Shown one piece after another: positions 1-51,849 of a stretch of DNA of 51,849 nt (position 1 is the stretch's first letter; the number at the start of each line of letters is the position of its first letter). Under the pieces are notes generated by a model. The model worked only from the letters and a program-made list of their open reading frames with translations. It made no database searches and was not told the DNA's origin. The position numbers and the translations under genes are program-made. The stretch lies in the NCBI GenBank assembly GCA_013289145.1, contig JABDAM010000008.1, positions 1 through 51,849 of the forward strand. Reading direction: 5' to 3'. This stretch comes from Alphaproteobacteria bacterium (lineage in GTDB: Bacteria > Pseudomonadota > Alphaproteobacteria > UBA11073).

Positions 1-1920
1 CATCTGGCACGCCTGAATATAAGTCGTCAGGCGTTCAAGCCAGCGGTTGGGCAGCGTGGGCGCGCCTTCGGCGACGGCGGCGCGCGTCAGGTAAACTTTG
101 GCATGCGACACGAATTGATAAAAATCATGCGCGGCGAGAGCGAGCATTTCGTCGGGTTGGCCGAGCAGCATATCCGCGCGCATCGGCCGTGACAGCCACG
201 GATCGGGCGCGGGCGGCGCGGGCCAGGCGCCTTCATTCAAACCGCCGAGGATGATGACGTCGAAACAATGCAGCCGCGCTTCGAGTAATCCGAGGATTTG
301 GATTTGCGGGTGCGCGTGGCCGGTATGGATCATCACCGCCGCCATGCGGTCTTGGAGCAGTTCCATCAACGCCGCGAGCGGCATAGGCGCGAAACAGGCG
401 CTATTGTATTCCAGTTGCGCAAATAATTGCCACAGCGCTTTGCCGGATTCATGCTGCCATAACAGCGGCGCGGCGTCCGGTTCGGCGGTGAGATTGTCGC
501 CAAGCGCGCGCAAACAATTCATCCAATCGGCCAGAGATTTTACGCCGTCTTCGATTTGCAATTGCGTCAGCGCATCGCGCAGCGGCAAATTTTCATCCGC
601 GCGCGACAGCAAATCGGACAGATGATGCGGCGGCGTATCCTGACGGAAAAATTCCAGCTCCACTTGGCGCGCGGCGGCGCGGCAGGCACTCAGCGTGGTG
701 CCGAAAGCGGAAATCGGATGTTTGAGCAGGCTGAGTAAATTGACGGTATTCGCGCTTTGCAGGCACAGCAGCAACAGATGCAGCCAGCGCCCGGGCGCGG
801 TGCGGTCCAGGGTTTGTCCCGCGCTGTCGTTCACCGTGATATGGAACCGCGCCAGTTTCGCCGTGACGCGCGCGGCGAGGTTGCGGTCGGGCGTGATGAG
901 TGCGGCGCTGTGATTTTCCCGTGCGGCGCGGGCGAGGATGAGGGCGATGGCTTGCGCCTCAGTCTCCGCGTTCGGCGCGGTGACGGTGTGGATGCCGGAC
1001 AGGATATGCGCATCGGCGGCGGATTTGATCAAACGCTGTTTCGGATCGCGCCAGGTTTGCACGGCTGCGGCGGGGAGTAAAACCTGTTGCCAGAGTTTCG
1101 CCCGATCTGATTTAATATTTACCAATGACTGAACTTGCGCGCGCGGAATTTCAAAATCGCTTAACAAATGATACAGCGGTTTCTGCGGATGGGTTTCGGA
1201 CAGGTTATTCCAAATTTCTTCCGGCAAATCCTGATCCAGCGCGGGCAAAATCACTTGGCCGCGCGGCAGGTTGGCAATGGTGCGCAGCAACGCGCGCGTG
1301 GCGGGCAAAGACCCCGTGGAACCGGCGGCGATAACGGGATGCGCAGGCGGTTGCGCCGTCCATAATTTCGCATAGCCGTGCAAAATGTTTTGGCGCGCGG
1401 CGGCGGCATCGACCTGGCCGCGCTGCACCAGGATTTCCGGCCAGCGCTGTGTGATGACGCGCAGCCAGCCGAGGGAAACTTGCCAGTGCGCAGACAAATT
1501 TTCCGGCACAATATTTTCCAGATTGGACAGCGGAACTTCGCGCAGGCTGGCTTCATCCCATAATTTCGTGAGCGCCTTGGCCAGCCCCAGCGCGCGCGGC
1601 CAGGGCATGTCCTGTTGTTCCTGGATCAGGTTGATGAGCAGGCCGAGGCGCGCGTGCGGATCGATCACGGGCGGGAAATCCAAATCCGGCAATTGCAGCG
1701 TCAAAACATCGTCGTCCAAATCGCCGATGGCATGAATGCGCGGCAGCAATGTCGGCGCGTCGCGCGCGATGAGTTGCTGGAGCGTGCGTACCGCGCGGCG
1801 CGTGGGCAGCATGACCATGTAATCCGACAGCACGGTTTGCGTCCGCGCGGCATCCGCGCGGATGTGGTCCGCCAGCGATTGCAAAAAGTCGACACCGGCG
1901 GGAATGGTGGATAAATTCAT
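1..1920 (-). CDS. addB: AddB, double-strand break repair helicase-nuclease subunit (3' part cut by window edge)
   Basis: The minus frame is open from an ATG at 1918-1920 to the window edge, giving 640 codons without a stop. The N-terminus reads MNLSTIPAGVDFLQSLADHI, followed by MLPTRRAVRTLQ, the remnant Walker-type region typical of alphaproteobacterial AddB. In this family AddB pairs with AddA to process double-strand ends for RecA loading; its C-terminal nuclease/iron-sulphur part would lie off the left edge. The start overlaps the stop of the TsaE-MurU gene by four bases (ATGA), so the two are translationally coupled. The tsaE-murU-addB order is common in this class and supports the call. 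Confidence 0.87.
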   Translation of the reverse strand, partial: MNLSTIPAGVDFLQSLADHIRADAARTQTVLSDYMVMLPTRRAVRTLQQLIARDAPTLLPRIHAIGDLDDDVLTLQLPDLDFPPVIDPHARLGLLINLIQEQQDMPWPRALGLAKALTKLWDEASLREVPLSNLENIVPENLSAHWQVSLGWLRVITQRWPEILVQRGQVDAAAARQNILHGYAKLWTAQPPAHPVIAAGSTGSLPATRALLRTIANLPRGQVILPALDQDLPEEIWNNLSETHPQKPLYHLLSDFEIPRAQVQSLVNIKSDRAKLWQQVLLPAAAVQTWRDPKQRLIKSAADAHILSGIHTVTAPNAETEAQAIALILARAARENHSAALITPDRNLAARVTAKLARFHITVNDSAGQTLDRTAPGRWLHLLLLCLQSANTVNLLSLLKHPISAFGTTLSACRAAARQVELEFFRQDTPPHHLSDLLSRADENLPLRDALTQLQIEDGVKSLADWMNCLRALGDNLTAEPDAAPLLWQHESGKALWQLFAQLEYNSACFAPMPLAALMELLQDRMAAVMIHTGHAHPQIQILGLLEARLHCFDVIILGGLNEGAWPAPPAPDPWLSRPMRADMLLGQPDEMLALAAHDFYQFVSHAKVYLTRAAVAEGAPTLPNRWLERLTTYIQACQM

Positions 1921-3065
1921 GACAGCGCCGCGTCCGCCGCCGCGATGTCGGCGGGGGTTGAGCAATGAACCCAGATGCCTTCGTGTACAATGCCGTACAG
2001 ACGGCCTGCGGATTCCTGTTCGTCCCAGATGGTTTTGCAGGAGAAAATTTCTTCGGCGCGGTTGGCGTAAACGTCCGCTTTGGAAATCATGACACTGGCG
2101 AAAACATAAGGCGCGCTGGGCCGCGCGGCGCGGAAGGATAGTTTGCCATTATCCGTGATGAAGTAATCGCCTGGGCCGTCGAAGCCCACCGCGCGTTCCT
2201 TGGGCGCGAGCAATAATAAGGTGTCCATAATGTTCGGATTCCAAAATTGCATCATGCGGTGCAGTGCGGGTATTGCGCCGGGCATGTCACGCCAAACGGC
2301 GTCGGCATTGGCGGTGAAAAATGTATCGCGGCCGAGCAACGGCAATGCTTTTTTAATCGCGCCGCCGGAGTCGAGTAGTTTTTCGCGTTCATCGGAGATA
2401 GTGATAACAGGTGCGGCGCGCGATCCCGCATGTGCGATAATCTGCTCACCTAAATAATGCGCATTCACGACGGCGCGTGTGACGCCGCCCGCGGCGAAGC
2501 TGTCCAGCACGTGATCCAGCATCGCGCGGCCTGCGAATTTGAGTAGCGGTTTCGGCGTGGCGTCAGTCAAAGGCCGCATGCGTGTGCCCAGGCCGGCGGC
2601 CAATATCATCACCGCGTCAATCGCATTCGGCGGCGTGATTTTAATCGCGCGGGTGTCGTCGCTATCGCCGTCCGAAATTTCCACGCGCCAATGCGGCGGC
2701 AATGCGCGGCCCGCGCGTTCCGGCCATTCGACGAAGACCAATCCTTCGGCGCAGGCGGCCTGCCAATTCAATTCCACCAGTTCGGAAACATCGGACAGGC
2801 GGTAGAGATCGTAATGATAAATAGTGACGTTGTCGGTTTCATAGGGCTGCACCAAGGTAAACGTGGGCGAGGGCACCGCGATGTCTTCGCCCACCACCAC
2901 GCGGATAAAGGCGCGCACAAAAGCCGTCTTGCCCGCGCCCAAATCGCCGTGCAAAGCCACCACCGTTCCGGGCGTAAGCCATTGCTCCGCAAGGCTTTTT
3001 GCCAGTTGCGGCAGGTCGGTTTCGCGCAAGTATTGATGGGTTTTTGTTTGCATTTGGGCGGGCAT
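1917..3065 (-). CDS. Fused TsaE ATPase and MurU-like nucleotidyltransferase
   Basis: 382 residues with two domains. Residues 1-~147 are TsaE: Walker A HGDLGAGKT, then SPTFTLV, YHYDLYRL and a VEWPER segment. TsaE is the ATPase needed for the threonylcarbamoyl-adenosine modification of tRNA. Residues ~150-382 are a nucleotidyltransferase: ILAAGLGTRMRPLT and PKPL near its start, as in MurU (N-acetylmuramate-1-phosphate uridylyltransferase of peptidoglycan recycling). In many alphaproteobacteria tsaE, an aminoglycoside-phosphotransferase-like sugar kinase (AmgK), murU and addB are adjacent. Here the kinase is absent and the flanking domains form one chain. An internal ATG four codons in (3053) is an alternative start. 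The domain calls are firm; the MurU substrate is inferred from family and context. Confidence 0.85.
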   Translation of the reverse strand: MPAQMQTKTHQYLRETDLPQLAKSLAEQWLTPGTVVALHGDLGAGKTAFVRAFIRVVVGEDIAVPSPTFTLVQPYETDNVTIYHYDLYRLSDVSELVELNWQAACAEGLVFVEWPERAGRALPPHWRVEISDGDSDDTRAIKITPPNAIDAVMILAAGLGTRMRPLTDATPKPLLKFAGRAMLDHVLDSFAAGGVTRAVVNAHYLGEQIIAHAGSRAAPVITISDEREKLLDSGGAIKKALPLLGRDTFFTANADAVWRDMPGAIPALHRMMQFWNPNIMDTLLLLAPKERAVGFDGPGDYFITDNGKLSFRAARPSAPYVFASVMISKADVYANRAEEIFSCKTIWDEQESAGRLYGIVHEGIWVHCSTPADIAAADAALS

Positions 3066-3109
3066 CTCGGGTATGGTTTGGGGTAACAGAAAATCGGATG
3101 CAAGTCAGT

Positions 3110-4147
3110 ATGAAAGAAACATCGATAGACGTAGCGATTATCGGCGCGGGACCGACGGGGCTGTTTGCCGCCTTTGAATGCGGGATGCTGGGCTTGTCCT
3201 CCGCCGTCATTGATGCGCTGGATGCGCCGGGCGGGCAGTGCCAGGCGCTTTATCCGGAAAAACCGATTTACGATATTCCCGCCTATCCACACATCATGGC
3301 GGGCGATCTGGTGGAAAATCTGGTCGCACAGGCCGCGCCGTTTAAGCCGGAATATATGCTGGGTCAGCAAGTAATTGAATTGAATAAGGCCGCCGATGGC
3401 CGTTTCCGTCTGATGACATCTGCAGGGAATTATGTCGATGCGGGCGCGGTGATTATCGCGGCGGGCGCGGGGGCGTTTGGTCCGAACCGTCCGCCGCTTG
3501 ATGATCTGGAACATTATGAAAATTCTCGCGCGGTGCAGTATTTTGTGCCAAAGCGCGCGGATTTCGCGGGCAAGCGCATCGTCATCGCGGGCGGCGGCGA
3601 CAGCGCGGTGGATTGGGCGATCTCATTATCTGAAATCGCGGCCAGCGTCGCGGTGGTGCACCGCCGCGACAAATTCCGCGCCGCGCCGGAGAGTTTGCGG
3701 CAATTGGCGGAACTGTCTGCCGCCGGGAAGATTGATATGGTTACGCCGTACCAATTGCATGCGCTGGAGGGCGACCGGAAAACTTTGGCGGCGGTCGTCG
3801 TGGCGGATATGGAAAATCAAATCCGTAAAATCGAGGCCGATGTATTGCTGCCGTTTTTCGGTCTGGCGATGACGTTGGGACCGATTGCGGAATGGGGCTT
3901 GGGCATTGAACGCAATCACATCGCGATCAATCCCGCGACGGCGGCAACGAATGTGCCGGGGATTTTCGCGGTGGGGGATATCGCGACGTACGACCATAAA
4001 CTCAAACTGATCCTGACAGGTTTTGCCGAGGGCGCCGCCGCGGCGCATAGCGCGCGGGCGTATTTGAAACCTAATCAGGATTTCGGGTTTGAATATTCGA
4101 CAAGCCGCGGCGTGCCGGAGGCGGGAAAGAAATCTGCGGCCGCATAA
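3110..4147 (+). CDS. Ferredoxin--NADP(+) reductase, thioredoxin-reductase-like
   Basis: 345 residues from the ATG at 3110. The frame is open further upstream, but the FAD-binding motif follows this Met directly (IDVAIIGAGPTGL), so the upstream part is noncoding overlap with the divergent gene. FAD motif GAGPTG, a GGQC segment without a CxxC redox pair, the NADP motif VIAGGGDSAVDWA and a C-terminal GIFAVGDIA. Lack of the CxxC pair separates it from true thioredoxin reductase and fits the YumC-type reductase that moves electrons between NADPH and ferredoxin or flavodoxin in the cytosol. An ATG at 3098 is a second possible start. It is divergent from tsaE-murU with a gap of under 50 bases, so promoters must overlap the genes. 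Confidence 0.85.
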   Translation: MKETSIDVAIIGAGPTGLFAAFECGMLGLSSAVIDALDAPGGQCQALYPEKPIYDIPAYPHIMAGDLVENLVAQAAPFKPEYMLGQQVIELNKAADGRFRLMTSAGNYVDAGAVIIAAGAGAFGPNRPPLDDLEHYENSRAVQYFVPKRADFAGKRIVIAGGGDSAVDWAISLSEIAASVAVVHRRDKFRAAPESLRQLAELSAAGKIDMVTPYQLHALEGDRKTLAAVVVADMENQIRKIEADVLLPFFGLAMTLGPIAEWGLGIERNHIAINPATAATNVPGIFAVGDIATYDHKLKLILTGFAEGAAAAHSARAYLKPNQDFGFEYSTSRGVPEAGKKSAAA

Positions 4148-4154
4148 ACAGCTT

Positions 4155-4253
4155 GTCACCCCGGCCTTGTGCCGGGGTCTGTGTTTCCACATTTTATTAT
4201 TTTGAAATTGAGTGATTGCCTCGCGGCAGACCCCGGCACAAGGCCGGGGTGAC
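4155..4253. repeat. 99-bp palindromic element, copy 1, between convergent genes
   Basis: Perfect 27-bp inverted arms at 4155-4181 and 4227-4253 around a 45-bp centre. Each arm contains its own small palindrome CCCCGGC-cttgt-GCCGGGG. It begins seven bases after the reductase stop and ends one base before the TAA of the facing thioesterase gene. A second copy of the same length and centre is at 32070-32168. It could act as a two-way terminator by hairpin formation, although there is no T-run. Confidence 0.9.
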
Positions 4254-4254
4254 A

Positions 4255-4704
4255 TTAGCCTAAAAGGTACTGCCCCAACTTCTCCCGCACATCAGCATCC
4301 AATTCCCGCTTCTCATGCTTCACAGGATTCCAGTAAACGCACGCGGCTTCCTGGCTGGCGTGGCATTCGTCGCCGATGAAGACGCCGGTTTGCATGGTGA
4401 ATGACGTGTTGCCCATGCGCGTGATGACGCAGCCGATTTCCAAATCATTCGGAAAGGTGATTTCCTTGTAAAAATCATTAATCGTGCGCGCGACGACGAT
4501 GACGTGTTCCGGCGTCGACCACAGCACGCCGAGTTTGCCGAGCAGCGCCAGGCGTCCGGTTTGGAAATAAACGCCAATCACCATGTTATTCACATGGCGC
4601 TGAACTTCCAGGTCCGCATAGCGCACATGGTCGCGCGCCCAAAAGCGGTAGGTGCTGCGCTCCTTGGCATCATAGGTGGAAAGCTTTAATGCGATTTCGG
4701 CCAT
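4255..4704 (-). CDS. Acyl-CoA thioesterase, 4HBT (hot-dog) family
   Basis: 149 residues. The chosen ATG (4702-4704) is preceded by AAGGA at a good distance; the frame is open ten codons further but lacks such a site. The motif RYADLEVQRHVNNMVIGVYFQTGRL is the catalytic segment of YbgC/FadM-type thioesterases (D..G/Q.HVNN), followed by a single hot-dog domain of normal length. The family hydrolyses acyl-CoA thioesters; the natural substrate cannot be read from sequence. It overlaps the 3' end of the upstream glycosyltransferase gene by 19 bases and ends at the palindromic element, so it is probably the last gene of a three-gene unit running from 7115. Confidence 0.8.
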   Translation of the reverse strand: MAEIALKLSTYDAKERSTYRFWARDHVRYADLEVQRHVNNMVIGVYFQTGRLALLGKLGVLWSTPEHVIVVARTINDFYKEITFPNDLEIGCVITRMGNTSFTMQTGVFIGDECHASQEAACVYWNPVKHEKRELDADVREKLGQYLLG

Positions 4705-5906
4705 CGGTGCAGTCCTTGCGTTACGGCGTTGCAAACGTCACTTGCTGGTATATCCCCGATGCATTTGGGGTCAAGCCGGAAATCCGCCAACATGCGGCCG
4801 GAATGATGGCATGTTTCCGGTTGCAGCCAGGCAAAAGGGATGCCCCACGGTCCGAAACGCCAGGGCAGATATTCCGAATCCTTGTCGCCGTTGGCGGGGT
4901 GGCCTGTTATTTCAACGGCGGGCGTTCCGGCGGTCGCGGCGGCGTGGAGCGCGAAGCTGTCGTTGCACACCATGATATCGCACGCGCGCGCGAACACGCC
5001 GCTTTCACGCGGCGTAAGCTGATCGACAAAATTTACCGCTTGCGGCACGGCGGCCAGGATGGTTTCCGCGGCAAGCTCATCCTTTTTGCCGTGACCCAGC
5101 ATGAAAATCGTGCCGCCGTGCCGGTCTTGCAGCAAGTGCGCGAGTTCCGCGAAATGTTCCGCCGGCCAGCGTTTGTGATCCGCCGACGCGCCGACGCCAA
5201 AGACAAACCACGGGCGCGGATAATGTTTCACCGCGAGGAGCGTTTTGATTTTATTTTCGTCTTCCGCCGTGAAATGGAATTCCTGTTTGATGTCTGCGAC
5301 AGGGGGTATCTTCATGCCCAGCGCGTGCAAGATCTGCATGCCGCGCCAGACTTCATGCGCCGGGCGTGCGTCGTCGATGACATGGGTGAAAAAATCTTCA
5401 TGCTGCGGAAAGTGCTGCGCCTTATAGGCGTTGGTATTGCCTGAATAGCTGAGACGATAAGGCGCATCCAGCACTTGGGTGATCACGCCCGCGTGATGCC
5501 AGTCTTCCGTCCAGCGCGGGACGATGATGAGGTCAAAGGGCGCCGCCGCGTGGGCTTGCAATTCAATGGCGTATAAAAAACTTTGCGCCTGATCATAGCC
5601 GGGTTCATAAGGCGGCGTGATGACATAATCAAAGGCGGGATTATGCTCGGCCAGGTTTAAATTGTTCTTGTTGCAGAGCAGCGTGATTTTCGCCTGCGGA
5701 TAAAATTTGCGTAAGGAAGCATAGAACGGCGTGTGCAACAGGTAATCGCCCATCGCGTCAAGTTTGATGATCAGAATGGATTTGATATCGGCGGGTGCAG
5801 GCGGCCATGGGCGGGCATCCGTTGTGACGGCGCGGACGCGGTAATTATTCCAGTCCGGTTGCGGGTAATCTTGGGGGCCGTTGTGGAAATGGGTTTGCGC
5901 GGTCAT
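4686..5906 (-). CDS. Glycosyltransferase family 9 (heptosyltransferase-like)
   Basis: 406 residues. After ~40 N-terminal residues comes ILIIKLDAMGDYLLHTPFYASL, the classic GT9 start (K.DA.GD), and later VFGVGASADHKRWPAEHFAEL and a CNDSFALHAAATAGTPAVEITG segment, the conserved sugar-nucleotide end of the fold. GT9 enzymes usually transfer heptose from ADP-heptose to the LPS inner core at the cytoplasmic face. The acceptor here is unknown. It sits six bases after a TPR-glycosyltransferase gene and overlaps a thioesterase gene, which suggests an operon for envelope glycan assembly. Confidence 0.83.
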   Translation of the reverse strand: MTAQTHFHNGPQDYPQPDWNNYRVRAVTTDARPWPPAPADIKSILIIKLDAMGDYLLHTPFYASLRKFYPQAKITLLCNKNNLNLAEHNPAFDYVITPPYEPGYDQAQSFLYAIELQAHAAAPFDLIIVPRWTEDWHHAGVITQVLDAPYRLSYSGNTNAYKAQHFPQHEDFFTHVIDDARPAHEVWRGMQILHALGMKIPPVADIKQEFHFTAEDENKIKTLLAVKHYPRPWFVFGVGASADHKRWPAEHFAELAHLLQDRHGGTIFMLGHGKKDELAAETILAAVPQAVNFVDQLTPRESGVFARACDIMVCNDSFALHAAATAGTPAVEITGHPANGDKDSEYLPWRFGPWGIPFAWLQPETCHHSGRMLADFRLDPKCIGDIPASDVCNAVTQGLHRWPKSH

Positions 5907-5912
5907 ACCGGA

Positions 5913-7115
5913 TTAAAACGGCCTGCCGTTATACATCGTCTCCATCCGCACGTGTTCGTCGTGGCTGAGTTTGCTGAGCACGGGGTCGGCGTTGATGGTG
6001 TCGGTCTGGCTGGCGTCGTGCGCGGTTTTGGCGGCGATGGGGTGGTTGAATTGCGTAAAGTAAACGCCGTTGCCGGGTTTTTTGATGGCGCTGTAAAAGT
6101 ACATATAGAATTGCCGCGAGGTCGCCAGCGCATGCCATTCGCGCGGCGCGGGCGCGTCAACTTGATGCACGCGCAAACCGCCGGAGGCGTTCAGGCGGCC
6201 GAGCCATTCGGCGTCCAGGTGACAGCGGAACGTGGTATCCATCGGGCCGACTTGTTTCCAGAAGTCATGGCGCATGACCCAGGTGGTGGGATTGGCGTAA
6301 TCGTGAATTTGATTGGTGATGCCCTTTGGCGTCATCAGGCGCTGGGTGCCGCCGACGAAATCGTATTTGTGCAAAAGTTCCAGCGCGCTTTCCAGGCGTT
6401 CGGGGGCATAGATATCATCGTCTTCCAAAAACGCGATGATATCACCCGTCGCGGCGGCGGCGGCGGCATTCACGGCGGCGGCCTGGTTTTTCGGCGCGTC
6501 GGCGGCGACGTTGGCGAAGACCATGTCGGTGCGGTTTTTATAATCATCCGGCACCACCGCGCCGTGATCGATGCCGACGCAGATTTGGATCGGCATTTTT
6601 CCCGCGATGGTTTGGGCGCGCACGCTGTCCGCCGCGCGTTCGAGCCAGTAAAAACCTTCGTCCGGATGTTTGGTGAAACGCGACGGCAGGCAGACGGAAA
6701 TGGATTTCCAGTTGGTGTCCGTGCGCTGCGGAATGAAATGGTAATAGGCGAGGCCGTATTCATAGCGGCCTTCAAGCAGGTCGGGTTCGATTTTTAAAAC
6801 GGCGTCGGTGATTTCCAGCGCGCGTTCGTTATTGCCTGCATAACGATGCGCGCGGGCGAGGAGGCAGAATTGCTCCATCGTCTCGCGCGTCGGCGCGGCG
6901 GGGAGTTTGGGGGTGAAATAATCAATCGCTTTTTGCGGCTCGGCTTCGGCCAGATAAACGTCGTTCAAAATGCGCCAGGTGCGGATGTGATCGGGATGCG
7001 ATGCGCGCACCATGTCGGCCACGGCGGCGGCTTCGCTCACGCGGCCTTCGCGCAGCAACATCGCCGCGCGGTTAATATAGGATTGCGAGAGGGATGGGAG
7101 CGGTTCGGCGGTCAT
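5913..7115 (-). CDS. TPR-domain family 2 glycosyltransferase
   Basis: 400 residues. Residues 1-~125 form helical TPR-like repeats (AAMLLREGRVSEAAAVADMV and similar). From ~145 a GT-A fold is visible: ISVCLPSRF, QICVGIDHG, then GDIIAFLEDDDIYAPERLE with the DDD metal-binding motif and an FRCHLDAEWLGRL acceptor-side segment. The family transfers sugars from nucleotide donors to glycans or proteins. It is the first gene of the minus-strand group that continues with a GT9 enzyme six bases on. Several other proteins in this window carry the same architecture of N-terminal TPR plus a glycan-modifying domain. Substrate unknown. Confidence 0.8.
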   Translation of the reverse strand: MTAEPLPSLSQSYINRAAMLLREGRVSEAAAVADMVRASHPDHIRTWRILNDVYLAEAEPQKAIDYFTPKLPAAPTRETMEQFCLLARAHRYAGNNERALEITDAVLKIEPDLLEGRYEYGLAYYHFIPQRTDTNWKSISVCLPSRFTKHPDEGFYWLERAADSVRAQTIAGKMPIQICVGIDHGAVVPDDYKNRTDMVFANVAADAPKNQAAAVNAAAAAATGDIIAFLEDDDIYAPERLESALELLHKYDFVGGTQRLMTPKGITNQIHDYANPTTWVMRHDFWKQVGPMDTTFRCHLDAEWLGRLNASGGLRVHQVDAPAPREWHALATSRQFYMYFYSAIKKPGNGVYFTQFNHPIAAKTAHDASQTDTINADPVLSKLSHDEHVRMETMYNGRPF

Positions 7116-7187
7116 CTATATTTTTTACTGAATGGCAGTTGTGTTGACTAGATGCTATTATATCCAAACTTTGTCCGAACATAGGGT

Positions 7188-7721
7188 ATGATAATGCAAA
7201 GATTTACGAATTCCATTTTGGCTGCATTAGACAGCCGAAACTGGTATGGGGCACTGACTTTAGCTTTAGCCTTGCCAGACATTTGTGGGTGGCTTGAAAA
7301 TCCAAAGGTGAGCAGCAGAGCAAGGTGCATCGCATGGTGGAATAAGTTTTTAATTGCAAAATATACGAGTAAAGTCGGCGCTAATTATGATGAAACCGTA
7401 TTTTTAAATGGCAATGATTTTTATGCTCTTAGGTGCGCTTATTTGCACCAAGGCGGTGACGATATCACTGATCAAAATGCCAGATATATAATTAATAAAT
7501 TTATGTTTGTTGCCCCTAAAGAAAATATATACTTCCACTGTAACACGAAAATAAATGATGTTCACGAAACCCTTCAGTTGCAGGTTGATGTATTCTGCAG
7601 GGATATATGCTTTGGCGTAGAACAATGGATATTGCAAAATGCTAGTGACGTTGAGATTGTGAGGAGAATAAATGAAGAGCTAATCATTATTCACGATTTA
7701 AGCGGTGGTATAATTTTTTAA
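7188..7721 (+). CDS. AT-rich orphan protein with a HEPN-like RxxxxH motif
   Basis: 177 residues, not recognised as a named family. It is much more AT-rich than the genes on both sides and reads away from the preceding gene. The sequence is mainly helical in character, with the segment NDFYALRCAYLHQGGDD containing R82-x4-H87, the spacing of the catalytic motif of HEPN ribonucleases; the position on a helix preceding a short polar turn also fits. Two ATGs occur close together (7188 and 7194). There is no partner gene of the antitoxin kind next to it. A small immune or toxin protein is one possible reading, but the motif is short and could be chance. Confidence 0.6.
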   Translation: MIMQRFTNSILAALDSRNWYGALTLALALPDICGWLENPKVSSRARCIAWWNKFLIAKYTSKVGANYDETVFLNGNDFYALRCAYLHQGGDDITDQNARYIINKFMFVAPKENIYFHCNTKINDVHETLQLQVDVFCRDICFGVEQWILQNASDVEIVRRINEELIIIHDLSGGIIF

Positions 7722-7742
7722 ATGTTCTGCTTGAATAAATAA

Positions 7743-9035
7743 TTACCGAACTGCCGTCGCGCTCGCCGGAATAACCTTCACGTCATTCTCAGCCATTTTC
7801 GGCTGCGCTTTCGCGATCAGTTGTGCGAACTGGTTGTCGTCTTGGCGCACGATAGAGGCGAGCTGGTTTAATTCTTTGCCTTCGAGTTTGTCGTTGCCCA
7901 GTGACGCAACCTTGGTCGGGTTCACCTGCGTGCCGCGCATGTGGACTTCGAAATGCAGGTGCGGGCCGGTGGCGCGGCCGGTGGCGCCGACGTAGCCGAT
8001 GACTTGGCCTTGGTGCACGCGCGTGCCGGCGTGGATGCCTTTGCCATAGCGCGACAGGTGGGCATAGGCGGTTTCATAGGTACTGTTGTGTTTGATTAAA
8101 ACGTAATTGCCATAGCTGGAAAAAACGGACGCTTTTTCCACCACGCCGTCGCCCGCCGCGAAAATAGCAGAGCCGTAGGCAGCGCCGAAATCGATGCCTT
8201 TATGCATGGCGGAGTAACCCAGGATGGGGTGAACGCGCATGCCGAAGCCGGAGGTGATGCGCGCGCCGTCGACGGGGGTTTTCAATAATGCTTTATGCAC
8301 GTCGCGGCCGTCGGCGTGGTACATGTGGCTGTTCATGCGATACAAACCGATTTTGGTTTTGGCGTTTTCAACGCGCAGGTATTGCACCTCGCCCGCCTGG
8401 ATCAATTCGCCCTTGTCGTCGTAATCGGCGGGGAACATCACGGCGAACTGGTCGCCCTTATGCACATCGCGCTGGAAGTCCATGTCATAGGCCAGCCATT
8501 TCGCCATCTGGTTGGCGACGGAGCGCGGCGCGCCCGCGCGGCGGACGGAGGCGGCAAAGGCGCCGTCCACAGTGCCGCGAATGGCGACGATGCGTTTTTC
8601 CACATTCCGCGCGATGCGCTGGGCGTTGAAGTTTTCCTCGGCGTCCTTGGTCAGTTCAATGCGCTGGGTCGCGTCGGGAGCGAAGGTGAGTTTAATGAGG
8701 CGCGTCGCGTCTGCGTCGTGTTCGAGCTGCAGGTGGACTTCCTGCCCGGCCTTGAAACGTTTCGCGTTATAGACGTCGGCCAGGGCGTCGGCGGCATCGG
8801 CGGCGGTGTCGGCATCAATACCTTGCGCCTTTAACATGCCAGTGATGGTTTGGTTGTTGGCGAGTTTGAGGGTGCGTTCTTCCTGTACCGGGGCGGCGGC
8901 GGGCATGGCCTGTTCGGCGACATGCAATGGCGTGTGACCCAGGACGCCATCCATCCAGGGCATTTGCGCAGCCAAATTGTTCAGGGAAAATAAAAATGCA
9001 GTCAGCGCGGGCAGGGCATAAACATTTAAGCGCAT
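7743..9035 (-). CDS. M23 family metalloendopeptidase, exported
   Basis: 430 residues. A signal-like N-terminus (MRLNVYALPALTAFLFSLNN) is followed by an OapA/LysM-like region (~55-115) and a C-terminal M23 domain. Zinc and catalytic residues are visible: H278 and D282 in MHKGIDFG, and H359/H361 in GPHLHFEV. Such enzymes cut peptide cross-links in peptidoglycan during growth and division, in the periplasm. The complete HxxxD and HxH set implies an active enzyme rather than a degenerate EnvC/NlpD-type activator. It is transcribed alone on the minus strand, downstream of a small RNA unit that has its own terminator. Confidence 0.88.
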   Translation of the reverse strand: MRLNVYALPALTAFLFSLNNLAAQMPWMDGVLGHTPLHVAEQAMPAAAPVQEERTLKLANNQTITGMLKAQGIDADTAADAADALADVYNAKRFKAGQEVHLQLEHDADATRLIKLTFAPDATQRIELTKDAEENFNAQRIARNVEKRIVAIRGTVDGAFAASVRRAGAPRSVANQMAKWLAYDMDFQRDVHKGDQFAVMFPADYDDKGELIQAGEVQYLRVENAKTKIGLYRMNSHMYHADGRDVHKALLKTPVDGARITSGFGMRVHPILGYSAMHKGIDFGAAYGSAIFAAGDGVVEKASVFSSYGNYVLIKHNSTYETAYAHLSRYGKGIHAGTRVHQGQVIGYVGATGRATGPHLHFEVHMRGTQVNPTKVASLGNDKLEGKELNQLASIVRQDDNQFAQLIAKAQPKMAENDVKVIPASATAVR

Positions 9036-9236
9036 CGGTTTACTGTTCCCTCGTCAAGTGTTGGCCTTTAGGCGTTGCGCGCGATCATTCAGCAAATCGG
9101 ACGCATGTCTTTGGGGTTACCCCATGAAAAGTTCACTGATTCTGTCGAATCGTCGCTTGTCAGCAAACCAGCTGTGCTTTTAAGGCAACAGTCCGGGCGG
9201 GTCAAGCAGTAAATAAGCAATGGGGTTAGGTTGGCA

Positions 9237-9299
9237 GGACATTAGGATTTTAGAGGTTATTTTCTAACGTCCTATTCATCCTGAAATCCTAATTCCTAA
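9237..9299. repeat. AT-rich imperfect inverted repeat built of TAGGATTT-like units
   Basis: The segment reads attaggattttag on the left and cctgaaatcctaattcctaagg on the right, so the arms pair imperfectly. The same TAGGA-based heptad wording recurs in a larger hairpin at 14668-14754 in the rRNA spacer. It lies between the small RNA terminator and the M23 gene promoter region. Confidence 0.5.
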
Positions 9300-9301
9300 G
9301 G

Positions 9302-9324
9302 AAAAAGTATCCCCGGGGTTACTT
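9302..9324 (-). terminator. Intrinsic terminator of the small RNA
   Basis: Read on the minus strand: AGTA-A-CC-CCGG-GG-A-TACT followed by TTTTT. The stem pairs AGTA with TACT and CC with GG around a CCGG loop, directly before the T-run. Confidence 0.75.
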
Positions 9325-9485
9325 CGGCCAATACATTGCGGCTGTACTTTTCCGCCCACGGGAACCTATTGGTTGTGATCCCAAAAGGCCACGAATGGTG
9401 GGAGGGGACAGTGGCGCCGAACCAGACCTGGCCGGACGCATCTTGCCGCAACGAACGGAGGGGAGTCGTACGCCTCCCCATGTTA
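9302..9485 (-). ncRNA. Unidentified structured small RNA, about 184 nt
   Basis: A self-contained transcription unit on the minus strand. It has a near-consensus sigma-70 promoter at 9492-9520, predicted start near 9485, and an intrinsic terminator at 9302-9324. In between there is no convincing reading frame. The RNA can form a 5' hairpin (GGGGAG...CTCCCC), a closing pairing GGCCAG/UUGGCC, an inner CUGU/ACAG plus CCCAC/GUGGG stem, and an apical hairpin GGGA..ACC/GGU..UCCC, which makes a long rod with bulges. Size and shape recall 6S RNA. I do not recognise SRP RNA, RNase P RNA or tmRNA signatures in it. Its identity is open. Confidence 0.65.
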
Positions 9486-9491
9486 CTTATG

Positions 9492-9520
9492 ACTATAGTC
9501 CTAGTAGGAATAAATGTCAA
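9492..9520 (-). promoter_or_regulatory. Strong sigma-70 promoter of the small RNA
   Basis: Read on the minus strand: TTGACA (9515-9520), exactly 17 bases, then TATAGT (9492-9497). This is a perfect -35 and five of six matches at -10. Confidence 0.8.
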
Positions 9521-9661
9521 GCATTATTTTTCCTCCCCCTGGAGGGGGGTAGGAAGATAGGGGCAAGGCACTTTATCAGAAAAGTGCGGAACAATCCCAT
9601 GCACCTGGGAAATTCGGGGAAATCTGGCAAGAAAGTTGCGCTGTCGAGTAATATTATATTC

Positions 9662-10897
9662 TTATCTTGCTTTCACCACACCGCGGGCGGCGGATTCCAG
9701 GGCTTCGCCGGGGGTGATCGTCACTTTGGGAATAAGGCGCAAACGGTGGAGCAGCGCGAGCCATAAAGGCGTGCAAACCAGGCTGAGCGAGATCACCGCC
9801 AGAACATATTTATGCGCGCCGTCATCCAGGGAGCCGTCGGCGATACCCATCCCGGCGAGGAGGAAGGAAAATTCGCCGAGCTGTCCGGTGACGGCGCCGG
9901 CCAGCCAGGCGTCTGGCGCGGGAACTTTTTGCAGGCGCAAGACCGCGACGTTCAGCAAAGTTTTTAACATCAAAGCGCCGATGACAAGGCCCGCCACCGT
10001 CAGCCAATGCGCGATGATGAAATGCAGATCGATCAAAAGGCCGACGGAGAGAAAAAACACCATGATGAGCAAATCGAAAACAGGGCGCGTGTTTTTCTGT
10101 ACCTTTTCACGCGATCGCGTGCGGCTGAGCATCAGGCCCGCAAGGAAGGCGCCATAAGCGGCGGAAAACCCCAGCGCCCCCGCCAATGCCGCGCCGGTGA
10201 AACAGACGGCCAGGGCGGTGATGGTGGTTTGCCCCTTCATGGCTTTGGCCTTGACGCGCGCGAATTTGCGGCCCCAGTGCATGAACCATTGCGGCTGTTC
10301 GGACAGCAGCCACATCACGGCGGCAAGGATCAGCAGACCGGCGATGAGTTTCACCAAGCCCATCAGGTTCACCGTGCCGCCCATGCGCATCGCGCCCAGG
10401 ATCAGCATCATCGGCACGACGGAAATATCCTGGGCGATTAAAATCCCCATGCTGACGGCGCCGCCATGGGTGCGTTTGGCATCCATTTCCTCCAGCACTT
10501 TTAACGCGACGGCGGTTGATGAGACGGCGATACAGCAGCCGAGCAAAAAGGCGGTTTTAAACGGCCAGCCGGTAATAAAGCCGACGCCGTACATCACGCC
10601 CACGCCGACGGCGATTTGAATAAGGGTGGTAACGACGGCGGGCCGCGCCACCGCCCGGAATTGCGACAGATCCATTTCAAGGCCGATGTAAAACATCAGC
10701 AATAGGATGCCGAGTTCAGCAAGCCATTGAATGTCGTCCGCATTTTCCACCAGGCCCAGGCCCGCGGGACCGAAAATCGTACCCACCAGGATATAGCCGA
10801 TCAGCACCGGCTGCCGCAGTTGGCGCAGCAGCGCGCCGCCCAAAAAGGCGGCGGCGAGGATCATCGCCAGATCGTTGAGTTCCGCGGTGGATTGCAT
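9662..10897 (-). CDS. KefB-type monovalent cation:proton antiporter (CPA2), membrane domain only
   Basis: 411 residues, almost entirely hydrophobic, with about 11-12 membrane segments. Family landmarks include RQPVLIGYILVGTIFGPAGLGLV near the N-terminus, GLEMDLSQF, LGCCIAVSSTAVALKVL, LIAQDISVVPMMLILGAM (the ion-binding QD) and GQLGEFSFLLAGMG. There is no C-terminal TrkA-N nucleotide-binding domain, so it is the short CPA2 type. It would exchange K+ or Na+ for protons at the inner membrane. The ATG at 10895-10897 fits the family start. It diverges from the 516-aa gene with about 108 bases between. Confidence 0.85.
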   Translation of the reverse strand: MQSTAELNDLAMILAAAFLGGALLRQLRQPVLIGYILVGTIFGPAGLGLVENADDIQWLAELGILLLMFYIGLEMDLSQFRAVARPAVVTTLIQIAVGVGVMYGVGFITGWPFKTAFLLGCCIAVSSTAVALKVLEEMDAKRTHGGAVSMGILIAQDISVVPMMLILGAMRMGGTVNLMGLVKLIAGLLILAAVMWLLSEQPQWFMHWGRKFARVKAKAMKGQTTITALAVCFTGAALAGALGFSAAYGAFLAGLMLSRTRSREKVQKNTRPVFDLLIMVFFLSVGLLIDLHFIIAHWLTVAGLVIGALMLKTLLNVAVLRLQKVPAPDAWLAGAVTGQLGEFSFLLAGMGIADGSLDDGAHKYVLAVISLSLVCTPLWLALLHRLRLIPKVTITPGEALESAARGVVKAR

Positions 10898-10948
10898 GTC
10901 TGAGCATGGCTTGATTCCGCCAGGAAAGCAAAGCAGGGTATAAAAAAA

Positions 10949-10978
10949 TTGACATTGAAAAGCAGGGCTTGCTAGAAA
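10949..10978 (+). promoter_or_regulatory. Probable promoter of the 516-aa gene
   Basis: TTGACA at 10949-10954, an 18-base spacer and TAGAAA at 10973-10978. The -35 is perfect and the -10 is weaker. It precedes the ATG at 11006, which has GAGG five bases upstream. Confidence 0.5.
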
Positions 10979-11005
10979 TGGCCTTAATCATCCTTTGAGG
11001 TTATA

Positions 11006-12556
11006 ATGACAAGCGTAGCTCCTAATACTCCAAGTCAAAAAGAAATTATCATTGCGGAAAGGCGTAAACGCCTGTTGGGGCGCTATGTTCCCAAGGAGCT
11101 GTTCGACCAGGTGTGCTTGGCCTTGGTCGTAACGGATTTCCCCGGCGGTCTGCGGGAGGCGATCAAACAGGTTCCGGATAATCTGCCCGAGCGTGAAGTT
11201 ACATTTTTTGCGCCTGATACGGGCATAGATTTTCGCTTTGAACTGCAAGAGTATACGGCAACCATGCCGCGTGATGGCCGTTATGTGGATTTCATTTTGT
11301 TTAAGCCTACCCACGAAGCTGTTGCTGGTTTCGGTCTTGTGAAGGACACTTGGGTGACTTTGCCTGCGGCAAAAATATTGCCGCCCCTTACGGTTCCGGC
11401 GGGAAAACAAAAACTAGCTAAATTGTTTAAGGGCGAGATTGATTGGTCCAATCATGTTATCAGCCTCGATCAATTGAGCAAAGATTATGCCGATGCCGCC
11501 CTCCGTGAATTGTCGTCTATCAAGATCCAGAGGTCCGCGCTGCCAAAATTCCCGACGCTTGAGGTGCTGGCCAAACAGGAGGTTGGAAAAGAACAGGAGG
11601 CTGGAAAAGATGCGAAGCCCGGTAATCCTGCGGAACCGGATGTATTTCACACTGCCTGCGTGCGTGTGGTTTTGCATAAGAAAAACGGTCTTCCCGATTT
11701 GAGCAAGCCGCAACGCTACTATATGAGAATTGTTCCTGGAGAAAAATATACCGCCGAGAAATTGCAAGCGGCTTTGGACGGCGCAAAGAAAGGCGTGTAT
11801 CCCTTTATTCACATTTCTCATTTACCCAATAGTGATGCCGAGCCTCAGCCTGATGAAGCGCGGAATTTCTCCCAGTCGATGTTTGAAGCCGTCATGCCTG
11901 AACTGCTAGAGGCTTTCGGAAAATATGCCGAAGGAGAAAAAAATACCTTGCAAAATGTCGGGGCCAAGATTTCGGCGAAGGGTATAGTAAGGAGCCGGCG
12001 TGCCGCGCAGTCTAGGGCCAAGGAAACGGTGGCGGAAGATTTGCCGGTTGTTCCAGTTGCTCCGGAGCCGGAAATTACGCCCGCGGTTGAAGCTGTTGAG
12101 GCGCCCGCCGCGGATTCCGTGCATGATATCGTTCATAACGCCGCCGCTCCGGCTGTGGCCGAAACGCCCGTGCCGGGCATCCGCATGGGGCGTCCGTGGG
12201 GCCCGGATGAAAGCAAGGCTTGTTTATCTTTTATCGTGCATAATCAGGAAGGTGGCCTGACGGAGGCTAAGCAGACGGGTGCTATCATGGCCTATGGATT
12301 GCCGCAGACGCCGGATGTGCTGAAAGCATGTTTTACAACGGTTCAGACAGCAGCCGGTAAAAATAAACAGGCTTATTGCGACGTGTTTATCTGGCAGCCC
12401 GGCCAGCAGGAATTCACGCCGGAGACGCGGATTGCCGCCAATCTGGCGACAGCAAGACTGGATATGGAACGTGGATCGTTGATAGACAGGATTGCCAAGG
12501 CTTTTCCTGTTCCTGAAGGTCTTGGAAAAGGTTTGACGTCGTCACCGAAGCCATAA
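11006..12556 (+). CDS. Unknown 516-aa protein with three similar segments
   Basis: Not recognised. No signal peptide or membrane segments. Three stretches begin alike: CLALVVTDFPGGLREA (~37), CVRVVLHKKNGLPDL (~220) and CLSFIVHNQEGGLTEA (~410). Each is followed by beta-rich sequence ending in a C/YxDxxxxxP-like strand (VDFILFKP, CDVFIWQP), which suggests a small domain repeated three times. A charged linker rich in K/E (~190-205) and an Ala/Pro/Glu linker (~350-400) separate them. The start is supported by GAGG before the ATG and a promoter upstream. It stands alone between the divergent antiporter and the rRNA operon. A soluble multi-domain binding protein is all that can be inferred. Confidence 0.75.
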   Translation: MTSVAPNTPSQKEIIIAERRKRLLGRYVPKELFDQVCLALVVTDFPGGLREAIKQVPDNLPEREVTFFAPDTGIDFRFELQEYTATMPRDGRYVDFILFKPTHEAVAGFGLVKDTWVTLPAAKILPPLTVPAGKQKLAKLFKGEIDWSNHVISLDQLSKDYADAALRELSSIKIQRSALPKFPTLEVLAKQEVGKEQEAGKDAKPGNPAEPDVFHTACVRVVLHKKNGLPDLSKPQRYYMRIVPGEKYTAEKLQAALDGAKKGVYPFIHISHLPNSDAEPQPDEARNFSQSMFEAVMPELLEAFGKYAEGEKNTLQNVGAKISAKGIVRSRRAAQSRAKETVAEDLPVVPVAPEPEITPAVEAVEAPAADSVHDIVHNAAAPAVAETPVPGIRMGRPWGPDESKACLSFIVHNQEGGLTEAKQTGAIMAYGLPQTPDVLKACFTTVQTAAGKNKQAYCDVFIWQPGQQEFTPETRIAANLATARLDMERGSLIDRIAKAFPVPEGLGKGLTSSPKP

Positions 12557-13083
12557 TTCCCGGGGTTTGCGGATTGCGTTCGGAGTGGTTTAAAAACAGG
12601 GTTTCTGTGGCTTTGCCGCCTGCCGAAAAAAAGTTGCTGAAAAGTTAAAAAAAGTGCTTGCAAAGTAAAAAACTCATAGCTATAAGCACGCTCTCGCAAG
12701 TGATGCGGCTCAGATGTTTCTTGACTTCGGTTGGGTGTTTGTGTTGTAATGCTTGTCCTTCTGGCAGATTCGGCTAGTCCAACTGAGATTTTTGATTTCA
12801 GTTCGTGGCTACTGCGCTGTCGGTTTGGTGTGATTCGGGTTGATTCGGAAAACACCGCGGTTCTTGTACAAGTCGTTTTGGATCCAATAGTCGTTGTCAA
12901 GGCGAGCTATTGGAAAAATGAAAAGATACACAGGCAGCAGGACATCCAACCCCTGTTGGGTGGTTTGGTGAAAAATAACACTAAATTAGCTGTACTGTGT
13001 TTTATTACGCAGTAAGAACAATGCCAATTTAGTTCAGAGATAACACGGATTGATGATCTCATTGTTGATCCGTTCAGTCTATC
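12557..13083 (+). other. rRNA operon promoter region and 16S leader, no gene
   Basis: This stretch of about 527 bases holds the rrn promoter (12658-12686) with an A-rich upstream region, and a roughly 390-base leader before 16S. Reading frames crossing it are short and lack coding character. I see no clear boxA in it. Confidence 0.7.
12658..12686 (+). promoter_or_regulatory. rRNA operon promoter
   Basis: TTGCAA (12658-12663), 17 bases, TATAAG (12681-12686). A-tract sequence from 12626 to 12654 resembles an UP element, and the bases after the -10 (cacgctctc) are GC-rich like the discriminator of stringently controlled promoters. Confidence 0.7.
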
Positions 13084-14564
<1,481 letters not shown>

Positions 14565-14667
14565 TAAATGAATTTGATCTTGTTCGCTTCGGCGGACATC
14601 AAATTCAAGAAAACAAATGCCAAACATTGCTTCGGCAATGACACTGCTGTCTGTGTATCTTTTCGTT

Positions 14668-14754
14668 GACTAAGGATTTTAGGAACTAGGAGTTTTAGGA
14701 GTTATAGGAATTTATTTTCCTAGTTCCTAAACTCCTAGTTCCTAGTTCCTACCA
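14668..14754. repeat. Large imperfect hairpin of TAGGA units in the 16S-23S spacer
   Basis: The left arm (taggaactaggagttttagg) and right arm (cctagttcctaaactcctag) pair over about 30 bases with a short AT loop. The arms are tandem 7-base units (taggaac, taggagt). It lies between the 16S 3' end and tRNA-Ala. Related wording is at 9237-9299. Confidence 0.7.
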
Positions 14755-14755
14755 A

Positions 14756-14831
14756 GGGGCCTTAGCTCAGCTGGTAGAGCGCCTGATTTGCATTCAGGAG
14801 GTCAGGAGTTCGAACCTCCTAGGCTCCACCA
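14756..14831 (+). tRNA. tRNA-Ala (anticodon TGC)
   Basis: 76 bases with encoded CCA. The acceptor stem GGGGCCT/AGGCTCC contains the G3-U70 wobble that marks alanine tRNAs. The anticodon loop is ttTGCat and the T-loop is GTTCGAA. It is the first tRNA in the rRNA spacer, where tRNA-Ile would normally come first. Confidence 0.97.
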
Positions 14832-14996
14832 GCCTTCGCGGTTGTTCTGCGAACAACCGCTTCGGCTCGGCAAGCCGTTTGTTCTAGGTGTGGAAGTTTC
14901 TGCGAGAACAAAGAAGGCTGTCGCGCCGTAGCTTTAGCGAAGGCGGACTGGAGACAATCATTGTTTCTTTATGACATACGAAACTATGTCATCGTG

Positions 14997-15254
14997 ATGT
15001 CCTCTGATTTTATGAAACTCTCGCTTTTGCCGACCTCGGATCAAGCTGAGCCGCAAACCTTTTTCGTCCGCGCGACGGAAATCGCCGCGATGTGCGATGA
15101 CGAAGGGAAAAAGGGAACGATCGTTTTCGCAAAGGGTGTTGATAAAGCCTTTCGCGTGACGCAAAGCCCGGATGAGATTTTAGCGATGATGCGTGACGAT
15201 AGCGCGAGTTTGCCGATGCGGCACCTGATGGAACAAAAAGCCATCGTGGCTTAA
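14997..15254 (+). CDS. Small hypothetical protein encoded between the two spacer tRNAs
   Basis: 85 residues from ATG 14997 (a second ATG at 15012 gives 80). The core reads FFVRATEIAAMC, then GTIVFAKGVDKAFRVTQSPDEILAMM. This has the look of a real small beta-rich domain (strand, short helix, two strands, helix), similar in layout to short FlbD-like proteins, though I cannot assign a family. No good ribosome-binding site precedes either ATG, so translation is uncertain. It would be co-transcribed with rRNA and released by processing at the flanking tRNAs. The composition is protein-like: charged, balanced, and ending with a stop 24 bases before tRNA-Ile. Confidence 0.55.
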   Translation: MSSDFMKLSLLPTSDQAEPQTFFVRATEIAAMCDDEGKKGTIVFAKGVDKAFRVTQSPDEILAMMRDDSASLPMRHLMEQKAIVA

Positions 15255-15278
15255 CAGATTTGGTGTAACCTCTGGTGA

Positions 15279-15355
15279 GGGCTTGTAGCTCAGTTGGTTA
15301 GAGCGCACGCTTGATAAGCGTGAGGTCGCAAGTTCAAGTCTTGCCAGGCCCACCA
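15279..15355 (+). tRNA. tRNA-Ile (anticodon GAT)
   Basis: 77 bases with encoded CCA. Acceptor stem GGGCTTG/CAGGCCC, anticodon stem cacgc/gcgtg with loop ttGATaa, and T-loop GTTCAAG. It is the second spacer tRNA, about 450 bases after tRNA-Ala. Confidence 0.97.
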
Positions 15356-15871
15356 ATCTTCGCTCGCGCAGCGAAGGGAAGATTGTCCGGCGTAGTTCGA
15401 AGAACGAAGACGGACTATACGACGCGCGAGCTACGCTTGGCGCAGCCATCCTGCACAAAAATAACAGAAGCTTGAAGAGAAAAACCAACTGGTTTTTCTC
15501 TTCAGTCTTTTGACTGAACGTCTGAACATTGTGAATAAGTTTGTTGCTGTCTGAAGTCTTTGCGGCGGTAGGTGGAATCTTTCCATTCTCCTATCGATCT
15601 GAGATGCGATGTCGTATCGCGTCTTTTAAAAACACAAAGACACAAAAGATGCCTTGTCTTCGTCCTAGCCGGGCGTGGGCAAATGGCATCAATTCAATTT
15701 ATATCGATTGTGATCGGAACCCTCTGATCATGATCGAAATACTGCTGAGAGTTCTTTCGGCCAGCTGAATGCAAGTTCAGTTAGTTGGAAAATAAATCTG
15801 TCCGTAGCAATACGGACTATATGTGACGCAAATAACGATAAGAGTTTATGCCTTTGCGTCTGCATGAATCT
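15356..15871 (+). other. Pre-23S spacer, no gene
   Basis: This stretch of 516 bases holds a hairpin-rich segment after tRNA-Ile, the left arm of the long 23S processing stem (15527-15553) and a second pairing arm just before 23S (15853-15865, matching 18693-18705). A segment resembling the sequence downstream of tRNA-Ala (ggcgtag...gaagacggact) repeats here. Frames antisense to the tRNA are not coding. Confidence 0.7.
15527..15553 (+). repeat. Left arm of the pre-23S processing stem
   Basis: 27 bases, CATTGTGAATAAGTTTG through GTCTG, perfectly complementary to 18786-18812. It brackets the 23S gene and would form the duplex cut by RNase III. Confidence 0.85.
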
Positions 15872-18650
<2,779 letters not shown>

Positions 18651-18785
18651 AGATTTCATCAGAGCTTTTTTGGTTTACCAAATGGGTTCTGAATGCAGAC
18701 GCAAATGCATGACATTTGCGCGAATTGTTCGGCAGTACATAAATTGAATAACAACTCTGGTTTTATGCCAGAGCGGGAAAACAAA

Positions 18786-18812
18786 CAGACAGCAACAAAC
18801 TTATTCACAATG
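18786..18812 (+). repeat. Right arm of the pre-23S processing stem
   Basis: 27 bases, the exact reverse complement of 15527-15553. It is followed immediately by the 5S flanking stem. Confidence 0.85.
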
Positions 18813-18834
18813 CATTCTTGAATGCAGTTGTGAC

Positions 18835-18952
18835 GACCTGGTGGTTATAGCGAACGTGCCACACCCGATCCCATCTCGAACTCGATGGTGAAACCGTTCA
18901 GCGCTGATGATACTATGTCTTAAGGCATGGGAAAGTAAGTCGCTGCCAGGTC
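18835..18952 (+). rRNA. rrf: 5S ribosomal RNA
   Basis: 118 bases. The terminal stem GACCTGG/CCAGGTC closes it, and it contains CCCGATCCCATCTCGAACTCG and CAGCGCTGATGATACTATG. A 12-base inverted pair (18820-18831 and 18956-18967) flanks it as a processing stem. Confidence 0.95.
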
Positions 18953-18970
18953 TTTACAACTGCATTCTCT

Positions 18971-18997
18971 AAAAAGCCCGCTTTTGGGCTTTTTTTA
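18971..18997 (+). terminator. Intrinsic terminator of the rRNA operon
   Basis: AAAAAGCCC, loop, GGGC followed by seven Ts. It lies 18 bases after the 5S gene. Confidence 0.9.
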
Positions 18998-19011
18998 TTT
19001 TCATATCCCCC

Positions 19012-19017
19012 TATAAT
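19012..19017 (+). promoter_or_regulatory. Consensus -10 hexamer just before the TIR gene
   Basis: TATAAT lies six bases before the ATG at 19024. If used, the mRNA would start at or very near the start codon (leaderless). I see no -35 at the right distance, and no ribosome-binding site fits between the two. Confidence 0.35.
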
Positions 19018-19023
19018 TCCTCC

Positions 19024-19767
19024 ATGAATGATGATGAATACGATGAATATACGGACGAGGCTGTTTTCATTACGAAAGGTCATCACAAGGGGCATATCGG
19101 GTATTGTGATGGTTTGGAAGGGCGTAAAGCTATCATCCACTTCGGCCATCTTTTTTTGACTGGCTATTTTGCTATCCCTCTTACATCCATTCGAATAGCT
19201 AGCATGAATGATCTTATGGAAAGATTATCAGATATTCAAAATAAATTGATGCGTCACAAGTATAGAACTGAACTCCTTGATGAAGAAGAACAAATCGATC
19301 TCCTGCATGAGCTTTATTTTATCTTTACGAAAGCTAGTGATAGGCACTTTTTTGAAGCCTTTAAGCAATCTCCGGATCGGCCCAAGAAAATCTTTCTTTC
19401 CCATGCTTCGCCGGATAAAGGCTATGTGCGAAGAGTTTATAATGATTTAATAAACAGAGGCTATGGTGTCTGGCTGGATGAATATGAAATTAAAGCAGGT
19501 GAAAGTATTCCGTCTAAAATACAGCAAGGTATTACGGAATGTGAGCATGTTATTGTCTTCTTATCCAAAAATTCCGTTAAGTCATCCTGGGTTGAGACGG
19601 AGTGGATGGCCAAGTTCCATAAAGAAATTGCTTCAGGAAAAAATGCTGTTATTACAGCTTTAATTCAGGAATGTGAAATTCCTCTTCTTTTGCAAAATAA
19701 AAAATATGCGAATTTTGTTGAAGGATATAATGATGGGTTATTGGATATTTTAAGAGCAATAGAATAA
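19024..19767 (+). CDS. TIR-domain protein with an N-terminal KOW/SH3-like domain
   Basis: 247 residues. Residues ~12-60 look like a small beta barrel (VFITKGHHKGHIGYCDG, then AIIHFG and YFAIPLTSI). A charged helical linker follows, then a TIR domain from ~121: KKIFLSHASPDKGYVRRVYN, GYGVWLDEYEIKAGESIPSKI and HVIVFLSKNSVKSSWVETEW. The W189-V-E-T-E193 spacing matches the catalytic Glu position of NAD-cleaving TIR enzymes (WVxxE in SARM1), so an NADase role, as in bacterial anti-phage TIR systems, is plausible. It is strongly AT-rich compared with neighbours. It sits directly after the rRNA terminator and is followed by a decayed 5S copy. No obvious second component (SIR2, Thoeris, Argonaute or STING partner) is adjacent. 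Confidence 0.85.
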   Translation: MNDDEYDEYTDEAVFITKGHHKGHIGYCDGLEGRKAIIHFGHLFLTGYFAIPLTSIRIASMNDLMERLSDIQNKLMRHKYRTELLDEEEQIDLLHELYFIFTKASDRHFFEAFKQSPDRPKKIFLSHASPDKGYVRRVYNDLINRGYGVWLDEYEIKAGESIPSKIQQGITECEHVIVFLSKNSVKSSWVETEWMAKFHKEIASGKNAVITALIQECEIPLLLQNKKYANFVEGYNDGLLDILRAIE

Positions 19768-19789
19768 TCCCTTAGGTTGATATCTTTTA

Positions 19790-19880
19790 AGTTGGGGATT
19801 TTAGCGACCATGTCACACCCGATCCCATCTCGAACTCTTGGCGCGACTGCTCAGCGCTGATGATATTATAGATTGAACTC
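19790..19880 (+). pseudogene. Degenerate partial 5S rRNA copy
   Basis: The core cacacccgatcccatctcg at ~19813-19831 is identical to the intact 5S. The flanks tttagcgaccatgt and cagcgctgatgatatta align to ttatagcgaacgtg and cagcgctgatgatacta. Helix partners are lost and the 3' third is replaced, so it cannot fold as 5S. A short tatag/ctata stem followed by GTTTTT lies at its 3' side. Confidence 0.8.
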
Positions 19881-20093
19881 TATAGTTTTTGGTCCAGATT
19901 GATTGACTGGAAGGCTCGGTGTTTCTTTGAGGATGAGCTCGGGTAATTGGACATAGCTATAGACTGGCAACTTTTTTCCATTAAGCGGCCATCCGGTTCC
20001 AGTATGAAATTTTGAATTTGCTATTTTATCTGCCAGCTCTTGAGAAGTGACAAATCCAAGAGGATGCCTCTTTTGGCGAAATGAGAATGGGGA
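19866..20093 (-). pseudogene. Open reading fragment without a start codon
   Basis: About 75 codons are open on the minus strand from a stop at 20094-20096 to TAA at 19866-19868. The peptide has protein-like content (HPLGFVTSQELADKIANSKF, then HTGTGWPLNGKKLPVYSYV) but no ATG, GTG or good TTG start. It overlaps the 5S copy at its 3' end. It is probably the tail of a lost gene; no family recognised. Confidence 0.4.
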
Positions 20094-20179
20094 TTAATGG
20101 TAGTCCCGTCATGTCAGCAGGGCCGGGGATGAATTTCAATTATAGCAGCGGCCAATACGAACCTGACTTCGGTTTTTAA
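20081..20179 (+). CDS. Short ORF or gene tail ending before a terminator
   Basis: 32 residues from ATG 20081; the frame is open ten more codons upstream to a TGA. The peptide contains MRMGINGSP and ends NFNYSSGQYEPDFGF. An intrinsic terminator four bases after the stop suggests that a real gene once ended here. The MR-x-G and GQY[DE] wording recalls the end of the small exported protein at 51450-51728 (MRLGL, GQYDN). It may be a truncated relative. Confidence 0.35.
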   Translation: MRMGINGSPVMSAGPGMNFNYSSGQYEPDFGF

Positions 20180-20182
20180 ACA

Positions 20183-20204
20183 ACCCGCTCCAGGACGGGT
20201 TTTT
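20183..20204 (+). terminator. Intrinsic terminator
   Basis: ACCCG, eight-base loop, CGGGT followed by a run of five Ts. It isolates the histidine phosphatase gene from upstream transcription. Confidence 0.75.
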
Positions 20205-20205
20205 A

Positions 20206-20913
20206 TTGATTTTAAAGTCCGAACTGTTATTGAATGGCGCCGTGCTTGATGAATTTGACATTTTAACCTGGCGCCATGGCCAGACGGTTTTGGGCGCGGA
20301 TGGCCGTTTTGCGGGCTCGAATGATACGCCTTTGACCGAAAAAGGGAGGGCGGAGGCGACGCAAGTTGCGGAAGTGATCTGTCATTTACCCAAAGAACAA
20401 TGGCCGCAGGCCTTATTTAAAACAAAACGCGAACGCACGCGTCAAAGCGCGGAACCTGTGAAAGAAATGCTTGCCGAACGCGGGCATCGCATTGAAATTC
20501 TAACGGCGCCGGAATTTAATGAACGCGGATTAGGCGAATGGGAGGGGCAGAAAAAGAAAGAATGCCCGGCCGGTTCGGATCAAACGCGCGGTCAACTTTA
20601 TCTGACAGGCGTCACGCCGCCGGGCGGCCAAAGCGCGGAAGCGCATATTGAACAAATCCTGCAAGGCCTTCAAAAGCATGAAACAATATTCGCGAATAAA
20701 CGCTGCGCGATTTCCTGGCATGGCGGTTGTATGCGCGCGTTATTGTTTTTATGCGGATATGATGATCAAATCGAGGAAATACCGAACGGCCAGGTTTTCC
20801 ATTTCACGCGGCGGTGCGGCGGGCAAGCCGGCGTGGAAGTTTTGCAATTGGCTGGCGGTAAAATTATGAAAACCACGCCCTATGCAATGACGACAGGCGT
20901 TTGCCGTTTATAG
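20206..20913 (+). CDS. Histidine phosphatase (phosphoglycerate-mutase-like) family protein
   Basis: 235 residues if the TTG at 20206 is used. That codon overlaps the terminator T-run, so TTG 20230 or GTG 20242 may be the true start. The catalytic RHG motif is in ILTWRHGQTV, followed by NDTPLTEKGRAEA, the acidic residue in EFNERGLGEWEG and the second catalytic His in SWHGGCMRALL. This is a full branch-1 set, so the enzyme should be an active phosphatase or mutase using a phospho-histidine intermediate. The substrate is not predictable. It runs in the same direction as the membrane-anchored unknown gene 45 bases downstream. Confidence 0.8.
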   Translation: MILKSELLLNGAVLDEFDILTWRHGQTVLGADGRFAGSNDTPLTEKGRAEATQVAEVICHLPKEQWPQALFKTKRERTRQSAEPVKEMLAERGHRIEILTAPEFNERGLGEWEGQKKKECPAGSDQTRGQLYLTGVTPPGGQSAEAHIEQILQGLQKHETIFANKRCAISWHGGCMRALLFLCGYDDQIEEIPNGQVFHFTRRCGGQAGVEVLQLAGGKIMKTTPYAMTTGVCRL

Positions 20914-20958
20914 TTTCTGAGATTTTATATATTATGGTCCCGCCTAGGAGGAAATGAG

Positions 20959-21537
20959 GTGAACTGGCTGGATATCGTGAAAATGGCGGTCGGTGCGGGG
21001 ATTGTGACGACGCTGCTCGGCCAGTGCATTGAATGGCTGCGCGAGGCCGGGGCGGACAAACGCAAAACCTCGCGCATCGCGCGTTATTCCGCCGTGCGCA
21101 TCGCGGTGGTGTTGGAACAATTCGCCATTCACTGTGCGGAACTCATCAGCAACCGTAAACTTTATTACAGCACGGGCGGCGCGGCTGGAAAGGTTGATAC
21201 GAAAATCCCCGCACTGTTGCCTTATCCCGATGATGTTGGATGGAATGCGCTGGAGATTTCATGGGTGGCGCGCGCCTTGATGCTGCGGAACGAAATCATG
21301 ATGGCGCAGCAGGAGATTGATTTCTGGTACGATCTGGATTGGGAGGCCATGCCCGATACGGTTGATATGCAATCTGGCAAATGCGGTTATCTGGCCTGGC
21401 GGCTCGCGGCCGATTTGCGGGAATATTACCGCTTGCCGCTTTATCATCCCGGGGAAACGTCATGGGATGCCATTGGTCTGTTAGAACCGTATTATCGTGA
21501 CGCGCTGGCGGGAAAGAAAAAGGCGCAAAGCGGTTGA
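20959..21537 (+). CDS. Hypothetical membrane-anchored protein
   Basis: 192 residues starting at GTG 20959, which is preceded by a strong AGGAGG site (20946-20951). The N-terminus (WLDIVKMAVGAGIVTTLLGQ) is a short hydrophobic segment that could anchor it in the inner membrane, followed by a basic stretch REAGADKRKTSR and a soluble helical domain with many Trp/Tyr residues. No family recognised. The clear ribosome-binding site and balanced composition support a real gene. It may be co-transcribed with the phosphatase before it and the Ohr gene after it. Confidence 0.7.
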   Translation: MNWLDIVKMAVGAGIVTTLLGQCIEWLREAGADKRKTSRIARYSAVRIAVVLEQFAIHCAELISNRKLYYSTGGAAGKVDTKIPALLPYPDDVGWNALEISWVARALMLRNEIMMAQQEIDFWYDLDWEAMPDTVDMQSGKCGYLAWRLAADLREYYRLPLYHPGETSWDAIGLLEPYYRDALAGKKKAQSG

Positions 21538-21616
21538 AAACAATCCTATTTCCCCCTTGCCAAAGGGCGGAATCCGCCTAAATATACAACCTATGCGTGC
21601 GAATCTTGAGCGGCCC

Positions 21617-22057
21617 ATGAAAAATCTCCACACCGCTAAGGCACGGGCGGTGGGCGGCCGCGCGGGGGCAGTGCGGACGCCCACCGGCACGCTGTCTTTC
21701 CGCATGACGCCGGAGGAGCTGACGCCGCAGCAGTTCGGCACCAATCCCGAAGAACTATTCGCTTGCAGTTATGCCTCCTGTTTCAGCAATGCCGTCAGCA
21801 CGGCTGCGCAGTGGGAGGGCCTGACGCTGCCGCCCGTCGCCGTGATGGCTGAAGTCGGTTTGAATCAGGATCAGCGCGACGACAAGGATTATGCGCTGAG
21901 CGTGACATTGGACGTCGCGCTGCCGCGGCTGGACCGCGTTATGGCGGAAAAAATCGTTCAGACCGCGCATGACATCTGCCCTTGTTCCAAGGCGATGCGG
22001 GGCAATGTTGATCTGACCTTGACCATCAACCAAGAACCGCTCGCCAAGCCGGTATAA
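21617..22057 (+). CDS. Ohr/OsmC-family organic hydroperoxide reductase
   Basis: 146 residues from ATG 21617. The start MKNLHTAKARAVGGRAG matches family N-termini, whereas the open frame upstream runs through noncoding repeat-like sequence. Two redox cysteines are present: C55 in SYASCFSNA and C121 in CPCSKA, together with GTNPEELFA. Ohr proteins reduce organic peroxides through a Cys pair regenerated by lipoylated proteins in the cytosol. The extra Cys at 123 (CPCS instead of the common CPYS) is a small variation. No OhrR regulator is adjacent. Confidence 0.85.
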   Translation: MKNLHTAKARAVGGRAGAVRTPTGTLSFRMTPEELTPQQFGTNPEELFACSYASCFSNAVSTAAQWEGLTLPPVAVMAEVGLNQDQRDDKDYALSVTLDVALPRLDRVMAEKIVQTAHDICPCSKAMRGNVDLTLTINQEPLAKPV

Positions 22058-22096
22058 TCGGCTGACGCCGCGCGCGGTTTCTGTTATTTTGCGCGC

Positions 22097-22636
22097 ATGA
22101 CCATCGCCGCGCCGCCGGGCGTTTTTTCGATCACGCAGATTATCGGTTATGTGGCTTATGCCGTCACCATCGCGGCATTCTGGCAAAAGCGGGATCGGCG
22201 ATTGCTGCTGCTAAATGGGCTCGGTGCGTTATTTTGGACGGTACAATATATCATGCTTGGCGCATGGGCTGGCGCGGTGACCGAAGCCTTGGTCACCATG
22301 CGCTCCACCCTGTCGGCTTATATTACTGAGAAGAAACACCAACATCTTACCGCTGTGATATTTACGGCGGCGTTTCTGATCGGTGGTGTCCTAACGTATC
22401 GCCAATGGTATGATACTCTGACGATGGCGGCATGCATTGTTGGCACCATTTCCATGGTTTATTTGGAAAAAATTATGCTGCGCTGGGGGACGTTGCTGGC
22501 AGTGTCATTGTGGTTTGCCTATAATTTTTTCACAGGTTCCATCGGCGGCGCGCTGGCCGGAGCAACCTTGATCGCCACGCAGATTATGACGCTGGTGCGG
22601 ATGTACCGGGATAAGAAATTGGAGACTGCCGCATGA
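22097..22636 (+). CDS. YgjV-like inner membrane protein
   Basis: 179 residues with five to six hydrophobic helices: IIGYVAYAVTIAAFWQK at the N-terminus, a KRDRRLLLLNGLGALFWTVQY segment characteristic of the YgjV family, and a C-terminal MTLVRMYRDKK tail. Function in the family is unknown. Its 3' end overlaps pgsA by four bases (ATGA), so it is translationally coupled to phospholipid synthesis. Confidence 0.75.
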   Translation: MTIAAPPGVFSITQIIGYVAYAVTIAAFWQKRDRRLLLLNGLGALFWTVQYIMLGAWAGAVTEALVTMRSTLSAYITEKKHQHLTAVIFTAAFLIGGVLTYRQWYDTLTMAACIVGTISMVYLEKIMLRWGTLLAVSLWFAYNFFTGSIGGALAGATLIATQIMTLVRMYRDKKLETAA

Positions 22637-23217
22637 TTAATTTGATTACCTTATTACGCGTGATTTTGCTGGCGCCGCTGGTGTGGTTGCTGGTGACGGC
22701 TGGGAAATCCTGGGCGGTGGAGGGGATTTTTATCGCGGCTGGCATTAGCGATTGGGCGGACGGCTGGCTGGCGCGGCGGCTGGGGCAAACGTCGAAATTC
22801 GGCGCGATGCTGGATCAGATTTGCGATAAGATTTTTATTACCGGCACATTGGTTGCCATGGTCGCGGCCGGAATGTTTGGGAAGGCCATGATACGGGTGG
22901 CGCCGGTATTCCTTATTATCGCGCGGGAATTCGCCGTGTCGGGCTGGCGTGAATATGCGGCGCAAATGGGCCGCGCGGTGCCGGTTGATAAGCTTGGTAA
23001 AATTAAAACCATTACGCAGTTTGTCGCGATTGCATGCTGGCTATGTCCGCCGATTGCCGATGATCCTGATCCGCAATGGCTTCAGTCCGTGCAGATGTAT
23101 ATTGTGTTGATCGCTCTTTTTGGGCTGTGGCTTGCGGCCATTTTGGGGATTATCAGCGCGGTTAATTATTTCCGCGCGGGTGCGCAGAAAGTCCCCGTGA
23201 AATCTTCAGCGGAGTAG
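22633..23217 (+). CDS. pgsA: CDP-diacylglycerol--glycerol-3-phosphate 3-phosphatidyltransferase
   Basis: 194 residues, polytopic. The CDP-alcohol phosphatidyltransferase signature is complete: D40-x2-D43-G44-x2-A47-R48-x8-G57-x3-D61-x3-D65. The N-terminus MINLITLLRVILLAPLVWLL is typical of PgsA, and REFAVSGWREYAA fits the phosphatidylglycerol-phosphate synthase subfamily. It makes phosphatidylglycerophosphate from CDP-diacylglycerol at the inner membrane. Its stop lies inside the facing glycosyltransferase gene (12-base tail-to-tail overlap). Confidence 0.88.
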   Translation: MINLITLLRVILLAPLVWLLVTAGKSWAVEGIFIAAGISDWADGWLARRLGQTSKFGAMLDQICDKIFITGTLVAMVAAGMFGKAMIRVAPVFLIIAREFAVSGWREYAAQMGRAVPVDKLGKIKTITQFVAIACWLCPPIADDPDPQWLQSVQMYIVLIALFGLWLAAILGIISAVNYFRAGAQKVPVKSSAE

Positions 23218-24117
23218 GATTTCCTGTATCACTTCATCCGCGCGCAGATGGTTTAAATCATCACATTGAATGAAAGCGGTGCGCTCACCCACCGGGCGGG
23301 AACGCGCGGGCGAAGAATCGTTCGAAAACAAAGATAAACACGGCGCGGCGCAAGCGGCGATCAAATGCATCGGGCCGGTATCGTTGCCGATGGCTCCTGC
23401 CGCGCGGCGCGCCAGGGCGGCGATGTCGAACAGGTTGGTTTGGCCCGTCAGGTTTAGGGCGCCCGGCGCGAGCGCCGTGATTTCCGCATTAATATCCTTT
23501 TCCGCATCCGCGCCGATCAAAACGGGCGTAATGTTTTGTGATAACAGATGGCGGCAAACTTCGCCGTAACCCGCCGTAGTCCAGCGTTTGCGCGGCCGCG
23601 TGGGCGCGGCGCCGGCACAGATCAAAACAAATTTTTCCGGCAGGCCGTAACGCGCAATATCTGCATCCAGCCACGTCAAATCCGGAAAAGGCGTTTCAGA
23701 AATTCCAACCGCGCGCAATTCCTCGCGGCGCATGTCCCAGGCATGGAGTTTTTCCCAGGCGGGATCAGACGGTTTGCCGTGCCATTCCGGATAGGGGCCG
23801 GGGAAAAACAGTTGATAATAGAAACCTGTACGGTCGTTGGTTTGCAAATCATAAACGCGCGTGAAATTTCCGCCGCGCAGCCGGGCGCGCAATTTCATCC
23901 AGCCGCCGATATCAAAAAATTTCGGTTTGTCATCGATGACGATTTTATCAAACCAGCCGGAGCGTTTCGCCATTTCAACAAACGGTTTGGTTGTCAGCAA
24001 CGTAATATGCGCAGACGGATGGTGATGCCTAATGGCCGCAAACGCCGCGAAACACATGATAAAATCACCGAGGGCAGACAGCTTTACCACCAGGATTTTA
24101 TCGCGTGTCCTATTCAT
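23206..24117 (-). CDS. Glycosyltransferase family 9 (heptosyltransferase-like)
   Basis: 303 residues from ATG 24115-24117. The frame is open further upstream, but this Met precedes the conserved ILVVKLSALGDFIMCFAAF start of GT9 proteins and overlaps the upstream stop by ATGA. C-terminal landmarks are GAAPTRPRKRWTTAGYGEV and AIGNDTGPMHLIAACAAPCL. Presumed to add heptose or a related sugar to LPS core on the cytoplasmic side. It is coupled to a GT4 gene, forming a two-gene glycan unit. Confidence 0.83.
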   Translation of the reverse strand: MNRTRDKILVVKLSALGDFIMCFAAFAAIRHHHPSAHITLLTTKPFVEMAKRSGWFDKIVIDDKPKFFDIGGWMKLRARLRGGNFTRVYDLQTNDRTGFYYQLFFPGPYPEWHGKPSDPAWEKLHAWDMRREELRAVGISETPFPDLTWLDADIARYGLPEKFVLICAGAAPTRPRKRWTTAGYGEVCRHLLSQNITPVLIGADAEKDINAEITALAPGALNLTGQTNLFDIAALARRAAGAIGNDTGPMHLIAACAAPCLSLFSNDSSPARSRPVGERTAFIQCDDLNHLRADEVIQEILLR

Positions 24118-25301
24118 TCCACGTTTTCCGATAGTAGCTGATGATACAGCCCGATCGTCTGTTCGCACATATTCATTTTGGTGAAATTCTGCGCCACGTG
24201 TCCCATCGCGCGCGCGCCGATGACGCGGCGGGCTTCGTCGGAAACGCCCAGAGCTTCTGTCAAAGCGGCGGCGCACATTTCAACGTTATGCGGCGAAAAC
24301 AGCCAGCCTGTGCCATGCGGATCGGACAGGGGGATAATCGTTTCCGATGAACCGCCGTGACCCGATGCGACGATTAAGCGTCCCATGGCCTGTGCTTCCA
24401 CCGCGACGCGGCCAAAGGCTTCGGGGTCTTGGGAGGGCGAGACGACCACATCCGCGACGCGGTAGGCGGCGGGCATGTCATCGCATTCAGGCAGCAAGCG
24501 CACGCGGCCTTCGAGTTCCAGGGCGCTCACGCGCGCGGAGACTTCTTCGCGGTAACTGTGATGGCCGTGGTCGGAGCCCATCATCACGCAAAACCAGTTT
24601 TGTTCGCGGATTTTCGCCAGCGCGTCGAGCAAGAACAATTGACCTTTCCAGCGCGTAAAACGTCCGGGCAGCAGGATCAGCGGCACATGCTCAGGCACAT
24701 GCCAGGTGCGCAGGAGTTTGATGGATCGTTCATCCGATACGCGGTAAGGATCGAATTTCACCATATCGATGCCGCGCGGGATGACGGAGATTTTTTCCGG
24801 CGGCACGTGATATTCGCGCTGCATGTGGCCGGAAATGAAATTGGAAATGGCGATGATCTGTTCGCCCATCGTCATCACGCGGTTATAACGGCGTTTGATT
24901 TTGCCCCACACACCATCGCCTAGATTATAAGTGCCGTGAAACGTCGTGATAAAACGCACGGGCGATTTTTCTTTTTTCAATTTCTGCCAGGCGTGATACC
25001 CGGCCCAGGCCGGCGCGCGCGAACGGGCGTGAATGATGTCGATCTTATGCTCGCGCACGATTTTTTGAATCGCGCGCGCGTTGGCGGCGATCTGCCACGG
25101 CATCTTGCCGCCCAGCGGCAATTCGATATGCGTGGCGCCGGCGCGGTTCAATTCATGCACCATCGGCCCGCCCGCACTGGCGACATAGGCGCGGCAGCCG
25201 TTTTTCACCAATGCCGCCGCCACGTCCACCGTGCCGCGTTCGACGCCGCCCGAAATCAAGGCGGGCAGCAATTGCAGGATGGCCGGGGCTTCGCTAGTCA
25301 T
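24114..25301 (-). CDS. Glycosyltransferase family 4
   Basis: 395 residues. N-terminal ILQLLPALISGGVERGTVDVAAAL and IIHARSRAPAW; C-terminal donor domain with LILLPGRFTRWKGQLFLLDAL and SPSQDPEAFGRVAVEAQAMGR, which holds the E-x7-E motif. This is a retaining GT-B transferase, probably acting on an LPS core or capsule acceptor in the cytoplasm. The ATG has the divergent orphan region behind it and its stop couples to the GT9 gene. Confidence 0.84.
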   Translation of the reverse strand: MTSEAPAILQLLPALISGGVERGTVDVAAALVKNGCRAYVASAGGPMVHELNRAGATHIELPLGGKMPWQIAANARAIQKIVREHKIDIIHARSRAPAWAGYHAWQKLKKEKSPVRFITTFHGTYNLGDGVWGKIKRRYNRVMTMGEQIIAISNFISGHMQREYHVPPEKISVIPRGIDMVKFDPYRVSDERSIKLLRTWHVPEHVPLILLPGRFTRWKGQLFLLDALAKIREQNWFCVMMGSDHGHHSYREEVSARVSALELEGRVRLLPECDDMPAAYRVADVVVSPSQDPEAFGRVAVEAQAMGRLIVASGHGGSSETIIPLSDPHGTGWLFSPHNVEMCAAALTEALGVSDEARRVIGARAMGHVAQNFTKMNMCEQTIGLYHQLLSENVE

Positions 25302-25342
25302 TATAAAATGGCTAGCAGATGAATCCGCGAGGGGCGAGGGGG

Positions 25343-26284
25343 TTATTTGGGATTATAATCTGGAATGGTTATCGCAGCCACTTTATCCACCATATAGGGC
25401 GCATAATTAATAAGGCCGAATTTTTTCATCACGCCCCAGCTGATTGTTAAGGCAGCGATGTTTGCTAAGAATGAGGTGGGAGATAAACTGAGCATTAATA
25501 AAGGAACTTGGTACATCATCAGGGATTTTATCATGATATTAATGATATGGTTATTGTAAACTGCCCTATTTGCTGAACTTGTCCAGGCTTGCCGTGTTCC
25601 TGCCGCGCCTGCTTTTATGGATTCTTTGATGTCCTCGCCATCATAAATTTTCTTTCCGATAGATTTAAAAGATGCTTCGATTTGTTCTTCTGTAACAGAC
25701 GTTTTCAACTGGTCAGGTTGCAATATTTGTTTCCATTGATCTTGAAATTCCGCCAACGTTTGATTCTTCGTGTCCAAAAGCGGGGCATTTTTTTCTATTA
25801 AGGATATGGCTACAGCGGCTCTAGCATCGCCTTCCGCAATGTTTGAAAGAGCCGATAAAAGGCCTGTGAACAATATGGCGCATGCCGCATTCGCCAATGC
25901 ATTAGCCAGAATAGAATGTTTGAACTGACTATGACTATAAGCTAATCCTGCCATAAGGCTACATGCAGAGAGCATATTCGTTACAAAAAACCTCATTTGA
26001 CGTTTGTGCCGGATTTCATGCAGCAAAATTGATGGTAAATGATAATTTATGCCGTTATCAGGATCTAAAAGTAAAGGATGAATGAATATTCCACGCAGTG
26101 TTATTCCTCCAGCAGAATTTGCAACTTTTTTTAAAGAGATATCAGTATTTCGTCCTTGGTACAGAATTTTCTCTGCGCTTGGCGCGCCTTTCCAATAAGA
26201 CAGGGCTTCTTCGATAATAGCCTTTTGTTTTGTTGATGCGCGAATTTTCACAAAAGTCCTTAATTTCCACTCTATAGCTACCAC
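25343..26284 (-). CDS. Putative membrane zinc metallopeptidase (HExxH), AT-rich orphan
   Basis: 313 residues. H89-E-I-R-H93 in ILLHEIRHKRQ is a zinc-binding HExxH motif followed closely by basic residues. Hydrophobic segments occur at ~103-118, ~126-147 and near 255-285, so it is probably embedded in the inner membrane with the motif on the cytosolic face. The pattern recalls poorly described HExRH families, but I cannot name one with confidence. It is clearly more AT-rich than the flanking genes and lies between a glycosyltransferase gene and a divergent hydrolase gene that starts only 29 bases away. A third zinc ligand is not obvious. Confidence 0.65.
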   Translation of the reverse strand: MVAIEWKLRTFVKIRASTKQKAIIEEALSYWKGAPSAEKILYQGRNTDISLKKVANSAGGITLRGIFIHPLLLDPDNGINYHLPSILLHEIRHKRQMRFFVTNMLSACSLMAGLAYSHSQFKHSILANALANAACAILFTGLLSALSNIAEGDARAAVAISLIEKNAPLLDTKNQTLAEFQDQWKQILQPDQLKTSVTEEQIEASFKSIGKKIYDGEDIKESIKAGAAGTRQAWTSSANRAVYNNHIINIMIKSLMMYQVPLLMLSLSPTSFLANIAALTISWGVMKKFGLINYAPYMVDKVAAITIPDYNPK

Positions 26285-26313
26285 TTTGGGATCTTTTATG
26301 TCAAAGTTTTTTT

Positions 26314-27039
26314 ATGACAGATAGGGTTCGCGTTGTTAGTATGCGTCAGCCCGGCCGCGCGCCTGGCGTCATGTTCCTGCACGGTTTCAATTCCGATATG
26401 CAGGGCGGGAAGGCGACGGCGCTGGCGGAATATTGCGGCGAACGTGAGCAGGCCTTTATACGGTTTGATTGCCGCGCGCATGGGCGGTCGGCGGGGGATT
26501 TTGCGGATTTTACGATTGGCGGTGCGCTGGAAGATGCGCTGTATGTATTGGATCACCTGACAGAAGGGCCACAGATTTTGGTGGGCTCTTCGATGGGGGG
26601 ATGGCTGGCGTTTTTATTGGCGCTGACGCGGCCGGAGCGGGTGCGCGCGATTATCGGCCTCGCGCCCGCGCCGGATTTTACGGATCAGATTTATTTTGAT
26701 GATTTTAATGATGCACAGCGCGCGGAACTGGATGCGAAGGGCCGCGTGAATATACCGTCGCAATATGGCGGGGAATATTTGATCACGAAAAAATTAATTG
26801 ATGATGGGCGAAAGCATTTCGTCATGGATAAATTGGGACAGATCAAATGCCCGCTGCACATTCTGCACGGCCAGCAAGACGCGGACGTGAAATGGCAACA
26901 ATCACTGGACATCGCCGCGCGTTGGGGTTGCGATGATGTGCAGGTGAATTTGATTAAATCGGCGGGGCACCGCCTGTCCGAACCGGCGGAATTATTGTTG
27001 TTGCAGCATACCCTCACGCAATTGCTAGAGACGCCGTAA
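26314..27039 (+). CDS. Alpha/beta hydrolase
   Basis: 241 residues. FLHGFNSDMQGGKA forms the oxyanion region, S93 is the nucleophile in LVGSSMGGWLAF, Asp lies in HGQQDADVKW and His in SAGHRLSEP. The triad and size fit the ABHD10/YcfP-like group of small serine esterases or thioesterases. Cytosolic, no signal peptide. The gene is followed 33 bases on by a MaoC-type hydratase and then ribF, all on the plus strand. Confidence 0.82.
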   Translation: MTDRVRVVSMRQPGRAPGVMFLHGFNSDMQGGKATALAEYCGEREQAFIRFDCRAHGRSAGDFADFTIGGALEDALYVLDHLTEGPQILVGSSMGGWLAFLLALTRPERVRAIIGLAPAPDFTDQIYFDDFNDAQRAELDAKGRVNIPSQYGGEYLITKKLIDDGRKHFVMDKLGQIKCPLHILHGQQDADVKWQQSLDIAARWGCDDVQVNLIKSAGHRLSEPAELLLLQHTLTQLLETP

Positions 27040-27072
27040 ACGGATAAAATCCCATGATTCCAGAAGGATCCT

Positions 27073-27549
27073 ATGCCAGACGCCCAGCGCCCCAATACAT
27101 CCCACATCGAAGGTTACCGCCTTGAAGATATTAAGGTCGGCATGTCTGCCGCCTTTGCCAAGACGATTACGGAGGCGGATGTTTTGTTATTCGCGGGCGT
27201 ATCGGGCGATACCAATTCCATCCATGTGAACGAAGAATTCGCGCGCCGGACGCGGTTCGGGCGGCGGATTGCGCATGGCATGCTGTCGGCTTCGTTGATT
27301 TCCACCGCGTTGGGCAGCAAGTTGCCCGGCCCGGGCGCGATTTATCAATCACAAACTCTGAAATTCGTCGCGCCGGTCTATATGGGCGACACGGTGGAGG
27401 CGCGCGTGACCGTCGCCGAAATCAACCGCGAAAAACGCCGGATCGTGATGAGAACCGAATGCTGGGTCGGCGATAAACAGGTCGTGGTGGGTGAGGCGCT
27501 GATCTGGGTGCCGCCGCCTGAAGAAGAAGCGCGTTTGCGCAGCAGTTAA
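27073..27549 (+). CDS. MaoC-family (R)-specific enoyl-CoA hydratase
   Basis: 158 residues, a single hot-dog domain. The catalytic Asp46 and His51 are in SGDTNSIHVNEEFA, the hydratase-2 motif, and HGMLSASLISTALG follows. PhaJ-like enzymes hydrate trans-2-enoyl-CoA to (R)-3-hydroxyacyl-CoA, feeding polyhydroxyalkanoate or fatty acid pathways. An AAGGATCC stretch before the ATG serves as ribosome-binding site. The gene is four bases from the ribF start. Confidence 0.83.
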   Translation: MPDAQRPNTSHIEGYRLEDIKVGMSAAFAKTITEADVLLFAGVSGDTNSIHVNEEFARRTRFGRRIAHGMLSASLISTALGSKLPGPGAIYQSQTLKFVAPVYMGDTVEARVTVAEINREKRRIVMRTECWVGDKQVVVGEALIWVPPPEEEARLRSS

Positions 27550-27553
27550 CCGC

Positions 27554-28537
27554 ATGGTTCACGCACATATGGAAATGGCCCTGATGCCGCCGGTGATGCG
27601 GGTCTGGCCGGACTTGTCCGCCCTGCCGCCCGAGGCGAAAAATCTGGTCGTCGCCATCGGCAATTTTGACGGCGTGCATTTGGGGCACCAGGCCGTCATT
27701 TCCGCGGCCCAGCGCCAGGCGCGGGAATTGAATACGGGGTTGGCGGTGCTGATGTTTGCGCCCAATCCGCGCCAGTTTTTCGCGCCTGACGCGCCGCCCA
27801 GCGAGCTGACGCCGCTCCATACGCGCGCGCGTTATTTGTCGCTGTTGGGCGTGCAACAGCTTTATATCCAGAAATTTGATCTGACTTTTTCAAAACTCGA
27901 AGACATGGCCTTTATCGAAAAAGTTTTGGCGCAGCAGTTAGGCGCGCGCCACGTCGTCGTCGGTGAGAATTTTCATTTCGGCCATAAACGCCACGGCGAT
28001 GTGAATTTTCTGATTGATCAAAGCGCGCGCCTCGGCTTCGGCGTCACGCCCGTGCCGCCGGTGCGCATGACGAACGGGCAGGTTTATTCGTCAACGCGCG
28101 TGCGCGAATGTTTGCAACAGGGCGACGTTGCGGGCGCGCGCCAAATCCTGGGCCGTCCGTTTGAAATCGAAGGCACCGTGGAACGCGGCCAGGGCCTGGC
28201 GCGTGATTGGGGTTTTCCGACGGCGAATATGACGCTGGGAAATTACATCCGCCCGAAATACGGTGTTTACGCCGTGCGCGCGGCGTTGGTTGGTCCTGCC
28301 GCCGTGCCGGAATGGTTCGGCGGCGTGGCGAATTTGGGTGTGCGCCCGACGTTCCGGGGCGGCAACGAAGTTTTTGAAACACATTTGTTTGATTTCAAAG
28401 ACGACCTGTATGATCGCCGTTTGCGCGTGCAATTGTGGCATTACCTGCGGCCTGAGGAAAAATTCGGCAAAGCCGAAGCCCTGCGCGCGCAGATCACCAA
28501 GGACGCAGCGGATGCGCGGGCGCGGCTGGGCGGTTGA
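27554..28537 (+). CDS. ribF: Bifunctional riboflavin kinase/FAD synthetase
   Basis: Up to 327 residues; several in-frame ATGs near the start (27554, 27569, 27575, 27584, 27596) leave the N-terminus uncertain. The FAD synthetase domain shows VVAIGNFDGVHLGHQ and VVVGENFHFGHKRHGD with YSSTRVRECL. The riboflavin kinase domain shows GLARDWGFPTANM (PTAN motif), GVYAVRA and ETHLFDF. It converts riboflavin to FMN and then FAD. In many bacteria ribF precedes ileS, and here ileS follows after one inserted orphan on the other strand. Confidence 0.92.
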   Translation: MVHAHMEMALMPPVMRVWPDLSALPPEAKNLVVAIGNFDGVHLGHQAVISAAQRQARELNTGLAVLMFAPNPRQFFAPDAPPSELTPLHTRARYLSLLGVQQLYIQKFDLTFSKLEDMAFIEKVLAQQLGARHVVVGENFHFGHKRHGDVNFLIDQSARLGFGVTPVPPVRMTNGQVYSSTRVRECLQQGDVAGARQILGRPFEIEGTVERGQGLARDWGFPTANMTLGNYIRPKYGVYAVRAALVGPAAVPEWFGGVANLGVRPTFRGGNEVFETHLFDFKDDLYDRRLRVQLWHYLRPEEKFGKAEALRAQITKDAADARARLGG

Positions 28538-28549
28538 ATAGCGCCATAT

Positions 28550-29131
28550 TTATATGGCAGGTGTTACGCCCACAAACTGGCGAACAAGGTTCGCAGCTGT
28601 TTTCAGGTTTGGTTTATGCTCATCAGCCGAGAAACGATGCGTGGAGTCGGCAGCTGCGTGAAGAATGCTGCCAACCGCTTTGTCCAATCGACCGCTAATG
28701 CCGGTTAATTGATTGCGATAATAATGGGTGTGACCCTGATTATCTTCTTCCGCTGCGGCTTCCAGGTTTGAAATGCTGGTCGCCATATCCATCTCTTTAA
28801 CACAGATTTTGTAGCTTCTGCGGAATGCCATCAGCTGCACTTCATTCAAATCCACCAGCACGCCAAACGCTTCAGGATATCCGGCGGTTTCATCGTTTCC
28901 GAATTCCATTTCGGCAGGCGCATCAGAAAGGCTCAATTTCTCCAGGACCGCTGTTTTTATTGCATCGAGTTCTGCGCCTTCAAACAGGGCAGGTAAAATG
29001 GCCCAAAGACTGTCGCCCGAGCAAACAGGCAACTTGCATTCCAAAAGTGAGCTAGATAAAGCGGCGATGGGCGAGTAGTGATCGTCACCAAAGGTGCTCA
29101 AAAATTTATCTTGGGAAATATTAAGTTCCAT
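28550..29131 (-). CDS. Hypothetical orphan protein
   Basis: 193 residues from the second of two adjacent ATGs (29129-29131), which is best placed behind GGAGAGA. No family recognised. The protein is acidic in the N-terminal two thirds and helical, with a C-terminal segment EHKPNLKTAANLVRQFVGV. It is more AT-rich than its neighbours and separates ribF from ileS, which are usually contiguous, so it looks like a later insertion. It ends 12 bases from ribF, tail to tail. A distant likeness at the C-terminus to the orphan at 42060-42551 (FKPN ... F.G) is noted but weak. Confidence 0.65.
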   Translation of the reverse strand: MELNISQDKFLSTFGDDHYSPIAALSSSLLECKLPVCSGDSLWAILPALFEGAELDAIKTAVLEKLSLSDAPAEMEFGNDETAGYPEAFGVLVDLNEVQLMAFRRSYKICVKEMDMATSISNLEAAAEEDNQGHTHYYRNQLTGISGRLDKAVGSILHAAADSTHRFSADEHKPNLKTAANLVRQFVGVTPAI

Positions 29132-29255
29132 CATTCTCTCCAATGGTTAAAACGTATAATTGCGAGGATAGCGAAGGTTAAGCAGAGGATCGCGCAAAGG
29201 CAAGGGATTTTTGTTGCCGATGGCGGGAAATCTTGATAGTTTGACCGCCCTTGCC

Positions 29256-32063
29256 ATGACAACCGACTACAAAAACACCGTTTTCCTGCCCAAAACCGAT
29301 TTTCCCATGCGCGCCGGCTTGGCGCAAAAGGAACCTGAAATTCTGAAATTTTGGGAGGAGCAAAAGGTTTACGAAAAACTCGCCGCGCGCGACAAGGCCA
29401 ACAGTTTTATTTTGCACGACGGCCCGCCATACGCGAACGGCAACATCCACATCGGCCACGCGATGAACAAGATTTTAAAGGACGTCGCCAACCGCGCCGA
29501 GGCGATGCAGGGCAAGCGCGTTGCCTACGTGCCCGGCTGGGATTGCCACGGCCTGCCGATTGAATGGAAAATTGAGGAACAATACCGCGCCAAGGGGCAG
29601 GACAAAGACCGCGTGCCGGTGCTGCAATTCCGCGCCGAATGCCGCGACTTTGCTCAGCATTGGCTGGAGGTTCAGCGCGAGGAATTCAAACGCCTGGGTG
29701 TGATGGGCGATTGGGAAAATCCCTATGCCACGATGCATTTTCCGTCCGAGGCGATCATCGCGGGCGAGATTCATAAATTCCTGATGAACGGTTCATTGTA
29801 TCAGGGTGAGCGTTCCGTCATGTGGTCGACGGTGGAAAAAACCGCCCTGGCCGATGCGGAGATTGAATATCACGATCATACGTCGGATGTGATTTGGTGC
29901 GCTTTTCCGGTGATAAAAACCGCGCTCCCCGCGGTTGCGGATGCGCGCCTGGTGATCTGGACAACCACGCCATGGTCGATGCCGGGCAACCGCGCGATCG
30001 CCTATGGCGCGGAATTTGATTACGGCGTTTATGAAGTTGAAAGTGTGCATGAAGGCAGCTTGGTGCAGCCTGGTAGTAAATTTGTGATTGCAGACGCGCT
30101 GCAACTAGAAGTTCAGCGAAAAGCAAAGATTGAGGCATGGAAACCCATTGCGACGTTCAAGGGCGCGGAACTGGCCGGGACATTATGCGCGCATCCCCTG
30201 CGCGGTCAGGGTTACGATTTCGACGTGCGCGTTTTGCCAGGTGATTTTGTTACGACGGAATCCGGAACGGGGCTGGTTCATATCGCGCCCACGCATGGCT
30301 TGGATGACTTTGCTTTGGGCAAAGAATACGGTCTGGAAATTCCTTATACCGTTGAGCCTGACGGGCGTTACGCCGCATCGCTGCCCATGTTCGGCGGCGC
30401 GCGGATTTATAACGATCAAGGCAAAAAGGGCGATGCGAATAAAAAGGTGATCGCGGCGCTTGAGGCCGCGCACGCGCTGCTCGCGCATGGGCAATACGTG
30501 CATAGCTATCCGCATTCCTGGCGCTCCAAAGCGCCGCTGATTTTCCGCACGACGCCGCAGTGGTTTATCGCGATGGATGACGGTAACCAGATCCGCGCGA
30601 AATCATTGCAGGCGATCAAGGATGCGCGCTGGGTGCCCGGCGCGGGTGAGACGCGCATCCGCTCGATGGTCGAAAGCCGCCCCGACTGGTGCATTTCGCG
30701 CCAGCGCGCCTGGGGCGTGCCGATCGCGATTTTTATCGATAAAAAAACGCGCCAGCCATTGCGCGATCAGGCGGTGTGCGACCGCATTGTGGAGATTTTT
30801 ACGGCTGAAGGCTGCGATGCCTGGTTTACGTGCGACGCGCAGGAATTTTTGGGCAAGGATTACAATTCGGCCAACTACGAGCAGGTATTTGATATCGTTG
30901 ATGTCTGGTTTGAAGCGGGCTCCACGCACGCTTTTGTCATTGAAGCGCGCGGTTTGCCCACGCCTGTTGATTTGTATATGGAGGGTTCGGATCAGCATCG
31001 CGGCTGGTTTCAATCATCGCTGCTGGAATCTGTCGGCACGCGCGGCCGTGCGCCGTTTAAAACGGTTTTGACGCATGGCTTCGTGCTGGATGAACAGGGC
31101 CGCAAGATGTCGAAATCCATCGGCAATGTCATCGCGCCGCAAAAAGTGATTGAGCAATACGGCGCGGATATTTTGCGCCTGTGGGTGTGCAATACAAATT
31201 ATGCCGAGGACATCCGCATCGGCAATGAAATTTTGAAACAGCAATCGGATTTGTATCGCCGTTTGCGCAATACGCTGCGTTACCTGCTGGGCGCGCTGAC
31301 GGATTATAATCCGGCGGTGGAGGTCGATGTTGCCGCCATGCCGCCGCTGGAGAAATGGGTGTTGCACCGCATTGCGGAATTGGACGGTGTCGTGCGCGCG
31401 GCGCTGGCGGAATTTGATTACAATAAATTGTTCATCGCGCTGCATGATTTCTGCAACACGGATTTATCCGCCTTTTATTTCGACGTGCGCAAGGACAGTT
31501 TGTATTGCGATGCGCCGTCCGCGCCGCGCCGCCAGGCGGCACTGTGGGTTTTGAACCAGGTGTTTTTGCACCTGACGGCCTGGCTCGCGCCGATTTTGTC
31601 TTTTACCTGTGAAGAAGCGTGGCAGCACTACGCGCACCGCGATGTGCCGAGCGTGCATTTGCGCGTGCTGCCCGTGGTGCCGAGTGAGTGGCGGGATGAT
31701 ACGCGCGGCGCGGAATGGGAAAAAATCCGCGCATTGCGCAGCGTCGTCACGACAGAGCTGGAAAAAATGCGCGCGGATAAAATCATTGGTTCCGCGTTGG
31801 AAGCAAAGGCGGCTGTCACCGTGGCCGATGCGGCAATGCAAAAATTGCTGCTGGATGTTGATTTCCGCGACCTCTGCATTGTTTCAAAAATGGAAATTAA
31901 TCTGGGCGGCTCGCCGGACGTCGCCGCGCGGAAAATCGAGGACGCGGAGAAATGCGAACGCTGCTGGCAATATCTGGATGAAGTCGGCAAGGATAAGTCG
32001 CATCCGACGCTGTGCAAACGTTGCAGCGCGGCGGTGGATGAGCAGGGAAAACTCGCCGCATAA
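29256..32063 (+). CDS. ileS: Isoleucyl-tRNA synthetase
   Basis: 935 residues from ATG 29256 (MTTDYKNTVFLPKTDFPMR), chosen over an upstream TTG because it matches family N-termini and length. Class I signatures HIGH (GNIHIGHAMNK, ~65) and KMSKS (GRKMSKSIGN, ~615) are intact. The editing domain has the TTTPWSMPGNRAI segment. The C-terminus carries CERCW and CKRC, the zinc-binding cysteines of the bacterial-type enzyme. It charges tRNA-Ile, including the GAT isoacceptor in this window. It ends six bases before the second 99-bp palindromic element. Confidence 0.96.
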   Translation: MTTDYKNTVFLPKTDFPMRAGLAQKEPEILKFWEEQKVYEKLAARDKANSFILHDGPPYANGNIHIGHAMNKILKDVANRAEAMQGKRVAYVPGWDCHGLPIEWKIEEQYRAKGQDKDRVPVLQFRAECRDFAQHWLEVQREEFKRLGVMGDWENPYATMHFPSEAIIAGEIHKFLMNGSLYQGERSVMWSTVEKTALADAEIEYHDHTSDVIWCAFPVIKTALPAVADARLVIWTTTPWSMPGNRAIAYGAEFDYGVYEVESVHEGSLVQPGSKFVIADALQLEVQRKAKIEAWKPIATFKGAELAGTLCAHPLRGQGYDFDVRVLPGDFVTTESGTGLVHIAPTHGLDDFALGKEYGLEIPYTVEPDGRYAASLPMFGGARIYNDQGKKGDANKKVIAALEAAHALLAHGQYVHSYPHSWRSKAPLIFRTTPQWFIAMDDGNQIRAKSLQAIKDARWVPGAGETRIRSMVESRPDWCISRQRAWGVPIAIFIDKKTRQPLRDQAVCDRIVEIFTAEGCDAWFTCDAQEFLGKDYNSANYEQVFDIVDVWFEAGSTHAFVIEARGLPTPVDLYMEGSDQHRGWFQSSLLESVGTRGRAPFKTVLTHGFVLDEQGRKMSKSIGNVIAPQKVIEQYGADILRLWVCNTNYAEDIRIGNEILKQQSDLYRRLRNTLRYLLGALTDYNPAVEVDVAAMPPLEKWVLHRIAELDGVVRAALAEFDYNKLFIALHDFCNTDLSAFYFDVRKDSLYCDAPSAPRRQAALWVLNQVFLHLTAWLAPILSFTCEEAWQHYAHRDVPSVHLRVLPVVPSEWRDDTRGAEWEKIRALRSVVTTELEKMRADKIIGSALEAKAAVTVADAAMQKLLLDVDFRDLCIVSKMEINLGGSPDVAARKIEDAEKCERCWQYLDEVGKDKSHPTLCKRCSAAVDEQGKLAA

Positions 32064-32069
32064 CTAACT

Positions 32070-32168
32070 GTCACCCCGGGCTTGTCCCGGGGTCTGTGGT
32101 TCCGCAGTTTATTATTCTGAAGTTGCGTGATTGCCTCACGGCAGACCCCGGGACAAGCCCGGGGTGAC
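32070..32168. repeat. 99-bp palindromic element, copy 2, between convergent genes
   Basis: Perfect 27-bp arms at 32070-32096 and 32142-32168 around a 45-bp centre similar to copy 1 (4155-4253). The arm sequence differs (GGGCTTGTCCC versus GGCCTTGTGCC), but the change is matched in the opposite arm, so pairing is preserved. It begins six bases after the ileS stop and ends one base before the rsmD stop codon, the same placement as copy 1. Confidence 0.9.
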
Positions 32169-32169
32169 A

Positions 32170-32733
32170 TTAATTTCTTTTGGTGAAAAGGATTTTTGTC
32201 CGCCCATATTTGCGCTCGTCCAGAGTTTCAAAACCGTCCGGCAACGCAATTGTTTCCGTCGCATCGCTTTCGATGATCAGCAAAGTCTCCGCGCCGATCC
32301 AGCCTGCTGCGTGCAGGGCTGTGATCGCGGGCGGCAGTAAATCCTTGCCGTAAGGCGGGTCGAGGAAAATGAAATCCATCGGCTGCGGCGCCGTTGGCGG
32401 GGCGCAGGCGTCAGCGGTAAGCAGCGTGGCTTGGTCGCCAGCCATTTTCAAATTCTCGGCCAATATCTTTCGCACCGCCGGATTTTTCTCCATGAACCAC
32501 GCATGCGCCGCACCGCGCGACAGGGCTTCAAGTCCCATGGCGCCGGTGCCGGCGAAGGCGTCGAGGATATTCGCGCCGGACAGCGCGGGCGCGATGTCAT
32601 TATGCATCAGGACGTTAAAAATGGCCTGGCGGATTTTGTCGCTGGTCGGGCGGACCCCGGCATTCGCCGGGGCAGGCTCATCCGGCGTCAATAATTTTTT
32701 GTTTTTAAATTTGCCGCTGCGGATGGTGATCAT
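32170..32733 (-). CDS. rsmD: 16S rRNA (guanine966-N2)-methyltransferase
   Basis: 187 residues from ATG 32731-32733, which overlaps the rluB stop by ATGA. RsmD landmarks: ITIRSGKFKNKKL, VRPTSDKIRQAIFNVL, the SAM motif LDAFAGTGAMGLEALSRGA and the catalytic FLDPPYG. It methylates G966 of 16S rRNA in the small subunit. The N-terminal loop is longer than usual because a palindrome (32655-32672) is read through in frame as part of DEPAPANAGVRP. It is coupled to another rRNA-modifying enzyme, RluB. Confidence 0.92.
   Translation of the reverse strand: MITIRSGKFKNKKLLTPDEPAPANAGVRPTSDKIRQAIFNVLMHNDIAPALSGANILDAFAGTGAMGLEALSRGAAHAWFMEKNPAVRKILAENLKMAGDQATLLTADACAPPTAPQPMDFIFLDPPYGKDLLPPAITALHAAGWIGAETLLIIESDATETIALPDGFETLDERKYGRTKILFTKRN
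32655..32672. repeat. Palindrome CCCCGGC-ATTC-GCCGGGG inside rsmD
   Basis: An 18-base perfect stem of seven pairs, in frame within the N-terminal loop of RsmD, between KLLTPDE and VRPTSDK. The arms are identical to those in trpD (49607-49624) and match the core of the 99-bp elements. Confidence 0.85.
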
Positions 32734-33491
32734 AGGTATTCCAGAATATTGCCGATCTGTTCGCGCAACACTTTTTCGCTGACTTCGCGCAGGCGGCCTT
32801 CTTCGAGTTCGCCGAGCTGAAACGGGCCGTAGGACACGCGGATGAGTTTCGTGACTTCCAGTCCCACGTGGCTCATGGCGCGGCGCACTTCGCGGTTTTT
32901 GCCTTCGCGCAGGGAAACTTCCAGCCATAATTGGCGCGGGTTGTAACGCTGGTTCGGTTCAACCTCGGCCAGAATTGGGCCAAAGGCTTCGCCGTCCACT
33001 TTAATGCCTTTGGCGAGCGTATTCGCGATGTCGTCTTTCCATTCGCCCTGTACGCGCGTGCGGTAACGGCGCTGCCAGCCCGTTGCAGGCAATTCCAGAT
33101 GCCGTTTCAATCCGCCGGAATTGGTAAGGAGTAATAAGCCCTCGGTCGCGTAATCCAGCCGCCCGACCGGTATCACGCGCGGCATCGCGGCGGGGAAGGT
33201 ATCATAAATCGTTTTGCGGCCTTCGGGATCGCGCTCGCTCACCATCACGTTTTTGGGTTTGTTATAGAGCCACAGGCGCGCAGATTCTTTCGCGCCCACC
33301 GCCGCGCCGTCCACGGCGATATTATCGTCGTGATTGACAAAAGTCGCGGGGTGCACGACGGGCTCGCCGTTCACGGTGATGCGGCCCGAGGGGATCATCG
33401 CCTCCACCTGGCGGCGCGAGGCGATGCCCAGGCGCGCCAAGTATTTCGCGATGCGTTCTTTAAGGGGGTTTTCTTTGACTTGCGAGGCCAT
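32730..33491 (-). CDS. rluB: RluB-type 23S rRNA pseudouridine synthase
   Basis: 253 residues. An N-terminal S4 RNA-binding domain (ERIAKYLARLGIASRRQVEAM through RITVNGE) is followed by the RsuA/RluB catalytic domain with GRLDYATEGLLLLTN, which contains the catalytic Asp. The C-terminal REGKNREVRRAM segment is typical. Members of the RluB/E/F and RsuA group modify a single uridine in rRNA; the RluB assignment rests on the alphaproteobacterial rluB-rsmD pairing. It diverges from tadA over 25 bases. Confidence 0.85.
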   Translation of the reverse strand: MASQVKENPLKERIAKYLARLGIASRRQVEAMIPSGRITVNGEPVVHPATFVNHDDNIAVDGAAVGAKESARLWLYNKPKNVMVSERDPEGRKTIYDTFPAAMPRVIPVGRLDYATEGLLLLTNSGGLKRHLELPATGWQRRYRTRVQGEWKDDIANTLAKGIKVDGEAFGPILAEVEPNQRYNPRQLWLEVSLREGKNREVRRAMSHVGLEVTKLIRVSYGPFQLGELEEGRLREVSEKVLREQIGNILEYL

Positions 33492-33516
33492 GTCTGATTG
33501 ATTATCACAAAAGACG

Positions 33517-33957
33517 ATGGAAAATCCAATGGCAATTGCGCTGGATCAGGCGCGCGCGGCGGCGGCGGCGGGCGAGGTGCCCGTGGGCGCGGTGGTGCTG
33601 CGTGCGGGCGAAGTCATCGCGGCGGCGCATAACCTGACGGAAACGCACGGCGATCCCACCGCCCATGCGGAAATTCTCGCCATCCGCGCGGCGGCGGCAA
33701 AACTGGGCGATGCACGGCTGATGGATTGTGATCTGTATGTGACGCTGGAGCCCTGCGCCATGTGCGCGGCGGCGATTTCGCATGCGCGCTTGCGGCGCGT
33801 CGTGTTCGGCGCGTACGATCCCAAGGGCGGCGCGGTGGAGCATGGGCCGAAATGGTTCGGCCAGGCGACATGCCTGCACCGTCCCGAAGTTTTGGGCGGC
33901 GTTGGCGAAGCGGAAGCCGGGCAGTTGTTAAAAGATTTTTTTGCGGAGCGGCGATGA
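33517..33957 (+). CDS. tadA: tRNA-specific adenosine deaminase
   Basis: 146 residues. The zinc/catalytic signature H50-A-E52 is in DPTAHAEILAI, with P79-C80-A-M-C83 in LEPCAMCAAAI. EVPVGAVV and the GPKWFGQ region complete the family pattern. TadA converts A34 to inosine in tRNA-Arg(ACG). A second ATG at 33529 is possible. Its stop overlaps the start of the next glycosyltransferase gene by ATGA. The rluB/rsmD-tadA divergent arrangement is common in the class. Confidence 0.92.
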   Translation: MENPMAIALDQARAAAAAGEVPVGAVVLRAGEVIAAAHNLTETHGDPTAHAEILAIRAAAAKLGDARLMDCDLYVTLEPCAMCAAAISHARLRRVVFGAYDPKGGAVEHGPKWFGQATCLHRPEVLGGVGEAEAGQLLKDFFAERR

Positions 33958-34997
33958 AGGTTTTGCATTTGATGGCGGGCGCGCCGACAGGCGGGGCAGA
34001 GACTTATTGCGTGGATGCGTTATTGGCATTGCAAAACGCGGGTGTGCGGCAAATGCTCATTACGCGCCCGCATACGCAGCGGCTGGATGATTTGCGCACA
34101 GCGGGTGTGGAAGTCCGCACGGCGCCGTTTGGCAAAATATTTCGCGGCGCGACGCGGCGCGCGCTCATGCAGGCGATCAAAGATTTCAAGCCCGACATCA
34201 TCCAATACTGGATGGGCCGCGCGGCGAGTTACGCGCCTGTCCCTCTCCCCATAGGGGAGAGGGGGTTTAAGAACATCGGCTGGTTCGGCGGGTATTATGA
34301 TTTGAAACGTTACCGGTATATGGATGCTTACGTCGGCGTCACGTATGATATCGCTCGGCATATCCGCGCGGCGGGTGCGGCGCCGGAAAAGGTTTTCACC
34401 ATTCACACCATCGCCGATCTGCCTGCCGCTGCACCCATCGCGCGGGCGGAATTTGATACGCCGGACGGCGCGCCGTTATTGTTGGCGCTCGCGCGGCTGC
34501 ATCCGAAAAAAGGACTGGATATTTTGCTGCGCGCTTTGGTGGATTTGCCGGGTGCTTATTGTTGGATCGCGGGCGATGGGCCGTTGAAGGATGAATTGCC
34601 AAAGCTGGCGCGGGAATTGGGCGTTGCGGATCGCGTGCGTTTCCTTGGCTGGCGTAACGACCGGGCGGCGTTGCTCGCCACCTGCGATGTCTGCGTTTTT
34701 CCTTCGCGTTATGAACCTTTCGGCACGGTGACGATTGAGGCTTGGGCGGCGGGCAAACCGCTTGTGGCGGCGGCGGCGGCGGGGCCGGCGGCTTATGTGA
34801 AGGACGGGGAAAACGGGTTGCTTGTGCCGATTGATGACGCGCCCGCGCTGCGCGACGCGATCGCACGTGTTATCCGCGGTAATGCGCTGCGCGGACAGAT
34901 CATCACCGGCGGCCGCGCGAGTTATCAATCCCAATTCACGCCCGCCGTAATGGTGGCGGCTTATCAGGATTTGTATCAGGGTTTATTAAAGGGCTGA
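33954..34997 (+). CDS. Glycosyltransferase family 4
   Basis: 347 residues from ATG 33954, overlapping the tadA stop by four bases. MKVLHLMAGAPTGGAETYCVDAL is a standard GT4 start. The donor domain shows LLALARLHPKKGLDILLRAL and FPSRYEPFGTVTIEAWAAGKP with E-x7-E. A GC palindrome at 34241-34263 is read in frame and adds the residues PLPIGERG, where related proteins have a shorter loop between the N-domain strands. Probably acts on a surface polysaccharide or LPS. tRNA-Val follows 46 bases downstream. Confidence 0.85.
   Translation: MKVLHLMAGAPTGGAETYCVDALLALQNAGVRQMLITRPHTQRLDDLRTAGVEVRTAPFGKIFRGATRRALMQAIKDFKPDIIQYWMGRAASYAPVPLPIGERGFKNIGWFGGYYDLKRYRYMDAYVGVTYDIARHIRAAGAAPEKVFTIHTIADLPAAAPIARAEFDTPDGAPLLLALARLHPKKGLDILLRALVDLPGAYCWIAGDGPLKDELPKLARELGVADRVRFLGWRNDRAALLATCDVCVFPSRYEPFGTVTIEAWAAGKPLVAAAAAGPAAYVKDGENGLLVPIDDAPALRDAIARVIRGNALRGQIITGGRASYQSQFTPAVMVAAYQDLYQGLLKG
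34241..34263. repeat. Palindrome CCCTCTCCCC-ATA-GGGGAGAGGG inside a glycosyltransferase gene
   Basis: A perfect 10-bp stem with a three-base loop, in frame. Its arms resemble the ctctccctgcagggagag units of the repeat at 44868-45010, so it appears to be a short member of that family. Confidence 0.8.
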
Positions 34998-35043
34998 TTT
35001 TGCTTGCCCGCCCGGGCGGGCTTTGCTATCACAGGCGCGGCCC

Positions 35044-35118
35044 GGGTACGTAGCGCAGCGGTAGCGCACCACCTTGACATGGTGGGGGTCACAGGTTCGA
35101 TCCCTGTCGTACCCACCA
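35044..35118 (+). tRNA. tRNA-Val (anticodon GAC)
   Basis: 75 bases with encoded CCA. Acceptor stem GGGTACG/CGTACCC, anticodon stem ccacc/ggtgg with loop ttGACat, and T-loop GTTCGAT. It stands alone between a glycosyltransferase gene and an FkbM-like gene. Confidence 0.96.
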
Positions 35119-35174
35119 CGCTTCCCATGACAGCCTATAATTGCAGAGAATCTTTTATCGGAATATAAAGATTC

Positions 35175-36074
35175 ATGGCGCTTAATCTCAACGATCCCAC
35201 GGCGGCCGCGCAGATTGCGCTGGCGCAAGTACAGGTGAGTGAACGCCACACCGCGCTGCTGCAAGACATCAAACTCCAAAACCAGCGACTGTTATGGCTC
35301 GCCATTCAGCAGGATTGGCATCAGCAAATGGGCACGCCGCGTTACAGCGATCCGCGTCATCTGGTGCCGCATGGTTACAAGACTTATTCGCAAACGGATG
35401 AGGATGGGATCATCGCGGAAATTTTCCGCCGCATCGGCACGACGAACCAGCGGTTTATTGAATTCGGCGTGGAAAGCGGGATTGAATGCAATACCCTGAA
35501 TTTATTGATCCAGGGCTGGTCCGGCCTGTGGCTGGACGGCAGCGCGCAGAATATCGCGCGCATCGCGGAAACCCTGGGCGCTTATCAGGCGGCGGGACAA
35601 CTGGTGGCGGCGGAAGCCTTTATTACGGCGGAAAACATCAATGAATTATTCGCGCAAAACGGCTTCACGGGTGAAATCGACCTGTTGAATATTGATATCG
35701 ACGGCAATGATTATTGGGTCTGGCAAGCGGTGAATGTTGTTAATCCGCGCGTCGTGGTGGTGGAATTTAACGGCACCTGGCGGCCGCCGGTTTCCGTCGT
35801 GCAGCCTTATCGTCCGGATTATACATGGAACGGCGGCAATAATTATTTCGGCGCGAGTTTGAAAGCCTTTGAAAAACTGGGCGCGCAAAAGGGTTATGCC
35901 TTGGTCGGCGTAAATTACGGCGGCGGCAATGCCTTTTTTGTGCGCAGCGATTTGGTGAGCGATGAAAAATTCCTGCCGCCTTTTACGGCGGAACAGCATT
36001 ACGAACCGCCACGCTTTTTCTTTGCCCTGACGGCCGGGCATCCGCCCGCGGCCGGTCCGCTTATTCAGGTGTAA
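35175..36074 (+). CDS. FkbM-like SAM-dependent methyltransferase
   Basis: 299 residues. The N-terminal ~50 residues are helical. The core shows TYSQTDEDGIIAEIFRRIG, RFIEFGVESGIECNTLNLLI (modified SAM loop), GLWLDGS and IDLLNIDIDGNDYWVW, a pattern seen in FkbM-type proteins of glycan clusters. Expected role: O-methylation of a sugar in a surface glycan; activity is unproven. It is the first of four same-strand genes (to 39151) with small gaps. A hydrophobic signal is absent, so it is cytosolic. Confidence 0.72.
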   Translation: MALNLNDPTAAAQIALAQVQVSERHTALLQDIKLQNQRLLWLAIQQDWHQQMGTPRYSDPRHLVPHGYKTYSQTDEDGIIAEIFRRIGTTNQRFIEFGVESGIECNTLNLLIQGWSGLWLDGSAQNIARIAETLGAYQAAGQLVAAEAFITAENINELFAQNGFTGEIDLLNIDIDGNDYWVWQAVNVVNPRVVVVEFNGTWRPPVSVVQPYRPDYTWNGGNNYFGASLKAFEKLGAQKGYALVGVNYGGGNAFFVRSDLVSDEKFLPPFTAEQHYEPPRFFFALTAGHPPAAGPLIQV

Positions 36075-36076
36075 AC

Positions 36077-37240
36077 ATGGCAGAAGACGTTTTTCATTTC
36101 ACTCCCTTGTCGCGCGATGAAGCGGAATTGTTGAAGCCGATGGTGGAGCCGCTCGCCGCTAATGCGAACGATTATGCCGCGCAATGCCGCCTGGCCGATT
36201 GTATGTTGGCCGAAGGCGATGTGACAGGCGCAACCGCCATCTACGAACGCGTGCGCGGCGCAGCTCCGGATATGGTTCATGCCCATGCCGCGCTGCTGTA
36301 TATTTCGGTGCGCGACAATCCCACCGTGCGCGCGGCGATTGATCTGCCGCTGCGCCTGCGCAATATTCACGGACAGCAAATGCTGGTCTGGTTTGCCTTT
36401 CCGGATACGGCACAGGAACATGCGGAATATCCCTATTTCAATCGCACCCTCGGCAAATGGGCGAAGGTGATCAAAAATAAATATCCCGACCTGGCGATTT
36501 TGGATGTCGGCGCGAATGTCGCGCAAAGCGTGGCGGAGGTTTATGCCTATGCGCCCACACCGTGCCTGTCGGTGGAATGCGGGCCGCAAAATTATGCGCT
36601 TGCGCGCTATAATTCCAAACGCATCAGCGCGGATAACGAAGTCGTCAATGCGCTGGTGGGGCCGGAGGGTTTGTACGGCACCTTTGAATATGCCAAGCAT
36701 TTCGACATGCCCGGCGCGAAAAAACCCGAATGGGGTTTCGCCGCGCCGGTTGATGCGGGCGCGGAAGGCGCGGTGCCGACGGTTTCATTGAATACCATTA
36801 TCGCGCGTTATCCGCGCTGGGCGGACAGCAAGCTGGTGAAAATCGATGCCGAAGGCTGGGATTGGCAAATCATTCAGGACTGCAAGGGTTTCTGGGCGGC
36901 GGCGCGGCCGGTGATTTTCTTTGAGCATAATTTTGAATATGTCAAAGACCGCCAGGCGGGACACGATCAATCACTGGCGGCGGTGAAGACGCTGCTCGAT
37001 TGCGGTTACACGCATTTTCTGGTGCAGGATGGGCGCGGCCATATGATCACGCAAATCAACGCCGATCATCTGGCGCGGTTTCATGAAATCAATTTGCATC
37101 TTTACATGCTGCGCGACGTTTACCGCGGGGTGAATTATTTCGATGTCACCGCCATCCACGGTGACGATGCGGATTTGGCGGCGCGGCTGTATCAAGCTTC
37201 CCTATCGCCGGAACTACAGCAAATCCGCCGGACTGTCTAA
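36077..37240 (+). CDS. TPR-domain FkbM family methyltransferase
   Basis: 387 residues. An N-terminal TPR-like helical region (~10-95; AQCRLADCMLAEGDVTGATAIYERV) is followed by a methyltransferase domain with LAILDVGANVAQSVAEVYAY (SAM-binding loop), SVECGPQNYALARYN, and the FkbM segment VSLNTIIARYP and KLVKIDAEGWDWQII. It starts three bases after the previous gene, so the two are co-translated. Likely an O-methyltransferase for surface sugars; the TPR part may dock it to partners. Confidence 0.8.
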   Translation: MAEDVFHFTPLSRDEAELLKPMVEPLAANANDYAAQCRLADCMLAEGDVTGATAIYERVRGAAPDMVHAHAALLYISVRDNPTVRAAIDLPLRLRNIHGQQMLVWFAFPDTAQEHAEYPYFNRTLGKWAKVIKNKYPDLAILDVGANVAQSVAEVYAYAPTPCLSVECGPQNYALARYNSKRISADNEVVNALVGPEGLYGTFEYAKHFDMPGAKKPEWGFAAPVDAGAEGAVPTVSLNTIIARYPRWADSKLVKIDAEGWDWQIIQDCKGFWAAARPVIFFEHNFEYVKDRQAGHDQSLAAVKTLLDCGYTHFLVQDGRGHMITQINADHLARFHEINLHLYMLRDVYRGVNYFDVTAIHGDDADLAARLYQASLSPELQQIRRTV

Positions 37241-37283
37241 ATAGGGGCTACCGTGGCGGCGGGGTTAAATTTAAAGTAGCGGA

Positions 37284-38231
37284 ATGGAACTGAGTCTTGC
37301 CGACTATGTGACGCTGGGAGAGCAATTGCGCGATCCCAATCCGAATATTACGGTGCAGCGTGACCGTGCCCTGGCTTTCGCCGACCATCTGTTTGGCAAG
37401 TTTCCTAATGATCCGGATGTGACCGCGCTGCGCGCGCGCCATTGCCGCATGCGCGGTGAATTGCCGACGGCGCTGGCGCTGACCCAGCGCGGATTGGCTT
37501 TGCATCCTGACCATAACGGCTTGCTGCGTTTGCAATATAGCCTGCAGCGTCAGGTGGGCGACCATGACGCGGCGGAACAAACCTTGCTGTTGCTGTTTTT
37601 GAATGATGAGCATGCAGGACAGATTGCCGGATACCTTGCGCAAACCAATACGCCGCGCGTGGTCCTGGGGCCGGGCGAGCATTTTTATCCTGGCTGGCTG
37701 CATTTGGACCTATGCCCGCATGACGAACGGTATATCCCATTCGATGCGCGTGAGGCGTTATTGATGCCCAGCGCGTCCATGGAAACGGTTTTTTCCGAAC
37801 ATATGATTGAACATATTTCCTATGACCAAGGATTGTTTTTGGCGCAGGAAATTTTTCGTGTTTTGAAACCCGGCGGGCGCGTGCGGCTGGCGACGCCGGA
37901 TCTGGCGCGTACCTGTTCGCTGGCGGCGGATGCGCTGAATGAAACCCAGCGGAATTACGTTGATTTCATCAACCAATCCTTCGGCGGCGATTACAATAAC
38001 CGCGCGAGTTTTCCGATTAACAATATGTTTTTCACCTATAGCCATGCGTTTGTTTATGATGAAATCACCCTACGCGAATTGCTGGAGCGCGCAGGTTTCA
38101 CCGCCGTCACGCGCCAGATGCCACGCAGCAGCCCAAATGCGGAATTAAACAATTTGGAAATGCACCACCTGCTCGGCCATCCGTGGGTGGAGGATTTTCA
38201 AACCCTGGTGCTGGAGGCGCAAAAGCCATGA
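37284..38231 (+). CDS. TPR-domain class I SAM methyltransferase
   Basis: 315 residues. A helical repeat region (~20-115) precedes a compact methyltransferase core: WLHLDLCPHDERYIPFDARE, VFSEHMIEHISYDQGLFLAQEI, FRVLKPGGRVRLATPDL, as in Methyltransf_11 proteins that act on glycan precursors. The glycine-rich SAM loop is poorly conserved (RVVLGPGEHF), so activity is less certain than fold. Coupled by ATGA to the following GT2 gene. Confidence 0.75.
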   Translation: MELSLADYVTLGEQLRDPNPNITVQRDRALAFADHLFGKFPNDPDVTALRARHCRMRGELPTALALTQRGLALHPDHNGLLRLQYSLQRQVGDHDAAEQTLLLLFLNDEHAGQIAGYLAQTNTPRVVLGPGEHFYPGWLHLDLCPHDERYIPFDAREALLMPSASMETVFSEHMIEHISYDQGLFLAQEIFRVLKPGGRVRLATPDLARTCSLAADALNETQRNYVDFINQSFGGDYNNRASFPINNMFFTYSHAFVYDEITLRELLERAGFTAVTRQMPRSSPNAELNNLEMHHLLGHPWVEDFQTLVLEAQKP

Positions 38232-39151
38232 TCACGGATATTTTGCTTTCTATCGTATTGTGCGTTCGCAACCGGGGGGATGAGGTTTCATCGCGCCTGC
38301 CCGCCATCACGCAGTTCATGAGCGAGAATTTCAGGAATTATGAAATCATTGTTGTGGATGATGGTTCTGCTGATCAAACCTCAATGATCATCAAAAACTT
38401 TTCGCGCCAGCAGAAAAATATCCGTTTGCTGCGCCTCTCGCGCCATTACGGCGCGGGTATCGCCGTCGCTGCGGGATTGCAACACGCCATCGGCGATTAC
38501 GCGGCGGTGATGGAATTAAACGATCCGATTGAATCCATCCTGCAATTGCTGGCGCACTGCAAAGGCGGTTATGACGCGGTTTTCGCCATGGCGCCGGCTT
38601 CGCGCGGGATATTGAAACCCTTGGGCAAATGGCTCGCGCGGCTCAGCGGTTTGCCGATCAATCCCGCCGCAACGAATTTTGTCGTCATGCGGCGAAAAGC
38701 GATGAATGCGCTACTGACCTTGAAAGACCGCATGCATCATATCGCGGCGTTGGCGGCCTATATGGGCATGAATATCGATTATCTCGGCATCACAACGCCG
38801 CGCCGCATCGGGCACAGCGAACAGCGCCGGAATTTTTTACACATGCTGGAATCCGTGCTGGCTTATTCGCGCTGGCCGCTGTGGCTGTTCGGCGCGTCGG
38901 TGATGGGATTATCCGCCCTTGCATTCCTGGTGGCGTTGGTTAGCTGGATTTTGTCTGGGTTTTCTGATTTTCAGGCTTTCATCACCACGATGGTCACCGG
39001 GCTTTTGATGCTCACCAACGGAATTCTGTTTATCGTCGCAACGACCGTGGGGCGCATTCTGGCGGAAACCAAACGCCAGCCGCTCTATTATGTCGCTGAG
39101 GAAATCTCCAGCCGCACGGTTGAAATCGCCAGTATCGTGCGCGCGGCCTAA
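38228..39151 (+). CDS. Family 2 glycosyltransferase with C-terminal membrane helices
   Basis: 307 residues from ATG 38228, which overlaps the upstream stop. LSIVLCVRNRGDEVSSRLP and EIIVVDDGSADQT (donor-binding DDGS) start the GT-A domain; LRLSRHYGAGIAVAAGLQHAIGDYAAVMELN follows, with ELND in place of the usual DxD. Two hydrophobic helices near 220-275 anchor it in the inner membrane, the GtrB/DPM1 layout. Such enzymes load a sugar onto undecaprenyl phosphate. The ELND variant at the metal site could affect activity. It ends tail to tail with the FAD gene. Confidence 0.8.
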   Translation: MITDILLSIVLCVRNRGDEVSSRLPAITQFMSENFRNYEIIVVDDGSADQTSMIIKNFSRQQKNIRLLRLSRHYGAGIAVAAGLQHAIGDYAAVMELNDPIESILQLLAHCKGGYDAVFAMAPASRGILKPLGKWLARLSGLPINPAATNFVVMRRKAMNALLTLKDRMHHIAALAAYMGMNIDYLGITTPRRIGHSEQRRNFLHMLESVLAYSRWPLWLFGASVMGLSALAFLVALVSWILSGFSDFQAFITTMVTGLLMLTNGILFIVATTVGRILAETKRQPLYYVAEEISSRTVEIASIVRAA

Positions 39152-40260
39152 TCCAGATAATCGGCCATCGCTTCTTCCAGCGCGTAAATGCTGTCGAGTT
39201 TTGATCCCAGCACGGAAATAAAGACCGGCTCCCGGCTATGGCATTTTAATAAAATCGGCCGTGCATCATCGTGATCGTGATTGGCCAGGATGGCTTTGTT
39301 GGTGAAAAGTGATCGCGCATATTGGAATTCCGCCACCGCAGGCACATAACGCGCGGCATCCGCGCGCATATGATAGAAATTCGTTTCCGCGTGATAGGCG
39401 CTTAGGATTTCCTCCGGCGGCGTAGCAACCTGGCGGCTGGAATAGGACGTATGCGGCGTATAACGCACATGCGTCAGGCTGCGCAAACGGTCGGCGGGAA
39501 AGGGCAGCGTCGCCCAAAACGGCCCGTCCATAATTGTAATGCCGATATGCTGCAATTCCGGCGGCGCGGTACACAGCGCGACCTCGGCGATTTCGATGTC
39601 GATGTTCAGCAGTTCTTTTTCTGCCTCCAAAAATCTGGCGCGGCGGATGATATCGTTTAAATTGCTGTAACTGACGTTCAACACGCGCGGCGCAGTAAAG
39701 TCGCCGTTATTCGTCGTCACAGTAATCGCGCCGCCCGTCTGATCCAGCGCCGTCACATCGGTATTATAATGAATGGCGATGTTGGAATAAGCGGAAATTT
39801 CCGCCAATAAAGTCCGGCGCAACGCCGCCGCGTCAAAGGCGACTTCGTCCGCGCGGAAGACCGCCGCGATGCGGTCCTGGTTGAACAGCGCGGCTTCATC
39901 GGGCCGCACCGGCAATAAAGGCGATCCCACGATTTCGCAAAACTGCTGAAACTGATATTCAGAAATCTGTGAACCGCTGCGCGCGACGGCATAGAGGTGG
40001 GTGAAATTATTGTCCACGCATTCCGGATATTCACGCATGAAGCGCTGGTAATTGTCGTGCGATGCCTTGGCCGTAATATAACTGCGCGGATAATGATAGC
40101 CGTTATGCACGCGCGCCTGGTTGATATAGGAGGCCTTGGTCATGGCTTCGGGCAGGCGGTCCAACACCGTGATTTTCATGCCTTTCGCGCCGTAACGCAG
40201 CGCCAGGCGCAAGCCGTAAAACCCCGCGCCGATGATGATCAGGTCAGCCTGCGCGCTCAT
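39148..40260 (-). CDS. FAD-dependent oxidoreductase (DAO-like)
   Basis: 370 residues. Dinucleotide-binding start LIIIGAGFYGLRLALRYGAKG, then ITVLDRL, and a family pattern with NQARVHNGYHYPRSYITA. The C-terminus keeps a conserved HSREPVFISVLGSKLDSIY segment. It belongs to a DAO-like group found next to sugar-modifying genes; substrate unknown. Coupled to the SDR gene behind it by ATGA, which suggests the two redox enzymes act in sequence on a sugar or nucleotide-sugar. Confidence 0.75.
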   Translation of the reverse strand: MSAQADLIIIGAGFYGLRLALRYGAKGMKITVLDRLPEAMTKASYINQARVHNGYHYPRSYITAKASHDNYQRFMREYPECVDNNFTHLYAVARSGSQISEYQFQQFCEIVGSPLLPVRPDEAALFNQDRIAAVFRADEVAFDAAALRRTLLAEISAYSNIAIHYNTDVTALDQTGGAITVTTNNGDFTAPRVLNVSYSNLNDIIRRARFLEAEKELLNIDIEIAEVALCTAPPELQHIGITIMDGPFWATLPFPADRLRSLTHVRYTPHTSYSSRQVATPPEEILSAYHAETNFYHMRADAARYVPAVAEFQYARSLFTNKAILANHDHDDARPILLKCHSREPVFISVLGSKLDSIYALEEAMADYLD

Positions 40261-40946
40261 CGCATATATTGCCCGCCGTTGATATCAATGATCGCGCCGG
40301 TCATGGATGCGGCGGCGGGGGAGGCGCAAAACCAGATCCACTCCGCAATTTCCTCCGCCCGCGCCATGCGGCCGAGGGGGATTTTTTTCAGCACGTCTTC
40401 TTTTTCATGCTGCGGGCGGCTGTCGGTCATGCGCGTGTCCTGCGTGACGCCGGGCGCGATGCAAACCGCGCGCTGGCCGTGCGGCGCGAGTTTTAGCGCC
40501 AGCGATTTCACAAAACTGTGAATGCCGCCTTTGGATGCGGCATAGGCATCGTCAAAACTCCCCTTGTGGCCGGAGATAGAGCCGAGGAAAATCATCACAC
40601 CCTTCGCCGCCAGTTTCGGCGCCAGCGTTTGCGCCAGCATCATGGGCGTAAGCAAATTGATAGTCAGCGTATTTTGATAATCATCCAGCGACATTTCCGC
40701 AAAATTATCGCCGTGCAAAACCCCGGCGGCATTGACGAAAATATCGATGGCGCCAAGTTTGGCGAAGGCGGCGGCGGCAGTTTCCGGCCGCGCGTAATCG
40801 AAAATGATGTAATCATCCGCTGGAACTTTGGCGCGCTGGGTGTCATCGCGGATGATGGCGATGATTTTTTCGCTGCGCGAGCGCACCAGCGCCGCATAAG
40901 CCGCGCCCATGCCTGATGTTACGCCGGAAATTAAATGTGTCCGCAT
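40257..40946 (-). CDS. Short-chain dehydrogenase/reductase
   Basis: 229 residues. Cofactor motif SGVTSGMGAAY (TGxxxGxG type, with V in place of T), NAAG in DIFVNAAGVLHG, catalytic Ser in LGSISGHKG, and Y-A-A-S-K in DAYAASKGGIHSF. The C-terminus ASMTGAIIDINGGQYMR is typical of FabG-like SDRs. Oxidises or reduces an alcohol/ketone with NAD(P)H. It leads a two-gene unit with the FAD oxidoreductase, and is probably part of glycan precursor synthesis. Confidence 0.85.
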   Translation of the reverse strand: MRTHLISGVTSGMGAAYAALVRSRSEKIIAIIRDDTQRAKVPADDYIIFDYARPETAAAAFAKLGAIDIFVNAAGVLHGDNFAEMSLDDYQNTLTINLLTPMMLAQTLAPKLAAKGVMIFLGSISGHKGSFDDAYAASKGGIHSFVKSLALKLAPHGQRAVCIAPGVTQDTRMTDSRPQHEKEDVLKKIPLGRMARAEEIAEWIWFCASPAAASMTGAIIDINGGQYMR

Positions 40947-40992
40947 GAATCTGTATATAGCATGGGGGCGGCGGCCCCCATACCCGGTTTGT

Positions 40993-42000
40993 TTAGCCGG
41001 CTGCCTTCATCACGCCCGCGATGTCCAGCATGCGCAGCGAGAAAGCCCATTCGTTATCGTACCAGGCCATCACGCGGCACAGCGTGCCATCAATCACCTT
41101 AATCTCATTCAGCGCGACATAGGCGGAGCATTCGGAATGGTTGAAGTCGATGGAGACCAGCGGCTCGTCATAGACGCCCAAAACGCCTTTCATCGCGCCG
41201 TTCGCGGCGGCGCGAAAGGCATCTTGCAGTTCTTCTTTCGTCGTGGGGCGGCCCGCGTCGAATTTCAAATCCACCAGGGACACATTCGCCGTCGGCACGC
41301 GGATGGCGGTGCCGTCGAGCTTGCCTTTTAATGCGGGAATAACTTTGCCGATTGATTTGGCCGCGCCGGTGGTGGTGGGCACCATGGACAGCGTCGCCGC
41401 GCGCGCGCGATGCAAGTCTTTATGCGTGCCGTCGTGGATGTTTTGATCGTTGGTATAGGCGTGGATGGTCGTCATAAATCCGCGCGCGATGCCGACGGCG
41501 TCGTTTAAAACTTTCGCCACAGGCGCGAGACAATTGGTGGTGCAGGAACCGTTGGAGACGATTTTGTGTTCCGCCTTGATATCGTTGTGGTTCACGCCGT
41601 AAACCACCATGATGTCCTCATCCGTTCCCGGCGATGAAATCAGAACTTTTTTCGCGCCGGCTTTGATATGTTTGCCCGCGCCTTCGCGGTCGGAAAATTT
41701 GCCGGTGCATTCGAACAGGACGTCAACGTTGTGCGGTTTCCAGTCCAGCTTTTCCGGATCGGATTCCTGGAGCACCGGAATTTTTTTGCCGTTGATGGTG
41801 ATGGAGTGTTCGTCGTAGGAAACATCCGCGTTAAACCGCCCGTGCACGCTGTCATACTTCAGCAAATGCACCAGCGCATCCAGCTTTCCGCGCGAATTAA
41901 TCGCAGCAATTTCAATATCGGTGCGGCCCGTTTCAAACGGCGCGCGGATGCACAAACGGCCGATGCGGCCCGTGCCGGAGATAGCGATGCGTGTGGTCAT
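40993..42000 (-). CDS. gap: Glyceraldehyde-3-phosphate dehydrogenase, type I
   Basis: 335 residues, normal length. Catalytic Cys153 is in SNGSCTTNCLAP, with TTIHAYTNDQ, the RARAA segment, NVSLVDLKF and WYDNEWAFSLRM. The nucleotide loop reads GTGRIGR rather than the usual GFGRIGR. It interconverts glyceraldehyde 3-phosphate and 1,3-bisphosphoglycerate. In this class gap commonly follows tkt; here an AT-rich orphan lies between them on the same strand. Confidence 0.95.
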   Translation of the reverse strand: MTTRIAISGTGRIGRLCIRAPFETGRTDIEIAAINSRGKLDALVHLLKYDSVHGRFNADVSYDEHSITINGKKIPVLQESDPEKLDWKPHNVDVLFECTGKFSDREGAGKHIKAGAKKVLISSPGTDEDIMVVYGVNHNDIKAEHKIVSNGSCTTNCLAPVAKVLNDAVGIARGFMTTIHAYTNDQNIHDGTHKDLHRARAATLSMVPTTTGAAKSIGKVIPALKGKLDGTAIRVPTANVSLVDLKFDAGRPTTKEELQDAFRAAANGAMKGVLGVYDEPLVSIDFNHSECSAYVALNEIKVIDGTLCRVMAWYDNEWAFSLRMLDIAGVMKAAG

Positions 42001-42059
42001 AATGTTTCCATGGCTTTCAATGCGGCCATTTAAACAATTCTTAAAGAGATGACAAGTTT

Positions 42060-42551
42060 TTAATGATTAGGGCCAAGAAATACTGAAGCTAAATCGGAGA
42101 ATCCGCGTGCGTGCATGTTTGGTTTAAAATTAGCATCTCCGCGGCTGCGAAGGATTCTTTCTGCTTTTGTCTGCATGCTGCGCCAAATTTTTGCTTGCTC
42201 ACGCGTTTCATCATCTGTTCCGGTGAATAAAGGAAAGCTGAGGCAAAGATCAGAAGAATCCAGCACAATTTGCAATTCGTCAGTCGGAATGCGATTTTCA
42301 TTTCCGGGGCCAAGAATAACCTGTGCAACCTTCTTGAGGCAGAAAGCAACAATCATTTGTTCTTCTACGGTCGGATCGGTTTTTGCTGGCGCGAAGTCGA
42401 GCAAGGCCGCACCTTGTTGCACGATTGAGGCATGCGCATCTTGTACCCCGTCCCAGTCTTTTGCTGCAAAGGCCTTCATAAGTGTTTTGTGTGTGTGTTT
42501 AATATTTTCTTTGAATTCCGGATAAATACGTTCAATGTTGATTTCTGTCAC
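42060..42551 (-). CDS. Hypothetical orphan protein
   Basis: 163 residues, not recognised. Helical and acidic, no signal or membrane segment. Segments include HKTLMKAFAAKDWDGVQDAH (TPR-like helix pair), VEEQMIVAFCLKKVAQVILG and a C-terminal GDANFKPNMHARGFSDLASVF. It is AT-rich relative to gap and tkt, which it separates. Its role is unknown. Possible faint C-terminal likeness to the orphan at 28550-29131. Confidence 0.65.
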   Translation of the reverse strand: MTEINIERIYPEFKENIKHTHKTLMKAFAAKDWDGVQDAHASIVQQGAALLDFAPAKTDPTVEEQMIVAFCLKKVAQVILGPGNENRIPTDELQIVLDSSDLCLSFPLFTGTDDETREQAKIWRSMQTKAERILRSRGDANFKPNMHARGFSDLASVFLGPNH

Positions 42552-42655
42552 AATTCTGCTCCAAGTGTAGTTATAAGGTGTAAGTTAAAGACTGGCCGCG
42601 ATTATAGGAATTTTGAGCCCCAATATGCAAGTTTTTTAACATTCTAAAACCAGCA

Positions 42656-44674
42656 CTATGATTTGGCTTGCAATTTGTCCTTAATTTTCGTCACAATCGC
42701 GGGGGCCGTCAGGCCGAAGTGTTTGTATAACTCTTCATAGGGCCCGCTCGCGCCGAAGGTGGACATGCCGCAGAACAGGCCATGTTCACCCAGGTATTTG
42801 TCCCAGCACATTTGGCTGGCGGCTTCGACGGCGACGCGTAAGGCGGCTGGGGGGAGAACTTCGGCGCGGTAGGAATCTTTTTGGGTGGCGAAGAGTTCAA
42901 GGCATGGCGCGGAGACGACACGCGCAGCCACACCGGATTCTTCCAACAGTTTTTGCGCGTCCAGCGCGATGGTGATTTCGGAACCCGTGGCCATGATGAC
43001 GACTTGCGGCGTTCCTTTGCAGTCGGACAGCACGTATGCGCCGCGTGCGGATTTATTTTCGTTATAATCCGTCCGCACAGTGGGCAGGTTTTGACGCGAC
43101 AGCGCCAGCACACTCGGCCCGCCGGAATTTTGCAAGGCGAGTTCCCAGCATTCCGCGGTTTCAACCGGATCGGCAGGGCGGAAGACTTTCACATTTGGAA
43201 TAACACGCAAACTCGCAAGGTGTTCCACAGGCTGGTGCGTCGGACCGTCTTCACCCAGGCCGATGCTGTCATGTGTCATCACATGGATCACGCGCTGCTC
43301 CATCAGCGCGGCCAGACGGATAGCAGGACGGCAATAATCGGAGAAAACCAGAAACGTGCCGCCGTACGGAACAAACCCGCCATGCAATGCCAGGCCGTTC
43401 ATCGCCGCCGCCATGGCGTGTTCGCGCACGCCGTAGTGGATGTAGCGGCCTTTGAAATTACCGGCCTGCACAACGTCCGGCACGCCTTTGGTTTTGGTCA
43501 GGTTCGATCCCGACAAATCCGCGCTGCCGCCGACGAGTTGCGGGACTAATGTTTTGATCGCTTCCAAAACCTGGCCGCTCGCGGCGCGGGTGGCGATTTT
43601 GGGTTTGTCTTTCACTGCTTGTTTTTTGTATTCCGCAATGGCTTTGGTCGCAGCAGGTAAGATTTCACAATCTTGGCGTGCTTCAAAACCAATGCGGGCC
43701 TGGGCTGGCGCGGCCTGGTAACGTTTGTCCCATTCTGCGTAATCCGCCGCCCCGCGCGCGCCGGCTGTGCGCCAAGCCTGTAAAATCTTTTCTGGAATGA
43801 AATAGGGCGGATGAATCCAGCCCAGGTTTTTTCGCGCGCCTGCGATTTCCTCTTCGCCGAGCGGCGAGCCGTGCGAGGATGCGGTATTGGCTTTGGTCGG
43901 CGCGCCTAGGCCGATGATGGTTTTGCAGGATATGAGGGCCGGGCGGTCGCTTTCGCGCGCTTGATGGATGGCGGCTTCGATTTGCGCGGGATCATGGCCG
44001 TTCACTTCCCAGGTGTTCCAGCCGTAGGCTTGAAACCGTTTTGCCGTTTCGTCGGAAAAAGACAAATCAGTTTTGCCGTCAATCGAAATGCCATTGTCGT
44101 CGTACAGCACAATTAATTTATTCAACCGCAAATGTCCGGCAAGGGAACAGCATTCGTGGCTGATGCCCTCCATCAAATCGCCGTCGGACGCGATGACATA
44201 AGTGTGGTGGTCGACGAGCGTATCACCGAACTGCGCGTTCAACATGCGCTCACCCAATGCCATGCCGACGGCCGTCGCAATCCCCTGGCCGAGCGGGCCG
44301 GTGGTGGTTTCAATTCCCGCGTTATGCATGACTTCGGGATGTCCCGCCGCGTGGCTGTGCAACTGGCGGAATTTTTTAATCTCATCCAGCGGCATGCGCT
44401 CATAGCCCGTCAAATAGAGCAGCGCGTATAACAGCATCGAACCGTGTCCGGCCGAGAGCACAAAGCGGTCGCGGTCCGCCCAGGTCGGATGGGCAGGATT
44501 GAATTTCAGAAATTTTGTGAACAGAACGGTGGCGACATCCGCCATGCCCATCGGCATGCCGGGGTGGCCGGAATTCGCCGCCTGCACCGCATCCATGGCC
44601 AGGGCGCGGATGGCGTTGGCCATATCGTCATGCGAAACCGCGTCAATGTTTGCGTAAGTCGAAGCCGGGATCAT
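42656..44674 (-). CDS. tkt: Transketolase
   Basis: 672 residues from ATG 44672-44674; the frame is open to a TTG at 44710 (684 residues), which would couple it more closely to the small ORF upstream. TPP-enzyme landmarks: NSGHPGMPMGMAD, SAGHGSMLLYALLY, ASDGDLMEGISHE (metal/TPP GDG region), GVREHAMAAAMNG and the ATGSEI segment. It exchanges two-carbon units in the pentose phosphate pathway and supplies erythrose 4-phosphate for chorismate. It sits next to the trp operon but on the opposite strand. Confidence 0.95.
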   Translation of the reverse strand: MIPASTYANIDAVSHDDMANAIRALAMDAVQAANSGHPGMPMGMADVATVLFTKFLKFNPAHPTWADRDRFVLSAGHGSMLLYALLYLTGYERMPLDEIKKFRQLHSHAAGHPEVMHNAGIETTTGPLGQGIATAVGMALGERMLNAQFGDTLVDHHTYVIASDGDLMEGISHECCSLAGHLRLNKLIVLYDDNGISIDGKTDLSFSDETAKRFQAYGWNTWEVNGHDPAQIEAAIHQARESDRPALISCKTIIGLGAPTKANTASSHGSPLGEEEIAGARKNLGWIHPPYFIPEKILQAWRTAGARGAADYAEWDKRYQAAPAQARIGFEARQDCEILPAATKAIAEYKKQAVKDKPKIATRAASGQVLEAIKTLVPQLVGGSADLSGSNLTKTKGVPDVVQAGNFKGRYIHYGVREHAMAAAMNGLALHGGFVPYGGTFLVFSDYCRPAIRLAALMEQRVIHVMTHDSIGLGEDGPTHQPVEHLASLRVIPNVKVFRPADPVETAECWELALQNSGGPSVLALSRQNLPTVRTDYNENKSARGAYVLSDCKGTPQVVIMATGSEITIALDAQKLLEESGVAARVVSAPCLELFATQKDSYRAEVLPPAALRVAVEAASQMCWDKYLGEHGLFCGMSTFGASGPYEELYKHFGLTAPAIVTKIKDKLQAKS

Positions 44675-44713
44675 GGGCGCAGTTGTGCCGAAATCCGGCG
44701 TGTGGGTCAATTC

Positions 44714-44863
44714 CTAAAGCGGTTGCGGGCTATTGCCGAGTGAAGCTTGTAACTCTTCAAAGGCTTGGGGCTGTTGCGCCATGGGAAGGTTTGTAATTGC
44801 ATCGAGCCCAGCAACTTCAGCTGGTGTTGTGCCGAGGGCTTCCGTACCGAATAGCTCAACCAT
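44714..44863 (-). CDS. Small 49-aa ORF upstream of transketolase
   Basis: 49 residues from ATG 44861-44863, with AAGGGA at the right distance before it; stop at 44714. The peptide begins MVELFGTEALGTTPAEVAGL and ends NSPQPL; it is acidic and Ala/Gln-rich, likely helical. The ribosome-binding site lies in the edge of a palindromic repeat, so the upstream part of a longer gene could have been replaced. It would be co-transcribed with tkt. No family recognised. Confidence 0.5.
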   Translation of the reverse strand: MVELFGTEALGTTPAEVAGLDAITNLPMAQQPQAFEELQASLGNSPQPL

Positions 44864-44867
44864 ATTT

Positions 44868-45010
44868 CCCTTCTCCCTGCAGGGAGAAGGTGGCGCGTAG
44901 CGCCGGATGAGGGGGAGGTGAGGATATCCTGAATTTTCAGAATGCGGGAATGCGTCACGTCCCCCTCACCCACCCCTTCGGGGCACCCTCTCCCTGCAGG
45001 GAGAGGGGAG
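44868..45010. repeat. GC-rich palindromic repeat with nested hairpins
   Basis: Two hairpins cttctccctgcagggagaag and ctctccctgcagggagag form the outer ends. Inside them gatgagggggaggtgagg faces cctcaccc, so the whole 143-base block can fold as one long stem. It is related to the short palindrome in the glycosyltransferase gene at 34241. It lies between divergent transcription units. Confidence 0.75.
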
Positions 45011-45023
45011 TCTTTATTTCTGC

Positions 45024-45052
45024 TTGCATTCCTCGTGTGCGTATCATATGTT
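45024..45052 (+). promoter_or_regulatory. Possible trp operon promoter
   Basis: TTGCAT, 17 bases, TATGTT (45047-45052). Match quality is moderate. It would start the transcript at or just before the leader ATG (45059), implying a leaderless leader peptide. Confidence 0.35.
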
Positions 45053-45058
45053 CACCCC

Positions 45059-45106
45059 ATGGATTGCCGGATTATCAAATCTTCTTGGCGTTGGCGCAGT
45101 AAATAA
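45059..45106 (+). CDS. trpL: trp leader peptide
   Basis: A 15-residue ORF, MDCRIIKSSWRWRSK, with Trp codons at 45086-45088 and 45092-45094 near its end. Two Trp in 15 residues directly before a terminator hairpin and the first trp gene is the standard arrangement of an attenuation leader. No clear ribosome-binding site precedes it. A longer overlapping frame starting at 45049 has only one Trp and runs through the attenuator, so it is less likely. Confidence 0.7.
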   Translation: MDCRIIKSSWRWRSK

Positions 45107-45142
45107 CTTGTCGCCTCAGGCGGGCTGCGGCTTGCCTTTTTT
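45086..45142 (+). promoter_or_regulatory. trp attenuator with competing hairpins
   Basis: Segment 2 (CGCC, 45112-45115) can pair with segment 1 (GGCG in the Trp-codon region) or with segment 3 (GGCG, 45119-45122). Segment 3 also forms the 5' arm of the terminator GGCGGGC-TGCG-GCTTGCC (45119-45136) followed by six Ts (45137-45142). Ribosome stalling at the Trp codons would free segment 2 to block the terminator. Confidence 0.7.
45119..45142 (+). terminator. Intrinsic terminator of the trp attenuator
   Basis: Seven-pair stem (two G-T pairs), four-base loop TGCG and TTTTTT. It lies 28 bases before the trpB start. Confidence 0.75.
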
Positions 45143-45170
45143 CCCAACCTAATCCAATCGTTTCTCCACC

Positions 45171-46376
45171 ATGACCAACTTTATCAGCCTTCCGGCGGAT
45201 GCCGGAGACCAGGGGTTTTTCGGCCAATACGGCGGAATTTACACCACTGAAACCCTTATCCCCGTTTTGGACGAATTACGCGCCGGGTTTCGCACGGCGG
45301 AAAGTGATCCTGCCTTTTTGGCGGAACTTAAAGACACATTGCGCACCTGGGCCGGGCGGCCGACGCCGCTGTATCACGCGGCGAATTTATCGCGCACGCA
45401 CGGCGCGCAGATTTATTTCAAACGCGAAGATCTGCTCCACGGCGGCGCGCATAAAACCAACAACGCGATCGGTCAGGTGATGCTCGCGCGGCGCATGGGC
45501 AAAACCCGGATCATCGCCGAAACCGGCGCGGGACAGCACGGTGTGGCGACGGCCCTGGCCGCCGCGAAAATGGGTTTGCCCTGTGTGGTTTACATGGGCG
45601 CGGTGGATGCCGCGCGCCAGGCGCCGAACGTCCAGCGCATGAAACTCCTGGGCGCCGAAGTGGTTGAAGTGCAATCGGGCAGCCGCACACTCAAAGACGC
45701 CATCAACGCCGCGCTGCGCGATTGGATCGCGACGTGTGAGACGACTTATTATGTACTGGGCACGGTCGCGGGCCCGCATCCCTTTCCCGCTATCGGGCGT
45801 TTTTTCCAATCCATCATCGGCGCCGAAGCGCGCGCGCAATGTTTGGAGGATATCGGCGCATTGCCCGATTACGCCGTAGCCTGTGTCGGCGGCGGATCGA
45901 ACGCGATCGGATTATTCGCGGCGTTTTTGGAAGATAAAGTCAAACTCGTCGGCGTCGAACCAGCGGGCGAAGGCCTGGACACGCCGCGTCATGGCGCTGT
46001 GCTGGCGCGCGGCGAAATGGTCGTGCTGCACGGGATGCGTTCGCTGGGTTTGCAAGATTCCGACGGACAAATTTTGGAAACGCACAGCGTTTCCGCCGGT
46101 TTGGATTATCCCTTAATCGGTCCTGAACACGCACACCTGCGCGACACCGGCCGCGCGGCTTATGCCTCCATCACGGACGATGAAGCTATCGCCGCCGTAC
46201 ACGAATGCGCGCGCGCAGAAGGCATCATTCCCGCGCTGGAATCCGCACACGCCATCGCGCATACGTTTAAAATCGCGCGCGAAAATCCGGGCGCGAAAAT
46301 TCTAGTCAATCTGTCGGGCCGCGGCGACAAAGACTTGCATATTTTGGAAAATTATAAAGGTGCAAGACATGACTAA
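45171..46376 (+). CDS. trpB: Tryptophan synthase beta subunit
   Basis: 401 residues. [19 protein letters not shown], the PLP lysine K95 in [26 protein letters not shown] (catalytic Glu) and the phosphate-binding GGGSNAIG are all present. It joins indole and serine to give tryptophan, in complex with TrpA. It is the first structural gene after the attenuator. Putting trpB first differs from the common trpFBA order. It overlaps trpA by eight bases. Confidence 0.96.
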
Positions 46377-47154
46377 CCGTTACGACATCCTAAAAACCGG
46401 CAAATCTTATTTGCCCTATTTGATGCTCGGCTATCCATCTTCCGAAACCTGCCTTGCCGCCGCGAAAGTTTTGCTGGAGAATGGCGCGGCAGGTCTTGAA
46501 CTCGGCCTGCCGTTCCGGGATCCCGTTGCCGACGGCCCGGTGATTGAGGTTGCAGGGAATAAAGTTCTGGATCGGGGTTTCACGGTGGATAACGCATTGG
46601 GGCTGGTGCAAAGAATCCGCGCGCTGAATGCCGCCGCGCCGCTTACCGTCATGTGTTATTACAACATGATGCTCGCGCGCGGTGTGGATAAATTCGCGGC
46701 TGATTTCGCGGCGGCGGGCGCCGACGGCATCCTCATCCCCGACCTGCCGCTCGAACGCACGGATGAAATTTTGCCCGCGCTGCGCGCGCATGGCTTGAAA
46801 TTAATTTTCATGGCGTCGCCCCTGACGACCGCCGCGCGCCTTGCTGAAATCTCCACTGTTGCGGAGGGGTTTATTTATGTCGTCACGCGCCTGGGCATCA
46901 CGGGCGCGCAGGCGAATTATTCCACGCAGCTTTCGGAATTGTTCGCGCGCGTTCACGCGAATTGCAGATTGCCCGCCATCGCCGGTTTCGGCATCTCACG
47001 CCCCGAAGATGTCGTCACGATGCTCAAAGCCGGCGCGGACGGCGTTATCGTCGGCTCCCGCCTGGTTGAAATTCTGGAAGACTTCGACGTGGGTGAGGTG
47101 GCTTATTACACGCGCGCGATCCGTGACGTTTTGCAAAACGCAAAGGCCGTATAG
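46369..47154 (+). CDS. trpA: Tryptophan synthase alpha subunit
   Basis: 261 residues from ATG 46369 (MTNRYDILK); a GTG at 46360 is a less likely start. Catalytic Glu44 and Asp55 are in [37 protein letters not shown] and AIAGFGIS follow in order. It cleaves indole-3-glycerol phosphate and channels indole to TrpB. The next gene begins at the base after its stop. Confidence 0.95.
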
Positions 47155-48996
47155 ATGTTCGCGCAAATCGACACCGCACGCCCTTTCGCCCTGTTTGAAA
47201 AAGACGGTTTCGTGACGGCCTACCAGGGTGAATTTCACGCATTGGAAAAACTCGACGACATCCACACCCTCGCGCGCCGCGCCGCGCGCGATGTGGTTTT
47301 CGTGCTGCCATACTGCGCCATCCGCGAACGCGGATTCGCCGCGCACGGCGATGAAAAAATCCTGGCCATCGCCGTTGAAACGGCAATCAAAATTCCCAAG
47401 GAAAAATTGATCGCCGATTTACCGGATGTGGAAATTACGGTCGGCGACATCACGCCCTCATTATCCGACGATGAATATGCGAACCTCGTGCGCGAATTCC
47501 AAGCCAATGAAATTGAAGCCGGTCACGCCTCTCAATGCACCATCGCGCGTTATTTTTCAGGCCGCATTCAGAATTTCAATCTGCAAACCGTCCTGGCGAC
47601 ATATCGCAAAACCTTACAGCAACAGGGCCAATATATGACGGTGCTGTTCGCCAACATCGCGGCGGGCCAGTTCATCATCGGCGCGACGCCCGAAAAACAT
47701 CTGGAAGTGCGCGGCAACGAAACCATCATGATCCCCATCGCGGGCACGCTGCGCAAGGAAGACCGCGAAACTTTCCCCGCGCGTCTGGAAAATTTTCTGA
47801 ACGATCCAAAAGAAATCAACGAACTGTTCCAGGTCGTGGATGAAGAAATGAAAATGATGGGCGTGATTTGCCCCGACGGCGGGGTTATCAACGGGCCGTT
47901 CCTGCGTGAAATCGGTGCGGTGGTGCATACGGAATATCAACTCATCGGCCTGCGCACGCGCGATACGATTGCCGCGCTGCGCCGCACGCTCCACGCGCCG
48001 ACGGTGGTCGGCTCGCCGATGGAATCCGCCGCGCGCATTATCAAAAAATATGAAGGCCAATCGCGGCGTTATTACGCGGGCGAAATCGGTATCTATCAGT
48101 GCCCGCGCACCGACGCGCCGAACGGTGATCTGGATTGCGCGATCCTTATCCGCTGCGCCGAGATCAACGCGGACGGTGAATTCCGCGTGCAAGCCGGCGG
48201 GGGTATCGTGCGCGATTCCGATGCGGCGTCCGAAGCCGCCGAAAGCCGCGCGAAAGCCATGGGAATCCTTGGCATTCTCACCGGCACATCGAAATTCCAG
48301 GACCGTTATTTGACGGACGATTTGCGCGCCGCTGTCGCGCCCATGCTCGCCGCACGGAATGAAAAACTTTCGCATTTCTGGATGGATCGCCAGAGTGCCT
48401 TCACGCGCGACATCACGCCGATCGACGGCATGCGCATCACCATCATCAATAACGAAGACGATTTCGCGCATATGACCGGCCACATGCTGCGCGTGCAACA
48501 GGCGCGCGTGCGCGTTGTCGATACGTTTGAATATAATGCGGCAACGGATGATGCCGATGTCACCATCATCGGCCCCGGCCCGGGCGATCCCACGGACATG
48601 GCGCATCCGCGCATGAAGTTGCTTCAGGATATCGTCGCGCAATTAAAATCCCGCGCGCGGCCGTTGCTCGGCGTCTGTCTCGGCCATCAAACGATTGCAG
48701 TGTATGAAGGACTTACTGTCGCGCGTCAGCCGCAATCCACACAGGGCTTGCAACGCGAAGTGCGCGTGATGGGCGATTTGCATCGCCTGGGTTTTTATAA
48801 TTCCTTCTCGCCGGTTTATGATGACGCGGCGCGCGCGCGAAAGGATTTCAATTTCGATCTCGACGGCGACCGCATCATCGCGATGCAGGCGCCGGGCATC
48901 GCCGGATTTCAAGCGCATCCGGAATCCATTATGTCCGAACGCGGCATGGATTTAATGTTGCGCGCGTTGAACCAGCTTTATCCGGTGCGTAAATGA
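47155..48996 (+). CDS. trpE(G): Fused anthranilate synthase (TrpE-TrpG), PhzE-like type
   Basis: 613 residues. Residues ~120-405 are the chorismate-binding domain (GATPEKHLEV, IPIAGTLRKEDRE, DEEMKMMGVICPDGG, VHTEYQLIGLRT, GSPMESAARIIKKYE, ILIRCAEIN, GGGIVRDSDAASEAAESRAKA). Residues ~425-613 are a class I glutamine amidotransferase with Cys508 in GVCLGHQT and H587/E589 in HPES. The short length and the VDEE-KMM-CPDGG and GSPMESAARII segments resemble PhzE (aminodeoxyisochorismate synthase) more than the ~730-residue TrpE(G) of rhizobia. Its place as the only such gene in a full trp operon argues that it makes anthranilate. It overlaps trpD by ATGA. Confidence 0.88.
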   Translation: MFAQIDTARPFALFEKDGFVTAYQGEFHALEKLDDIHTLARRAARDVVFVLPYCAIRERGFAAHGDEKILAIAVETAIKIPKEKLIADLPDVEITVGDITPSLSDDEYANLVREFQANEIEAGHASQCTIARYFSGRIQNFNLQTVLATYRKTLQQQGQYMTVLFANIAAGQFIIGATPEKHLEVRGNETIMIPIAGTLRKEDRETFPARLENFLNDPKEINELFQVVDEEMKMMGVICPDGGVINGPFLREIGAVVHTEYQLIGLRTRDTIAALRRTLHAPTVVGSPMESAARIIKKYEGQSRRYYAGEIGIYQCPRTDAPNGDLDCAILIRCAEINADGEFRVQAGGGIVRDSDAASEAAESRAKAMGILGILTGTSKFQDRYLTDDLRAAVAPMLAARNEKLSHFWMDRQSAFTRDITPIDGMRITIINNEDDFAHMTGHMLRVQQARVRVVDTFEYNAATDDADVTIIGPGPGDPTDMAHPRMKLLQDIVAQLKSRARPLLGVCLGHQTIAVYEGLTVARQPQSTQGLQREVRVMGDLHRLGFYNSFSPVYDDAARARKDFNFDLDGDRIIAMQAPGIAGFQAHPESIMSERGMDLMLRALNQLYPVRK

Positions 48997-49988
48997 TTGC
49001 TGTTTCGCCAAAACAATTACAATCGCGTATGGGCGCGCGCGACATTCTCGCCGCCGTCCTAGATGGCAATCACAGCCAGAATGAATTATGTGAATTCCTG
49101 GCCGCCTTGAAAAATATTCCCTTGAACGCCGAATGGGTTTTGGGTTTTCGCGATGCGATCATGGCGCGCGCGAAAACTTTCGATTTTGATGTGCCGGTCA
49201 TCGATATTTGCGGCACGGGTGGGGATGGCAAGAATACGTTTAATATCTCGACGCTCGCGGCCCTAACCTTGGCCGCCGCCGGGCATGCGGTGGCGAAGCA
49301 CGGCAACAGCGCGGCTTCTTCCGCCAGCGGTTCATCGGACATTCTGCGCGCGCTGGAAATTTCGCTGCCCGCCGACGCCGCAGCGGCGCGGGGGCAACTC
49401 GACGCATGCGGCATCACATTCTTACACGCGCCGCATTTTCATCCCGCGCTCGCCGCCATCGGCGCGGCGCGCAAGCAGGTGAATTTCCCGACAGTTTTCA
49501 ATATCCTAGGACCGCTGTGTCATCCCGCCGCGCCCGCATATCGCATCTTGGGCGTCGCGTCGCGTGAAGTTTATGATATTTACCGCGCCGCCGCGCTGCA
49601 TGCTTGCCCCGGCGCAGGCCGGGGTGGCGGTAATTATGCGATTATCCATGACGAAGCAGGTTACGATAAAATGTCCCTCACCGCGCCCGCGCGGATTTGC
49701 GTGAATGGCGAAGAACAGATTCTAACGCCGGAGGATTTTGATCTGGCGCCCTTGGCGCCCGAGGAATTAAAATTGTCAAACGACATGACGGAAAATAAAA
49801 ACACGTTCCTCGCCATCGCGCGCGGTGTGTCTCATCATAAAAGCACCGCCGTCGCCGCGAACGCAGCTGTGGCGATGCATTTGGCGGAGCCATCGCACAG
49901 CATTGCACAGCATTTCCAAACCGCGCGCGAGATTTTACAAAGCGGCCGCGTGCAAACAATCATCGAAAAACTGCGAGGGCAGAGGTGA
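48993..49988 (+). CDS. trpD: Anthranilate phosphoribosyltransferase
   Basis: 331 residues. ICGTGGDGKNTFNISTLAAL (phosphoribosyl-pyrophosphate loop; usual Val is Cys here), KHGNSAASSASGSSDILRAL, FNILGPLCHPA and HDEAGYDKMSL. It joins anthranilate and PRPP. A palindrome at 49607-49624 is read in frame and inserts residues around ACPGAGRGG between the helix and the GNYAIIHDE strand, where related proteins go directly from one to the other. Start and stop overlap neighbours by four bases each. Confidence 0.94.
   Translation: MIAVSPKQLQSRMGARDILAAVLDGNHSQNELCEFLAALKNIPLNAEWVLGFRDAIMARAKTFDFDVPVIDICGTGGDGKNTFNISTLAALTLAAAGHAVAKHGNSAASSASGSSDILRALEISLPADAAAARGQLDACGITFLHAPHFHPALAAIGAARKQVNFPTVFNILGPLCHPAAPAYRILGVASREVYDIYRAAALHACPGAGRGGGNYAIIHDEAGYDKMSLTAPARICVNGEEQILTPEDFDLAPLAPEELKLSNDMTENKNTFLAIARGVSHHKSTAVAANAAVAMHLAEPSHSIAQHFQTAREILQSGRVQTIIEKLRGQR
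49607..49624. repeat. Palindrome CCCCGGC-GCAG-GCCGGGG inside trpD
   Basis: Seven-pair perfect stem, four-base loop, read in frame. The arms are identical to those of the palindrome in rsmD and to the core of the 99-bp elements. Confidence 0.85.
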
Positions 49989-50800
49989 CGCATATTCTGG
50001 ATCAAATCATCGCCGAAAAACAGCGCGAAGTGGCCGAGCGTAAGGCCGCCTGTGTGGCGGCGGAGCTAGAAAAACTCCCCGGTTTCACGCGTCCGACCGT
50101 TTCACTAGCAGCGGCGCTCACATCCGGCCGGACGTTTGGGGTGATCGCGGAAATCAAACGCGCCTCGCCTTCGGCGGGCGTGTTGTATCCGGATTTATCC
50201 GTCGCGGAAGTTGCAGCGGATTATGTGCAATCCGGCGCGGCGGGGCTTTCCATTCTTACCGATCAAAAATTCTTTTCCGGCACATTGGCAGATTTAACCG
50301 CCGCGCGCGCCGCCACCGATGCGCCGGTCTTGCGTAAAGATTTTATCATCGACGAATATCAAATCATCGAAAGCCGCGCGCATGGCGCGGATGTGATTTT
50401 GCTGATCGCGCGGATTCTGACGCCGCAACAGACTCGGGCTTTCGCCGCTCTGGCGCGATCGCTCGGCATGGATGTGTTGCTGGAAGTGCATAACGAACAG
50501 GAAATAGCAGGCCATTTTTGCGATGGCACGAATATCATTGGTGTAAACGCGCGTGATCTCGACAAATTGCAAAACAGCCAGGCGCTGCATGCGGAAATTT
50601 TCCCGCACTTGCCGCGTGGCATGCCTGCGGTGGCGGAGAGCGGTATTCGCGATGCGGCACAGCTTGCGCGGCTGAAACGCGCGGGATATCATGGCTTTCT
50701 CATCGGTGAACAATTCCTGAAAACGGGCCGGCCGGCGCAGGCCTGCGCAGATATGATCACCGGCGCGCAAAAAATTCTGGCGGGTGACGATGCCCAATAA
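49985..50800 (+). CDS. trpC: Indole-3-glycerol phosphate synthase
   Basis: 271 residues from GTG 49985, which overlaps the trpD stop (GTGA). AEIKRASPSAGVL, SILTDQKFFSGTLADL, LRKDFIIDEYQI, LLEVHNEQE, GVNARDLDKL and AVAESGIRD are the barrel strands with catalytic Lys and Glu. It closes the indole ring from carboxyphenylamino-deoxyribulose phosphate. No trpF domain is fused; trpF follows as a separate overlapping gene. Confidence 0.95.
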   Translation: MTHILDQIIAEKQREVAERKAACVAAELEKLPGFTRPTVSLAAALTSGRTFGVIAEIKRASPSAGVLYPDLSVAEVAADYVQSGAAGLSILTDQKFFSGTLADLTAARAATDAPVLRKDFIIDEYQIIESRAHGADVILLIARILTPQQTRAFAALARSLGMDVLLEVHNEQEIAGHFCDGTNIIGVNARDLDKLQNSQALHAEIFPHLPRGMPAVAESGIRDAAQLARLKRAGYHGFLIGEQFLKTGRPAQACADMITGAQKILAGDDAQ

Positions 50801-51440
50801 TTTAAAAAGCGATTTGAAAATCAAAATTTGCGGCTTGGCCGATGCGGAAAACGCGGCGGCGGTCGGCGCGCTTGTTCCCGATTATATTGGACTGATTTTT
50901 TATCCGCCTTCGCCGCGCGCCGTCACCCTTGAAACCGCCGCGCAAATCCGTACTGCCGCGCCCGCACCCGCCATCGGTGTTTTCGTCGATGAAGCGGCTG
51001 AACAAATTATCGCCACTGCATTCGCCATCCGCCTGTCTGGCGTGCAGCTCTGCGGCACCACGCAAATCGCATGCGCGCGGGAACTGCGCGCGCAAGGGTT
51101 TGCGGAAACTATTCTCGGCTCTTTCGCCGCGACGGCGGAGAATATCGCTATGCTATCTGCACCAGATTTGCCGTTTGATTTTTTGTTATTCGATACGCCA
51201 TCGGCGCAACATGGCGGCACAGGCCAAACTTTTGATTGGTCGCTATTGCATGGTTATCGCGGCGACGTTCCATTTTTTCTGTCAGGCGGCATTGGGTCTG
51301 AAAATATTGCACAGGCAATCGCGTTTGATCATCCCAGACTTTATGGCTTGGACCTAAACAGCCGCCTGGAAATCGCGCCTGGCATCAAGGATATTCAACG
51401 CGCGCGCGAAGCCATTGAAAAAATCCGCGCGGCGCGTTAA
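50784..51440 (+). CDS. trpF: Phosphoribosylanthranilate isomerase
   Basis: 218 residues from GTG 50784 (or 216 from ATG 50790). The catalytic Cys is in KIKICGLADAE and the catalytic Asp in LLFDTPSAQHGGTG; FLSGGIGSENI and GLDLNSRLE complete the barrel. It carries out the Amadori rearrangement before TrpC. The start lies inside the trpC 3' end, so it is translationally coupled. Last trp gene of the operon. Confidence 0.93.
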   Translation: MTMPNNLKSDLKIKICGLADAENAAAVGALVPDYIGLIFYPPSPRAVTLETAAQIRTAAPAPAIGVFVDEAAEQIIATAFAIRLSGVQLCGTTQIACARELRAQGFAETILGSFAATAENIAMLSAPDLPFDFLLFDTPSAQHGGTGQTFDWSLLHGYRGDVPFFLSGGIGSENIAQAIAFDHPRLYGLDLNSRLEIAPGIKDIQRAREAIEKIRAAR

Positions 51441-51449
51441 AATTATCCT

Positions 51450-51728
51450 ATGAAATGCCGCTTTGTATTCCTTATTCTGTTCGCCGCGCTGATGGTGGTT
51501 GTGGCGCCGCCCGCGCGTGCTTTTACGGAATCGGGCGGCAGCGCCTATGCGAACTCTGACGGCACTTCAAAATTTTCCGATCCGGATGAGAAGCTGGATG
51601 AAACATCAGGCGGAAATTCGGCTGTGAACATACTCAAATTTGGCGATGGCGGCGCGATGCGCCTTGGCTTGCAAAACGGCACCGGCCAGTATGACAATAC
51701 CGATCCGCGCAGCGCGCTGTCGCATTAG
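51450..51728 (+). CDS. Small exported hypothetical protein
   Basis: 92 residues. A clear signal peptide (MKCRFVFLILFAALMVVVAP with cleavage likely after PARAF/RAF) precedes a ~68-residue Gly/Ser/Asp-rich mature part ending MRLGLQNGTGQYDNTDPRSALSH. It starts ten bases after the trpF stop and may be co-transcribed with the trp operon without a metabolic link. No family recognised. Its tail shares the MR-x-G and GQY[DE] wording with the remnant at 20081-20179. Confidence 0.7.
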   Translation: MKCRFVFLILFAALMVVVAPPARAFTESGGSAYANSDGTSKFSDPDEKLDETSGGNSAVNILKFGDGGAMRLGLQNGTGQYDNTDPRSALSH

Positions 51729-51849
51729 CCGTAACTAGGGGCAAAAACCACGCCGTGCTATTTTGGGGTCGATTGAGACGTGGTGTTCTTTTACTATCAG
51801 CAGCGCGTCTTTTTCTGGCGTGCCAGGTCGACCACCCTTTATGTGAGGT
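51729..51849. other. Window end, no feature seen
   Basis: 121 bases after the small exported gene. I see no tRNA, terminator with a T-run or convincing reading frame in it. Confidence 0.5.

What the first reader, a model, noticed from the sequence alone, without database searches (positions are those of the whole stretch)
18835..19880. TIR-domain gene enclosed between an intact 5S and a decayed 5S copy
The AT-rich TIR gene (19024-19767) lies between the true 5S gene and a degenerate 5S segment in the same orientation at ~19790-19880. Direct repeats of rRNA sequence on both sides suggest that the gene entered, or is held, by recombination at an rRNA operon end, a place not usually listed as a defence hotspot. 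The TIR domain keeps the WVxxE glutamate expected of an NADase, and the N-terminal KOW/SH3-like barrel could be a sensor. Expression next to the most active operon of the cell would need tight control, which fits a -10 hexamer without a -35.
Basis: partly seen in the sequence, partly recalled or inferred. Interest (0 to 1): 0.75.

Follow-up and report, generated by a model that had tools for sequence, protein, structure and literature searches.

The report
AT-rich TIR gene beside 5S fragment
A probable bacterial anti-virus gene of foreign character sits just behind the only ribosomal RNA operon of an uncultured alphaproteobacterium and is followed by a broken piece of a 5S RNA gene; both parts are real, but each is of a known kind and the evidence speaks against the broken piece being an insertion scar.

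Summary
After the 23S-5S end (5S 18837-18951) and its terminator (18971-18994) lies an intact TIR gene (19024-19767), then a 5S fragment in the same orientation (19793-19869). The fragment matches 5S nt 3-80 at 82% (E 1e-16), stops abruptly, and has lost the 3' third and several stems. Its nearest relative is this genome's own 5S. It is a pseudogene fragment, a kind already described at rRNA operon ends.

The TIR domain is solid (PF13676, 96 bits; E193 aligned with the WxxxE of crystallised NADase TIRs). The N-terminal part has no detectable relatives; 'KOW' is not supported. The gene has the lowest GC3 in the window (0.32, mean 0.62) and is absent from the one same-genus genome, where the flanks are colinear but the whole rRNA-TIR block is not at this place.

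The distal repeat keeps the wrong end of 5S for simple site-specific integration, no integrase was found, 29 related 5S ends show no second copy, and 48 other TIR loci show no rRNA. Best reading: an accessory, probably defensive TIR gene next to an old 5S pseudogene, not a 5S-repeat hotspot. A second defence-candidate gene (PDC-S67) lies 1.2 kb downstream.

The parts
18837..18951 (+). intact 5S rRNA gene, the only complete copy found in this draft genome
   Evidence: Rfam RF00001 87 bits, full length; flanked by a 22-nt processing-stem inverted repeat 18820-18841/18946-18967
18971..18994 (+). intrinsic terminator of the rRNA operon, between 5S and the TIR gene
   Evidence: RNA fold z = -3.4
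19012..19017 (+). TATAAT, possible -10 element 6 nt before the start codon, which would imply a leaderless mRNA (inference); no -35 match
   Evidence: sequence; no promoter pair
19024..19767 (+). TIR-domain protein, 247 aa: N-terminal region 1-118 without known relatives, TIR domain about 120-246, putative catalytic E193 in WVETE
   Evidence: PF13676 95.8 bits, residues 123-239; PADLOC PDC-S66 72.6 bits over 87-207; PDB best matches BtTIR 7uxr and AbTIR 7uwg/8g83; GC 0.37, GC3 0.32, lowest of the window's long ORFs
19793..19869 (+). 5S pseudogene fragment, nt 3-80 of 5S: 13 substitutions and one 1-nt deletion; 3' third absent
20239..20913 (+). histidine phosphatase (branch 1) gene, next gene downstream; the ORF may start at 20206
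   Evidence: PF00300 82.6 bits
20959..21537 (+). PDC-S67-like gene, an uncharacterised candidate defence family; rare
   Evidence: PADLOC PDLC05063 68.8 bits over residues 13-176; found in no other of 135 relatives and in 10 of 329 genomes of the phylum including this one

Best explanation
An accessory TIR gene of foreign composition, most likely a single-gene anti-phage NADase or NAD-derived signal synthase, lies in a variable block at the distal end of the only rRNA operon. The downstream 5S fragment is a truncated, decayed duplicate of the host lineage's own 5S (a 5S pseudogene) that became its neighbour, not a mobility site. The rRNA terminator insulates the gene from rRNA transcription, so it is probably transcribed weakly from its own promoter, perhaps as a leaderless mRNA. 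On infection, an unknown trigger read through the novel N-terminal region would let TIR domains assemble and cleave NAD+ through E193, halting phage growth. Shown: anatomy, homology, composition, terminator, absence from this place in the same-genus genome. Inferred: horizontal origin, promoter use, NADase activity, defence role, trigger.
For: TIR homology with E193 aligned to the WxxxE glutamate of BtTIR and AbTIR; lowest GC3 of the window; no TIR match in G001. Synteny with G001: window genes 1917-10897 and 21497-28537 are colinear on both sides, yet G001 has other genes next to OsmC and to the left Na+/H+ exchanger, and no rRNA there. 5S fragment: nearest to the host's own 5S (local score 84 against 55 for the next); several substitutions put states seen in none of 29 other 5S genes at positions invariant in all 29, and a base invariant in all 29 is deleted; stems broken; ends abrupt. 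Strong terminator before the TIR gene. Precedent: partial 5S pseudogenes behind the normal 5S at rRNA operon ends (PMC7812874). A second defence-candidate family, PDC-S67, is 1.2 kb downstream.
Against: No functional data. The N-terminal region is unexplained. PDC families are themselves unvalidated for the most part. Both genomes are incomplete drafts (70% and 75%), and G001 has no assembled 5S, so the empty site behind 5S itself was not seen. TIR domains also occur in proteins outside phage defence.
Confidence: 0.6

Rival explanations
1. One reading: the TIR gene entered by recombination or site-specific integration at the 5S end, and the two 5S segments are the flanking repeats (scar) of that event.
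For: Same-orientation repeats flank the gene; the gene has foreign composition and is absent from this place in G001; plasmid-borne 5S fragments that could act as recombination donors are on record (PMC7812874).
Against: The distal copy holds 5S nt 3-80 and no 3' third, whereas integration that displaces the 3' end of a gene leaves that 3' end at the far side. No integrase in the interval. No second 5S within up to 1.5 kb in 29 related 5S loci. No rRNA near 48 other TIR loci. The repeats differ by 18% while the TIR ORF is intact.
Confidence: 0.15
2. The fragment is the last remnant of a second rRNA operon or of an operon end lost by deletion between repeats, with the TIR gene lying between two former operons.
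For: The host-like fragment is in operon orientation, and the rRNA block differs in place between G000 and G001.
Against: No 16S or 23S remnants near it; Rfam finds only one operon in the window.
Confidence: 0.12
3. The fragment works as an RNA element in the 3' part of the TIR transcript, for example a 5S mimic that binds ribosomal proteins or controls mRNA stability.
For: It keeps an unbroken 24-nt block including the helix III/loop C region; run-length P = 0.047 by simulation. A weak hairpin followed by a T run ends the fragment.
Against: Helices I, IV and V are gone and further pairs break; folding is no better than shuffled sequence (z 0.30); no conservation data.
Confidence: 0.04
4. Assembly or binning artefact joining an rRNA end to foreign DNA.
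For: rRNA operons are hard to assemble in draft metagenomes, and base composition shifts at the junction.
Against: Both flanks are colinear with the same-genus genome and are native in composition; only one rRNA operon is present, and the fragment is unique in the assembly.
Confidence: 0.05

Closest known systems
Bacterial TIR NADases (AbTIR 7uwg/8g83, BtTIR 7uxr; Pfam TIR_2 PF13676)
   Same: TIR domain with the WxxxE glutamate and the W..DE....G.S motif
   Different: C-terminal TIR behind an N-terminal region (1-118) with no detectable relatives
PADLOC candidate family PDC-S66
   Same: 72.6 bits over the helical linker and TIR domain, residues 87-207
   Different: the model's first 114 positions do not match
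5S rRNA pseudogenes at distal ends of rRNA operons (PMC7812874)
   Same: behind a normal 5S, after a terminator, lacking 5S ends
   Different: no large insertion in the core; a protein gene lies between; alphaproteobacterial
E. coli rrnD 5S-tRNA-Thr-5S (rrfD-thrV-rrfF)
   Same: a gene enclosed by two 5S copies in one orientation
   Different: both 5S copies are annotated full-length genes (120 nt) and the enclosed gene is a tRNA

Membership tests
TIR domain proteins (PF13676) | profile score above the curated cut-off | tested here: met
   95.8 bits, cut-off 28
NADase-type TIR | glutamate at the catalytic WxxxE position | tested here: met
   W189/E193 align with the same motif in 7uxr and 7uwg; invariant among the 10 aligned proteins
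NADase-type TIR | NAD+ cleavage or cADPR production | not testable with these tools
   needs an enzyme assay; the structure model was too poor to inspect the pocket (pLDDT 41.8)
Thoeris (ThsB) | ThsB profile over cut-off and a ThsA effector nearby | tested here: not met
   PF08937 20.3 bits, below cut-off 21.2; type III ThcB4 31 against 220 bits; no ThsA among ten window proteins scanned, the four downstream genes 20206-22636 included
PDC-S66 | match over the whole model | tested here: not met
   model positions 115-235 of 282 only
KOW / SH3-like N-terminal domain | significant profile or fold match | tested here: inconclusive
   KOW5_SPT5 E 0.09 over 15 residues; no fold model of usable quality
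5S pseudogene at an rRNA operon end (PMC7812874) | 5S-derived, lacks terminal parts, lies behind a normal 5S and after a terminator | tested here: met
5S pseudogene at an rRNA operon end (PMC7812874) | large insertion in the 5S-like core, as in the published set | tested here: not met
   only a 1-nt deletion in the core
Genomic island integrated at an RNA gene end | the displaced 3' end of the gene at the far side of the insert | tested here: not met
   the far repeat holds nt 3-80; the 3' third is absent
Genomic island integrated at an RNA gene end | integrase in the element | tested here: not met
   the only recognisable gene between the repeats is the TIR gene; Pfam on neighbours shows none

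The most novel reading that the evidence does not exclude
The distal end of the single rRNA operon is an acquisition site for defence genes in this lineage (TIR, then PDC-S67 1.2 kb on), with partial 5S copies as repeats left by recombination with incoming DNA carrying 5S homology; the N-terminal region of the TIR protein is a new sensor domain.
Probability: 0.08. Interest if true: 0.65.

Novelty: new member of a known kind. Interest (0 to 1): 0.33.

Why it matters
If the TIR gene is a working single-gene defence system, its orphan N-terminal region could be a new phage-sensing module. A defence locus tied to an rRNA operon end would add an unusual address to the known defence hotspots, but the comparative evidence here does not show a recurrent hotspot.

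Tried and rejected
TIR relatives by six-peptide scans of genome contigs and viral contigs: none. Host-specific 5S pattern in genome contigs, to find close relatives or empty sites: none. Foreign origin of the 5S fragment: rejected, nearest to the host 5S. N-terminal domain relatives: weak hits (E >= 0.002) that lie in unrelated frames, none carrying a TIR domain. Minus-strand 75-aa frame 19866-20093 as a gene remnant: no family and no relatives. Profile-based viral scans failed because the alignments were too diverse. Single-sequence AlphaFold model unusable, so no fold search was run. PDC-S67 relatives on plasmids show no TIR or defence neighbours by annotation; PDC-S67 loci in other genomes show no TIR or rRNA within 1.5 kb.

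Full report
Observation. The window lies in a 1.42 Mb draft genome (60 contigs, about 70% complete) with one complete 5S gene found. It is alphaproteobacterial by inference: the best full-length 16S matches are alphaproteobacteria at 86%. The operon 16S-tRNA-Ala-tRNA-Ile-23S-5S runs 13084-18951. Behind it come a strong terminator (18971-18994), the TIR ORF 19024-19767, and a second 5S-like segment. That segment aligns to 5S nt 3-80 with 82% identity (13 substitutions, one deletion; E about 1e-16). On both sides similarity falls to chance at once.

What the fragment is. Among the intact 5S and 29 5S genes of other members of the class, the fragment is closest to the genome's own 5S (local score 84; next 55). 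Several of its substitutions replace bases invariant in all 29 with states seen in none of them, and another such base is deleted. It lost the partners of helices I, IV and V; of the remaining pairs some break and one is kept by a double change. It folds no better than shuffled sequence. This is neutral-looking decay of a host-lineage duplicate. Such partial 5S pseudogenes behind the normal 5S at operon ends, after terminators, were described in Firmicutes and Pseudoalteromonas (PMC7812874). Genes enclosed by two 5S copies are also known: E. coli rrnD is rrfD-thrV-rrfF.

What the gene is. Residues 123-239 are a clear TIR domain (PF13676, 95.8 bits). The best solved relatives are BtTIR and AbTIR, both NAD-cleaving enzymes (my knowledge of those proteins), and W189..E193 falls on their WxxxE motif. 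The glutamate is invariant in an alignment of 10 TIR proteins. Residues 1-118 have no family and no relatives in 398 genomes; the KOW hint is not significant. PADLOC's closest family is PDC-S66, a candidate defence family, matched only over the linker and TIR domain. The ORF has GC 0.37 and GC3 0.32 against a window mean of 0.62 (SD 0.10), the lowest of all long ORFs. TATAAT stands 6 nt before the ATG with no -35 match; a leaderless transcript would follow (inference).

Is the 5S repeat an insertion scar? Several tests speak against it. For an element that integrates at 5S and displaces its 3' end, the far repeat should carry that 3' end; here it carries nt 3-80 and lacks the 3' third. The interval codes for no integrase. 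In 29 related 5S loci (flanks up to 1.5 kb; some cut at contig ends) no second 5S segment exists, and in the class-wide 5S search only this genome showed two neighbouring matches among those listed (at most two candidates per genome were scored, so this is a weak negative). None of 48 other TIR loci lies within 1.5 kb of rRNA.

Comparison with the sister genome. In the one same-genus genome (G001, 75% complete), window genes 1917-10897 are colinear in one contig and 21497-28537 in another. Both contigs run about 3 kb further towards the rRNA side with other genes (a PfkB-type kinase; a second Na+/H+ exchanger) and no rRNA. So the whole block 11006-21537, with the rRNA operon, TIR, 5S fragment, histidine phosphatase and PDC-S67-like gene, is not at this place there. 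TIR and PDC-S67 were not found in G001 at all, and only a distant relative of the phosphatase was (30%). The block is therefore variable, but the 5S fragment is not its boundary. Other AT-rich orphan genes (7188-7721, 25343-26284) also lack counterparts at the corresponding places in G001, so lone AT-rich inserts are not special to the rRNA end.

Mechanism. The most likely reading is a single-gene NADase-type TIR defence protein with its own weak promoter, insulated by the rRNA terminator, whose N-terminal region senses an unknown trigger and lets TIR domains assemble to consume NAD+. Anatomy and homology are shown; activity, trigger and defence role are inferred. The PDC-S67-like gene 1.2 kb downstream (68.8 bits; rare) is mild support for a small defence-rich block. 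Most PDC families lack experimental tests (PMC12988326, PMC12482510).

Verdict. The TIR gene is a new member of a known kind with an unassigned N-terminus; the 5S fragment is a known kind of pseudogene; a causal link between the two is unproven and on present evidence unlikely.

Noticed in passing
window 20959-21537 (+): Gene matching the candidate defence family PDC-S67 (68.8 bits), absent from 134 other relatives searched and present in 10 of 329 genomes of the phylum including this one; 1.2 kb behind the TIR gene with a histidine phosphatase gene between.
   Followed up: partly
window 19866-20093 (-): An open 75-codon frame on the minus strand whose stop lies at the very edge of the 5S fragment; it reads like protein but has no relatives or family.
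   Followed up: partly
window 7188-7721 (+), 25343-26284 (-), 42060-42551 (-): AT-rich orphan genes (GC 0.37-0.45 in a 0.57 window) without a clear family; for the first two, the corresponding interval in the same-genus genome lacks a counterpart. They look like lone accessory inserts.
   Followed up: partly
window 11006-21537 versus G001 contigs L151 and L210: The whole rRNA-operon block lies in a synteny break between two genomes of one genus; in the sister the flanking genes have other neighbours and no rRNA.
   Followed up: partly
window 15527-15553 (-) and 18786-18812 (+): 27-nt perfect inverted repeat flanking 23S, probably its processing stem; a 22-nt inverted repeat likewise flanks 5S (18820-18841/18946-18967).
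   Followed up: no
window 14756-14831 and 15279-15355: The spacer tRNAs are in the order Ala then Ile with about 450 nt between them, whereas Ile then Ala is the usual order (own knowledge).
   Followed up: no
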